A DNA stretch of 64,000 nucleotides, taken from contig NC_090183.1 of the NCBI RefSeq assembly GCF_024679245.1, positions 24,871,355 through 24,935,354 on the forward strand, in the 5' to 3' direction. The notes beneath the pieces are model-generated. The model ran no database searches, was not told the DNA's origin, and saw only the letters and a program-made list of their open reading frames with translations. The DNA is from Pseudorasbora parva (Eukaryota; Chordata; Actinopteri; Cypriniformes; Gobionidae). The number at the start of each line of letters is the position of its first letter. Position 1 is the stretch's first letter. Made by a program: the position numbers and the translations under genes. Shown in pieces: positions 1-64,000 of the stretch.

Positions 1-230
1 TTAAACCCTCCCAGGTCTCTCTCCTTCAATCAAAAGCTGACTAGGACACATAAATAGAAAGGGAGCTCGTCACTGGGTGATACATCTGTCAGTCAAACTC
101 GCCGGTCCTTAGTTGGATAAGCCAGTCAATGCCTAACCAATGCATAGCCAGCATAGATTTGATTGATGGATGTAGTAACGAATCAAAAGACAATATTTTG
201 CGTAGTTTCTGTAAGAGATGTCGTAAGAAG
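1..230. other. Unannotated flank
   Basis: No gene or repeat is recognised here. The last eight bases (223-230, GTAAGAAG) are the left target-site duplication of the adjoining transposon. Confidence 0.5.
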
Positions 231-2056
231 TAGTGTTGTAGTCAAGACCACCTAAACCGAGACCAAGACAAGACCAAGACTTTGAAGGGCCGAGACCAAG
301 ACAAGACCAAGACTTTGAAGGGCCGAGACCGAGTCAAGACCAAGACAAAGACAGGCCAAGACCGAGTCAAGACCGAGACCAATGCATGTCCCCACACTTA
401 TGATAAAATGTGGAATATGCATATGATTGGCACTTCTCTCGTATGTGTGGGTGTGTAAGTGTACCATGAGAGAAGTTTTAATCAAATAATCAAAAGGCAT
501 TGCAGCTTTGTGGGAATTAATCTTTTTCTTCTATAAGCAAATAACACTTAACTTTTCGTCAATGGGAGGCACTGAAGACGACGTGTCCATATTGTTTACA
601 GTCTATGGTGGACACAAACACCAAACTGACACTGACAGCGTTTTTTGTTTTGTTTTGTGAAAAGTGCTCAATCCCATTTTAAAACTCAAAGTTCCCTGAG
701 AATGCTAATCTGGATGAGGTATTAATCTCAGACACAGTCCATTATGTCTTAAATGAATGTGAATAACAGGAGGTGGAATATGTATCATACAGATATGCAT
801 TAGTATGCTGCTTAAGCAAATTATTTTACATATGTACATATTTTTTATTTACAAATTGAAAATGTTATTGTGCAGCTTTATTGTGCAACAACAAGGAAAA
901 GAAACCCTGTACTTGCATTTTTTGATTAACTACAGTTTGATTTAACAAATATCTCACATGTGCAGGGTTTTTCCTGGGTCAAAAATGGTCTTTGGTGGTG
1001 GCTGACAGACCCCCCACCCCCGACACACACACACCATTTTTTTTTTAAATGCAACGAAACAATCATTTTTATTATCTTATGTTTATATCTCATATTATGT
1101 ATGATCTCTTATCTTGATGTTTCTTTTGTCCCAACAGGTTGAATTGTTTTGGTATATAATCATATCAATATTAGAAATAGCATTAACAGTTTACAAATAG
1201 CCACATTTTCTGCCATATACAATTTAATAAAATGATCAGCTAGCTAACAAACAACTTTGTTCTGTTTTCACCTCATTCCAGTCTAAACTAAATGATTTTA
1301 GACTATTTATTTTACTACACATTCAACATACATAAGCTGAAATACTGTGGATAGTTAAAACTAATAAATCTTACTCTCCACTCTTGCTAAATTGGGTAAG
1401 CACGCTTGTGTTCTCATTTCTGAGGTGTTCTGAGTAAATGATTAAACTGATTCGTTCAGTTCATTGTTGAACAGATCAGTTCTTATTACCGTCGTTAAAA
1501 TGATTCGGTTCAAATGAGTCATTTGGTCGTGAATCGGACATTAGCAAACCCGTTGTGTGTGAATCACGGCTGTCAGAACATAGCGGAAGGTTTGTCACAC
1601 TGAAAACACTTCATAACTGGATAGAAATTGTTTCCTGTTTATTTAATGTATGATTTATGTCAGCTGTTTAGCTGGTCAAACGTTTTTTGAGTGCAATTCA
1701 CACCGAGCGGTACTTCAAAACAGTTGTCCGAACGCGCAACGTTCAACATGGATTCGGTTTTCTGAACTTTTGATTTAGCTTAATATGTGAAGTATCAGAG
1801 AGAGCGTATGTGCTTATTTTGAAGACAGAGAGAGTGCGCAGGGTGGAGTTCTCTGCTCTTTATATGCCTTCAGCTGTGGTCTTGACCGGTCTTGAGACAA
1901 AATCCCGAGTCATCTTCGCCCGAGACCGAGACGAGACCGAGTAAAAATGCGGTCGATACCGAGACGAGACCAAGACCTTTAAAAAGTGGTTTTTTCTCGA
2001 GACAAGACCGATGGTTTTTACTCGAGACAAGACCGATCTCGAGTACTACAACACTA
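231..2056. mobile_element. Non-autonomous hAT-type DNA transposon
   Basis: The ends are perfect 12-bp inverted repeats: TAGTGTTGTAGT at 231-242 and its complement at 2045-2056. They are flanked by an identical 8-bp direct repeat, GTAAGAAG, at 223-230 and 2057-2064. An 8-bp duplication with short terminal inverted repeats is the hAT signature. Both subterminal regions (about 243-390 and 1880-2043) carry many copies of a GAGACCAAGAC-like motif, as expected for transposase binding sites. The 1.8-kb interior has no transposase ORF, so mobility would need a transposase supplied elsewhere. The interior around 1435-1560 holds sequence resembling the repeat at 63.2 kb. Confidence 0.85.
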
Positions 2057-2757
2057 GTAAGAAGCATTGGTGAATACCTCATGCTTACTTAGCGTCGTCT
2101 TCAAGGTATTCATTAGTATCCAGCGCCTGCCAGTGTAAGTGCCTGCCTGCCGCACACACTTACCACACACAACGCGCAGACTAAATTAGAGACTGTTTTT
2201 ATCAACTAAATGAGTTTTTTAACACTTGTAAATTCTGTAAATAGTTGTTTTAGTTATCAGGGCCTGCAAATGCATTATAATTAGCAGTTTATTGCAGATT
2301 TATTTGAATAAAAACTACTCTTTACTATTACACAAATGTTCTAATATAATTGGACTTTATTGAAAGGACGCCCAGTCTTTTTTGACATAAAAGCTTACAG
2401 AAGCTACATTTTTGAGAGAATCGTCCTCAAATTTTAATCAAAGCATGATCAGACATTCAGTTTTATATTTAGGTTATTTTCAGGGCATTAAAATTAAAAT
2501 CTCATATTTTTCCATAAGGGAATAATAAAAAAATAAAAACGTGAGTCACTTACATGCATATTTCCCCTTGTTTTAATCTGTCCCTATACTACTTTGAGTT
2601 ATTATGACTTTTGGGTAACATAATTTGAAGTGTCTAGTTTAAAATAAGACCACATTTATGGATAGACCATAGGGTTTAAGAGCTGCATACATTTTTATTT
2701 GGGGTATGTCATTTTTTAATTTATTTCTCAGCGCAGGGCGAAGGTTAAGAGGTTAAA
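2057..2757. other. AT-rich DNA, nothing recognised
   Basis: Apart from the right copy of the 8-bp duplication at 2057-2064, no coding region, RNA gene or clear repeat is seen. The sequence is AT-rich with short homopolymers. Confidence 0.4.
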
Positions 2758-3975
2758 GCAAATAATTCAACGCCGTGGTACAATGAGCACACTCGGGCAC
2801 TTAAAACAGCAGCCAGAAAAATGGAGCGCTGCTGGAAGAAAACAAAACTGGAGGTTTTTCACAATTTGTGGAAAGAGAGCATGATTGCATACAGAAAGGC
2901 CTTAATAACTGCTAGATCTGCTTATTTCTCAACTCTTTTAGAAGAAAACAAACACAACCCTAGGTATTTGTTCGATAAAGTGGCTAAATTAATAAAAAAT
3001 AAAGCTTCAACTGCTGACGTTTGTAAACAACACAGCAGTAATGACTTTATGAGCTTCTTTACTAGTAAGATTGATAACATTAGGAATAAAATCATAACTA
3101 TGCAGCCTTCTTCTAGAGTATCACTTCAGACAGAGCATTGTAGTGTCATTGAAGAAAAATTACACTCATTCACTGCTATAGGAGGAGAAGAATTGGCTAA
3201 ACTTGTTAAATCATCAAAATCAACAACATGTATGCTTGACCCTATACCAACTAGGCTATTAAAAGAGATGCTTCCAGAGGTCATAGATCCTCGCTTAATA
3301 TTATTAATTCATCCTTGACATTAGGATATGTACCGAAAACGTTTAAGTTGACTATAATTAAACCACTCTCTCCAAAAGAATTAGTCAACTACAAGTCAAT
3401 CTCGAATCTACGGTTTTTATCAAAAATACTAGAAAAGGCTGTGTCCTCACAATTATGTTCCTTTTTAGAAAGAAATGGTATATGTGAGGATTTCCAGTCA
3501 GGATTTAGACCGTATCATAGTACTGAGACTGCTCTAATTAGAGTTACAAATGATTTACTCTTAACATCTGATCGTGATTGTATCTCTCTATTAGTGTTAC
3601 TCAGTCTTAGCGCTGCATTCAATACTATTGATCACAATATTCTTTTGAATAGAATCGAATGTTGGCATTAGTGGAACTGCATTGGCATGGTTTAAATCGT
3701 ACTTATCTGACTGTTATCAGTTTGTAGCAGTAAATGAAAAGATGTCACACCGATAACAAGTTGCTTTTCACCCTGTATATGCTACCACTGGGAGATATTA
3801 TTAGGAAGCATGGCATTAGTTTTCATTGTTATGCTGACGATACTCAGCTCTATATTTCCTGAGGCCTGACGAAACTAACTAATTCACAAGATTAACGGAA
3901 TGCATAGATGTGATAAAAAAATTGAATTAACAGTAATTTCCTGCAACTTAATTCAGATAAAACTGAAATTTTAAT
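2758..3975 (+). mobile_element. Decayed L2/CR1-type LINE fragment (reverse transcriptase)
   Basis: Two reading frames, 2758-3318 and 3315-3671, followed by a third piece near 3776-3865, together read as the region between endonuclease and reverse transcriptase plus part of the RT. The frame opens with PWYNEHTRALK just upstream of the first ATG (2821). RT landmarks are [12 protein letters not shown], a fingers block ending in [15 protein letters not shown], the [11 protein letters not shown] block of motif A, and YADDTQLY at about 3831-3854. Frameshifts and stops separate the blocks, and the motif A position normally occupied by Asp reads Ser (LLSLSAAF). It is a 5'-truncated dead copy. A Tc1 scrap follows directly. 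The clade (L2, CR1 or Jockey group) is uncertain. Confidence 0.8.
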
Positions 3976-3983
3976 TATTTAAC

Positions 3984-4172
3984 ATGTTGGTGTGCTTGTG
4001 CAAATTGTAGCCTGTTTTTCCTATTTGAAGTGGAGATGAGTGGTACCCGGTGGGGTCTTCTGCTGTTGTATCCCATCCGCCTCAAGGTTGTGCGTGTCGT
4101 GGCTTCACAAATGCTTTGCTTCATACCTCGGTTGTACCGAGTGGTTATTTCAGTCAAAGTTATTTCAGTCAA
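3984..4172 (-). pseudogene. Tc1-like transposase fragment
   Basis: The minus-strand translation contains TTRTTLRRMGYNSRRPHRVP followed by NRKNRLQFAQAHQ. This is the stretch between the DNA-binding domain and the catalytic domain of fish Tc1-like transposases. Only about 60 residues remain of roughly 340, and neither the catalytic DDE residues nor clear terminal repeats are seen. The fragment lies at the 3' side of the LINE remnant, so one of the two probably truncated the other. Confidence 0.7.
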
Positions 4173-5510
4173 AGTTATTATGTATCAAAAATGAATAACA
4201 TGGAATTCTTCAGATTAATTGTTTTTGTTTCTGCCATCTTACTGTTTAATTATTTTAGCTGAGATAATGCTTATTTGAATCATGATGTCAAAACTGATGT
4301 ACCTATGAATTTCCTTTAACCAGGCTGTGTAAGACACTGGAAAAAGAAATAGTGACACTTCACGTGGCACCCTTATATATTCCAAATGCTTTTTGCTCTC
4401 CATCATGAGGGTTAAAATAAAATAAAACATAAATAAGTAAATAATATAGAGCTCAATGTACAATCTCCAAGCAGTTTTCTCATTTACACTAATGTGGTGA
4501 ATGCAGCATAACACTCAGTAAAAGTTGCTATACTAACAATGAGATGTACTAAAAGCATGTTAAACGCAGAAAGATTGTGTTCAATTTAAAATTTTAATTA
4601 AATGTTAGGGCTACTACTTCCTATTTTCACTTTTTAATATTGTATAACAACATGATTTAAAGAGATGTTAATGAGAGAAGAGAATTAAGCTGCAGCGTAG
4701 ACCTGCTGGTCTATGAAGGTTGTTCAAACAGCCCTCTGACACTAGCAGGAAAGACAAGCTGGGAAATCAGATGCAAGACTGGATAAAACAAGTATGACAG
4801 TGACCAACATTCAGCAACTACGGCATCCTTGCCTCTCTTAGCCTAGCTGGAACATTCATGCCCCAAGATGGCAACACTGCCAACCAGTCAACCTGCCAGC
4901 CATGTGGGGATAATTAGGTACGAATCGCTCACATCTCTCCAGCTCTCTCACTGGTTATCTTCTCTGTCACCATTTCCAATCGAGAAACAGAAAGGAATGA
5001 AACTACAATTGCTCTGATGTTCCGGATATCTTCTCAGTTTGCAGTGCTATCATGAGGGCAAGAGGGAAAAGGAAGAAGAAAACCCCTCGGCAGGAACTGA
5101 CATTGCTGGACACTTCCAAACACCCACTGCATTCTGGGTAGGCTTGCTGGCATCTTCTCGCAGTCAGAAAATCCTTCCTATCATCATGCTCAGGAATCTT
5201 TGACACCTCTTTTACATGTTTTTATCATAACTTGTCATGTGGAGGTAGATGGTGTCCACCTAAAGCACGACCTGGCCAGACATGGATTTGATTTCTCCAT
5301 GAGCTATTCATCTCTACGCTGTTGCTGTGTCTTAGAAAAAGATAAGAGAAAAGAAAAAAAACCTGTGCCTATACTTCACTCTTCAATGTGGTTACTCACT
5401 GACACAAAGAATGCTTATTTGTGTCAGTATTTTTATTAAATAACTAAAGATTTAGTACATGGTTCAATCATAAAAATGTGATCACCTGTTTACATGGTTT
5501 GACAATTCAG
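4173..5510. other. Nothing recognised
   Basis: This is AT-rich DNA with a somewhat more complex stretch at about 4680-5200. The short open frames at 5003-5206 (minus) and 5200-5439 (plus) match no family I know and show no codon or splice support. Confidence 0.35.
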
Positions 5511-5697
5511 TACCACTTTACAATAAGGTGTTCATTGTTTATTCATGACAGTTCATTTACACTTTTTGATTTTAAAAATGTATAAGTGTTGAATTAAATT
5601 GAATAAATACTGCAGAAATATTGCTCATTGTCTGTTTATGCTAACTGGTCTAGTTAAATAATGTTACCAAATGAAACATTATTGTAAAGTGTTACCA
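5511..5697. mobile_element. Small MITE-like element
   Basis: The left end reads TACCACTTTACAATAAGG, and the complement of the right end reads TGGTAACACTTTACAATAA. Together they form imperfect terminal inverted repeats around a 187-bp AT-rich core without coding capacity. No clear target duplication is seen, so the superfamily is not assigned. Confidence 0.55.
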
Positions 5698-7534
5698 AAA
5701 CCCAAATGTAATTTACATCTAAAAACAATCAAATGTTTACAGTACAAAACACATGAATGAATCATGAGATAGAAATAAAATAAAAAAATAAAATAAAAAC
5801 TACATTAACATGTTTTGATATGCGGCATTATAAGCATCTGAATGTTAAATGCATATAATCTTCTGCCAATAAAGAAAAATGTTAATTCTTATTTAAGTCA
5901 CAGCTGCAGAGAAAACCCATGCTGAAGCCAAGACAACAGAACCATATGTTCGGTGCTAAGAAGTAATTATCATAGATAATACAGATTATTTTAATAAACA
6001 GAAAACAATATGACCGTTTTAAAAGGTGTTATCCTTTATCTCAGTCACCGAAAGGTGTTACTCTCCTCAGAATTCAGGTGTTACGTCTCTCTTCTGCATA
6101 AACCCATCTGTTTTTTAATATCTTGATGTTTCTTGTGCAAGTGATTTTAAGGCAATTATATATGCATTGTGCTGGCCAGGCGAGACCTAGCTGCCTTCTG
6201 GTCTAAATTATGCCAATACATATGTTTGCTGCAGTGATACCACATTAATAAATGATGGAGGAGTCTCTCTATGCTGTGGCAACAGAGCACAACAGTAATG
6301 TGCACTATATGGCAGATTCATTGAAAGACTATGGTACAACAAGAGGGCGTTTTGGCAGATTTACAGATCATCATCTATAATACATTGTTAGTCTTTCAGC
6401 TATGCACAAAAGCCAGATGTTCTTTTTATCAGTCGGTCTCTGGGTTGTAAACATGCTGAAAGAGAAATGGTGAGGAGGAGAGAGGGAAATACGTAAAAAA
6501 AAAAAAAAAAAAAAACGTTTTATGTTATCAACATAGGCCGTTTGGATCTAACAACAAAAGGATTTTTTGAGTTTGCGAATTGTTAAGAAAGAGGAGCTTA
6601 CATCGAGGCAGATCTATCATTTGGCTAATGCACACAGGGCCAGTGGGCCGGCTGTTGTCGGGGCCCAGCCCTGCACACTACATGTTTCTGTCTTCCTATA
6701 AACAGACCTGAAAACAAGGGTCAACATGGGAACTTACTATGACTGTGTGCAAGCAATCACCGTTTCAAGGGGTCCTTTTGAACACAATCTTGGCAAACTG
6801 ACAGTGTAGTGTCCCAGAGCAAAAACAAACAGCTGTGGACATATGGGTAGGAGGTGCAAGATGCTCCTACTGCAGACTGCCTTGGGAAGAAGGGCCAGCT
6901 AGATGAATGCGGGCTGCTGCGTTCTCTTTCTAATGGCCCGCGTGGTGGTAGTGAGCCCTGGTGGAGAACTCAACATTTATGAGTGTGAATCTTTAAGAGC
7001 TGTTCTGATGAAAGCCAACACTGGGCGCCAACTCTGATGCCACGGCTATGGATGGGTTTTGGAGGGAGGGGTGGGGGTGGGGGGGTTCCACGCCATGAAG
7101 ATCCACCCCAGGGCATCCTCCACACAAGAGCCGAGATAGACAGAGAGACCTGATAAATAAATCAACTTAAAGGACTGCAGAGGGTTTGAGGCCTATTTCT
7201 CTTCTTGAACCCTAGTTTTGAGACAGACGGTGAGAGGGGGCGGGTGTGGTGAGGGTAAAGCAGGCTTCTTCATGGCTTCGTCCCAACAGGCATCAAGGAC
7301 CAAAGACACCAAGTCTGTGATTCTTTCAAGAAATTAAATATATTCACTTATCCGAAAGGCCTTGGCTCAAGATCCTCATCATTTTCTTTAACGTCCGAGA
7401 TAAAAGCGTAAGGACTTTCCCATTGGCTTTCAATCGAAGAGCGCTTTGAAAGCTCATGCTTGATTTGAAGGTCTCTTAGAACTTACTTTGGGACAACAAA
7501 TTCTGAACTGCCCCTTTTCAAGTGGAGATGAGTA
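5698..7534. other. Unique-looking DNA, no gene
   Basis: No coding region is supported. There is a 21-base A run at 6495-6515. The part at about 6570-7530 is less AT-rich and compositionally complex without repeat character, so it could include conserved non-coding DNA; this cannot be judged without alignment. Confidence 0.35.
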
Positions 7535-8085
7535 GAAAAGAGATTTTTTAAAACATCAGGGAGCTTTCAATTACCACCCCTCCCTCCCCTTAACTTTAGA
7601 GGCTTCAGTAGTTATTCAAACTTAATTGAACAAGACTAGAGTTTTTCCAGTGGTCTTTTCCTCAGTCTAATCTACTCTGAATAACTCTGGTTCAGAACTT
7701 TTATGTTATTATTTATTCATAGCAAAAATTCAAAACAGTGACAATAACAGTATTGTAATTAATGATAAACAGCTGTGTGGAGGTGAGATGACGCGTTTAC
7801 GTGTTGACGATGAGATACCTGTTTACTTCCGTTGGTGAAACTCTTCTGACAACACACTTTAACAGCAGGTGAAAATCTCTCACAATCAAGGAATCATGCA
7901 GAGGAAAACAATAGACAGTAAAAACAAAAGAGAGTTGGAAAGAAAGTGAATACTTACACTTAATAGAGACAATTTAGAGTTGTGTTAGAAAGTGAATATT
8001 CAAATTTAATCTAGAGACAATTTAGAATTATGTTAATCCATTCCCATCCAAAGTTTTAGTTTAATAATGCTTAGTCATTCTGTAT

Positions 8086-8295
<210 letters not shown>

Positions 8296-9716
8296 TGTTG
8301 GCTCAAGAATGTGTTTGCAAACACAACTGCAATTAAAACGGGATTGACGGCATAAAATCTTCCTCCAGTCTACTCCTCAATTTAGGCCAGTGAGTGTTCA
8401 ACAAAACAATGAAAACTATCAAAAATCAGCTCATTATAAAACCCTATTTTAAGCAAATCAAAATCAGCATCAAATCAGCTGGCAATAAGTTGACAACGCA
8501 GGAAAGCCATGTTTATGTGACATTTTGAAATGATCAGGTTTGCTCCAGTCTTGACGTCAAAACATCTTGACTGATCCAAAATATCGGTGGGAAACTGTCA
8601 GGAGTGATATTGTGCTATCTTACCCTCATCTCTGCAGTTCCTGCAGGTGCAGCGTGATTTTTAAGTATCCAGCTTCTCATTCAGCTCTATGAGATGAGGA
8701 CACATTTGTACATACATGGAGCAAGTTGAAGGGTACAATTGTTTTTTTTAACCTACTCCCCATCAAAACACCCACTCTTGCTGGATTTGCACCGACAACA
8801 AGGACTGATGGGAGCAATTGTTTTTGTAATAATTCACAGATTTAGGAACGGTTGCTACTTCCTACATCCAATTTATTGTGGCATGTTCCTGTTACGGCCA
8901 GAGACACAGATTAGGCTTTATTCATTAAATACAGGCAGAATAAAGATACGAGTAAACTGTTTGTAAATACATTCCCATGTACATTTTCCCATTGAATAAT
9001 TTGATGTGCGACTCAAACAGAAATTAATTTTGTTTAATAGAAAATGTCCACTGAGTGCCCTTGTTCAAGTACATGCTGAAAACGATTAAAAATAAAAGAA
9101 TGATAATAATAATAAACAAGGATTTTTTTTTTTTACATGCATCAATAATACACAAAAAAGCCTTTGTGTGTTCTCCATTTGTTTTCATTAGTTTTGTATC
9201 TCAAGTCTCTGTTGATCGGATTCATGTTTCAAAACTGCTTGTTTTCAAATATAATATATAAATACATTTGACCTGACTTAAAATCTATTTATTTTTCTTC
9301 TTTCAGTTGTATTGAAAACCAGTTGAGAGTGCAGGTTTGCAATGTTAATACAGGTAAACAAAGGATCTGCTTAACAGGACTATTCCCTCCAGAATGATGT
9401 TTCATGTGTATTACAAGTTTCGGCTTGTTTCTGCAACACACACTGGCAGCACTGTTTGTTTCATTTTGCATTTTTAGGTGATGATGCCACAAATGTACCT
9501 GCAAGACTTCTGTAAAAGCAGTTGCTGTTGTAGTGCGGCAGAGGAAGGAAAATAAAAGATATTCTCACCATGCTCCTGTCACATGCTCACTGACAGCAAT
9601 TTTGATGCAGCAACAATAGCTTCTGATTCCTTTAACAGCTGCTAATGTAGTTTCCTTTTATTCAGTGATCCAAGAGCAAGGCGTCAAATAAAACCCTGCT
9701 TTTTCCTTCCTTTAGA

Positions 9717-9817
<101 letters not shown>

Positions 9818-9917
9818 TTCTTTTTTTTTTTAAATCACTTCTGCAACCATAGTCCTGTACATCTCCCAGGGCGAGGGGGGTGACGTTGAGGAGGGTGTCG
9901 AGCAAAGAAATGCTCAC

Positions 9918-10052
<135 letters not shown>

Positions 10053-10287
10053 TTTACTGCAACAAAAGCTTATTTAACCTGAGGTTTATACACCTCGGAT
10101 CCCTGGCCTCCTTCCAAGGTCCCATTAAGAGAGTGGCCGCTACCTAATCAACAGAAGCACCTCTTCATCAATACATTATTAACAAGCCTGCTAGAATACA
10201 ACGGCCCTCCTCTGGGAATAGAGCTAACAAGAGACAGCCAGAATGCAGCGAGTAAGGGAGATATAACAGTATACACAGACAAGAGGT

Positions 10288-10487
10288 NNNNNNNNNNNNN
10301 NNNNNNNNNNNNNNNNNNNNNNNNNNNNNNNNNNNNNNNNNNNNNNNNNNNNNNNNNNNNNNNNNNNNNNNNNNNNNNNNNNNNNNNNNNNNNNNNNNNN
10401 NNNNNNNNNNNNNNNNNNNNNNNNNNNNNNNNNNNNNNNNNNNNNNNNNNNNNNNNNNNNNNNNNNNNNNNNNNNNNNNNNNNNNNN
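10288..10487. other. Assembly gap (200 N)
   Basis: Exactly 200 N bases. A round number suggests a placeholder of unknown true length. Confidence 0.99.
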
Positions 10488-11053
10488 GAAAAGAGATTTT
10501 TTAAAACATCAGGGAGCTTTCAATTACCACCCCTCCCTCCCCTTAACTTTAGAGGCTTCAGTAGTTATTCAAACTTAATTGAACAAGACTAGAGTTTTTC
10601 CAGTGGTCTTTTCCTCAGTCTAATCTACTCTGAATAACTCTGGTTCAGAACTTTTATGTTATTATTTATTCATAGCAAAAATTCAAAACAGTGACAATAA
10701 CAGTATTGTAATTAATGATAAACAGCTGTGTGGAGGTGAGATGACGCGTTTACGTGTTGACGACGAGATACCTGTTTACTTCCGTTGGTGAAACTCTTCT
10801 GACAACACACTTTAACAGACACTTTAACAGCAGGTGAAAAACTCTCACAATCAAGGAATCATGCAGAGGAAAACAATAGACAGTAAAAACAAAAGAGAGT
10901 TGGAAAAAAAAAGTGAATACTTACACTTAATAGAGACAATTTAGAGTTGTGTTAGAAAGTGAATATTCAAATTTAACCTAGAGACAATTTAGAATTATGT
11001 TAATCCATTCCCATCCAAAGTTTTAGTTTAATAATGCTTAGTCATTCTGTATG

Positions 11054-11258
<205 letters not shown>

Positions 11259-12682
11259 TGTTGGCTCAAGAATGTGTTTGCAAACACAACTGCAATTAAA
11301 ACAGATGAGATTGACGGCATAAAATCTTCCTCCAGTCTACTCCTCAATTTAGGCCAGTGAGTGTTCAACAAAACAATGAAAACTATCAAAAATCCGCTCA
11401 TTATAAAACCCTACTTTAAGCAAATCAAAATCAGCATCAAATCAGCTGGCAATAAGTTGACAACGCAGGAAAGCCATGTTTATGTGACATTTTGAAATGA
11501 TCAGGTTTGCTCCAGTCTTGACGTCAAAACATCTTGACTGATCCAAAATATCGGTGGGAAACTGTCAGGAGTGATATTGTGCTATCTTACCCTCATCTCT
11601 GCAGTTCCTGCAGGTGCAGCGTGATTTTTAAGCATCCAGCTTCTCATTCAGCTCTATGAGATGAGGACACATTTGTACATACATGGAGCAAGTTGAAGGG
11701 TACAATTGTTTTTTTTTTTTAACCTACTCCCCATCAAAACACCCACTCTTGCTGGATTTGCACCGACAACAAGGACTGATGGGAGCAATTGTTTTTGTAA
11801 TAATTCACAGATTTAGGAACGATTGCTAATTCCTACATCCAATGTATTGTGGCATGTTCCTGTTACGGCCAGATACACAGATTAGGCTTTATTCATTAAA
11901 CACAGGCAGAATAAAGATACGAGTAAACTGTTTGTAAATACATTCCCATGTACATTTTCCCATTGAATAATTTGATGTGCGACTCAAACAGAAATTAATT
12001 TTGTTTAATAGAAAATGTCCACTGAGTGCCCTTGTTCAAGTACATGCTGAAAACGATTAAAAATAAAAGAATGATAATAATAATAAACAAGGATTTTTTT
12101 ACATGCATCAATAATACACGAAAAAGCCTTTGTGTGTTCTCCATTTGTTTTCATTAGTTTTGTATCTCAAGTCTCTGTTGATCGGATTCATGTTTCAAAA
12201 CTGCTTGTTTTCAAATATAATATATAAATACATTTGACCTGACTTAAAATCTATTTATTTTTCTTCTTTCAGTTGTATTGAAAACCAGTTGAGAGTGCAG
12301 GTTTGCAATGTTAATACAGGTAAACAAAGGATCTGCTTAACAGGACTATTCCCTCCAGAATGATGTTTCATGTGTATTACAAGTTTCGGCTTGTTTCTGC
12401 AACACACACTGGCAGCACTGTTTGTTTCATTTTGCATTTTTAGGTGATGATGCCACAAATGTACCTGCAAGACTTCTGTAAAAGCAGTTGCTGTTGTAGT
12501 GCGGCAGAGGAAGGAAAATAAAAGATATTCTCACCATGCTCCTGTCACATGCTCACTGACAGCAATTTTGATGCAGCAACAATAGCTTCTGATTCCTTTA
12601 ACAGCTGCTAATGTAGTTTCCTTTTATTCAGTGATCCAAGAGCAAGGCGTCAAATAAAACCCTGCTTTTTCCTTTCTTTAGA

Positions 12683-12823
<141 letters not shown>

Positions 12824-12922
12824 TTTTTATTTTTTTTAAATCACTTCTGCAACCATAGTCCTTTACATCTCCCAGGGCGAGGGGGTGACGTTGAGGAGGG
12901 TGTCGAGCAAAGAAATGCTCAC

Positions 12923-13054
<132 letters not shown>

Positions 13055-13284
13055 TGCAACAAAAGTTTATTTAACCTGAGGTTTATACACCTCGGATCCC
13101 TGGCCTCCTTCCAGGGTCCCATTATGAGAGTGGCCGCTACCTAATCAACAGAAGCACCTCTTCATCAATACATTATTAACAAGCCTGCTAGAATGCAACG
13201 GCCCTCCTCTGGGAATAGAGCTAACAAGAGACAGCCAGAATGCAGCGAGTAAGGGAGATATAACAGTATACACAGACAAGAGGT

Positions 13285-15901
13285 GATCTGCATGTTTGTA
13301 CCAGAAATAAAGAAAGAGTGTGATGAACCTGAAGAGTGTGATTTACCTGAAGTGCTGAGCAGCTATCCTCCTTAAAATGATCTAATGAATGATTGCTTAA
13401 AAATGTATCAATATAGAAAATTGAGACATTGAATAAAACATATATTTGGTTACACGGTGACATTGCTACACTATAATAACACAAATAAGTACTGAGTAAT
13501 ATTAATTAACTACATTTACTGTTAGGATGGGGATAGGTTAGGGCTGGGTTTAGGGATGGTTACTGGTAATTATGCAAAAATGACCTTTGTTACTATATTA
13601 CATGTATAATGTATAACTATGTCATCAAATATGTTACCAAATATTTTATATAAAATGTCAATGTTATAAACTTATGTCCATATATTTTATTGAATAAATT
13701 ATCAGTATCAATACTACAGTATGACTATTACAATTACAGTATTCCAATTACCTTAAAACATTTTACAAAAAAATAAGCAAATTTACTTGAAACAGAGTAT
13801 CCCCAAGAAAAGATTACATGACAAATTATAATGAAATTTAACAATAATTATGTGTAGCCTGTTCTTGGAAACCTGTTAAATTTACTAGCAATTTGTGAAT
13901 GAGAAATGCTCCCTAAAATTTTCGAAGTAAATAACTAAAAATACATTAAAATAAAAAATGTATACATAACTGGAAAACAACATCTATTATCTATAATAAA
14001 CATTTAATGTATTAATTAATAATTTTCCTGCTAATATTATGAAGAATGTGATTAATAAAATAAAATAAAAAACATATTAAAGCAGTTTGGGATAAATCTG
14101 ATTCTTAAAAAAAAAAGAGAAAAAAAAAACATAATAAATTTTTTTTAAAGTAATGATTAAGGTGTGTACACTTGCAAGTATACATGAATTGAAAAAATAA
14201 ATAAATAATTGAAGGTGACATTTAAAAAAAAAAAATCTGGTACAAGGGACTATGAGTCTGTATAACCAATGGCATAAGGGAAACCTGTTGAAAAGAATCG
14301 TTTTTTTTATAATTATTATTATTATTATTATGTTTAGTTGTTGCAACACTAGTTACACAACCTTTAAACATAATTAAGATGTTATAAAATAAATATTATA
14401 CAAAAAGCAAGAGATGCATTTTTATCAGAGTCTAATTTTTCTTCATCTTAAAATGGACTAATTAATTGTGATGTTAATATTAGTCTTCTTAGAACTCCAT
14501 TGAACACAGCAGATGAAAATAATGCTTATGATGCTTGTAAAAATGGCTTATAATTATAATTAGAAGATTATCTATTTGGATGACACATGTAATTTAGGTT
14601 GTATTCCATTTACACTTTAAAATCAACCGTTGAGACCATACAATTACTTTTTTTCTATATCTGAAAAGTCTCCAGCCTCCTAACCCCCCCCCCCCCCCCC
14701 CCCCCAAGCTCTTTGCTGCATTTCCATTTACGATGAATCTTATTTTGACTCTGCCTCTGCTGACCTCCATTTTAGCCATCAGACTTGCCTAACCCCCTGC
14801 TCCGTGCCTTGCATTCATATGCTTTTCTTCGTACCTCACACATCTAATTGACTTCATGTCTGATCATGTAAAGGATGCTGTTCTCCACCTGCTCCACACA
14901 CTAACACTGAATCCTCTAGTGCTCTCACTCCATTAACGAAGAACAGCACCAAAGTTCTGCTCCCTGCTATCAAACCAGCGACTGCTAAAATCTCATTTTC
15001 AACTCAATTTAACCTGCTACCCCTCAAGGGTGGTGCGATTATAGCAAACCTGCTCTGTCAAACATAAATTAGGACAAAAACTACCTATAATGCTAAAGGT
15101 TACCTAATGATAGACACAATGCGTTTCACAATGCCAGACCATGTCTGAGCTGTGCTTGTGTTTTCCTACCAATATAAGTTGAATGTAGGCTAGTACATCC
15201 TCTCTTTTTCTCTGGGTTTATGCAGCACTTGTAAATTAGTATAGTTTACCTCTGCTGTTATGAGCTGTTCTCATTATTATCATATTTAATTATAAATAAA
15301 AAAATGTACACAACCCTGTCCTAGTCATTGCAAATCTGTGTTTATGACAAGATAACAATCAAGATGACAATGACATTGTAAGGGGGGTCAAAAACATTAT
15401 CGTAATGTGCATAATGATAACACGTTTTTTTGTTGACGTAAAGCCAAAATTATTCAAATAATATCTGGGAAATATTTACTTTGTATTATATTTTATCTGC
15501 CAAGTATTACAATATAAGATAACTTATTTTATTTAACACATTTCATAATAAATATAAATAAATATAAATTAAATTAAATTAAATATATTTTATTAATATA
15601 AATATAACAATTTATAACAGAATAATTGTATTTTATTTTACTTTATTTTTATCCAAATATATGTCTATTCTTACTCTTCAACCCAATTCTGCTTCTCTAT
15701 TTGTGATCAGGCCATTTAAGCCATTACACTTTTCAGTGATCCAGTAATCGAAGTCATTTAACAGTCCAAAACAGTGCTAATGTAAAGAAAGCCAGGCTAA
15801 TTACATCACACATATCATAGAAAATAAAGACTCACATAATGTTTTTAGTTACTTGTTCATAGTGTGCTTTGCTTTAAAACATGAGTCCTTGCCATATTCT
15901 G
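13285..15901. other. AT-rich intergenic DNA
   Basis: No gene is seen. A 22-base C run lies at 14684-14705. The stretch at about 13490-13660 (TTAGGGCTGGGTTTAGGG and neighbours) resembles the middle of common fish MITEs but has no defined ends. A more complex stretch at about 14750-15060 has no recognisable function. Confidence 0.4.
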
Positions 15902-16150
15902 CACTGTAAAAAATTGTGTTTGTTTTTTGTTGGTTTAACTTAAAAAAGTAAGTAACCTGGTTGCCTTAAAATTGTGAGTTTATTGAAATTAAAACTTTGA
16001 GTTGATACAATGAAGGAAATTTGTTTAATAAATAGAAACTCAAAATATTATTGTATCTGAATCACATAAGAAATTTGATAAATCATGAAAATAGCACTAT
16101 TTGGCATGTTTCACTGCATCATCAGAAATAATACACGCACAATTACCCTA
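15902..16150. mobile_element. Truncated copy of the CACTGTAAA MITE
   Basis: It starts with CACTGTAAAAAA and is closely similar to 41183-41430, including TAAGTAACCTGGTTGCCTT and GAAGGAAATTTGTTTAATAA-type blocks. The right end present in the 41-kb copy is missing here, so this copy is truncated or its right half has decayed. Confidence 0.75.
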
Positions 16151-16378
16151 CAATTAATTTTGTAAACCCTTCCCCTAAAAACTATTCCTGAGATAATTCT
16201 AAAGTATGTTCATTCTAAATGTCCCCTACTTCATAATAATATTTCTTTTTGTTCTTTAAAAATCAATGCCATGGATTGCCATTATAAATAAAAGACAATT
16301 ACTTTATATTTCTTGTATATTTTCATTACACAACAAAGGTTGCTTTTACAAGTTTGCACCACTTTAAGTGCATTTCAG

Positions 16379-16877
16379 GCCTTGTTTACACCTGGTATTG
16401 AGATGCAGTTTGGTCGGATCACATGTAGACGATGCTAAAGACTGGTGTAAAACGTTTTGAGTTTGTCCACTTTCGACTACTTTCAGAGGTAGAGGAAAAC
16501 GCATTAGACCGGACTGCTTTTGTAGTGTACCGAAAGCTTTCAAACTGTCAAAAAACACTGCCAACTCTCCACCTACTAGCCAGATGGGATTTCAACTTTG
16601 TCGACTGAAGAACCAAGTTTGGTTTGAAGACGAAAAACATACCAAGCACAATGTTCTCGCACCACATTCATATGTAAATTGTTTATTTTGTCCATTAGAT
16701 CAAAAGATCTGAAAAACCCATACATTTACCCGTCATAGACCCTCCCCTCAAAGAAATCAGTACAGAAGACATTGAAGAGACGGATTAAAATACCAGGTGT
16801 AAATGGGTATGTGTCTCCCTAGTCCACTTGTGATCAGATCGACTAAAACACATTTTAATACCAGGTGAAAACCGGGC
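16379..16877. mobile_element. MITE with TTTACACCTGGTATT ends
   Basis: The left end GCCTTGTTTACACCTGGTAT pairs with the complement of the right end, GCCCGGTTTTCACCTGGTAT. The similarity continues inward through GGTCGGATCACATGTAGAC against GTCGATCTGATCACAAGTGG. This gives imperfect inverted repeats of about 60 bp around a ~500-bp non-coding element. No convincing target duplication was found. Confidence 0.65.
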
Positions 16878-17232
16878 ATTAGCGTTACTGCTGAAGTCTG
16901 ATTAGTACAGCCAGGCTTCATGTTTCCACCAGCATACTTATAACATCTAGATACAGTGGGTACGGAAAGTATTCAGACCCCGTTATATTTTTCACTCTTT
17001 GTTATATTGCAACCAAAAAAGAAAAACTGAAATATCACATGGTCCTAAGTATTCAGACCATTTGCTCAGTATTTAGTAGAAGCACCCTTTTTATCCAATA
17101 CAGCTGTCACAGGCCGGAGCGGACCGCCACTTAGCGCGAGTCCCGCTCCTCCCCTAGTTTCCACCCCGAGGAGGTCCCAGAAACACCCCAATGACTAGAC
17201 GGACGAGGAACAGGGTAAGTTAAGAACCAATA

Positions 17233-17238
17233 TTTATT
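17233..17238 (-). terminator. Candidate polyadenylation signal in the 3' LTR
   Basis: The minus strand reads AATAAA, about 130 bases before the LTR end. This is where an R/U5-proximal cleavage signal is expected. The same hexamer occurs at the equivalent place in the 5' LTR. Confidence 0.45.
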
Positions 17239-17402
17239 AACTTTAAAAGAGATTTATGAAGAGGGGAAGGGGGAGGGGATACAAAAAAAAAGGGGAACAC
17301 CAGTCCTCCAGGACTGGGGCCTTGGTTTCTCGAGTCGCTCCTGGTTTTCGACCGATCTTCCCAGCTCTCTCTCTCTCGTCGTCATTCACGCCTAGGTTTA
17401 CA

Positions 17403-18175
17403 GGTGAGTGTACAGGCGGTACACTTGGCTCTTAGCTTTGGGCATGCAGGTGAGTATACAGGACCATACACTGGGCTCTTAGCTTTGGACGTGCAGGTGA
17501 GTATACAGGACAGTACACTGGGCTCTTAGCTCTGGGCATACAGGTGAGTATACAGGCGGTACACTGGGCTCTTAGCTCTGGGCATACAGGTGAGTATACA
17601 GGCGGTACACTGGGCTCTTAGCTGTGGGCATACAGGTGAGTATACAGGACCATACACTGGGCTCTTAGCTTTGGACGTGCAGGTGAGTATACAGGACAGT
17701 ACACTGGGCTCTTAGCTCTGGGCATACAGGTGAGTATACAGGCGGTACACTGGGCTCTTAGCTCTGGGCATACAGGTGAGTATACAGGCGGTACACTGGG
17801 CTCTTAGCTCTGGGCATACAGGTGAGTATACAGGCGGTACACTGGGCTCTTAGCTCTGGGCATACAGGTGAGTATACAGGCGGTACACTGGGCTCTTAGC
17901 TTTGGGCATACAGGTGAGTATACAGGCGGTACACTGGGCTCGTAGCTTTGGGCATACAGGTGAGTATACAGGCGGTACACTGGGCTCTTAGCTCTGGGCA
18001 TACAGGTGAGTATACAGGCGGTACACTGGGCTCTTAGCTTTGGGGCATACAGGTGAGTATACAGGCGGTACACTGGGCTCTTAGCTTTGGGCATACAGGT
18101 GAGTATACAGGCGGTACGCTGGGCTCTTAGCTTTGGGCATACAGGTGAGTATACAGGCGGTACACTGGGCTCTTT
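17403..18175. repeat. 46-bp tandem repeat array in the 3' LTR (17 copies)
   Basis: The unit can be read as ACAGGTGAGTATACAGG, then a (CGGT/ACCA/ACAG)-type variable part, then ACACTGGGCTCTTAGCTCTG and GGCAT. I counted 17 occurrences of the GGTGAGT core. Several unit variants recur in the same order in both LTRs, showing that the array was copied as a block at reverse transcription. Confidence 0.92.
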
Positions 18176-19016
18176 GTTTCGACTCACAGATCCGTAGTCA
18201 GGCAGAAGTCGGCTTTAGTGCTTCCTCTGATACAGGGCTTTCTCTTCGACCTAGGGAGGGATCGCTGACAACGTTTGATAATTCTTCGGTGGACACACAT
18301 CAAAGGAAAGACTCACCCACTGCACTCCACACACACTCACGGTGAATTAGGGTCAGGATCACCACATTGGGCCGGGAGACAAGTCCTGGGTAGTAGAAAG
18401 GATCAGTGCAAAAGATGTCCATATAAAAACGTCAAGACCACGATCTTTCCACACGCTCCTTCCTCTTTTCAATACATTCCCAATGCCTTCTTAATGTAAA
18501 CAATTTCTCCAAGGCAGTAACAATACATATCAACACAGTGGTTTCAACCATGAATGCTTCCAACACTTAGCTCATGTTTTCTTCAGCCCAATACTTCAGT
18601 CTCGCTTCGCCCGGTCTGTATCATCCGCCTCGGGGCGTCCCTCTGATCCACCGGTCGCTCCGTCTCACCCACCGCGATCGCCCAAATCAACTGCGCTCAC
18701 CCTGCAGCGTTGGCCCGAATCAACTTCACCCCCCCCGCCCCCGTTTGCCGGGATCACTCCACCCTTTACAGGGGTCAACTCTCTCCTTGCCCGAATCAAC
18801 TCTCCCCTCCTGTTCTCCCAGTACCTTCTTTATATGCCTCCTTTTGCCCTAATTTGTCCAACCATCGATCGCCACATCCATGCACACAGCTGTTCCCAAT
18901 AACACGCTCTTTTCGTTGCCCGGAGTTACCGGAACTGATCGTGTGTTCCATGTGCAATGGTCCGGGCGGACCATTTCCGCCATTTTAAGTTCCGCCCTTT
19001 AAGGTCACTCTGTGAC

Positions 19017-19028
19017 ATCCTCCCCCGC
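19017..19028 (-). promoter_or_regulatory. Polypurine tract
   Basis: Directly abutting the 3' LTR the minus strand reads GGCGGGGGAGGA. A purine run at this exact place is the plus-strand DNA primer of LTR retrotransposons. It also fixes the 3' LTR boundary. Confidence 0.8.
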
Positions 19029-19064
19029 CAAACCGTTCTAGTCCCTAGAACGGGAATCACCCGC

Positions 19065-20864
19065 CTAGTCGCCATATCGTACAGGGGGTCGCCCTCGGTT
19101 CTCCCGTTGGGACCGTCGAGGTGGCGAGACTGGGTCCACCCTCGCGGCCACAGTCTCAGGGTCCCTTGGCACCACGGCCCAGCCCCCAATCCACGGGGCT
19201 GCAGGCACAGGCTCCCTTGGGGCCTCTTCCACGGGTCTGGGATAATTTGGACAGGGACGAATCATGTTTCGATGGACCACTCGGTCCGGCCCAGCCTTTC
19301 CTTCTGGCCGGATCGTATATACCGGTTGTCCCGGCCGCTGCTGGCCCTGGATCACATACGGGATAGCTTCCCACCGATCGCTCAACTTTCCTTTCCCTTG
19401 CCGCCGGTTGTCTCGGACCAACACTCGTTCTCCTGGAAGCAGGGGGGCCTCTCGGGCCGTTCGATCATACAACCTCTTATTTTTCTCTGCAGCACCCTGT
19501 ATTCGCTTGGTAACTTGTTCATAGGCGAAGTGGAGGCGTTGATGGTGGCGCCCCACCCACTCCGTCAGACTCACATCCTCCCCAGCCGCGGGTGTCCCCA
19601 ACATCAAGTCCGTTGGTAACCGCACATGCCTGCCAAACATCAGGTAAGTCGGGGCATACCCCGTAGTGCTGTGTACACTATTATTATACGCCTGGACTAA
19701 GGTTGGTAAAGCACTCACCCAGTCACTCTGATGCTCTTGGTCCAGCGTGCCCATTAAGCCCAGCAAGGTCTGATTGAGTCGTTCACACCCACCGTTCCCC
19801 TGGGGATGATAGGACGTGGTGTGAGTTTTCGTGCACCCATATAATTGGCATAGTTCCTTGATCACTCGGGACTCGAAATTTGGCCCTTGATCAGAATGCA
19901 GAAACTCAGGGCACCCAAACGGCTGAAAGACGGCTCTCCATAAGGCAGTGGCAGTGGTGTTGGCAGTCTGGTCCAGAGTTGGAACGGCCCAGGCGTACTT
20001 GGTGAATAGATCAGTAATTACGAGGATATTCTGATAACGATCCGTTGGTCTACCAAACGTCAGAAAGTCCATGGCCACAATGTGAAGGGGGGCTTTTGCC
20101 TTTATCGGGACCATCGGGGCTCTGAGCTCCTTCCTAGATTTAAACAAGGTACAACGAGGACATGCCTGGATGAAGGTACTTACGGATGCTTCCAGCCCTG
20201 GCCAATAGAAGTGCCTGCGCAATAGGGATACCGTCTTCTCTTGCCCTTGATGTCCCAACTGGGCATGATATGCCATCAGCAACGCTTGTACCTGGCCCTC
20301 CGGTACCACAATCTGGCAGATCTCCTCTCCCAGTCCCGAGTCTCTGATGGTCCTACACATCACCCCATCTCTCAATCGGAGCTTAGTCCACTGTCCCAGT
20401 AATTTTCGCCCCACCCCCACTTGAACCTGTCTTTCCGCCTGTGTTGGTCCTCGGCCCTGTTCCAGCCATCGGCTCAGCGTTCTCAACCCGCTGTCTTCTT
20501 GCTGCCGCTCTCTCCAGCGGCGAGGGTCCCAACCCCAGCTTATCGGCACCGCCTCTCGTTGGCCTCCCGGCGTGGTGTCTCCATACCGTTCGGTCAGAAA
20601 GTTAAACACAGACTGTGCGGTGGCCCGGACGGCTTCTGGGGCGGCCTGGACTTCTCGTCGGGCTTCCCCCTCTAGGGAGTTCAACACAAACTGTTGATAT
20701 TGGGACGCACTTAACCCTTGGATTCCGGCCAGATACTCTATCTGGGCTTTCCACTCAGAAAATCTCACCTCTGACTCTGCTCCGCCATACTTCTGGATCC
20801 AGGGGGTGCCCATGAACACGGGCATGACTCGGGGTGGGGCCTCAGGTACCTCGTCGTCGGCCAT
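19065..20864 (-). CDS. Gag-integrase fusion ORF of Ty3/gypsy element
   Basis: This is a single intact ORF of 599 codons from the first ATG (20864, MADDEVPEAP); an in-frame TTG lies seven codons upstream. Residue numbers below count from that TTG. Residues about 8-105 resemble the start of a Ty3-type Gag (KYGGAESEVRFSEW). From about 112 the protein is the spacer before integrase, then integrase. The zinc-binding module is H207, H212, C242, C245. The catalytic triad is D273, D332 and E368 with 35 residues between the last two, in AMDFLTF, SDQGPNF and GGCERLNQTL. A basic C-terminal region (GERVLV, then RRSQRENRGR) follows. Everything between early Gag and the end of RNase H is deleted, yet the frame is kept. 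A functional integrase is possible; a functional Gag is not. Not alone competent for reverse transcription. Confidence 0.9.
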   Translation of the reverse strand: MADDEVPEAPPRVMPVFMGTPWIQKYGGAESEVRFSEWKAQIEYLAGIQGLSASQYQQFVLNSLEGEARREVQAAPEAVRATAQSVFNFLTERYGDTTPGGQREAVPISWGWDPRRWRERQQEDSGLRTLSRWLEQGRGPTQAERQVQVGVGRKLLGQWTKLRLRDGVMCRTIRDSGLGEEICQIVVPEGQVQALLMAYHAQLGHQGQEKTVSLLRRHFYWPGLEASVSTFIQACPRCTLFKSRKELRAPMVPIKAKAPLHIVAMDFLTFGRPTDRYQNILVITDLFTKYAWAVPTLDQTANTTATALWRAVFQPFGCPEFLHSDQGPNFESRVIKELCQLYGCTKTHTTSYHPQGNGGCERLNQTLLGLMGTLDQEHQSDWVSALPTLVQAYNNSVHSTTGYAPTYLMFGRHVRLPTDLMLGTPAAGEDVSLTEWVGRHHQRLHFAYEQVTKRIQGAAEKNKRLYDRTAREAPLLPGERVLVRDNRRQGKGKLSDRWEAIPYVIQGQQRPGQPVYTIRPEGKAGPDRVVHRNMIRPCPNYPRPVEEAPREPVPAAPWIGGWAVVPRDPETVAARVDPVSPPRRSQRENRGRPPVRYGD

Positions 20865-20895
20865 TGGGGAATTTCGGTCGCTCAACTCGAGGTGG

Positions 20896-20914
20896 AACCC
20901 TGCCGACTACGCCA
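20896..20914 (-). promoter_or_regulatory. Primer binding site, tRNA-Ser type
   Basis: Five bases inside the 5' LTR the minus strand reads TGGCGTAGTCGGCAGGGTT. This is complementary to the CCA end, acceptor stem and T-arm of eukaryotic tRNA-Ser (genes ending CCTGCCGACTACG), with one mismatch or wobble near its inner end. It places the start of minus-strand DNA synthesis and fixes the 5' LTR boundary at 20920. Confidence 0.75.
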
Positions 20915-21210
20915 AAATCTGTCACAGGCCGGAGCGGACCGCCACTTAGCGCGAGTCCCGCTCCTCCCCTAGTTTCCACCCCGAGGAGGTCCCAGAAACA
21001 CCCCAATGACCAGACGGACGAGGAACAGGGTAAGTTAAGAACCAATATTTATTAACTTTAAAAGAGATTTATGAAGAGGGGAAGGGGGAGGGGATACTAA
21101 AAAAAAGGGGAACACCAGTCCTCCAGGACTGGGGCCTTGGTTTCTCGAGTCGCTCCTGGTTTTCGACCGATCTTCCCAGCTCTCTCTCTCTCGTCGTCGT
21201 TCACGCCTAG

Positions 21211-21945
21211 GTTTACAGGTGAGTGTACAGGCGGTACACTGGGCTCTTAGCTTTGGGCATGCAGGTGAGTATACAGGACCATACACTGGGCTCTTAGCTT
21301 TGGACGTGCAGGTGAGTATACAGGACAGTACACTGGGCTCTTAGCTCTGGGCATACAGGTGAGTATACAGGCGGTACACTGGGCTCTTAGCTCTGGGCAT
21401 ACAGGTGAGTATACAGGCGGTACACTGGGCTCTTAGCTGTGGGCATACAGGTGAGTATACAGGACCATACACTGGGCTCTTAGCTTTGGACGTGCAGGTG
21501 AGTATACAGGACAGTACACTGGGCTCTTAGCTCTGGGCATACAGGTGAGTATACAGGCGGTACACTGGGCTCTTAGCTCTGGGCATACAGGTGAGTATAC
21601 AGGCGGTACACTGGGCTCTTAGCTCTGGGCATACAGGTGAGTATACAGGCGGTACACTGGGCTCTTAGCTTTGGGCATACAGGTGAGTGTACAGGCAGTA
21701 CACTGGGCTCGTAGCTTTGGGCATACAGGTGAGTATACAGGCGGTACACTGGGCTCTTAGCTCTGGGCATACAGGTGAGTATACAGGCGGTACACTGGGC
21801 TCTTAGCTTTGGGGCATACAGGTGAGTATACAGGCGGTACACTGGGCTCTTAGCTTTGGGCATACAGGTGAGTATACAGGCGGTACGCTGGGCTCTTAGC
21901 TTTGGGCATACAGGTGAGTATACAGGCGGTACACTGGGCTCTTTG
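21211..21945. repeat. 46-bp tandem repeat array in the 5' LTR (16 copies)
   Basis: Same unit as at 17403-18175, with 16 GGTGAGT cores counted. The one-unit difference from the 3' LTR arose after insertion or during the last round of reverse transcription. Confidence 0.9.
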
Positions 21946-22611
21946 TTTCGACTCACAGATCCGTAGTCAGGCAGAAGTCGGCTTTAGTGCTTCCTCTGAT
22001 ACAGGGCTTTCTCTTCGACCTAGGGAGGGATCGCTGACAACGTTTGATAATTCTTCGGTGGACACACATCAAAGGAAAGACTCACCCACTGCACTCCACA
22101 CACACTCACGGTGAATTAGGGTCAGGATCACCACATTGGGCCGGGAGACAAGTCCTGGGTAGTAGAAAGGATCAGTGCAAAAGATGTCCATATAAAAACG
22201 TCAAGACCACGATCTTTCCACACGCTCCTTCCTCTTTTCAATACATTCCCAATGCCTTCTTAATGTAAACAATTTCTCCAAGGCAGTAACAATACATATC
22301 AACACAGTGGTTTCAACCATGAATGCTTCCAACACTTAGCTCATGTTTTCTTCAGCCCAATACTTCAGTCTCGCTTCGCCCGGTCTGTATCATCCGCCTC
22401 GGGGCGTCCCTCTGATCCACCGGTCGCTCCGTCTCACCCACCGCGATCGCCCAAATCAACTGCGCTCACCCTGCAGCGTTGGCCCGAATCAACTTCACCC
22501 CCCCCCCCCCCCCCCCCCCGCCCCCGTTTGCCGGGATCACTCCACCCTTTACAGGGGTCAACTCTCTCCTTGCCCGAATCAACTCTCCCCTCCTGTTCTC
22601 CCAGTACCTTC

Positions 22612-22619
22612 TTTATATG
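22612..22619 (-). promoter_or_regulatory. Candidate TATA box in the 5' LTR
   Basis: The minus strand reads CATATAAAG within a GC-rich context, about 180 bases inside the LTR start. It is the best TATA-like match there and is identical in the 3' LTR. Promoter activity is inferred. Confidence 0.4.
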
Positions 22620-22800
22620 CCTCCTTTTGCCCTAATTTGTCCAACCATCGATCGCCACATCCATGCACACAGCTGTTCCCAATAACACGCTCTTTTCGTT
22701 GCCCGGAGTTACCGGAACTGATCGTGTGTTCCATGTGCAATGGTCCGGGCGGACCATTTCCGCCATTTTAAGTTCCGCCCTTTAAGGTCACTCTGTGACA

Positions 22801-23500
22801 CAGCCATGAGTCTTTTTGGGAAATATGCAACAAGTTTTTCACATTTGGGGATCCTCTGCCATTCCTCCTTGCAGATCCTCCAGTTCTGTCAGGTTTGATG
22901 GTAAACGTTGGTGGACAGTCATTTTCAGGTCTATCCAGAGATGCTCAATTGGGTTTATGTCAGGGCTCTGTCTGGGCCATTCAAGAACAGTCATGGAGTT
23001 GTTGTGAAGCCACTCCTTCGTTATTTTAGCTGTGTGCTTAGGGTCATTGTCTTGTTGGAAGATGAACCTTTGGCCTAGTCTGAGGTCTTGAGCACTCTGG
23101 AGAAGGTTTTCTTCCAGCATATCCCTGTATTTGACTGCATTCATCTTTCCCTCGATTGCAACCAGTCTTCCTGTCCCTGCAGGTGAAAAACACCCCACAG
23201 CATGATGCTGCCACCACCATGCTTCACTGTTGGGACTGTATTGGACAGGCGATGAGCAGTGCCTGGTTTTCTCCACACATACCGCTTAGAATTAAAGCCA
23301 AAAAGTTATATCCTAGGCTCATCAGACCAGAGAATCGTATTTCTCACCATCTTGGAGTCCTTCAGGTGATTTTTTAGCAAACTTCATGCAGGCTTTCATG
23401 TGTCTTGCACTGAGGAGAGGCTTCCATCGGGCCACTCCGCCATAAAGCCCCGACTAGTGGAGGGCTGCAATAATGGTTGACTTTCTCCCATCCTCCGACT
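22801..23500 (-). pseudogene. Tc1-like transposase, C-terminal half, broken
   Basis: The best frame (22839-23276, minus) contains QQDNDPKHTAKITKEW and SPDINPIEHLWIDLK. These are the second Asp and the Glu of the DD34E transposase triad, 34 residues apart. It continues with HQRLPSNLTELEDLQ. Upstream, 23277-23500, recognisable pieces such as LLSARHMKACMKFA appear in shifted frames, so several frameshifts and a stop are present. The reading frame would continue across 22801 but the Ty3 element is inserted there. About 23510-23620 is unrelated sequence inside the Tc1. Confidence 0.85.
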
Positions 23501-23747
23501 GTATCACTGGACAACCTGATCTCACAGAATTCTATGAAATGAACACAGACCCTTAACTCAAAATCCATGTTAGTTTCACTGAATCTGCAAAAATTCTGTG
23601 ATGGGTCCACGTAAGTGATGCAATGACAGGCAGCACCCTGAATTTATTTATTTTTTTTATTTTTTATTTTTTTGCTTTTGGCAAAAGGCTGCAATATAAA
23701 AGAGTGAAAAATGTAAGGGGGTCTCAATACTTTCTGTACCCACTGTA

Positions 23748-24569
23748 TATTCACTGGCACTGGTTGCTGGGTGTTTACAATAAAACTTGTTCTTTATCTC
23801 CATTGATATATGTCATTCACATAGCATACAGGTTGATCTTATCCCTGTGGTTCTTGCTTTAAGCTCGCCTTAAGCAAATGTATAGATCACCCTCAGAGTC
23901 ACTCAATGTAATGATGTCTCATACCTGACAGCCCTGACAGGCCTGTCTGTGGATCTGTCTCTCAGTATGGGATTACCGCTATGGGCGCGTCTGTAACCAG
24001 ATTTAACCTACACATCAATAACTTACTCTGGGCCACTATAACACACATGAGTTGTCTGTTCTTCTTATAGTAAATTAATAATTTATACTCAGGAATAATT
24101 TAGAGAGGTGATGTATCCTAACATTTTTTAACAAACCAGAGCTGGCTATGTTGTGCATGTCTGCATGAGAGATCACTAGTGGATGCTCAAATCGGAGGGT
24201 CTCAGCAGGTCTTTGGGCCTCTTCATTCTCACCTCATTCACAGCTCATTCACGCTTGGCGAAGCGTCTGCTTCCCATTAACACTGGGTCATACTCTCCCT
24301 CCACACTCCCCGTCTCACACTGACGTCCTCAATCTGCATGCAGGACAGCAGCCTAAGCCGGGACAAGGCACCCCACAAACAGCACTTACTGTTCTCACTA
24401 CCATTAATAGCAAATCATCTCTACAATAGACATTTATCTGTAGTAGGATATCCTATTTTTAAATAGCATTTTGTCATTGTTGATTAAGGAATTGTTAATT
24501 TTACAGAGACTGTCAGGGAGGATTTAAATTAGTATATTATCAATTTGTACAGCAATCCTTGAATTAAGG
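23748..24569. other. Nothing recognised
   Basis: Mixed-composition DNA without coding support or repeats I can name. Confidence 0.35.
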
Positions 24570-25503
24570 CAATGGTCTCAAACTCAGCTCCTGGAGGGCC
24601 ACTGTCCTATAGAGTTTATCTACAACCAGTGGTACGTTTTCCTGAAAGCATCGTTAGGCAACAATGGTCACAAGTTCCCTAGTTATCAGTGTAGTTAAAC
24701 GACTTTCTTGTTTGCATGACATGGATGTGGATCTTGAGCAAAAAGAGTAAGTTGACGTAAAATATAATCTATATCTTATATTTCCAATATATACATGTTA
24801 TTTACGTCTTTTAGTTTGTCAAGAGATTTAAAGCTCTGTTTTTGAAAAGCGTACGAAAGAATGAGCCTATGATTGAATCTGGAAATCAAGCAAACTAACT
24901 GAGTAAAATGAAAATTGGTACTCAGATGTCATGTTCAGACTAATTACCAGGATAAGTAACTATTGTGTTACACTTTTATGAAATGTTCAAATATGTAAAA
25001 TAACTTAGATGCCCCCAATATTAAATGTTAAATGAATGAAATGCACACTAAATAGAATAAATTATTATTATTATAAAACATTGTATACTAATCTACACTA
25101 TTTTAATGTTGCTGTGGGACAATGTGAGAGACACGTCTATCAAATTCAATACATTATGGTAAATATCAGTAATATAGTGGAACAATAAAACAAAATAGAT
25201 TGTTTAGAATTGTAATATTTGTTGCACGGACCCCCACTGGCCATCAAATAATCTAAAAATAAATTATGCTCCTTAAGAAAAGTCTACCAAAAATAGAAAA
25301 TAATAATAATAAAAAATATAGGCCTTTTAGCCTAACTTACAGAGCCTAGACTCTTTGTAGTGCACATTACAATTATAAAACTGTCACACAACTTCACAAC
25401 TGGTAGACATAGCCTACTGTAGCCTGCTTGAAGTATTTTCTTCCTCACAAAAGTAAACAGTTTAACAAGAAGTGTTCTCAAGTCTTGTTCGTATGGCAGG
25501 CTT

Positions 25504-25623
<120 letters not shown>

Positions 25624-26214
25624 GGGGATTTTCGTTATGATTGCCCAGAAAGAATCTGATTCAACTGCCGACAATGGCAGCATATCCTCAACTATATATC
25701 TATATATTATTTTGTTAAATTCTGTCTGGGCGATAAGAGTTAGCGGTGGAGAAAACCCTGGTTTTGGTTGCTTTCATGTCGTGGCTCTGTCTCCTCCTTT
25801 GGTAGCGGAGCTCACGTTATCTTCTGCGTTCACCGACATGGAGAGACTCTTCCTGGGCATAAGTTGCACGTTACATAAACATTATTACCTTTCACCTCAA
25901 CGAGGTGCGAGGTTTGCGAAAGCTACCATTGAAGTCAATGAACATGCCATGCCATCGCTCTGACTCCTGGTCACTGGTTGCATGAACGCACTCACACACA
26001 CACACACACAGCTGCTGGTCCGCTGACAGAGAGCACGCCTGTTTAGAAAACCGCTTCAGTGAGCTCAATTATAGTAACGCGACATTTTATTCTCAGTAAC
26101 GGTACTGCCGTTGTAACGGGGGAAACAGTAACTTGTTCGATTACACGTTACTGAAAAAATGTACGCCGTTTATTTATAATGTCGTTATTCCCATCACTCG
26201 TCATTAATAACTCA

Positions 26215-26485
26215 CACTAATGTTGTTCCACACCCGTAAGACCTCCGTTCATCTTCGGAACACAGTTTAAGATATTTTATATTAGCCCGAGAGCGTATGC
26301 AAGTGTATGCACACTATACTGTCCATGTCCAGAAAGGGAATAAAAACATCATCAAAGTAGTCCATATGTGACATCAGTTAGTTAGTTAGAATATCTTGAA
26401 GCATCGAAAATATATTTTGGTCAAAAAATCACATAAATGACATAATTAATGACATAATTTTCATTTTGGGTGAACTAACCCTTTA
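26215..26485. repeat. Interspersed repeat ending TTTTGGGTGAACTAACCCTTTA
   Basis: The sequence from ACTAATGTTGTTCCACACCC to GGGTGAACTAACCCTTTA is typical of a very common fish short interspersed DNA repeat. Related pieces occur at about 35171-35300, 39745-39880 (opposite orientation) and 55915-56010. It is non-coding. Confidence 0.6.
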
Positions 26486-26657
26486 ACCAGCTAGTTGATT
26501 TCTTCAACAATTCATCATACTTTGGTAGTAGTGAGTTACGTTGTTTTACGGGAAACAAACTCCTACCTGGAAGTGTCTAGTAATGCTGGAGACTTTGATT
26601 AGCAGGGTCAGGTGTGTTTAATTAGGGTTGGAGCTAAACTAAATGTTGAGACCATTG

Positions 26658-27509
26658 AATAGTTATTTGTGTAGGAAAATTTCCAACGTTTTTAGAATTG
26701 GGAAAAAAATGTGCCTGTGTACATTTTTGCAAAATGATATTGCATTGCTTGTTCTGTAGCTCCTTTCATGGCACTTTTAAGGTTAAATGTCCAGTGCCAG
26801 GCACTAAATAACCTTCAATTTTACTGTGGCAGTGTTTTTATTACATTGTGTGTGGTTAGATGTAACACAAATGGTTTAGACTTTCCACACATGCCAGGAT
26901 GACGAAACTTAGTGTATATATTAGTTGCCATATTAATAAGTTAAAGAGAAAAAATTGCGTCAAAATTAAAAAAATATTTGGTAGATCACTGAAAATATAT
27001 TTAACCATAGCAAAAGTAAATTTCTTATTTATGTTAATTTTTCATCTCTGTTTTTTGTGTTTATTTTAATTAAGACATATCTGATATTGTAATCTTTTAT
27101 CTGTTATTTAAGAGTTCAGATGGTTCTTTAATGCTGATCTAACCAGCAGAAGACACGAGCCGGGGTTTAAATCCCAGTTGAGCAGGTGGGGTGCGTTGTA
27201 ACACTGAATTACATTGTGTACCTATTAGAAATATGTTATTGTATTATATGCTTTTATTAATTATATTGAGAAATCATGGGAAAAATGTGAATAAAGACAG
27301 AGTCAATGTTTAGAAATGCTTAATTATTATTATTTTTAACAATGCTGTATAATTGTGTTTTGATATGTGTTTGTTGTCAAACGTGTTTGTTGTATTTTTT
27401 AATGATTAAAAAATTGCATGATTTTTATTCAAAAAAGTTAATAATTGTATTTCATTGACAAAATATTTTAGTTTGTCTTGGATATTTTTTGATCATAACA
27501 GGCGAATAT
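26658..27509. other. AT-rich DNA, nothing recognised
   Basis: No coding or RNA gene. GGGTTTAAATCCCAG near 27164 resembles a tRNA T-loop but no other tRNA or SINE parts are seen. Confidence 0.35.
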
Positions 27510-27620
27510 CTTTGATCGTAACAGAGAGGGTGAATGGGTGAATATGAGGCAAAAATGTAAAGCACTTTGGATGCCAATATGGTGTGTTGAAAGCGCGTTA
27601 TAAATGCAGTCCATTTACCA
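27510..27620 (+). repeat. 3' tail of an L2-type LINE or derived SINE
   Basis: GTAAAGCACTTTGGATG followed by GAAAGCGCGTTATAAATGCA matches the conserved tail block found at 3' ends of fish L2-type LINEs and the SINEs that use them. Only the tail is visible. Confidence 0.55.
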
Positions 27621-27689
27621 TAATTACTAATTTTAAGTATCTGAACACTGTAGTGTACATGGAAACCTACTTTACTCTTACACATCTTT

Positions 27690-28255
27690 AGTACAGCATC
27701 TCCAGATCAAAGCACAGGTGAAGAAGAAGCAGAAAAGGTGATAGAAGATTGCGGACACAAATGAAAAATAACATTGATCAAACATTAAACAGCATATAAC
27801 AGGAGAAACCAATAGCAAAGAATGACGGTATATTCAGCACACACAAGTCTGCAACAATACTCTTGAAAAGTCCTAGGACCGTAGAAAGTCACTCGCAAAC
27901 GAGGCAGGAAACAGCAGGCAGAGCAGACATGAATACAGAGATCAACTACCGCAGCCGCGGTAAGGGAAGCAGACAGGCAGTGGAGATGGCAGTAACGCAG
28001 GGAAAGCAATGAGATCACGGCCGACGATCCTCCTGGAACCGGAACGGGACACCCAGGGAACACAAGAAAAGAAGACACACAGAACATCTCCAGGAACTGC
28101 CTGAAATGATCTGACAATGAGTGCAGGTGAGAGACACGTTGATTTAGGCTTGGTAGTGAGTGCATCAGGTGGAGACGATGAGCTTTACAATCAGTGACCA
28201 CGCCTCCAACTCCACTACACAACACAAAAGGAGACAATGAATTCAACATCAAAGG
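27690..28255 (-). repeat. Possible LTR-derived sequence
   Basis: A GC-richer block in AT-rich surroundings. Its minus strand (CGTGGTCACTGATTGTAAAGC, then CATCGTCTCCACCTGATGCA) has the style of fish gypsy LTRs. No boundary dinucleotides, target duplication or internal region is visible. The 155-codon open frame on the minus strand (27785-28252) has no family resemblance and is probably not a gene. Confidence 0.3.
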
Positions 28256-28309
28256 GTTTGATAAAAAAGATTGTATGAAGCTACAATAAGATGTTTTTAA
28301 AATGGCAAG

Positions 28310-28977
28310 AGTTAAAGGTATATTTCAAGTATAAAAATAATACCTAATGGGAACATAGCAAATTATTTTAAGTGTTAAAAATAATGGTAAACTATAAATA
28401 TGATTTTATGTTCACTTAAAAATGTACAAGTATACTTAGAGTATTCATGCTGCTTTCACGTGCTATCGGAAATTTAGTAATTCCCACTTCCAAAGTCGTA
28501 ATTACGAGCTTATTGCATTGAAGTGAGTGACTTCAAATGCCGTTCATGTGCACTTTTTAAACTAGGAAACTCATATTTACAAAAATTCCGATAGGACGTG
28601 AAGGCAGCAAAATACTAAACTAGTAGTTTACTGAGAGTATACTTCAAAGTGTACTTTTATAAACTAAAAGTATTAAAATAGTTAACTACTAGTATACTTA
28701 TATGTTCACAGGAGATGCTGTACAAATATTTTTTTTAGTTTTGAACTAGTTGTGTACTTAAAGTTTACTACTGTTACACTAATATTACAATTAAATACTT
28801 TTATATACTTACAGTGGGCCAATTTAGTCCCAAGCAGTATTGAAACCGTACACTTTTAAGTATATACTATTACATTGATATTGGTATACATACTAAATTA
28901 AGTATACTTAAAAAAATACTTGAATATTACTTAATCAAAACTTAAATTAACTTAAATTATACTTATTTTTCACAAGG
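28310..28977. repeat. AGTATACTT-rich interspersed repeat
   Basis: Degenerate repeats of AGTATACTT/AAGTATAC types. The block near 28735-28830 (TTTACTACTGTTAC, then GTGGGCCAATTTAGTCC) is clearly related to 52141-52370 in reverse complement, so this is a dispersed family. A smaller inverted-repeat element sits inside at 28448-28609. Confidence 0.65.
28448..28609. mobile_element. 162-bp MITE nested in the AGTATACTT repeat
   Basis: The left end TGCTGCTTTCACGTGCTATC and the complement of the right end TGCTGCCTTCACGTCCTATC pair over about 24 bp. No coding capacity and no clean target duplication seen. Confidence 0.7.
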
Positions 28978-31845
28978 GATGGCATCTTTTACAAGGCTTT
29001 CAGCTCTTTTTTGGAGTGTCACGACTTATCTTTTACAGGACTTGCACCTGCACTTCACCAGTTGGGCCACTACAGTATACTATGTGAGAAAAAAACATGC
29101 ATATGGTGCTGGGTATGTGATGCAAACATCAAAAGGTATTTGTTTACATAGCACGTGCAAAATTGAGGTCATTACATAATAGTGTGCTAAAAAAAAATCT
29201 GAACATCGATATAATGACCTCTTAACCCTCTGAATTAAAATGTTTATAAATTATCATAAAACACTAAAATGCTTCAAGTTTAAGATAATACAATGTCTGC
29301 CGCAATAAACATACCAATCAATGACTTGCTGCCTTTTAAAAAGCCAAAGTGAGACAGTGACATCCTCCTGGGTTTACATGACACATTTGTGGTGTATCAA
29401 CAAGCCATACATTTCACAGCAAAATTCAGTTTGTGCTTGTAAAGTAATCCCCACCAACAGTGGGGTATAGAGTGTGAATCTCCGCCCGCCATTAGTGAAG
29501 CGGTTAAGGTGATGAGAACAGTCCCTCTACTCCCGAAGCTGTCCCCAACGGCACATCCCTGTGTTCCCCTCACCTTCTTTATCTGCAGACTTTGACAAGA
29601 GAGACCAGAATCCCGCAGATCTATTTGGCATCATCACTGAGTCACACACAATATGTAAATATATGAGAGGGGCTCTGTACCATCATCCATTATAGATGAA
29701 GGAAACCCAAAGCCGGGAAATAGGTCTCTTTAACCGTCATTCTCGGGCCCTTTGTGCCCGTGGCTACAGAGCCAAAAACTGTACTTAAAGCCACTCACTG
29801 TACTTTCTTGATGGCTTATTCATATTAAATATGGCTTAGACTGATATATGCAGCTTGCAGTGAGCAACTGTAATCCACAATACATTTTTCTTACTGCATT
29901 TTACATTTTAAATCATAATATTTATAATAATTGTAATTTCCTAAACATTATACTATCATTTTCAACGTTTTGTAGTAATTTTGGACTGTACTCACACACA
30001 CACATTTATAGAAAGTTTTTTAACGATCAAGAACTAAATTCTTCCATCAAATACAGCACGGTATGTGCATTTGGATGTAAATGTACTTGATAGCATCACA
30101 AGAACATGCAGAGTCCCAAGCCCTTCAGTTCACTAGCAATTATCATTGTGTAATTTGTGATGTCAAAGATTAATTAAAAATATATAAATATAATATACTT
30201 ATATTTATAAAAATATATTTATATATTTAAAAAAAATACTTTTTTAATAAAGCTCTAATAAAGTACCTATTAAGAAGGCCAATAACAAATAAGAGTGCCC
30301 ACAAAAAAAGAAAAGAAAAGGAAACGTCTTTAAAAAAATCTATTTTAAAAATTGTGCCAAGTTCCTAAACTGTTTGTATTTACATTAGTTGCATGTGGTT
30401 TTGAAAGAAAAGAAAAAAAACACACACATTTACACCGGTTTCAAGAAGTGTGTAAACCATCAAATAAAAAAAATATATAGGGTATAATTTTCTTATTCCT
30501 TTAAAAATGCAATCTTTTTAAAATACACAAACATGTTTTGTGTATAGAGAGGGGTCCTCTCTATGATATAGTATAATTTCTTATTTTTGTGTTTTCAAAA
30601 TGGATCAAAATCACTTGTTGCAGTCCATTGAGTAAATGCTAATATCTTAATCTGATTAGAGGTACATGCTAATGAACTTTTAGACCTGATAATAGTCAAG
30701 TCATTTCTGTTTGATGTTTTAACAGGTAAAGACAGCAGCTAAGCTCTCATTATGTTTTCAGTATCAAAGCTTTCCTGTGTAAATGCAGGTTTGCCTAAAG
30801 CTGTCAGAGCCTCAACTTTGACAGCTCAATTAGGTTTAGAAAATGAACGTTAATTATCAAGAGTTAGCACGCGCACACAGGCTCATTATAATTTAACACA
30901 ATGGCCATTTTTCTCTCTGAGTTTAATTTGAAGACAAGACAGTCGATAATACTTCTGATAACTATAACACAAGATAGCCTAATAAATGCATGTTTCATGC
31001 TTAAAAGCAATAAAACAGAATTAAATCTCGCCCTCGTCCAAAAAACTGCTGTATGTTTGGAAGTGATGGTCTCAGAGACCAGTAAACATCCTCATACACA
31101 CCTATTGTTAATGAGTGCCACTTTTCGGGTAATGAGCTGGCTCCATGTCAGACAGCATAAACAGCGAGCTGGAGTGGGGAGCTCGATTTGAGCGACAGGG
31201 TCACGCACCTCGCCTTTAGCTGAATTAAAAGAGGATCGCCAGTGATGATCTGCAATATTGCAATGCCCGTTTGCTTATGTGCAGTGATATTAAAAGGGAT
31301 CAGCTTCATCTAGTGAGACACAACAATCAACGTGAAGGGAACAGCATGGTTTAATATCACAAATTACTCCCAGGGAATGACCTCCTCACTTTGAGCTTGA
31401 TTACAGCGCATTAATTAGGAGGGATTCCCAATTCTCTCCATCCCTCTGTCTCCTTTTTTCCCTTTTCCGCTTACGTTGATCTGGGGGTTTAGTCATAAAT
31501 TCAATATTTACCGTGCACTACTGTGCTTGTACCAAGTCAGGTGGGGGGAATGAGTGAGAATGGGGGGTGGGGGGGGTGAAATTAATAAAACCTGCTCTTC
31601 AGGATTCAGGTGCAAACCAATTTACAAGCTGGCATTTAAAAGACTTTAATTAATATTTTGTCACAGATGAAATTCAATGTGTTTAAAAGCCACACACATA
31701 GTTACAGCCATGGTATTTTTTCTACAGCAAAAGAGGGTGAAATTCCATTTCCTGACCTGTCTCAAAGGCTGAAGTGCTCAATAATTTAACATCAAAACCA
31801 GTTCAATTGGAAATCATTTCTCTAATACAGCTTTAGTTTGCTTAT
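28978..31845. other. Unique-looking DNA, no gene
   Basis: No coding region is supported. The stretches at about 29440-29790 and 30880-31500 are of balanced composition and non-repetitive, bordered by AT-rich DNA. They are candidates for conserved non-coding (enhancer-type) sequence, which only alignment could show. About 30170-30600 is A/T-rich and simple. Confidence 0.35.
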
Positions 31846-32060
31846 TAACATTCATATTACTAGAATATTAGCTGTTTATTAGTACTTATAAAGCACATAT
31901 TAATGCCTTTCTCTGCATGACCTTATTCTACATCACTTAATCCTGCCCAATCCCTAAACTTAAACACTACAAAAATTACTTTATGTACTATTAATAAGCA
32001 GTAAAGTAGGAGCTTATTGGGGCAAAAGTCGTAGTTAATAGTGAATGTGTTCCCCATAAG
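31846..32060 (+). repeat. Copy of the TGGTAACACTTTA MITE family, end missing
   Basis: About 215 bp, closely similar in sequence and orientation to 33640-33880 (TATAAAGCACATATTAATG and GCAAAAGTCGTAGTTAATAG are shared). The clear terminal repeats of the 33-kb copy are degraded here. Confidence 0.8.
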
Positions 32061-32087
32061 TGTAACAATAAAATGTACTAATGTTAT

Positions 32088-32534
32088 TGTCACAGATCCA
32101 CCATGTCTACGCTACATCTCCCATCATCCTCCCTGGCTCTCACCCGCATTCACTCCACCATCACCTCTCCTGGATAATCACATGCACCTGCACCTCTTCT
32201 GCACCATCATCACAGCACCTACTTAAACACACATATCTTGTTTACACCCAGTGGACTGTTTCCTTGACTCCTTCCAAGTCCGATCTCCAGCGATCCTCCT
32301 AGACCTGTGATCCTCTTCCGTGTTCTCTTCTCCAGCGTCTCCAATTGTCAAATCTCCAGCGTGTGTGTCTGTCTCCATTCACATCCACGATCTCCTTGGT
32401 CCTGTAAGACAAAGATCATTCTTCATCAGCACAGTTAAAGTATCTTCAAACTGCTCACTATTATCCACAATTATTCAGCTCCTATTTTTGTCATTAAACA
32501 ATATCCTGTGTGTTCTGAGACTACTTCCGTGACA
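32088..32534 (+). repeat. LTR of a decayed retrotransposon
   Basis: 447 bp beginning TGTCACAGATCC and ending CTTCCGTGACA, that is TG...CA ends with inverted TGTCAC/GTGACA. It is CT-rich inside. Flanks do not show a target duplication, which fits a 5' LTR followed by internal sequence rather than a solo LTR. No second LTR is found in the window. Confidence 0.55.
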
Positions 32535-32566
32535 TAAGACTGGACCATTTAACAGACTGATAGCAT

Positions 32567-32930
32567 GAGCATTCCACTCCATCCCCTGGAACAGCTGTAC
32601 ACCATTTCTCAAAATGGGCACCCCTTTGAAGCCTACACTGAAATATTCTTGGAGCTTTCTTCCACTGTGTTTCTGGACGATGTAGAGCTTATGAGCTTTT
32701 GAAGGTTTGGACAAACCATTATTTTCTTAGATGCCATGGAATACAAACAACTGCACATTAGAGCAATATGTTCTGCATGCCCTTCTGCTCAGCCAGTCCA
32801 CTCCTGATAAACCACTCATCCTTCCTGTGATTTCAAAGCCCGCTACCATCCTGTTCAATCCAGAGTCATTTCCAGTCCAGTCTGTATCAGAGAGGACTCT
32901 TGTCCATGTTTAGAGTCCAGAAAAGAATCC
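32567..32930 (+). pseudogene. Gag-like remnant downstream of the LTR
   Basis: An open stretch from ATG at about 32567 reads SIPLHPLEQLYTISQNGHPF, then AYTEIFLELSSTVFLDDVEL. It is then broken by a stop and continues in another frame with LEQYVLHALLLSQSTPDKPL. It has the feel of the capsid-like ORF of small fish Ty3/gypsy elements, starting about 30 bp after the LTR. No protease or polymerase follows; the element is truncated. The family assignment is a low-confidence inference. Confidence 0.4.
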
Positions 32931-33610
32931 AGCCAATAGTAATAAGTGTAATTATGCATGCATCAGTGTTGATCAGTGTAATATCGACTTTAAAGTTGTC
33001 AATCATCAACAGCCAAGTTTTACTTCATGATTAAATCTACATCAAACTTTTGATATATCCATAAATCTATATTTGATATATCTTAGCTGCAGGAGAGGAA
33101 CTAATCTGCAGTAGGAAACCATTCCAAAAGCACGAACAAGCATAAAATTGTAAAAGATGGAGAAATCTGGGAACAGACAGAAAAAAGTCTGTTTGGTGAC
33201 ATGGGTGTCCTAGGAGTCTGGAGAGAAGATCAGAACATCAGATAGTTATTTGATTAAAAACAAATAATAAGACCTTGAACTAAATATTCCTTTAAAAAAA
33301 AAAAAAAAGATTTAAGTCAATAATGTTACATTTTCTGTAATTGAAATAAAATTACTTCTGAGAATATCGAAATATCGTGGAATTAACAAAAATAATGCAT
33401 AATGTTAAAAAGTATCAAATGTAATATTTCAGTTTACCTTTTTATAAAGTATATAAAGTTTAAGAATAATTTATGCAATTTTATATTATTTATTTGAAAG
33501 AATTAAAAGAGCAGTGTCATGCCTTTCTTCATATTATAATTAGTAATCAAGGTTAATATGGGATTTAGAAAGTAATTAGCAAGTAATCTAATACTTTTTA
33601 GAGAGAGTAA
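32931..33610. other. AT-rich DNA, nothing recognised
   Basis: Contains a short A run near 33293-33308. No coding or repeat identity. Confidence 0.35.
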
Positions 33611-33892
33611 TGGTAACACTTTAATCTAAGGTTCAGTAATTAACTATTAACTAGTTGCTTATTAGCATGCATATTACTAGGATATTGGCTGTTTATTAGA
33701 ACTTATAAAGCACATATTAATGACTTATTCTGCATAACCTTATTCTACATCCCTTAATCCTACCCAATACCTAAACTTAAATGCTACAAAAACTACCTTA
33801 CTAACTATTAATAAGCAGTAAATTAAGAGTTTATTGAGGCAAAAGTCGTAGTTAATAGTGAATATGTGTTCCCCATACTAAAGTGTTACCAG
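33611..33892. mobile_element. MITE with TGGTAACACTTTA ends
   Basis: Starts TGGTAACACTTTA and ends TAAAGTGTTACCA, perfect 13-bp inverted repeats around about 280 bp. A second copy in the same orientation lies at 31846-32060. A target duplication could not be fixed. Confidence 0.8.
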
Positions 33893-34683
33893 GGTAATTA
33901 ATAGTCATCTAATTATACTGTTGAGAACCCAGTGAAGAGATTTCATTACAGGAGAAATATATTTTCTTACTTCCAGTCATGATGACTTTGAACCTCTTAG
34001 CCAGAACTTGCTCTCACAGCTCAGTTTGGTCAGTTTTGTAGGCTTTAGAGTTTCTCCAACCCCTCAGCAGGTAAAAGGGAGTCAGACACAATCATATGAC
34101 CTGATAGGGGAACTGCTCTTGTGGCACCTGCTGCAGCTCTCCAGGGCTAAAGGTCAACTGTCACAGAGGCCAAGGAGGTTCCCCTTGGGGCATGCTGCCT
34201 GGAGAACTTCTCTTGAAGCTGAGACACCTCTGCCTGGTTTCACAGTGCTGCCCCAAACTGCCCTGGGGCATGAATGCAATTCGGTATTTATGGGACTGCT
34301 GGGCTATCGCCGGACGTACAAACCGCAATCCCTGTCTCTGTCCCAAAGGAGACTGCCTCATCGCCCTCCTCTGAAAGAAAGCTGCTGGGGCCTGCCCTAA
34401 AGTCCTGAGATTTATCAACATCCTGAATCTTTATGATGTGTCCACCCTAAATATTGATAGGTGATGGAGAGAAAAAAAAAACTTTCCTATATTCAGATCA
34501 TTATTTAATAATAGTTGAAGAACGTGATATCTGCCAAAGCCACTGAAAAGTCAGGGCAAAACAGTAGTGGTGGTTTATCTCAACCCACACGTACAAGTAT
34601 ATTTTTACAGTGAGGAGCTCCATTAAAACAGAACTTCTTTTTTTCCACAGATTCACCAGATTGTCCAATCTTTGTCCCAAGAC
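33893..34683. other. Complex-composition DNA, no supported gene
   Basis: About 34000-34420 is GC-richer with overlapping open frames on both strands (130 codons plus, 86 codons minus). No family match, splice structure or signal was seen. It may be conserved non-coding or an exon relic. Confidence 0.3.
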
Positions 34684-34687
34684 TTAA

Positions 34688-35170
34688 AGGGATACTCCCC
34701 CGCGTTTTCATATTAACTATGTTATTCCCTTAACTAAGATGAGTCGATACATACCCCTCTCGTCTCAGTGCGTCACTTAATCACTATTGACGGAAATGAG
34801 ACAGGGAGGGAGAGACGTGAGGGAGGATTTTTCAGGCGTGACTTTTTGTCGACGAGTCGAAGTACTCTCAGAAGTGCTATTCCGCCATATAGTTCCATTT
34901 TAACCCACTAAGAAAAGCACCACGTTTTATTTTGTGTCACCATACTAGATTGTTTAACTATTTGTGTAACTGTATTTAAATAGGGGAAACGCAGAGGTGT
35001 TTCTAACTTGATCTCTGTTTGGTACTTAGTGGGCTAAGCTAAATGCTATCAGAATGTCACCGCGTGTCAGAGAGATTAAGTGCACGCACTGAGATGAGAG
35101 AGGGATGTATCAACTCGTTTTAGTTAAGGGAATAACATAGTTTAATCTGAACACTTGGTGGATTATCCCT
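34688..35170. mobile_element. MITE with long inverted repeats and TTAA target
   Basis: Left arm AGGGATACTCCCCCGCG and right arm complement AGGGATAATCCACCAAG open long imperfect inverted repeats. These include the block ACTATGTTATTCCCTTAACT on both sides and run to about 95 bp. TTAA lies immediately outside both ends (34684-34687 and 35171-35174). A TTAA duplication points to the Kolobok or piggyBac superfamilies. 483 bp, non-coding. Confidence 0.8.
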
Positions 35171-35174
35171 TTAA

Positions 35175-35473
35175 TGGAGAATTTAACCTAAAATGGGTTA
35201 TTCTGTCATTATTTAGTCCAGATAACCCTTCAAACATTGTAGTTATCACAGATGTGTTTCTTTCAAACTTTCTTTCTTCTGCAGAACACGTACGGAACGC
35301 TTGTCTGAGTTTTATTTTATAGTACGTCTACTTACTGTGTACTTACCTAAGAAAGTACTGGTTAATATAAGTAAAATAAAGTGCTACCCACTTTTCCATA
35401 CAGTTACGAGTTTTCAAGCTTCAAAAAGTTTTGCAAATGCACCAAAAAAGGGATCCATACATCTCGTGCGCTA
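35175..35473. repeat. Fragment of the GTGAACTAACCCTTTA repeat family
   Basis: Begins GGAGAATTTAACCTAAAATG directly at the TTAA site and resembles the family also seen at 26215-26485, in the opposite orientation. It fades out after about 35300. Confidence 0.45.
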
Positions 35474-35736
35474 CACTGTCAGAAAAAAAGGTATACATTG
35501 CTGTCACTGGGGCGGTAACCTAAGGTAAAAAAACAAAAAGGTACTAAAATGTACCTTAAAGGTGCTACTATGTACCTTTAAGGTACTAATACGCACTCTT
35601 AAAGTACTGATATGTACCTTTTAAGGTATTAATATATACCATTTAGGGGTGAGTAAGGTACAAAGATGTACCTTTTCACTTTTGTACCTTAGGGTACCGC
35701 CCCAGTGATAGCCGTGTACCTTTTTTTCTGAGAGTG
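35474..35736. mobile_element. MITE with CACT(G/C)TCAGAAAAAAAGG ends, TA target
   Basis: The ends CACTGTCAGAAAAAAAGG and (complement) CACTCTCAGAAAAAAAGG are flanked by TA on both sides (35472-35473, 35737-35738). Inverted similarity runs about 55 bp, including CACTGGGGCGGTA. The core is made of repeated AAGGTAC/GTACCTT words. TA duplication fits a Tc1/mariner-mobilised MITE. Confidence 0.85.
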
Positions 35737-35738
35737 TA

Positions 35739-38700
35739 TATTATGAAGCCATGCAATAGTTGCGTGTGATAAAAAGCCTAAAATGTAATTTCTTATCTAC
35801 TAATAATATTCCCCTTTAGTTTAACCACTGCAACCGGATCACAGGTCAACGAGATGAAATGATCGGTCAAATTGATTAAGAAATCAAACATTTGTTTAAA
35901 GAAAGAAAAAATATTTGTTCATAAATCTGACATAGTTTCTTCTGAACGTATCAGAAAAGGCAAAATGTCAAGATTTTCAGTGATTTTATTTTTTTAATGT
36001 ATTCGTTTTTCAAATTCTCAAAATGGATCTGGTCATTTAAATGTATTGTATGGCGTCAGAAGACCAGAATATATGCACAAACTATGAACACTACTTTTAT
36101 TATTCTTTATTACCAATTCGTTGTCATTTCATGGAAAAGAGACACCAGAACATTCAAAGTTGTTCAGGTTTGGATCAACATGAGGATGAGTAAACTACAC
36201 AATATGCATTTCTGGGTAAGCTACTCCTTTTAGGCCTTGGTTGAAGACATTGAAGCGCGTTATTTTTTATTTTTGCAACCCTTGCATGATTAATGGAGCG
36301 ATTCTGCTATCTACTAACTCAGAAGTAAAACTGTTTGCTCAGTCCGCGCTTGAAAAAAAAAGGAAACCGTATTAGCAAAAATAAATGTTGGTGAGTGCTA
36401 TAAAGAGGCCGATTATCTATGTCTCGGGCAAATTGGTGGTAATGAGTCAAGAGACTGAGCTGGTTCACATATATTAAAACAGCGATCATTAAGGCATTTG
36501 GGCTTAGATTAATCCTGTTAATGACATGCCGGTGCCACTGGGAATAAGAGAGCCGGCCCCAGATGTCGAGCTGTGGCTCAACTCGACACACAGCAAATCT
36601 CTGCCTCTCCCTCTCGCATACTCCGCACTCTCTCCATCTTTTCACTCTCATGCAGCAGGGATGCTCCTGCACAGTACAACCACTTCAAATGCAAACGAAG
36701 GGACACCATCACAGCAGACTACTAATGAGAGCAATGCGAGAAAGAGAGCAAGAGAGAGGTGGTTGAGATGAATAAATTAAAAAAGAGAAGGGATCTGAAC
36801 TGCTGATAAAAAGCGGCAGCAGGAACCCTGATGTCCCCAATTAGGAAAGATGTCACCCCCTGTCCACAGAGCCGTAATAAAACCCTCACTCTGTATTCTC
36901 CATCACACGGCTCCAACACTGTTAACATTTTAATGTCCTGGGCGTGCATGGTAACACTAATTACTTGGCCATTTGGCTGACTCCAGAATCCTCCAAATGG
37001 AAATCTGATCTCGGGCTTAAGACCGTTACATTAAAAAATAATAAGTCATATTTACTGATCTAGCCAGTAGTCACACTTATGATTCAACCGGTTCACTCTT
37101 CTTATTGACTGATAGGATCTCCAGTCATAAAAGGAAATGACTGTGTGAATTTTAACAAGGACATGATCCCTGGATTATTTCCCTTTTCCCGTCCCTTCTC
37201 TTCTTCCCATCCTGCCCACATAACCCCGCTGTTTGAGAGAGGCCATGGCACATTTAGATTTCATCACAGGTGTTTTAAATCTATGCAAATCCTCCCATTC
37301 CAATCTTAACAGGCAAATCCAATCATTTAAAGCAATCTCCAGAAGCCATTTCTGCCGACATTAAAATTTATGGTCACTTGGAGAAATTTTTGAACCGTAT
37401 TGAAAAGGCATATCTGTGTCTGATAAAATCCCATCATCTGTAGCCATTCCCTCTGACTCCTGCTCGGGGATAAAACACCTTGTTCCGAGGACGCCCCTCA
37501 GTTGTGGCAGATTAGAAATTACACAGAAATGAACAGGCTTTGGTTTCACCTCCGCTGAATTAACGACATATCTTTCGGATTCAGCCACCAGTGTATTGTT
37601 TTAGTACCAGGTGAACCCCAAAAAGAAAGGGTAATCCCAATTTATTTATTTATTTATTTTATTGCCTCTGAGTGCTGTGTACTGTTTGGCGGCGGTAATA
37701 CAAAAGGAAACCTTCGATAAAGGCAAGAAATTAGATTCTATCCCCACATGTGGAGCCGGTAGCACCAGCAGCATGAGATGGAAAAGAAGAGGAGCGAATG
37801 TAATGGTTGTATTACCGTGCTCAGTCATGTATTATTAATGCTAACGTGATCAAGGCAGGTGGACGAGCCCAGGAGACATCGCTGCCTAATGAACACAGCC
37901 CTCTCTCTCTCAGTGGAGCAGGCCCTGGCAGCTGTTACTGTTTCAGAGCAAGTTGTTACCCTCTGTACCTGAGTAGGCCCGGCTACCCTACCTCCCCCCC
38001 CAAATGCACACACATTTAATTTACAAATAATCTACAGCCACCCACAATTGACACTGTTCATACTGAAAGGCTGGTGTCCGCTAGGTGACTATACCAGAAT
38101 GCATTTTTAATGCATAGATGACTAAACATGCCGAGGAGTTTCCCCACATAAGAAAGAAAACAACATGGTGCATTTATTTAAACAGAATAACCATTGATCT
38201 TATCTGATATGGCCTAAAGTAACACTTTCCTTCCACGATAAATAATACATATATATTGTTTATAAGATCTTACATGGCATTTAAAAAAAGTGTCCGTTCA
38301 CAGGATAATGGTGTATTTGCTGTATCTCCTATAGGATAATCCACTTTTTATTTCAGTAGTTGTTTTGGCATTAGTACAGTGACAATGCTGTTTCATTTTT
38401 ATACAGCAAATTGTATTCATAATCACATGTATACTTACATATAAAATGTCTTCAAATTTATACTTGACTTCATATTTTAGGAAAGGGGTCCTTCCTAGAA
38501 GGATCATCATATCTGGGGTCCTTGGCTTCAAAACCCTGTTTTAGAGGATGCATCACTTAATCGCCGGCCATCATCTTCTAGGAAAGCAGTAAGTGCGAGC
38601 TCTAGGTCCGCTCTATCCCGCTAAGAGTCGGAGGACGCTGGAACTTTGGAATGCTCAATTATTCATGTGTGGGCCGTACACTATTTATAAAGCATAAAAG

Positions 38701-41182
38701 GTAGCCATGAAAAACTGCAGCACAGCATCCTTTGTCAAGGCCTTGAACAAATGTTGAATAGATGCCTGTGCACAATACCTGCAGTAACTTGCAGGGGCTT
38801 ACATCATTAGTTGAGTACGAAGCAAACACACACACACATACGAAGAAAGAGAAAAGTGTGTTCAAAATCAATCCCAGCCAGACTATATACTCTCAGTATA
38901 TGGCACAAATGATCCCTTAAAACTGTACTGGACTTGCAGAGATTGGCCTTGTCGGTTCAGTTTTGCTTTTCTGCATGGTTGAAAGACAAAGGTCTGCCAG
39001 GCTGTGTTTTTAGGTCACATACTGCCCCCTGGTGGAATCAACGATGATGGCAGTTATAAATCAGTGCAGCTGTCTCTGTGTACCCCGGCCAGGGTTAACC
39101 AGCGATTCTTAAGACAAATCTTGGCTTTTAAAAATAAAAGCACAGGGCAAAATATTTTGTCAACTGTTGAACTGAAAGAAGAGTTTTAAAAAAAAATCAG
39201 CTCTTGGACTTTTATGTTTGTGTGTTTTTAAGGAAACATGCATTCTTACAGATTATAGAAGTCATGTTACCAAACATGTCCAGTATACATCCACATTAAA
39301 TAAAAATAAATAAAAAATAATAATCAATAAAGCAATTTACTTTAATTTTCCTCCTCAGAAAATGTGTCATTTGTGTCCCTATGACATATACTGATATTAT
39401 TAACGGAAATGACAGTTATTTTTATTAATTAATCAATTCATCGTATTGTTCATCTGTGTTTTACTGTAACAAAGCACAAGAACTAAACGCAAATAAGTTG
39501 AGGTGAAACCATATTTTCTAGCAACTGTACTGTATATGAGAGATAAGCACTGATCGTCATTCCAGTAACATGATAAAACATGCTTGCCACAGAACACATT
39601 TTGAAAGAGTAATGTTATGAGTTATATGTTATAATGTTATGAGAATAACTTTTTATTTAAAATTGTATCAAGTGGTACTTTGGGATACTAGCAATAAATT
39701 GGAATTTTGCTAACATATTGTGGGGTTTGTATGGGTTTTCCCCTTAAAGTGATCGTTCACCCAAAAATGATTTTCTTTTCTCAACTGTCCTCTAACCCCA
39801 AAATTTTTCCAATCCTGACATTCTTCAAAATAACTATTTTTTTTGTTCATCTGAAGAAATAAATGAATAGAGGTTTAGAACAACTTGAAAATGTGCAAGT
39901 TTGTAAATGAGCCTCTTTTGCAGACTTCCATCTTACAGAGAGATCCAATCTTTCTGATTAGCTAAAATATGACTCATGATCCTCCAGCGACCAGTTTCTA
40001 TCAAACATACTCTATTGCATCAGGTATAAAACAAATCAATCCATGGTTGGAGTAATTACTGATCTCACTGAATTCAGGTCAAACTACAACAGTTGAACCA
40101 CTGAGATGTTTCTTGATTGCATTCATCGTCTGATCATACATTGTTAAAAACCAAAACCAATCCTCGGAATGATTCGCAGCCAAGTCTCAAACAGAGACAG
40201 AAGAATCAAACAGACGCCCTCATTCGCACAAACACAGGAGGAAAATCTTATTAGCTGCTCTACAGACTTTCTGCCAACAAACGAAATGTCAGTTGATCCC
40301 TGTCATTACCTCCCAATAAATCAAATATGAAATGTTGCCATGTGTCTGTGATGTACTGATGGTGGATTTAAGCAGGATTTAATTAAATTGTATGTATTCC
40401 ATCTGAGATTTTTACAAAGTGTCCATGTTTACTTTTTTTGCATGTTTTAGCAGCATGTGCAGTCTCTCATGCATCAGGTTTCTGGATAAAGAAATATTTC
40501 CAATAAACTGGGCTGTAAATAAAACAGACCAATTTCTTCTACTCAGCTCACCGTATTATTCAAAAGCCTCTTCAGTGCTTATGTATTGCAAAAGCTTAGA
40601 ATCACAATATCACACATCCTGTTTCTGTTGGACTAAGATGCAATAGATATCAGCAAGGCAGTGGAATATAAACACAAAAATTGTCAGGCCTGCTAGGGAA
40701 GAATAATCTGACAGATACAAAGCAATTTTGATGTGATAACCAAAAAGTTAACTTTCACCAGCAACAAGAACACTATGAGTGTGTCGATGTTTGTTACACG
40801 TGTCTGTGTGTGGTTGGTATGATGGCAGTGGTGAGGTCACTAGTCACTTATCATCAGTTTGTTGTACAGGCATTTTGATCATATAGGTATGCTGTCCTGA
40901 TGTCTGTGTCAGAGCAACGGTAACAAAGCCCATGCCACAAACCTGGCTGGAGAAAAATACTGAATATTTCATTACCTGCTCCAGGAAATACAAAATAAAA
41001 AAACACTCTAGGGCATGCCATTTCATCACAGATCTAAGTAATACGGAAAAGCTATGGTAAATAAGCAAGATTAATGTCGCTTTCCATTGAGAGGGCTCTC
41101 TAAAATATGAAATTCTTAAACATACAAGTAAAATGTTTTGTTCTTGTTCAACAAATTATGGAAAGTAGGTGCTAAACAACTA
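35739..41182. other. Long gene-free interval, possible conserved non-coding DNA
   Basis: No coding region is supported in 5.4 kb. Blocks at about 36370-36960, 37220-37610, 37820-38010 and 38540-38890 are complex, non-repetitive and less AT-rich, with homeodomain-like TAAT/ATTA words. They look like vertebrate conserved non-coding sequence, but this is an impression only. About 39745-39880 is a copy of the GTGAACTAACCCTTTA repeat family in reverse orientation. A CA run of six units lies at about 38829. Confidence 0.35.
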
Positions 41183-41559
41183 CACTGTAAAAAAAATATA
41201 TTGATGGTTTAACTTAAAACGTAAGTAACCTGGTTGCCTTTAAAAAAAATTGAGTTTATTGAAATTAAACATTTGAGTTGATACGATGAAGGAAATTGGT
41301 TTAATAAATAGAAACTCAAAATATTATTGTATCTGAACCACATAAAAAATGTGATAAATCCTGAAAATAGCACGCTTTGTCATGTTCCATTGTGTCATCA
41401 CAAATAAAAAACACACAATTACCCAATATGCTTACTTTTAATAATATTTGAATAAAGGTTGTTGATTCTCAAAAATGTTCTCAAACTAAAAAAAAATATT
41501 TCAATTAACTCAAAATTAAGGCAACCAGGTAACTTATTTTTTTAATAATGTTTACAGTG
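41183..41559. mobile_element. MITE with CACTGTAAA ends, TA target
   Basis: It starts CACTGTAAAAAAAATATA and the complement of its right end is CACTGTAAACATTATT. Both arms share GTTACCTGGTTGCCTT (GTAACCTGGTTGCCTT on the left), giving about 60 bp of inverted similarity. TA flanks both ends (41181-41182, 41560-41561). A partial second copy lies at 15902-16150. Confidence 0.85.
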
Positions 41560-41648
41560 TAGGAATCCTGATCATCAACCATAAATAAATTATTTATAGA
41601 ATTATTTATAGAAATAGAGTTTCTAAATAAATACTACAATCTGTGTAC

Positions 41649-44645
<2,997 letters not shown>

Positions 44646-44697
<52 letters not shown>

Positions 44698-44986
44698 TGG
44701 TCTATGTGGTTTACAGGGACTCTCCATAGGCGTAATGGTTTTTATACTGTACAAACCGTATTTTCTATCCCCCTACACTGCCCCTGCCCCTAAACCTACC
44801 CATCACAGTAAACATTCTGCATTTTTACTTTCTCAAAAAAACATCATTTAGTATGTTTTTAAGGCCATTTGAATTATGAGGACATTTGATATGTCCTCAT
44901 AAACCACATTTATAGTGTAATACCAGTGTAATACCCATGTAGTTATACAAATTTGTGTCCTCATAAACCACATAAACAGGCTCACA

Positions 44987-45033
<47 letters not shown>

Positions 45034-45045
45034 ACAAACACACAA
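44646..45045. repeat. (CA)n microsatellites flanking a common fish repeat
   Basis: CA tracts at 44646-44693 and about 44988-45045 flank a block containing TCTATGTGGTTTACAGGGAC and twice CCTCATAAACCACAT. This block is a common dispersed sequence in fish that often ends in CA tracts. Confidence 0.75.
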
Positions 45046-45099
45046 ATAATATCTTCTACTGATTATGTACGTGTATAACTAAACATAACTTACCACGCT

Positions 45100-46990
45100 G
45101 TCACAGGCTGGAGAATACTTTGTATTTGAGGTGTTGTTGGTTATACAAGAATAATACAAACAATCAATACATAAAAGCCTTTCTGAACAGAAAAGTCTTC
45201 AGCTCAGCTTTAAACTGGTCCAAGCTCTGTACCACTCTCAGCTCACTGGAGAGGAGGTTCCAAAGCCACGGTGCAGCCGAGCAGAAAGCTTGGTCCCCCA
45301 TTGTATGAAGCCTGGTGGTGAGGACTTGAAGAAGCAGGTGGCCTGAAGATCTAAGGGTGCAGGTGGAGGATTTCAGAGTGATGAGTTCCTGTAGATATGG
45401 AGGTGCATGCCCGGTGATGCATTTATGTGTGAGCAGGAGGATTTTGTAGTTGATCCGGGATGAAACAGGGAGCCAGTGCAGTGAGTGTAGAATAGGAGTC
45501 ATGTGATCATATTTACGGACTCTCATAAGGACCCTGGCAGAGCTGTTCTGGATGTATTGAAGCATGTAACTTCTCTGCATCTGGAAAGGTTAAAAGGGGA
45601 CAGAGTTTGGAGATGTTTCGACGGTGGTGGAAGGAAGATTTCCAAATGTGCTTAATGTGGTCATTGAAAGTCAGCTGTGGGTCAAACCGAACCCCTAGAT
45701 TTGTGACTGAGGAGGAGAAAGTGATAAGGGAAAAGAGTGGATCTGATGAGGGGTGCCAGCCAGCAGTGCTTCAGTTTTACTGGAGTTCAGCTGGATGAAG
45801 TTAATTCCGATCCATACCTTAATCTCCTCAAGACATGTGGGGAGTCGTGACTGAGCTATGGAGGTGTTCTGGGCAGTTTTGATATAAAGTTGCATGTCAT
45901 CAGCATAACAGTGAAAAGATAGTCCATGTCTGCTGATGACAGGACCGAGGGGAAGCATGTAGAGGATGAATAAGATTGGGCCGAGAACTGACCCCCGCGG
46001 AACACCACGTGTAACAGGGAGCAGCCTGGACTCACATTCTCCCAAAATAACACGCTCAGTCCTGTCAGAAAGGTAGGACTGAAACCATTGCAGTGCTGCT
46101 CCAGATAGTCCAACTGTATTGTGGAGGCGTTCCAGGAGGATGGTATGGTCCACTGTGTTGAATGCCGCTGATAGGTCAAGGAGAATGAACAGTGATGGTG
46201 ATCCTGAAGCTGTCATAAGAAGGCAATTTGTCACCCTAAGCAGAGCAGTTTCGGTGCTGTGGGCAGAGCGAAAGTCTGATTGAAATCTCTCAAATAAGTT
46301 GTTCTTTTTTAGACTGTGGACTGTGACTGTGACTGTGGAGCTGAGAGGTGGCTTCCTTCTCTAGAACCTTTGACAGGAAGGTGAGGTTGGAGATCGGCCT
46401 TTAATTAGCAAGGACCTCCGGGTCTAGGGTTGGTTTCTTGAGTATAGGACGGATGACAACAGCTTTAAGGGCAAAAGGGATGTGGCCAGTTTTGAGATAG
46501 AGATTAACAAACTGGGTGATGATTGGGCTGACCATGGGAATGAACGACTTGAGCACAACAGTCGGGATGGGATCCAAGGTATAGGTGGACGGCTTCATTT
46601 TTTTTGATGGTTTCCTCAACGTGGCTCTGCTGAACCTCAGTAAAGTGTGGAATGGATGGCAATCTCCTGGACGAGTGGTTTGAGGATGGTGGAGACAGGG
46701 AGGAAGAGCCAGATACAGAAGAGCGAATGTTATTGACTTTAGATCTAAAAAAGTCAATAAAGCTGTTGCATCGCTCCACTGTAGTTTCAATGGATGAAGA
46801 TGACTTCGGCTTCAGGAGATTGTTTACTGTGGAAAAAAGCTGCTTAGAGTTTTCAGTATTTTTATTGATGAGGTTGGAATAGAATTGCGAGCGCGCACCC
46901 CTCAAGGACTTAATATAAGCTTTTTGATAGTCACGGAAGGCAAGCTTGTGAACAGTTCGGTTAATAATAGACATACTGAAATGATTAGAC
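45100..46990 (-). mobile_element. Decayed L2/CR1-type LINE, 5'-truncated
   Basis: Minus-strand frames read in order through most of the RT region. 46974-46504 is the linker before RT (AFRDYQKAYIKSLRGARSQF, FIDFFRSKVNNIRSS). 46790-46401 holds LDPIPTVVLKSF and the fingers. 46234-45695 holds LLDLSAAFNTVDHTILLERL, then GVPRGSVLGPILFILYMLPL and CYADDMQLYI. 45580-45164 is the C-terminal block (LHWLPVSSRINYKILLLTHK, then GHAPPYLQELI). Unlike the 3-kb copy it keeps the motif A Asp and the YADD, but frameshifts and stops between blocks kill it. The endonuclease is missing. The 3' end lies near 45100. Confidence 0.85.
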
Positions 46991-47145
46991 AGATTAGTTC
47001 CCTATCTGTCAGTCTCGTTCAGAGTTATGTCGAAGTCTGACAAATGGGGTGTCACATGGGAGCCACAATAACCTCAGAGCTGTAGTAAAATGGCCAATGG
47101 AATTGCTGAGTTGAAATTTGCATGCCAATATAGTGCCTTTTACAC
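46991..47145. repeat. Repeat fragment sharing GACAAATGGGGT block with 49 kb
   Basis: GTTATGTCGAAGTCTGACAA followed by ATGGGGTGTC is close to the reverse complement of 49374-49402 and of 48857-48886. In those copies the block lies beside hairpin sequences like those at the ends of the DIRS-like element. The LINE copy ends directly beside it. Confidence 0.45.
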
Positions 47146-47176
47146 ACGGGTTTATGAGATGATGGCACAAATCAGA

Positions 47177-47530
47177 CCCACTTTATATTAGTTGGGCTTA
47201 ACTACGATGTACTAACATTGTAATTAATCATTTGATACAATGCATTAATTGTGTACATACATGTTTTTACAGTGTACTTACAATACCTGCATCTAATTAC
47301 GTCTGTAATTCATTTCTGTAGTTGCATTATAATTACATAGTTGGCATTTCCCTTACACCTAACCCTACATTTAAGTTTACCCACACCACCACACCTGTCC
47401 CTAACTCTACTCGTATCCCACCTCAATATCAGCAAATGTGCTTTGCAATACAATTTGAACACAGTAAGTACATTGTACTTATTTTTTGTTGTAAGTACAT
47501 GGTACTTAAGGCCACATTATATAAAGTGGG
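47177..47530. mobile_element. MITE with CCCACTTTATAT ends
   Basis: The left end CCCACTTTATATTA pairs with the complement of the right end CCCCACTTTATATAAT. About 354 bp, non-coding, with typical fish MITE internal words (TTGCATTATAATTACATAG, CCCTTACACCTAACCCTA). No clear target duplication. Confidence 0.65.
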
Positions 47531-48856
47531 GCCCACAAATCCACTGCAGAGTGGTTGCGCACAGTGATCACTCTCTTCCAAATGCCTCACAAAGAGCATT
47601 TCCTGATCTAAAAGAGCTTGCAAAAGAAAATAGATCTATCTTGCTGGTTACAGGGAACATTCAACAGTGTTTCCCCATTCAAAAACGAGCAGTTCCACAG
47701 TTAAGTGCAGTGATTCCCCCCTGCGAAAGAGCATGACCATGTCTGCATTGTTGTCGTGAATCTCCATCTTCGTGAAGGCACGTGTTCCCTCTACTGTTAC
47801 ACAGCCTGCTGCCTCTGCTCAATGCAGAGCCGTACATCTGGTTAATATTCTGGGAGACCTGAGGGTTACAGTGGTGCCCCTTTTCCACCAAGGCAGTTTG
47901 AGTGCTGGTTCAGAGCCAGAGCTTAGTTTAAAATCAATTATTTGACTTTCGACACCCAAACCACCAGCTCTAAATCAGGAAAAGGGGTTTATAAGTAGCC
48001 ACAAAACATTGTTGTTCTAGAAGTAAGAACCACTTGGTTATTAAGGTGTTATTAAGCCAAAACAACAATGGTCCAAGGAGGAAATATTCTCAATTGCAAT
48101 CTCCGTCTATACAAATTGGTTGAGCTGCACAAGCACGTTGGATTCGCCACATTTGGATGCCGATGTGGGCACAACAGGTACAAATAGGTAATGTGCAGGA
48201 AGGCTTGCTCGCTGTTTTTCTTGCAGCGCCATTAAGTTGGCCATTACCGTTCCATCAGCAGCTGTTGCTTAAAGTCCCTAATAACCAGGCAGTGTGAGGA
48301 AATGCTGTGGTAAAAGGATGAAAAAAAATTTCAAGGAACATAGGTGAGTCGGCTACGTATTTATAGGCTTCCTCTTATGCTGTTTGTGTAGATAATTTGA
48401 CCGCGCGCCTCTTTTGTTAATAAAACATAATTTGATAAACCTATGTCTTTCCCTGGGCAGATTCTGCTCTGTCCCTACCCCTGTAGACAGACTAGAGGCA
48501 TGACCTACCAAAGAGATCTTTACATATCTTTACTGCCCCACAGGTGAGTCTATAAGTGTATTTCCACATGCTCCTCCCTACCCGGAGGGTAGAATGTGGC
48601 CTCCATAGTGTCCCTCTACATTGGACTAGGTACGCTTCTCCAGTGTTAACAACACTGGTCATCTGGCACTCTTCCCGTGAAGTAAATATACTAAAGAAAT
48701 AGCAGCTATGAGCATCTCCATGATAAGCCTTGTCCCTTCCATCACATTTATTACTTGGGCTTAGATGAGGTGCTGATCAGTTGCCAAAAGGGCACGTTAC
48801 AGCTTGCCAGCATCTGCAGTAACACAGTTCAGTGGCTGTTGTGCTTTTCCATAGGG
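47531..48856. other. Gene-free DNA
   Basis: No coding region is supported. About 47550-47900 is complex and non-repetitive. Overlapping open frames on both strands there (47429-47891) have no family match. Confidence 0.3.
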
Positions 48857-49452
48857 ACCCCATTTGTCAGTCTTCAATATAACATTGAATGTGACTGTCA
48901 GATAGGGAATGTCTTGGTTACTGATGTAACTCTCTTTCCCTGATGGACGTCTCTCACGTTTTGCCACAACCCATCGTGTGGAGTTGAACCGTGGCAACTA
49001 CAAATACAGGTGCATATCATCCATTCTGTCAACTTTCTGATCTCCTTTGACTACTTTTGTCACATGCTTTATGAAGGGCAGCATACTCTTTTACGATGCG
49101 ACCATGTTCTCCTCTGTCCCAAACACATATGTATATAACATGCTGTATATAGGTAGTTTACATGACAAAAGCAATCTTAATATTAAGATATACATTATTT
49201 TTAATAATTAAAACAGGCCTTTGAAATTTGGGGGAAAACATTTGGCAAGGACAAGTTTTTATGTATTTCACCTCTGTGTGCGGGGTGAATGCTGTAATCT
49301 GTTTATATGGGCAGCAAAAAAATATGCACTGCTTACTCTCTTCTATTGTGAGCAGTGTGAAATAGACCAGAGACCCCATTTGTCAGTCTTCAACATAACA
49401 TCTCTATTCCCTCCATCAGTGAATGAGGGTTACATCAGTAACCAATACGTAT
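48857..49452. repeat. Eroded ends of a second DIRS-like family (tentative)
   Basis: The block CCCCATTTGTCAGTCTTCAA occurs at about 48857 and again, same orientation, at about 49375. Each copy is followed by a hairpin-bearing block in opposite orientations: GGTTACTGATGTAAC then TTCCCTGATGGA at about 48919-48952, and its inverse at about 49407-49445. The layout of a GTTAC...GTAAC hairpin followed by a TTCCCT...AGGGAA hairpin equals that at the outer end of the intact element at 56.48 kb. No recombinase or RT ORF lies between. Confidence 0.4.
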
Positions 49453-49918
49453 TACTTCAAATATCAGTCTTTTTTGTTTAAAAGGGGCACAGCTTTCTCC
49501 ACTCTTCTCTACATTCCTATTCCTTTGAAAGCAAAGAGTAATTAGTTTTGTAACTTTTTTGAATCTGATAGCATTCTCAAAGTGCTAAGACCTCTAAAGC
49601 AAGTGAGTCAAACAAAGAGCTTTACCAGTTCAAAGCCTTGCAGAGCCCTATCTCTTCTTTAAGTGCTAATCTTCACTTCTTTAGATTGGAGTAATCACAT
49701 GACAGACTTGGTTTGTGATGTGGTGCTCCTGAGGTTTGCCACTTATTTTCTTTTTTCCCCTTTTTCACACATCCATGCAGATTGTTTACACTGCTCCTAA
49801 AGTGGTGTAAATTGAATTCCAGTACATCGTCTTATCAGTGGCCTCAAGTGTATAGTTGTGTATGCACCCCCTCTGGACATTAACTATCTACAGTTTTTGT
49901 TAGATTTGCATAAAATGC
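49453..49918. other. Nothing recognised
   Basis: No coding or repeat identity in this stretch. Confidence 0.35.
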
Positions 49919-52140
<2,222 letters not shown>

Positions 52141-52370
52141 AAGTGAGATACACCCCTAAAGTATACTGATGCATGTACTAGTAGTATACTTGTAAATGTT
52201 CTATTTCAATATTTTTGGATTAATTGGCCCACTATTTAGTGTATACAATTATATTATTACTTTAAGTAACAGTAGTAAACTTTTAGCACACAACAACAGT
52301 TTACAACTGCGTTTTTAGTTTGTACTTCAAATATACCACAAGTGAACTTACACAAGTATAAGTAATGACT
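52141..52370. repeat. Second copy of the AGTATACTT repeat family
   Basis: In reverse complement it matches 28735-28840: GTGGGCCAATTAATCC, and TTTACTACTGTTACTTAAAG. Confidence 0.65.
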
Positions 52371-52899
52371 AGTTGTTTTCTGTTCCTGCCTCGCTGCTGT
52401 GGTTTGCGTTTGTAGCTGTAGCATTGATTTGAATACATGTTACTATAATTCCTTGTTGTTTATAGTATACTGCTAATTTTACTTCCCAGATATAATGTTT
52501 GTCTAGGTAAAGGAGTAACAGTGCGGGGGGAAAAAGAAATTGTGGTAAGTTAGTGTGTTTAGGGTGAGTTAGTGTGCCGGTGTCCTGGCATTTCATCCTA
52601 CCCATCAGATTGTCCTAGGACTTCCAGTGTAGTCACATATACACATTTAAAAATATATATTTACATTGTATTAAGAGTAGGTTTAATTAAATAAACACAA
52701 TTAATTAAATAAATAATCATGAACATAACACTAAATATAACTTAAACATCAGCATATATCTTATATTGTTGCAATAGCATTTTGCTAGCCTTTTAAATTG
52801 TAATTTGTTCTTGCCTTCTCCCTTCTCACACTCAAGTCCATCTTTAACAAAAAAAATTGTTGTCAGAGTTAGTACTGGCTGCAGAAAAAAAGTATTAAT
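52371..52899. other. Nothing recognised
   Basis: AT-rich, with no coding or repeat identity. Confidence 0.35.
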
Positions 52900-53560
52900 T
52901 GTTTGGTGATTTTAATATCCAGATATTGAAAACATGGGGTTGGCATTAACAGACAACAGGTGTCAGAACCAACTCATTATTAAAATCATACTTAAGATTT
53001 AATATTGAATGTTAATGATGTTGTAATTCTCCAGAAAAGCGATGACATCTCTGATCATTTTGTAGTCTCATGTATGTTACATTAGCCAAGACGTAAAAAC
53101 AATTATTTGTTAAAAATATGGTAGAACTTCATTCAGAACTATAATTTCTATCACTAAAGATGGCTTCACAAATAATCTTCCTGAATTGTTTCAACTCCTC
53201 AACATATCAGACAGCTTAGAAGAACTCGATGTTGCAACAGAAACTACTCTATTGACTACTTACTCTATATATCTATCTATTGACACCAGCCCTAGGTATT
53301 TGGACTAAATTGATGAGAAATAAAAGTTTGGACATTTGCCATACAGTAATGACTTTATGCATTTCTTGACTCGCAAGATTGTTACTATCAGAGAGAAAAT
53401 TATAACCAAACAACCCTACAGTATCACATCTGACATTTGCTATAGACCTAAGCATCTAAACTTGTTAAGAAATCAAAATCATCATGTTAGACCCTATACC
53501 AACTAAGCTACCGAAATATTATATCGATCACATGTTCAGTATTGAGTACCGCAAGGCTCA
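52900..53560 (+). mobile_element. LINE scrap: endonuclease end and start of RT region
   Basis: VNDVVILQKSDDISDHFVVS at about 53010-53070 is the C-terminal end of an apurinic-type endonuclease, including its SDH motif. From about 53283 the DNA (CCTAGGTATTTGGACTAAAT, AGTAATGACTTTATGCATTT) is homologous to 2958-3270 of the first LINE fragment, with many deletions and stops. It is the oldest of the three LINE copies and the only one showing endonuclease. Confidence 0.7.
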
Positions 53561-53587
53561 GCATTACTAACTATGCTTTTCAACACG

Positions 53588-53680
53588 TAGAGCAGGGGTG
53601 GGGAACGTTGGTCTAGAAGGACACTCTCTTGCAAAGTTTAGCTCCAACCCTAATAGATAATTCTGAGATAATTCTCAGAT
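53588..53680 (+). repeat. Arm of the GAGTTTAGCTCCAACCC repeat
   Basis: GCAGGGGTGGGGAACG then AAAGTTTAGCTCCAACCCTA matches one arm of the palindromic repeat family seen at 24570-26657. The other arm is not visible. Confidence 0.55.
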
Positions 53681-56469
53681 TTATATTTATTTGCCTCCTT
53701 ACAAATATACCAATTGACAAAACTAACCGTTTGCATGATATAAAAAATAATTTGCCATTGTATGGCAAGTAATTTTCTATTAAATTCTTCTTATATATAT
53801 ATACTCCATAACAATGCCCTCTTACATCTTTAAATTCAGTTAGGAACCTGTATGTGTTATTTTGTAAAATATAAAAAATAATATTTAAAAAATATTAGGC
53901 AAAATAAGCTACAGAATATTTTGTTCTGTATTGGCAGGTTTATTCATTCAAAATCGATAATTATGTTTTTTTTTTTTTTTTTTTTTTTTGTTATTACAAT
54001 TAGGCCTATATCTGCATTTATGGTAACCTACAGACTTTCAAACATGAAAATGTAATTTATTGAAAATGACATATAAACATATTTTTCTATTCTATTTTGC
54101 GTGTCGCGTGAAAAATAGGTGTCTCTTCTATTTCAATCATGCCACGCGTGTCACACAGGCAGTGTGCAAGCTCTAACCGGTTACCATGGGAGCCGAAATA
54201 AAAACGGACACGCCACGCAGCCGAGACGCTCACGGCACGCTTGCAGTGTGTCCCCGTCGTAATTAACTCAGGAGGATCACATTCATTTAATCAACTAATT
54301 TAGTGAGATAAGAGATACTGCACCTCTGTTCCATGACATGATGATGTTTTTCAGGATCGCTCCACCACCCCTTCTAACTTCTAACTATTTCTATCCCAAT
54401 CTGGGAGGAAGAGAACTCTGGGTTACAAATTACTAGCTTAAATAAAAAAAAAATTCCCTTCCCTTCAAAGTCCCTTCAAATAATGCCCTATTTCAGGGTA
54501 TAGGGTCAATTTCAGATTCAGCCCCTGTCATGGAGACTGAGCAGCCCAACATCTCGATTGAGACAGAGTCTCTCAGGTGTGTGTGCCCGCCCGCCGATCT
54601 GTTTGTGAGTTGTGTAGGTGAGTTTGTGTGCACATGTATGTTTGAGTGTGTTTCAAGTACAATTACAAAGCAATTCATTGGTTTTGTTTAACTCTGAAAC
54701 AATTTTCGAGTTGCGTTGTGGTAAAAATAGCTACGGGTAATGCCAACTGATTGAGGAGTGCAACCACTCTACGTCATCAACCTAGAACGCAAACAAAATG
54801 GCGCCGCCCATGGTCCAAATATAAAATCGATTTTTTAAATAATGTAGATCTTTCATGGGTTTTCTACTACATATTTCAGTAAGAGACATTGTTTATGTTA
54901 TATTAAGCCATACAAGTCTCAACACCATGGGATCCCTTTAAAAAAAGCATACAGTTTGTTGATAACGGAGCTAATTTTCAATACAAATGTTTGTTTAGAG
55001 AACATGGTGATGCTAACTTCCAGGTTTACCTTCAAAAACACATCATCACTGCAGCACTCTCTAAGATAATGTCTAAAATGATCTTCATTGTTTATCCTGG
55101 TGTCAGAAAATATTGAAATATACAAATAATTGTGATTCATGTTTAATTAATCATCATATTGCCCATTTTAATCGAATTACATAATTATTACTTAATAATT
55201 AAAATTAAATGGAACTGAAATTAAACTAAATTGAATTCCAATCTTAATTTAAAACTAAAATTAAACTGAAATTAATTTCGAAAAACTGGGACATGCAAAA
55301 GAACACAGACTGGAAAAGGAACATGAAATTACCAATTAGTAAGCAATCCCTAAAGAGAAGACCTGTGATTAACAGAGCTAATGAAAAACAGAACTCAGAC
55401 TAATGTCACTGCTGACCCCAATTGAGCCTCTGACAGGACCTTTAATAAGGTGAGAGGGTGAATGGACCTCGACAGTGCTAAGCAGTCTCTATTGAATGAA
55501 CATTAACCCTGTGCTGCCCTCCCCTCCAGCACACATCTGGCAGAGAACTGGACTAGTACCAACTCTCAGTGGGCAATGCCCTTCTTTACCAAAGCATGCT
55601 GGGACAGATTGGGTATGAGTGTGTCAGTGCCAAGCTGCTATATTTACAGAGGTAGAGAGCTGAATGCCAACTTCACTCAACCTCATTTTCAGCATACAAA
55701 AGTACACTCACAATCAGTACATCCTTTCTAGCAATAAAATGCATTTAATTTGGCTATTAATTTTGAACAAACCACATGAAACAACTCAGGTCTTGATTCA
55801 AATACTGTAGTGGTCAGGGCTAAAGGTTACCACCCAGGTTCTTTTGTATTTTTTTTTTAATTCATTTTAAATATTGTATTTAGTAAACAAAATCGAAAAT
55901 TAAATTAGTTAAATTAGTTACTCATCCTCGTGTTGTTCCAAAACCATATCACTTTCTGTTTAGTTGAACACAAAAGGAGTTTAACAATGTTCCATAAAAC
56001 TAAGGATAAAATTACAACAGCAAAAAAAAAAAAAAAGACAAAAGTATATAAAAGTAGTCTATGTGACTCTGTGGGCTATATTACAGATCTCCTAAAACTA
56101 TACAATACCTTTTCATGAAGAAATAGACCAAACACAAAAATATATATGCGTGCTTCTATAACTGGGTCGAGTGCGGAGCATTTGAGTCGTGCAAAACTGA
56201 TAAGAGCATATCCAATGAAGAACATAACTGGATATAAAACCTTGACACACAACTAATTTCTTTGTCGCTGTAACTTACCAAAACCATGCATTAAAACCTG
56301 CAACCAGGGCTTAAAAAAAATCTGTTCACTCCACGTAGAATCAGTATTTTAATATTTCGGTTCATTTTTTACTTCTATAACATTACTGTTCAATACAGCT
56401 TGATTAAAAAAAATACTGGCTCAAAACATTATATTTTAACTTTTGTATTCTTAAAATAATGTAAATAAA
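53681..56469. other. Gene-free DNA with repeat scraps
   Basis: T run of 24 at 53966-53989. About 54110-54260 is CpG-rich (CCACGCGTGTCACACAGGCA and CACGCCACGCAGCCGAGACG) and may be a repeat fragment. About 54760-54900 (ACGTCATCAACCTAGAACGC, AAAATGGCGCCGCCCATGG) is also repeat-like. About 55915-56010 is a scrap of the GTGAACTAACCCTTTA family. No gene is supported. Confidence 0.35.
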
Positions 56470-56710
56470 GAACGTCTCGGGTTACTATTGTAACCCTTGT
56501 TCCCTGAGAGGGAACGAGACACTGCGTCGTCGAGTGACGACACTCTGGGAACGCCCCCAGCGTGACGGCTCTGAAGTATGAATGAAATCAGCCACCAATC
56601 CGATTGGTGCAACGTCGTGACGTAACCGGCGACGGCGTACACGGAAGCTATAAGAAGGCGCCGCTCCAAACAACAGACAGCCTTTGCGATGAAGCGAGCG
56701 CTCTACGTGT
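56470..56710. repeat. Left (3') inverted terminal repeat of the DIRS-like element
   Basis: It matches the complement of 61616-61829 over about 210 bp, for example CTGCGTCGTCGAGTGACGAC and ACCAATCCGATTGGTGCAAC. It carries an extra ~27 bp at the outer end with a GGGTTAC/GTAACCC hairpin, followed by a TTCCCT/AGGGAA hairpin. Confidence 0.92.
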
Positions 56711-56724
56711 AGGTGTGGCGACGA

Positions 56725-56837
56725 GACGCAGTGTCTCGTTCCCTCTCAGGGAACAAGGGTTACAATAGTAACCCGAGACGTTCCCTATATCGAGGGAACT
56801 CAACACTGCGTCGTCGAGTGACGACACTCTGGGAACG
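56725..56837. repeat. Internal complementary region (ICR)
   Basis: The left half (about 56725-56776) is the reverse complement of the left terminus (56470-56527). The right half (about 56773-56837) is the reverse complement of the right terminus (about 61775-61829). The two meet at ACGTTCCC with GTTC shared. The ICR therefore spells the junction of the two joined ends, which is the diagnostic DIRS feature and the template for making closed circles. Confidence 0.92.
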
Positions 56838-56901
56838 TCAATACCCACTATGCCACACCGAGACACGCCCATCCTGGTGTGAAGCTGGAGCCCAGGCACA
56901 C

Positions 56902-58461
56902 TCAGGACGCAAGCACTCTAGCACCCGGCGTAGCCGGGAGGTCCAGCTTATAAAATCTTATAAAGGTGTGTGGATTAGCCCAACCCGCCGCCTCACATAT
57001 CTCAATAAGTGAGGCTCCCGAAAGGAGGGCCACCGAGGAGGCCAAGCCCCTCGTAGAGTGAGCCCTCACGGCCATGGGTGAAGGCATATTGCGCACCCGA
57101 TAAGCCGTGGCTATCGCCTGCACGATCCAGTTACTAATAGTCTGTCTCGCCGCAGGCAACCCTTTCTTAGGGGGGCCAAAGCACACCAGAAGCTGGTCCG
57201 ATTTCCTCCATTGAGCCGACCTGTCTAGATAGATCCTCAATGCCCTAACCGGGCAGAGCAGGTGCAGCCTAGCTTCCTCTGCCGTCGCGTGAGGCGGAGG
57301 ATGAAAAGCCTGAAGAAATACTGACCCCATCCCTGAAGATGGGACCTTGGGCACGTAACCCGGTCTGGGATGCAAGATAGCTTTCACCCCGCCCGGGGCA
57401 AACTCCAAGCAAGTAGGCGTGACCGCCAATGCCTGGAGGTCCCCCACTCTCCTCAGAGAAGTGATGGCGAGGAGAAATGCTACCTTCAGGGTCAGATTTC
57501 TCGCCTCAGCCGACTCCAACGGTTCGAAGGGGGCCTCAGCCAACCCTTCCAGAACCACTGCCAGGTCCCAAGCCGGGACTCTGGGATGAGCCGCAGGCCT
57601 CAATCTCCTAGCCCCACGGAGAAAACGCACAACCAAGTGGTGTCTACCCAAAGGGCCCCCTTCCAAAGGCGAGTGGAAAGCCCCTATGGCTGCCACATAC
57701 ACCTTCAGAGTGGATGGGGTCAAACCAGCGGAGAAACGGTCTTGGAGGAACTCCAGTACTGAAGTGACTGCGCAGTCAACTGGGTCCACCCCCCTTTCTC
57801 TACACCAGCTAGTGAAGACATTCCACTTTAGGCTATACAGTTTCCTCGTAGAGGGAGCCCTAGAGCTGAGAATGGTCTCAACGACCTCTTGTGGCAGACC
57901 CTCCTCTAGGTACTGTGCCCCCTCAGAGGCCAGACCCAGAGGTTCTACAACTCTGGCCTGGGGTGGAAAATCACACCCCCTGCCTGAGACAGCAAGTCCC
58001 TCCTCAGAGGGACCTGCCACGGGGTTCCGTCTAGAAGTGCCACAATGTCGGAGAACCAAGCTCGGGACGGCCACCGGGGTGCCACTAATAGGAGGCTGAC
58101 GCCCTCCCGGCGGACTCGCTCTAGAACTCCCGGGAGCAGAACGATCGGGGGAAATGCGTACAGACGCTGCCTCGGCCACGTCTGTGTCATGGCATCCAGC
58201 CCCAACGGGGCCGGAGGCCTGAGGCTGAACCACAGTGGGCAGTGGGTCGTTTCTACGGAAGCAAACAGATCCACTTCCACTGGGCCGAACCTCTTGCACA
58301 TGGCCTCCACCACCTCTGGGTGGAGCCGCCACTCCCCGGGCCTCAGCCCCTGCCTCGACAGGACATCTGCTCCCTGGTTCTGGTCCCCTGGGACATACAT
58401 CGCTCTGAGAGACGACAGTTTCCCCTGGGACCACAGGAGGATCTGAAGCGCCAACCTGCAT
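56902..58461 (-). CDS. Tyrosine recombinase of the DIRS-like element
   Basis: The open frame runs from ATG at 58785 (627 codons) to 56902. Residue numbers below count from there; the coordinates given start at the last ATG before the domain (residue 109). The recombinase domain starts at about residue 280, after the end of ORF2. A core-binding part (STRKLYSLKWNVFTSWCRER) is followed by the catalytic part. R445/R446 lie in ITSLRRVGDL, H576 and R579 in AHSTRG, W602/H606 in GWANPH, and Y612 in IRFYKLD. This gives a complete R-H-x-x-R-(W/H)-Y set for circle insertion. No Met lies between 110 and 485, so the first ~170-280 residues overlap ORF2 in another frame and are probably not conserved protein. 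Frameshifting from ORF2 is the alternative. Confidence 0.88.
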   Translation of the reverse strand: MQVGASDPPVVPGETVVSQSDVCPRGPEPGSRCPVEAGAEARGVAAPPRGGGGHVQEVRPSGSGSVCFRRNDPLPTVVQPQASGPVGAGCHDTDVAEAASVRISPDRSAPGSSRASPPGGRQPPISGTPVAVPSLVLRHCGTSRRNPVAGPSEEGLAVSGRGCDFPPQARVVEPLGLASEGAQYLEEGLPQEVVETILSSRAPSTRKLYSLKWNVFTSWCRERGVDPVDCAVTSVLEFLQDRFSAGLTPSTLKVYVAAIGAFHSPLEGGPLGRHHLVVRFLRGARRLRPAAHPRVPAWDLAVVLEGLAEAPFEPLESAEARNLTLKVAFLLAITSLRRVGDLQALAVTPTCLEFAPGGVKAILHPRPGYVPKVPSSGMGSVFLQAFHPPPHATAEEARLHLLCPVRALRIYLDRSAQWRKSDQLLVCFGPPKKGLPAARQTISNWIVQAIATAYRVRNMPSPMAVRAHSTRGLASSVALLSGASLIEICEAAGWANPHTFIRFYKLDLPATPGARVLAS

Positions 58462-59891
58462 AGTGGGCGTGACCTCAGACCCCCCTGGTGATTGAGATAC
58501 GATACCACCGACGTATTGTCGGAACGTATCAGGACATGGTGGCCGTGAAGGTCTGGGAGAAAGCTCCTCAAAGCTTTGTAAACCGCCAACATTTCCAAGC
58601 AATTTATGTGCCAGGAGGAATGTTGGGGTCCCCATGAACCCCTCATGAACCGGCCTTCCATGACCGCGCCCCAGCCCGTGAGGGAGGCGTCTGTTGAAAG
58701 GATCTTCCTGCAACATAACGCTCCTAACACAGGCCCTTGGGACAGGAACCTCGGATCCTTCCATATAACGAGGGAACGAAGGCATCTACGCGTTACCCTG
58801 ATCATACGGAAAGGTTTTCCCCTCGAGGAAAACCCCTTGGTTCCTAGCCACCACTGGAGGGGCCTCATGTATAGCAGACCCAACGGAATTACATTGGATG
58901 CTGCTGCCATGAGTCCCAGCAGTCTCTGAAACTGCTTCACAGTGCGGCTGTGGCCTAGCTTCACCCCTGAGACCTCCGCCAGTATAGAACCCACCCGTGC
59001 GGGAGACATGCTCGCCCGCATCGAGGTTGAGTCCCATACCACCCCGAGGAACGTGGTCCTCTGGGCGGGTATCAACACGCTCTTGGCCGTGTTCAGTCTC
59101 AGCCCCAAGCACCTGAGATGGGCTAAAACGTCATCTCGATGCCGAATCGCCATCTCGCGCGACTTTGCCATAATGAGCCAGTCGTCGATGTAATTCAGCA
59201 CACGGATGCCCTGCAGCCTCATAGGGGCCAGAGCTGCATCCATGCACTTCGTGAAGGTGCGAGGGGAAAGAGCTAGACCGAAAGGAAGCACCCGATATTG
59301 GTACGCTTCGCCCCCGAAAGCGAACCTCAGGAACTTCCTGTGGGCAGGAAGGATGGAGACATGAAAATATGCGTCCTTTAGATCTATCGTGACGAACCAG
59401 TCCTCAAACTGGATCAGATTCACGATCATTTGAATTGTGAGCATCTTGAACCTGAATCTCCTCAGAGACCGATTCAAGTACCTCAGATCTAATATTGGAC
59501 GTAAGCCTCCACCCTTTTTGGGAACAATGAAATAACGGCTGTAAAAGCCCGACTCCCTGTCTGGCGGAGGGATTTTCTCTATCGCCCCCTTGACCAGCAG
59601 AGACTGCACTTCTTGTTCCATAACCTGCCTCTGGGCCGGGGGGACCACAGTCCAGACCACCCCGCTGAACTTCGGTGGTGGAACTCTGAACTGCAATCTG
59701 TACCCCCTTCCCACTGTACTCAGGACCCAAGCAGAAATATTCGGGAGGCACATCCATGCGCCGATATATTCTACTAGGGGAACCAGCCTCTCGAGGCTGG
59801 TCTCTGGTACCCACCGAACCCCCTGCCCGACCCCCTGAAGCGGCCACCCGGCAGAGCTTAGTCGGGGAGGATTTTCGGTGTGCGCACACAT
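57945..59891 (-). CDS. RT-RNase H polyprotein (ORF2) of the DIRS-like element
   Basis: The 680-codon frame counted from GTG at 59987 has its first ATG at residue 33 (59891). The frame is already open from about 60134, overlapping the end of ORF1 by about 60 bp, so frameshift expression is possible. RT: FIVPKKGGGLRPILDLR (153-169), motif A IDLKDAY with D202, LPFGLALSPRTFTK, and YIDD at 266-269. RNase H: D433 in STDAS, E465 in CLEML, D490 in RSDNT, D541 in GADVLSR, a full DEDD set. Residues about 566-680 (VEVDLFAS, then YAFPPI and LLLVAPRWP) lie where DIRS elements carry a Dam-like methyltransferase; no DPPY-type motif is evident. The frame stays open for 12 codons after the TAG stop. Confidence 0.92.
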   Translation of the reverse strand: MCAHTENPPRLSSAGWPLQGVGQGVRWVPETSLERLVPLVEYIGAWMCLPNISAWVLSTVGRGYRLQFRVPPPKFSGVVWTVVPPAQRQVMEQEVQSLLVKGAIEKIPPPDRESGFYSRYFIVPKKGGGLRPILDLRYLNRSLRRFRFKMLTIQMIVNLIQFEDWFVTIDLKDAYFHVSILPAHRKFLRFAFGGEAYQYRVLPFGLALSPRTFTKCMDAALAPMRLQGIRVLNYIDDWLIMAKSREMAIRHRDDVLAHLRCLGLRLNTAKSVLIPAQRTTFLGVVWDSTSMRASMSPARVGSILAEVSGVKLGHSRTVKQFQRLLGLMAAASNVIPLGLLYMRPLQWWLGTKGFSSRGKPFRMIRVTRRCLRSLVIWKDPRFLSQGPVLGALCCRKILSTDASLTGWGAVMEGRFMRGSWGPQHSSWHINCLEMLAVYKALRSFLPDLHGHHVLIRSDNTSVVSYLNHQGGLRSRPLCRLALQILLWSQGKLSSLRAMYVPGDQNQGADVLSRQGLRPGEWRLHPEVVEAMCKRFGPVEVDLFASVETTHCPLWFSLRPPAPLGLDAMTQTWPRQRLYAFPPIVLLPGVLERVRREGVSLLLVAPRWPSRAWFSDIVALLDGTPWQVPLRRDLLSQAGGVIFHPRPEL

Positions 59892-60073
59892 TCGCTGCCC
59901 CGCCGCAGGTCGATTTCGAGGCGGCTGGGACGGCGCACGTACGCGGGAAACCGATGAGGCCCGAAGCGTTGTTAACGGCGGGAACACAACATCGATTTCC
60001 CCAGAGCTGCGGGCTCGGAACGACCTCGGTCGTCCGCCCCCGGGAGGGCCAGCTCTGAGCGATCCTGCCGCAG

Positions 60074-61555
60074 CTAGGACCGCTTGCCAGAAGCCTTCTT
60101 CGCCTGAAGGACTTCCCTCAAGTCGCCCTTCGGCTTAGAAGACTTCTGGCGAGAACGTCGCCTCCTTTGCCAGGCTCCCTCGGGAGGGGCGCGGGAAGCG
60201 ACGCTCTCCTTTTGCGCCTGTCTGTGGGCGCTGGTGGAGGGCCGGGACTGGCCACCAGAGACCTCCCTGCTGGCTACAGGAGGCCCCTGGCGGCGAGGGA
60301 GATACTGCCGGAAAGCCGCCGACTGTTTCCTCACCTCCTGGAATCTCTCGACAACGCTATTGACTGCGTCGCCGAAGAGACCCACAGGAGCTATCGGGGA
60401 ATCCAGAAGGAAGGATTTCTCCTTCTCCTTCATCCCCGACAGGTTTAACCACAGGTGCCTCTCCACGCACACCATGCCAGCCATAGAGCGGCCGATAGCA
60501 CGGGCCGTCTCTTTGGTGACGCGGAGAGACAAGTCGGTAGCTTTCCGCAGCTCTGTAATATCGTCCGGAGACGGACCCTCTCCCTCATCTAGCTCTTTGA
60601 GGAGCTCAGCTTGGTATGCCTGCAGTACCGCCATGGTGTGCAGGCAACTACCAGCTCTACCGGCCGCTCGATATGCCCTGCCCACCAGGGACGACGTGTC
60701 CCTGCATGGCTTGGTGGGCAGGACAGGGGCTTTCAGGGACGCTGCTGCCTCGGGAGACAGATAGCTCGCTAACGCCTCCTCGACGCGAGGCAGCGTCCCA
60801 TAACCAGCCTCAGCCGCGCCCACGACACACCCGAAGTCGAGAACTGGGGGTGTCGATAGGCGCGACGAGTATGGTTTTCCCCATGATTTGCACAACTCGT
60901 TATGCAAATCCGGGAAAAACGGCAAGCCCCTGCGTGGCGGCTGAGCACGCTTTTTGAAGAAGCGTCCATCCAACCTGCTCACAGGCTGGACTTCCACCTC
61001 TTCCTGTGGCCAGTCGATACTGAGTTTGGCCACAGCACGTGTCAGCACGTCCACCAGCTCTTCTTGAGCGGGAGAGTGAAGAGGTGAATTCACCTGCACT
61101 CCGCCCGCCTCCAGGCTGAACTGATCTGATCCCTCGGAATCAGACAGCATCAGCACTGGGTTATCAACCTCGTGGGAAGAAGCCGCAGCGCGGGCTTCCT
61201 CACGAGGCGGAAGAGCGTCTGAATCATCGGACGAGGATTGGGAAGATGCCTCAGCATGCCCGCCTCCCGTCGCGAGATCCAGTTGTGAGCCCCAGGATCT
61301 ACGCCGCCGCGCTGCCTCAACCGACGCGGGACCAGACCCACGGGGCTCGCGAGCCTGACCGCCTTCGGTGAAGACGGCCAGCCGTGAGCGCAGCACCCGG
61401 AGCGGCAGCCTCTCACACTCGCTGCAGGCGGCACCCTCAAGCGCCGCCTGAGCATGCTGCGCTCCGAGACACTGCACACACAGCTGGTGTGTGTCCGAGC
61501 CCGTGATAAAGCGCGGGCACGGATGAACACACCTTCTAAATTGCTCGCTTGCCAT
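60074..61555 (-). CDS. Gag-like ORF1 of the DIRS-like element
   Basis: 493 codons from the first ATG (61555, MASEQFRRC). That ATG has A at -3 and G at +4, a strong initiation context; the frame is open from a TTG at 61606. Near the N-terminus a Cys/His cluster, CVQCLGAQH then CSEC, could bind zinc. The middle is acidic and Ser-rich (SSQSSSDDSD). The region from about 230 to 440 (RGLPFFPDLHNEL, then TKETARAIGRSMAGMV) is the conserved-looking core, presumed capsid-like. The C-terminus is strongly basic (RRRRSRQKSSKPKG), suited to RNA binding. Identification rests mainly on position before RT and general DIRS Gag character, since Gag proteins diverge fast. Confidence 0.82.
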   Translation of the reverse strand: MASEQFRRCVHPCPRFITGSDTHQLCVQCLGAQHAQAALEGAACSECERLPLRVLRSRLAVFTEGGQAREPRGSGPASVEAARRRRSWGSQLDLATGGGHAEASSQSSSDDSDALPPREEARAAASSHEVDNPVLMLSDSEGSDQFSLEAGGVQVNSPLHSPAQEELVDVLTRAVAKLSIDWPQEEVEVQPVSRLDGRFFKKRAQPPRRGLPFFPDLHNELCKSWGKPYSSRLSTPPVLDFGCVVGAAEAGYGTLPRVEEALASYLSPEAAASLKAPVLPTKPCRDTSSLVGRAYRAAGRAGSCLHTMAVLQAYQAELLKELDEGEGPSPDDITELRKATDLSLRVTKETARAIGRSMAGMVCVERHLWLNLSGMKEKEKSFLLDSPIAPVGLFGDAVNSVVERFQEVRKQSAAFRQYLPRRQGPPVASREVSGGQSRPSTSAHRQAQKESVASRAPPEGAWQRRRRSRQKSSKPKGDLREVLQAKKASGKRS

Positions 61556-61615
61556 GCTTATTCGAAAAAGGGACTGATATTCAGACAGACAACAGTAAAT
61601 AGACAAACAATATTC

Positions 61616-61829
61616 ACACAGAGCGCCTCGCTGAAGAGCAAAGACTGTCTGTTGTTTGGGGCGGCGCCTTCTTATAGCTTCCGTGTACGCCGTCGCCGGT
61701 TACGTCACGACGTTGCACCAATCGGATTGGTGGCTGATTTCATTCATACTTCAGAGCCGTCACGCTGGGGGCGTTCCCAGAGTGTCGTCACTCGACGACG
61801 CAGTGTTGAGTTCCCTCGATATAGGGAAC
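61616..61829. repeat. Right (5') inverted terminal repeat of the DIRS-like element
   Basis: Complement of the left repeat. It lacks the outer ~27 bp hairpin and ends CGATATAGGGAAC. It runs to about 60 bp before the ORF1 ATG, so it should contain or adjoin the element's promoter; no TATA box is assigned. Confidence 0.92.
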
Positions 61830-61963
61830 TGCTGGTTCTTTGAATAAGTACAGTATTTTCTTTTCTAAAAAAAAAAACTATGTTCGTAAAGCTTCATGTT
61901 TTATGTATTTGAGGAGAGAAGAGTGTTTTAGTTAGGTATTTACCATCTAGTCATAGCCAATAC
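61830..61963. other. Short spacer
   Basis: AT-rich, with a 12-base A run at about 61868. It includes the left 9-bp duplication AGCCAATAC at 61955-61963. Confidence 0.5.
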
Positions 61964-62513
61964 TAGCCTAGAAATCTAGACGCACCCTAGCGGCAGCACA
62001 TCTAATCTGCTGTGAGTGTCGTCTTGCAACTCTCAATACACTTCTGAGCTGTAATCGCCTAACTCTGGTCGGGCCAATCACTTCGTGAGTCATGGAGTCG
62101 CATATAGAGTCGGTGGGCGGGGCTTAACATAATGAAGGCCGAGTTGCGTTTGCGTGCTTCTAGTAAACACAGAATCTGGCGAACGGCGGTCTTTCCAATC
62201 AACTTTGACCGCGACTCTGGAAGACTGGAGTTAAGCTTTTCTCTGAGAAAAGAACAAAGAACGGCACTGAAGTCATTCTTAAAAAGGGAAGATGTGTTCT
62301 GAGTTTTGCCAACCGGATACAGCGAAAGTTTAATCTATCAACTAGCTCTGCTTCACCTTCGTTGCTCTGGTTGGTTGTAGTGCCATCCAATTGCGTGCAC
62401 GCCGTGCAGAGGGAGTCTGAAAGACAACCGTTTATCCCGCCCCTCAGATTGAGCCCTGTCAATGGTGAGTTTCCAGACCAAACATCTTGATGTGTGTCTG
62501 GCTTGTCAGGCTA
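61964..62513. mobile_element. Inverted-repeat transposon with 9-bp target duplication
   Basis: 550 bp. The left end TAGCCTAGAAATCTAGACGC and the complement of the right end TAGCCTGACAAGCCAGACAC are imperfect inverted repeats. AGCCAATAC occurs perfectly on both sides (61955-61963 and 62514-62522). A 9-bp duplication fits Mutator-like elements, or Merlin (8-9 bp). The 87-codon open frame inside (62199-62462, minus) resembles no transposase, so it is non-autonomous. Confidence 0.85.
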
Positions 62514-62522
62514 AGCCAATAC

Positions 62523-63197
62523 AGCATGTGCATAGCACTTTATCTTTTATAACACAAGGTTTTGGCCAAATGTATTAAACGACAGGAAAAACTGACTGTC
62601 CAGATAGCTAAAATAAACTAAGTAACCTGTAAGTTAATTTTGTTGTTACAGTCACCAATTGGATTGAAGTCAAAGGCCCTGTCCCAAATGGCACACTTCA
62701 TGTGCACTTTCAGTCTTGTGGACTTACCATGGCCGATCCGTGCACATGTCCGTTAAGTTCACAAGACCGCATGGGTGTCCCACTTCTCATTTTAGGTTTC
62801 AGATAGGTGCTCGCAAGCACCTCCTTTGAGGTCAATATGCGCCCTCGATGCGCACTTCTGCCGAGCCTGCCCTGGTGCAGATTAAGCAGCGGACTTCTTC
62901 CAGGCAGTCAAAGCAGCATTACGTCGTGAAAGTGCGGACTCAGAGGAAGGGACTCCACTTTCCATAGTTCATTGCCCAGGTTCAACATCCATGATTGTTT
63001 TCAGCAGTGTCTTCTTTACCTCATTACCTCTGCCTAAATAAAGCCTGGTTATATTTTTACTCATTGCTAAGTATTGAGGACTACATTTCTGAGTGCTCCT
63101 CTGGTTTTCCTTTTTTCTGGCTTACCCTGTTTGTCTGAGTTTTGTCTTGGTGTTTGTTTTGGATTGCTTGCCTATGTATTAACCATTTTACCTGTTT
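62523..63197. other. Repeat-like DNA, no gene
   Basis: About 62675-62990 (GGCCCTGTCCCAAATGGCAC) is typical of a common fish DNA repeat but without both ends visible. About 62990-63195 is T-rich and unassigned. Confidence 0.4.
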
Positions 63198-64000
63198 CTA
63201 GTGATGGGTAGTGATGCAAAGTCTGATTCATTTCCGTGAACCGGTTCTTTTCGGACAGTTTGGCTCAATTAACCAGTTCATAGGTTCTTGACGTCATTAT
63301 GCAATGATGTCACTGTGCATTTCTTTTATGCACTTCTTTATGCTTTTATGCATTTCTCAGTGTCACGTTATATCAAGAAAACAATCAAGTAATCTGTGTC
63401 GATGCATAGTGAAACAATTGAATAAAGTTATTTGTGTGAGTGCATTAGTTGATTGTTTCTTTTCATTCACTTAAGTTAATGGTGTTTGTGTTCACAGTTA
63501 ATTCATTTATCCTTCACATCAGATTCGACTGAAAATTGCACAACTACAGAACACATTATCATGGATCAAGAAACACAGATATGTTGCATGTCTAAAGTAG
63601 CCTTTTAAACGTATACATTTCGCTAAACAACTTAAACTATAATCTGCATGCACAGTAAACTACAGTAAAATGTATTTAAATCTCTCAAAAGAAAGGTTTT
63701 TGCAGGTTTTAATAAAATGTTATTTAATAATAGTAGTCATACTAAGCATGTTTCCAGGAAGTGCCTCAGACTTGCGTCGCCAACTCAATTATCAGAATCC
63801 TTTGTAATCCACCGCAAACTTCGACAGCTGGTTGAAACGGCTCGTTCGGTTGAGTCCTCAGTAATCCTTGGCAAACTCCGACAGATGTTTGAACCGGCTT
63901 TTGCGTCTTGTGTCATCAACCCGGAACTAAAGTTTGATTCAGTTTAATTAATGAACCGACTCAACCGGTTATTTGCTGAGAACCGGCTCAAAAGAACGAT
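63198..64000. repeat. hAT-like repeat rich in GAACCGGTTC words, cut by window end
   Basis: It begins TAGTGATGGGTAGTGATGCA and is rich in GAACCGGTTC/GAACCGGCTC words at both ends (63237-63250, 63890-64000). Fish hAT-type elements often start TAGTGATGGG and carry such words. The right end is outside the window, so no duplication can be tested. The 76-codon frame at 63717-63947 shows no known domain. Confidence 0.45.

What the first reader, a model, noticed from the sequence alone, without database searches (positions are those of the whole stretch)
56470..61829. A structurally complete DIRS-like retrotransposon
Inverted terminal repeats, ICR, Gag-like ORF, RT with YIDD, RNase H with all four acidic residues, and recombinase with R-HxxR-W/H-Y are present in one 5.36-kb unit. 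Eukaryotic copies are usually broken. Open frames throughout suggest recent activity and make this the best candidate here for a functioning mobile system.
Basis: partly seen in the sequence, partly recalled or inferred. Interest (0 to 1): 0.75.

Follow-up and report, generated by a model that had tools for sequence, protein, structure and literature searches.

The report
Recently multiplied fish DIRS retrotransposon copy
This is a full-length DIRS-type jumping gene in a small cyprinid fish, one of many near-identical recent copies; it is a known kind of element, this particular copy carries stop codons that most of the other copies examined lack, and its family keeps a second reading frame open across about two thousand bases that already encode another protein.

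Summary
The anatomy is real. A DIRS1-like retrotransposon lies on the minus strand at 56471-61829 (5359 nt), with GTT at both ends, inverted repeats, a right extension, a 113-nt internal complementary region identical to both ends, and gag, RT-RNase H and tyrosine-recombinase (YR) frames with catalytic residues intact. The family expanded recently: 116 exact junction sites; 29 of 40 copies examined are full length, mean pairwise difference 0.43% (best hits, so biased low). Insertions prefer A-GTT-TTY, without target duplication; one empty site agrees. But "open frames throughout" fails here: pol has a stop seen in 1 of 29 copies, and the family's 1071-codon YR frame, which crosses all of pol, has three stops; it is uninterrupted in 17 of 22 indel-free copies. 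In four fish families and a mussel element that frame holds 0-3 stops within pol (21-32 expected), at fixed phase to pol, and opens at gag's end, although its amino acids are not demonstrably constrained. I infer that YR is reached from gag's end by recoding, reinitiation or splicing. Long pol/YR overlap is already published: a new member of a known kind.

The parts
56471..61829 (-). whole DIRS1-like element, 5359 nt, GTT...GTT on the element strand (AAC...AAC on +)
   Evidence: same ends in the other full-length copies, 3 of 29 ending in GAT
61627..61829 (-). left (5') inverted terminal repeat
56471..56698 (-). right (3') inverted terminal repeat; its outer 28 nt (56471-56498) are the right extension, absent from the left repeat
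56725..56837 (-). internal complementary region: 56725-56782 identical (inverted) to the 3' end, 56780-56837 identical (inverted) to the 5' end, sharing the GTT junction 56780-56782
   Evidence: junction pattern at 116 exact sites in the genome
61827..61829 (-). 5' terminal GTT
   Evidence: GTT in 29 of 29 full-length copies
56471..56473 (-). 3' terminal GTT
   Evidence: GTT in 26 and GAT in 3 of 29 copies
60074..61555 (-). gag ORF from its ATG (493 aa); a profile of 28 sequences matches LAP2-alpha (2v0x), E 2.6e-05
57945..60134 (-). pol open frame (RT, RNase H, C-terminal region); overlaps the end of gag by 61 nt; ends at a stop seen in 1 of 29 copies, the family's usual pol stop lying at 57906-57908
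59181..59192 (-). RT catalytic YIDD
56902..58785 (-). YR ORF as it stands in this copy (627 aa from ATG); recombinase domain about 56902-57933
56902..60117 (-). family-wide long YR frame (1071 codons) crossing all of pol; in this copy interrupted at 58786-58788, 59131-59133 and 59404-59406
57049..57060 (-). YR HxxR box (HSTR)
56950..56952 (-). YR Tyr612

Best explanation
The stretch is one copy of a recently amplified DIRS1-like retrotransposon family of a cyprinid fish (Pseudorasbora parva). How the family most likely works: a transcript that begins in the left terminal repeat is reverse-transcribed; the missing outer ends are rewritten from the ICR, giving a joined GTT junction; the tyrosine recombinase recombines that GTT with a GTT in the genome (preferring A-GTT-TTY), so GTT ends up on both sides and no target duplication is made. 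Gag is made directly; pol and YR are both reached from the end of gag in two different frames, and the YR frame is read through the whole pol region (about 700 codons) before the recombinase domain. This copy carries one early stop in pol (13 codons before the usual stop) and three stops in the long YR frame, so it is probably not autonomous, although its family is young. Shown: anatomy, copy number, target sites, one empty site, stop exclusion in the YR frame, lesions of this copy. Inferred: ICR templating, joined intermediate and integration by YR (from the published DIRS-1 model), entry into pol and YR at gag's end, inactivity of this copy.
For: Anatomy. Proteins; Cre chains rank first for the YR model. 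Copies: 40 of 40 scored hits (the window's own included) 99-100% identical over 1501 nt, out of 4602 candidates; 116 exact and 284 near (up to 3 mismatches) junction sites, reversed control 0; 29 of 40 full length, mean pairwise difference 0.43%. ICR against ends: no difference in 22 of 29 copies, 10 differences in 3364 compared positions. Target: -1 A 19/29, +1 T 23/29, +2 T 26/29, +3 C or T 24/29; flank match of 3 nt or more in 1 of 29; empty site with a single GTT. Stops in the YR frame within pol: window copy 3 against about 21 permuted, families C, D, E 1 each against 26.5, 23.1, 21.3, mussel 0 against 32.2. Controls: the +1 frame of pol and both alternative frames of gag show no significant depletion (lowest P 0.11, family C gag +2). 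Lesions.
Against: No transcript, protein or transposition data were available. The copies are the best-scoring hits, so youth is overestimated. The YR structure model has mean pLDDT 53.8 and no Foldseek match reaches E 0.001. No phylogenetic tree was built. A shorter YR from the ATG at 58785 could be functional, in which case three of the four stops would not matter. In families D and E and in the mussel element the YR frame has an ATG close to gag's end, so ordinary initiation is possible there; only family C strongly, and A weakly (P 0.03-0.04), lacks one for long. Families C, D and E are represented by one copy each, chosen among matches without a stop in pol; a further fetched copy (L050) had shifted frames and was left out of the permutation test.
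Confidence: 0.85

Rival explanations
1. This copy is still autonomous: YR is translated as the 627-residue protein from the ATG at 58785, and the lost pol tail is dispensable.
For: The 627-aa ORF holds the entire recombinase domain with its catalytic residues; no ICR-to-end differences, so the copy is young.
Against: The four stops are found in 1, 1, 1 and 2 of 29 copies. In this family and in others the YR frame is kept free of stops far upstream of that ATG, which initiation there would not require. 19 of 21 aligned relatives continue past the place of the pol stop in the same frame; the other 2 have a shifted tail.
Confidence: 0.2
2. The long YR frame is reached by splicing, by a separate shorter transcript or by initiation at an ATG near gag's end, not by frameshifting or readthrough.
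For: The frame of gag relative to YR differs between families (+1 in A, D and the mussel; 0, directly behind the gag stop, in C and E), which splicing would tolerate. In D, E and the mussel an ATG lies in the YR frame at or near gag's end. No slippery heptamer was noticed at the gag ends by eye (not scanned).
Against: In family C no ATG occurs in the YR frame for 460 codons behind the gag stop, yet there is no stop (13.9 expected). The frame opens within or directly behind gag's end in 5 of 5 elements. No splice data were available either way.
Confidence: 0.45
3. The stop-free YR frame is a by-product of base composition or pol codon usage and encodes nothing.
For: Fourfold sites of pol diverge about as freely as those of gag (0.55 against 0.60 for A-E; other pairs vary in both directions), so amino-acid constraint is not shown; similarity to the mussel element in the YR frame exceeds its null (z 3.3) no more than in the control frame (z 3.0).
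Against: Synonymous permutation keeps the pol protein and codon usage and still gives 21-32 stops; the +1 frame holds 45-62 stops per pol; gag shows no such effect.
Confidence: 0.03
4. It belongs to another YR or LTR superfamily (Ngaro, PAT, VIPER, Ty3).
For: RT and RNase H resemble Ty3 (4ol8, E 1.2e-22), and some relatives are labelled 'Transposon Ty3-G Gag-Pol'.
Against: Inverted repeats plus ICR, no split direct repeats, no integrase domain found, YR instead.
Confidence: 0.01

Closest known systems
DIRS1-like elements of fish: GaDIRS1, GaDIRS2 (stickleback), TnDIRS1a (Tetraodon), Table 3 of Piednoel et al. 2011 (PMC3266345; abstract, sections 3 and 10, and passages read)
   Same: GTT start, GTT or GAT end, AAC junction, right extension 26-27 nt there and 28 nt here, long pol/YR overlap, size 5322-5931 bp there and 5359 nt here, gag / RT-RH-MT / YR
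   Different: ICR halves 58 and 58 nt here against 36-46 and 56-57 there; conserved repeat part (144-148 nt there) somewhat longer here; sequences not aligned; this copy has near-private stops
cypriniform relatives in protein databases (named hits include Siphateles, Megalobrama, Leuciscus, Pimephales)
   Same: all three proteins; best hits over at least 97% of the query 76% (pol), 77% (YR), 80% (gag); a 372-aa YR fragment from a 1507-bp ENA contig has 11 differences
   Different: other families; many unnamed, or labelled uncharacterized or Ty3-G Gag-Pol; the three best hits just quoted come from sources that name no species
DIRS-1 of Dictyostelium discoideum (PMC5633606, passages read)
   Same: ITRs, ICR, three partly overlapping ORFs, YR; proposed ICR templating and circular cDNA
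   Different: other junction trinucleotide (PMC3266345, Table 3); reported there to insert preferentially into its own copies
LAP2-alpha domain of mammalian TMPO and ZNF451 (PMC4495291, abstract and passages read)
   Same: reported to derive from ORF1 (gag) of a DIRS1-like element; the gag profile here matches 2v0x
   Different: domesticated host protein, not a mobile element
DIRS-like element on contig NZ_CAHJWD020000217.1 (L001), filed under a Bathymodiolus brooksi symbiont genome
   Same: gag, pol and YR in the same order, same pol-to-YR phase, long YR frame over all of pol
   Different: 39% pol identity over 584 aligned residues

Membership tests
DIRS1-like superfamily (definition as in PMC3266345) | inverted terminal repeats | tested here: met
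DIRS1-like superfamily (definition as in PMC3266345) | ICR whose two halves are complementary to the two element ends and overlap on a 3-nt junction | tested here: met
   58 and 58 nt identical, sharing GTT
DIRS1-like superfamily (definition as in PMC3266345) | right (or left) extension complementary only to its ICR | tested here: met
   56471-56498, 28 nt, present in the ICR, absent from the left repeat
DIRS1-like superfamily (definition as in PMC3266345) | gag, RT-RNase H and YR encoded, no DDE integrase | tested here: met
   no Pfam integrase core among the three ORFs; Cre ranks first for a low-confidence YR model
DIRS1-like superfamily (definition as in PMC3266345) | MT (methyltransferase) domain behind RNase H | tested here: inconclusive
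   a conserved region follows RNase H, but no Pfam family matched it
DIRS1-like superfamily (definition as in PMC3266345) | insertion without target site duplication, at the junction trinucleotide | tested here: met
   29 copies, one empty site
DIRS1-like superfamily (definition as in PMC3266345) | RT placed in the DIRS1 clade by phylogeny | not tested
   no tree was built
DIRS1-like superfamily (definition as in PMC3266345) | circular or linear cDNA intermediate | not testable with these tools
   needs nucleic acid from the animal
Ngaro / PAT | split direct repeats | tested here: not met
   no direct repeat above 26 nt apart from the 46-nt ICR/ITR pair
Ty3/gypsy LTR retrotransposon | direct LTRs and DDE integrase | tested here: not met

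The most novel reading that the evidence does not exclude
In fish DIRS elements and in a mussel one, the recombinase is made as a roughly 1045-1100-codon product entered at the end of gag and read out of frame through the whole of pol: selection keeps some 700 codons of that frame free of stops while leaving its amino acids largely free. The element would run two competing entries at one place (to pol and to YR), with the pol-to-YR phase fixed and the gag frame interchangeable: a frame change in some families, gag-stop readthrough or reinitiation in others.
Probability: 0.4. Interest if true: 0.6.

Novelty: new member of a known kind. Interest (0 to 1): 0.38.

Why it matters
How DIRS elements express their recombinase is not settled in the papers I could read. 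A fish genome with several young, high-copy DIRS families gives dozens of comparable copies, a measured target preference, an empty site and a strong statistical constraint on the YR frame, which makes the expression question directly testable. For annotation: this copy should not be called a functioning element, and its relatives should not be filed as Ty3 Gag-Pol.

Tried and rejected
Relatives at DNA level were sought in viral contigs with four queries (no relative) and in phage records (no match); plasmids gave one distant reverse transcriptase on a Wolbachia record (32.6% over 26% of the query); genome contigs gave L001 (kept) and L002 (29%, query residues 121-335, not pursued).

Amino-acid conservation of the YR frame within pol: tested against the mussel element and rejected as evidence, because the control frame rose as much (z 3.3 against 3.0). 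Fourfold divergence was not consistently lower in pol than in gag or YR-only (order pol, gag, YR-only: A-E 0.55, 0.60, 0.69; A-C 0.76, 0.64, 0.84; A-D 0.66, 0.70, 0.72; E-C 0.65, 0.70, 0.82; E-D 0.76, 0.76, 0.83; C-D 0.62, 0.75, 0.67; against the mussel gag has only 2-9 sites). Pol lies below YR-only in all ten pairs and below gag in four of these six (equal in one, above in one); all are near saturation, so weak constraint is not excluded.

Structure prediction of YR and gag gave low confidence; the gag model was not used. In one search the long YR frame was read in the wrong phase; one search corrected this and the wrong column is not used. Rfam: no match. Palindromes at the ends were seen but not interpreted. 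Whether stop exclusion or recoding in DIRS has been reported: searches listed papers noting ORF overlap but, in the listings and passages seen, none testing selection on it; Malicki 2020 is not held, and Poulter and Butler 2015 was not looked up, so priority is not established. A search for Pseudorasbora parva genome papers on transposable elements found none.

Full report
WHAT IS THERE. The element occupies 56471-61829 on the minus strand. Read on its own strand it begins GTTCCC and ends GACGTT. The two terminal repeats are inverted (191-nt arms, 95% complementary); 200 of 209 aligned positions agree and 8 positions are gaps, most differences lying in the outer part and at the inner edge. The right repeat carries a 28-nt extension. 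The ICR at 56725-56837 consists of 58 nt identical, inverted, to the 3' end and 58 nt identical, inverted, to the 5' end, sharing GTT. That is the DIRS1-like arrangement described in PMC3266345 (sections 3 and 10 read); the three fish entries of its Table 3 have the same GTT start, a GTT or GAT end, an AAC junction, a right extension of 26-27 nt and a long ORF overlap.

PROTEINS. Gag (493 aa from its ATG) has no Pfam match, but a profile of 28 sequences matches LAP2-alpha (2v0x) at E 2.6e-05, as expected if that domain derives from ORF1 of a DIRS1-like element (PMC4495291, abstract and passages). Pol has RVT_1 and RNase H and matches Ty3 RT-RNase H structures. In the alignments the four RNase H acidic residues are present in 22 of 22 sequences, and the RT aspartates and the YR residues R446, H576, R579, W602 and Y612 are intact in this copy. 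YR alone matches no Pfam family well; of 29 aligned YR domains 15 match Phage_integrase at E up to 0.1 (best 0.0002), and the low-confidence structure model (pLDDT 53.8) finds Cre chains first (best E 1.3e-03, none at 0.001 or below). The named database relatives with the highest scores are mostly cypriniform fish.

HOST AND COPIES. The window is contig C12, 24871355-24935354, of a 1.2287-Gb assembly. Contig C17 is 45115010 bases long, the contig length given for protein P0249, labelled Pseudorasbora parva, and P0249 matches C17 at 100%; I take the host to be that fish (Cypriniformes). A 1501-nt pol piece gave 40 scored matches out of 4602 candidates, all 99-100% identical, the window's own included. 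The ICR junction occurs 116 times exactly and 284 times with up to 3 mismatches; the reversed control gave 0 in both. I fetched the 39 other scored places. Of these 39 plus the window copy, 29 are full length in one alignment within the fetched stretch; the other 11 are split or lack an end there. Among the 29 the mean pairwise difference is 0.43% (range 0.13-1.01%). Because these are the best hits to this copy, that figure is biased low. At recalled neutral rates of 3.5e-9 to 1e-8 per site and year it would mean very roughly 0.2-0.6 million years; no calibration was made.

THE ICR AS A CLOCK. In the published model the ends are rewritten from the ICR in each cycle (PMC5633606, passages; PMC3266345). 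In 22 of 29 copies both ends agree fully with the ICR; the other seven hold 10 differences in all, out of 3364 compared positions. Three of these copies are the ones ending in GAT. The window copy has none.

INTEGRATION SITES. All 29 copies start with GTT; 26 end with GTT and 3 with GAT. Position -1 is A in 19, +1 is T in 23, +2 is T in 26, +3 is C or T in 24 of 29 (T is 29% of the window). There is no target duplication (one 4-nt flank match in 29). For copy L038 an empty relative of the site lies in the window itself at 62279-62513 (80% over 239 columns, of which 24 lie upstream of the junction); its flanks joined with a single GTT align without a gap at the junction. That three copies keep GAT on the 3' side only suggests that the 3' trinucleotide comes from the target and the 5' one from the element (inference). 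An empty site for the window's own insertion was sought but the search did not complete.

THIS COPY IS DAMAGED. The pol frame stops at 57945-57947; this stop is in 1 of 29 copies, 13 codons before the stop that all 29 share, and 19 of 21 aligned relatives run on in the same frame (the other 2 have a shifted tail). The YR frame has stops at 58786, 59131 and 59404, present in 1, 1 and 2 of 29 copies. Of the 29 copies 22 have no indel in the coding span; in these gag is uninterrupted in 22, pol to its usual stop in 20, the long YR frame (element 1713-4927) in 17, and all three in 16. Uninterrupted copies thus exist; this is not one of them. Only 8 of its 5359 positions are private among the 29.

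A FRAME KEPT FREE OF STOPS ACROSS POL. Synonymous permutation keeps the pol protein and its codon usage and asks how many stops the other frames would have. In the window copy the YR frame holds 0 stops in the 280 pol codons that overlap the YR ORF (permuted 6.1, P 0.00085) and 3 in the 449 before it (permuted 15.1, 0 of 20000 as low). In one copy each of three other families of the same genome it holds 1 stop within pol (permuted 26.5, 23.1, 21.3), namely the one just before the YR frame opens, since the YR frames listed run uninterrupted for 1098, 1088 and 1052 codons. In the mussel element it holds 0 (permuted 32.2, sd 4.0). The +1 frame of pol and both alternative frames of gag are not significantly depleted (lowest P 0.11). 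A fourth fetched fish copy (L050, same gag family as L053) has shifted frames and was left out. Of 231 database proteins compared, 158 match the YR frame, and 30, 24 and 22 of them run in one match across the three places where this copy has stops. The pol-to-YR phase is the same in 5 of 5 elements, while gag is in one of two phases: YR is +1 to gag in A, D and the mussel, and lies directly behind the gag stop in gag's own frame in C and E. The YR frame opens within or directly behind gag's end in all five.

WHERE THE FRAME IS ENTERED. In family C the YR frame has no ATG for 460 codons behind the gag stop, yet no stop either (13.9 expected by synonymous redraw, none of 4000 redraws as low). 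In family A the first ATG comes 104 codons behind gag (0 stops, 3.0-3.1 expected, P 0.03-0.04). In E, D and the mussel an ATG lies 39, 5 and 0 codons behind gag's end, so they say nothing on this point (P 0.50, 0.79 and 1.0) (all). Entry from gag's end is thus likely; whether by frameshift, readthrough, reinitiation or splicing is open.

WHAT THE FRAME ENCODES. Against the mussel element the YR-frame similarity exceeds its null (z 3.3), but so does the control frame (z 3.0). Fourfold third positions of pol, which are first positions of YR codons, diverge about as much as those of gag and somewhat less than those of the YR-only part, all near saturation. So stops are excluded, but I cannot show that the amino acids matter. 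The simplest reading is a passage translated for the sake of what lies beyond it.

COMPARISON WITH WHAT IS KNOWN. The long overlap of pol and YR ORFs is in print (PMC3266345: half of 28 elements, the three fish entries of Table 3 included, none in Mollusca; ORF overlap also in PMC9210276, passages). Not met in the searches listed under Tried and rejected are the stop-exclusion test, the interchangeable gag phase, a molluscan case of full overlap and the target preference of this family. PMC3266345 reports 2091 DIRS1-like copies in 14 families in zebrafish, so a DIRS-rich cyprinid is not surprising. Hence: new member of a known kind, moderate interest.

Noticed in passing
window 17104-22800: Two direct repeats of at least about 1.9 kb (17104-19017 and 20919-22800; 99-100% in the two 289-300-nt stretches outside the satellite that were compared), each holding a 46-bp minisatellite (16.8 and 15.8 units), flank a single 606-aa ORF with integrase domains (rve, H2C2) and no reverse transcriptase match: looks like a non-autonomous Ty3/gypsy deletion derivative with minisatellite LTRs.
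   Followed up: partly
window 7535-13226: A tandem duplication of about 2.96 kb (7535-10229 and 10488-13226), 98-100% identical in five 300-nt stretches and 93% in one of 169 nt, including GATA, TG and TC microsatellites of different length.
   Followed up: partly
window 45695-46234, minus strand: Reverse transcriptase fragment (RVT_1, E 2.2e-21), probably of a LINE (not tested).
   Followed up: no
window 62279-62513: A repeat; a relative of it elsewhere in the genome (L038) holds a DIRS insertion, so this is an empty site.
   Followed up: yes
L001: A near-complete DIRS-like element in an assembly filed as a Bathymodiolus thiotrophic symbiont, presumably host mussel DNA (inference); its YR frame covers all of pol, whereas PMC3266345 reports no long overlap in Mollusca.
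   Followed up: partly
genome G000: Other DIRS families with many near-identical copies: 87 listed gag matches at 95-100% for one; in another search 19 of 70 listed pol matches share the same score of 786 bits.
   Followed up: partly
protein databases: Relatives of these proteins appear as 'Transposon Ty3-G Gag-Pol', as unrelated enzymes, and in bacterial MAGs (Aeromonas, Metamycoplasmataceae, Propionibacteriaceae): misannotation and probable contamination.
   Followed up: no
window 61810-61829, 56479-56515 and the ICR: Short perfect palindromes at both ends and in the ICR (GTTCCCT..AGGGAAC with 6- or 3-nt spacer, GGGTTAC-4 nt-GTAACCC); 20 hairpin entries (17 distinct sites) in the element against a mean of 2.6 entries in simple shuffles. 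Possible recombinase binding sites; not tested.
   Followed up: partly
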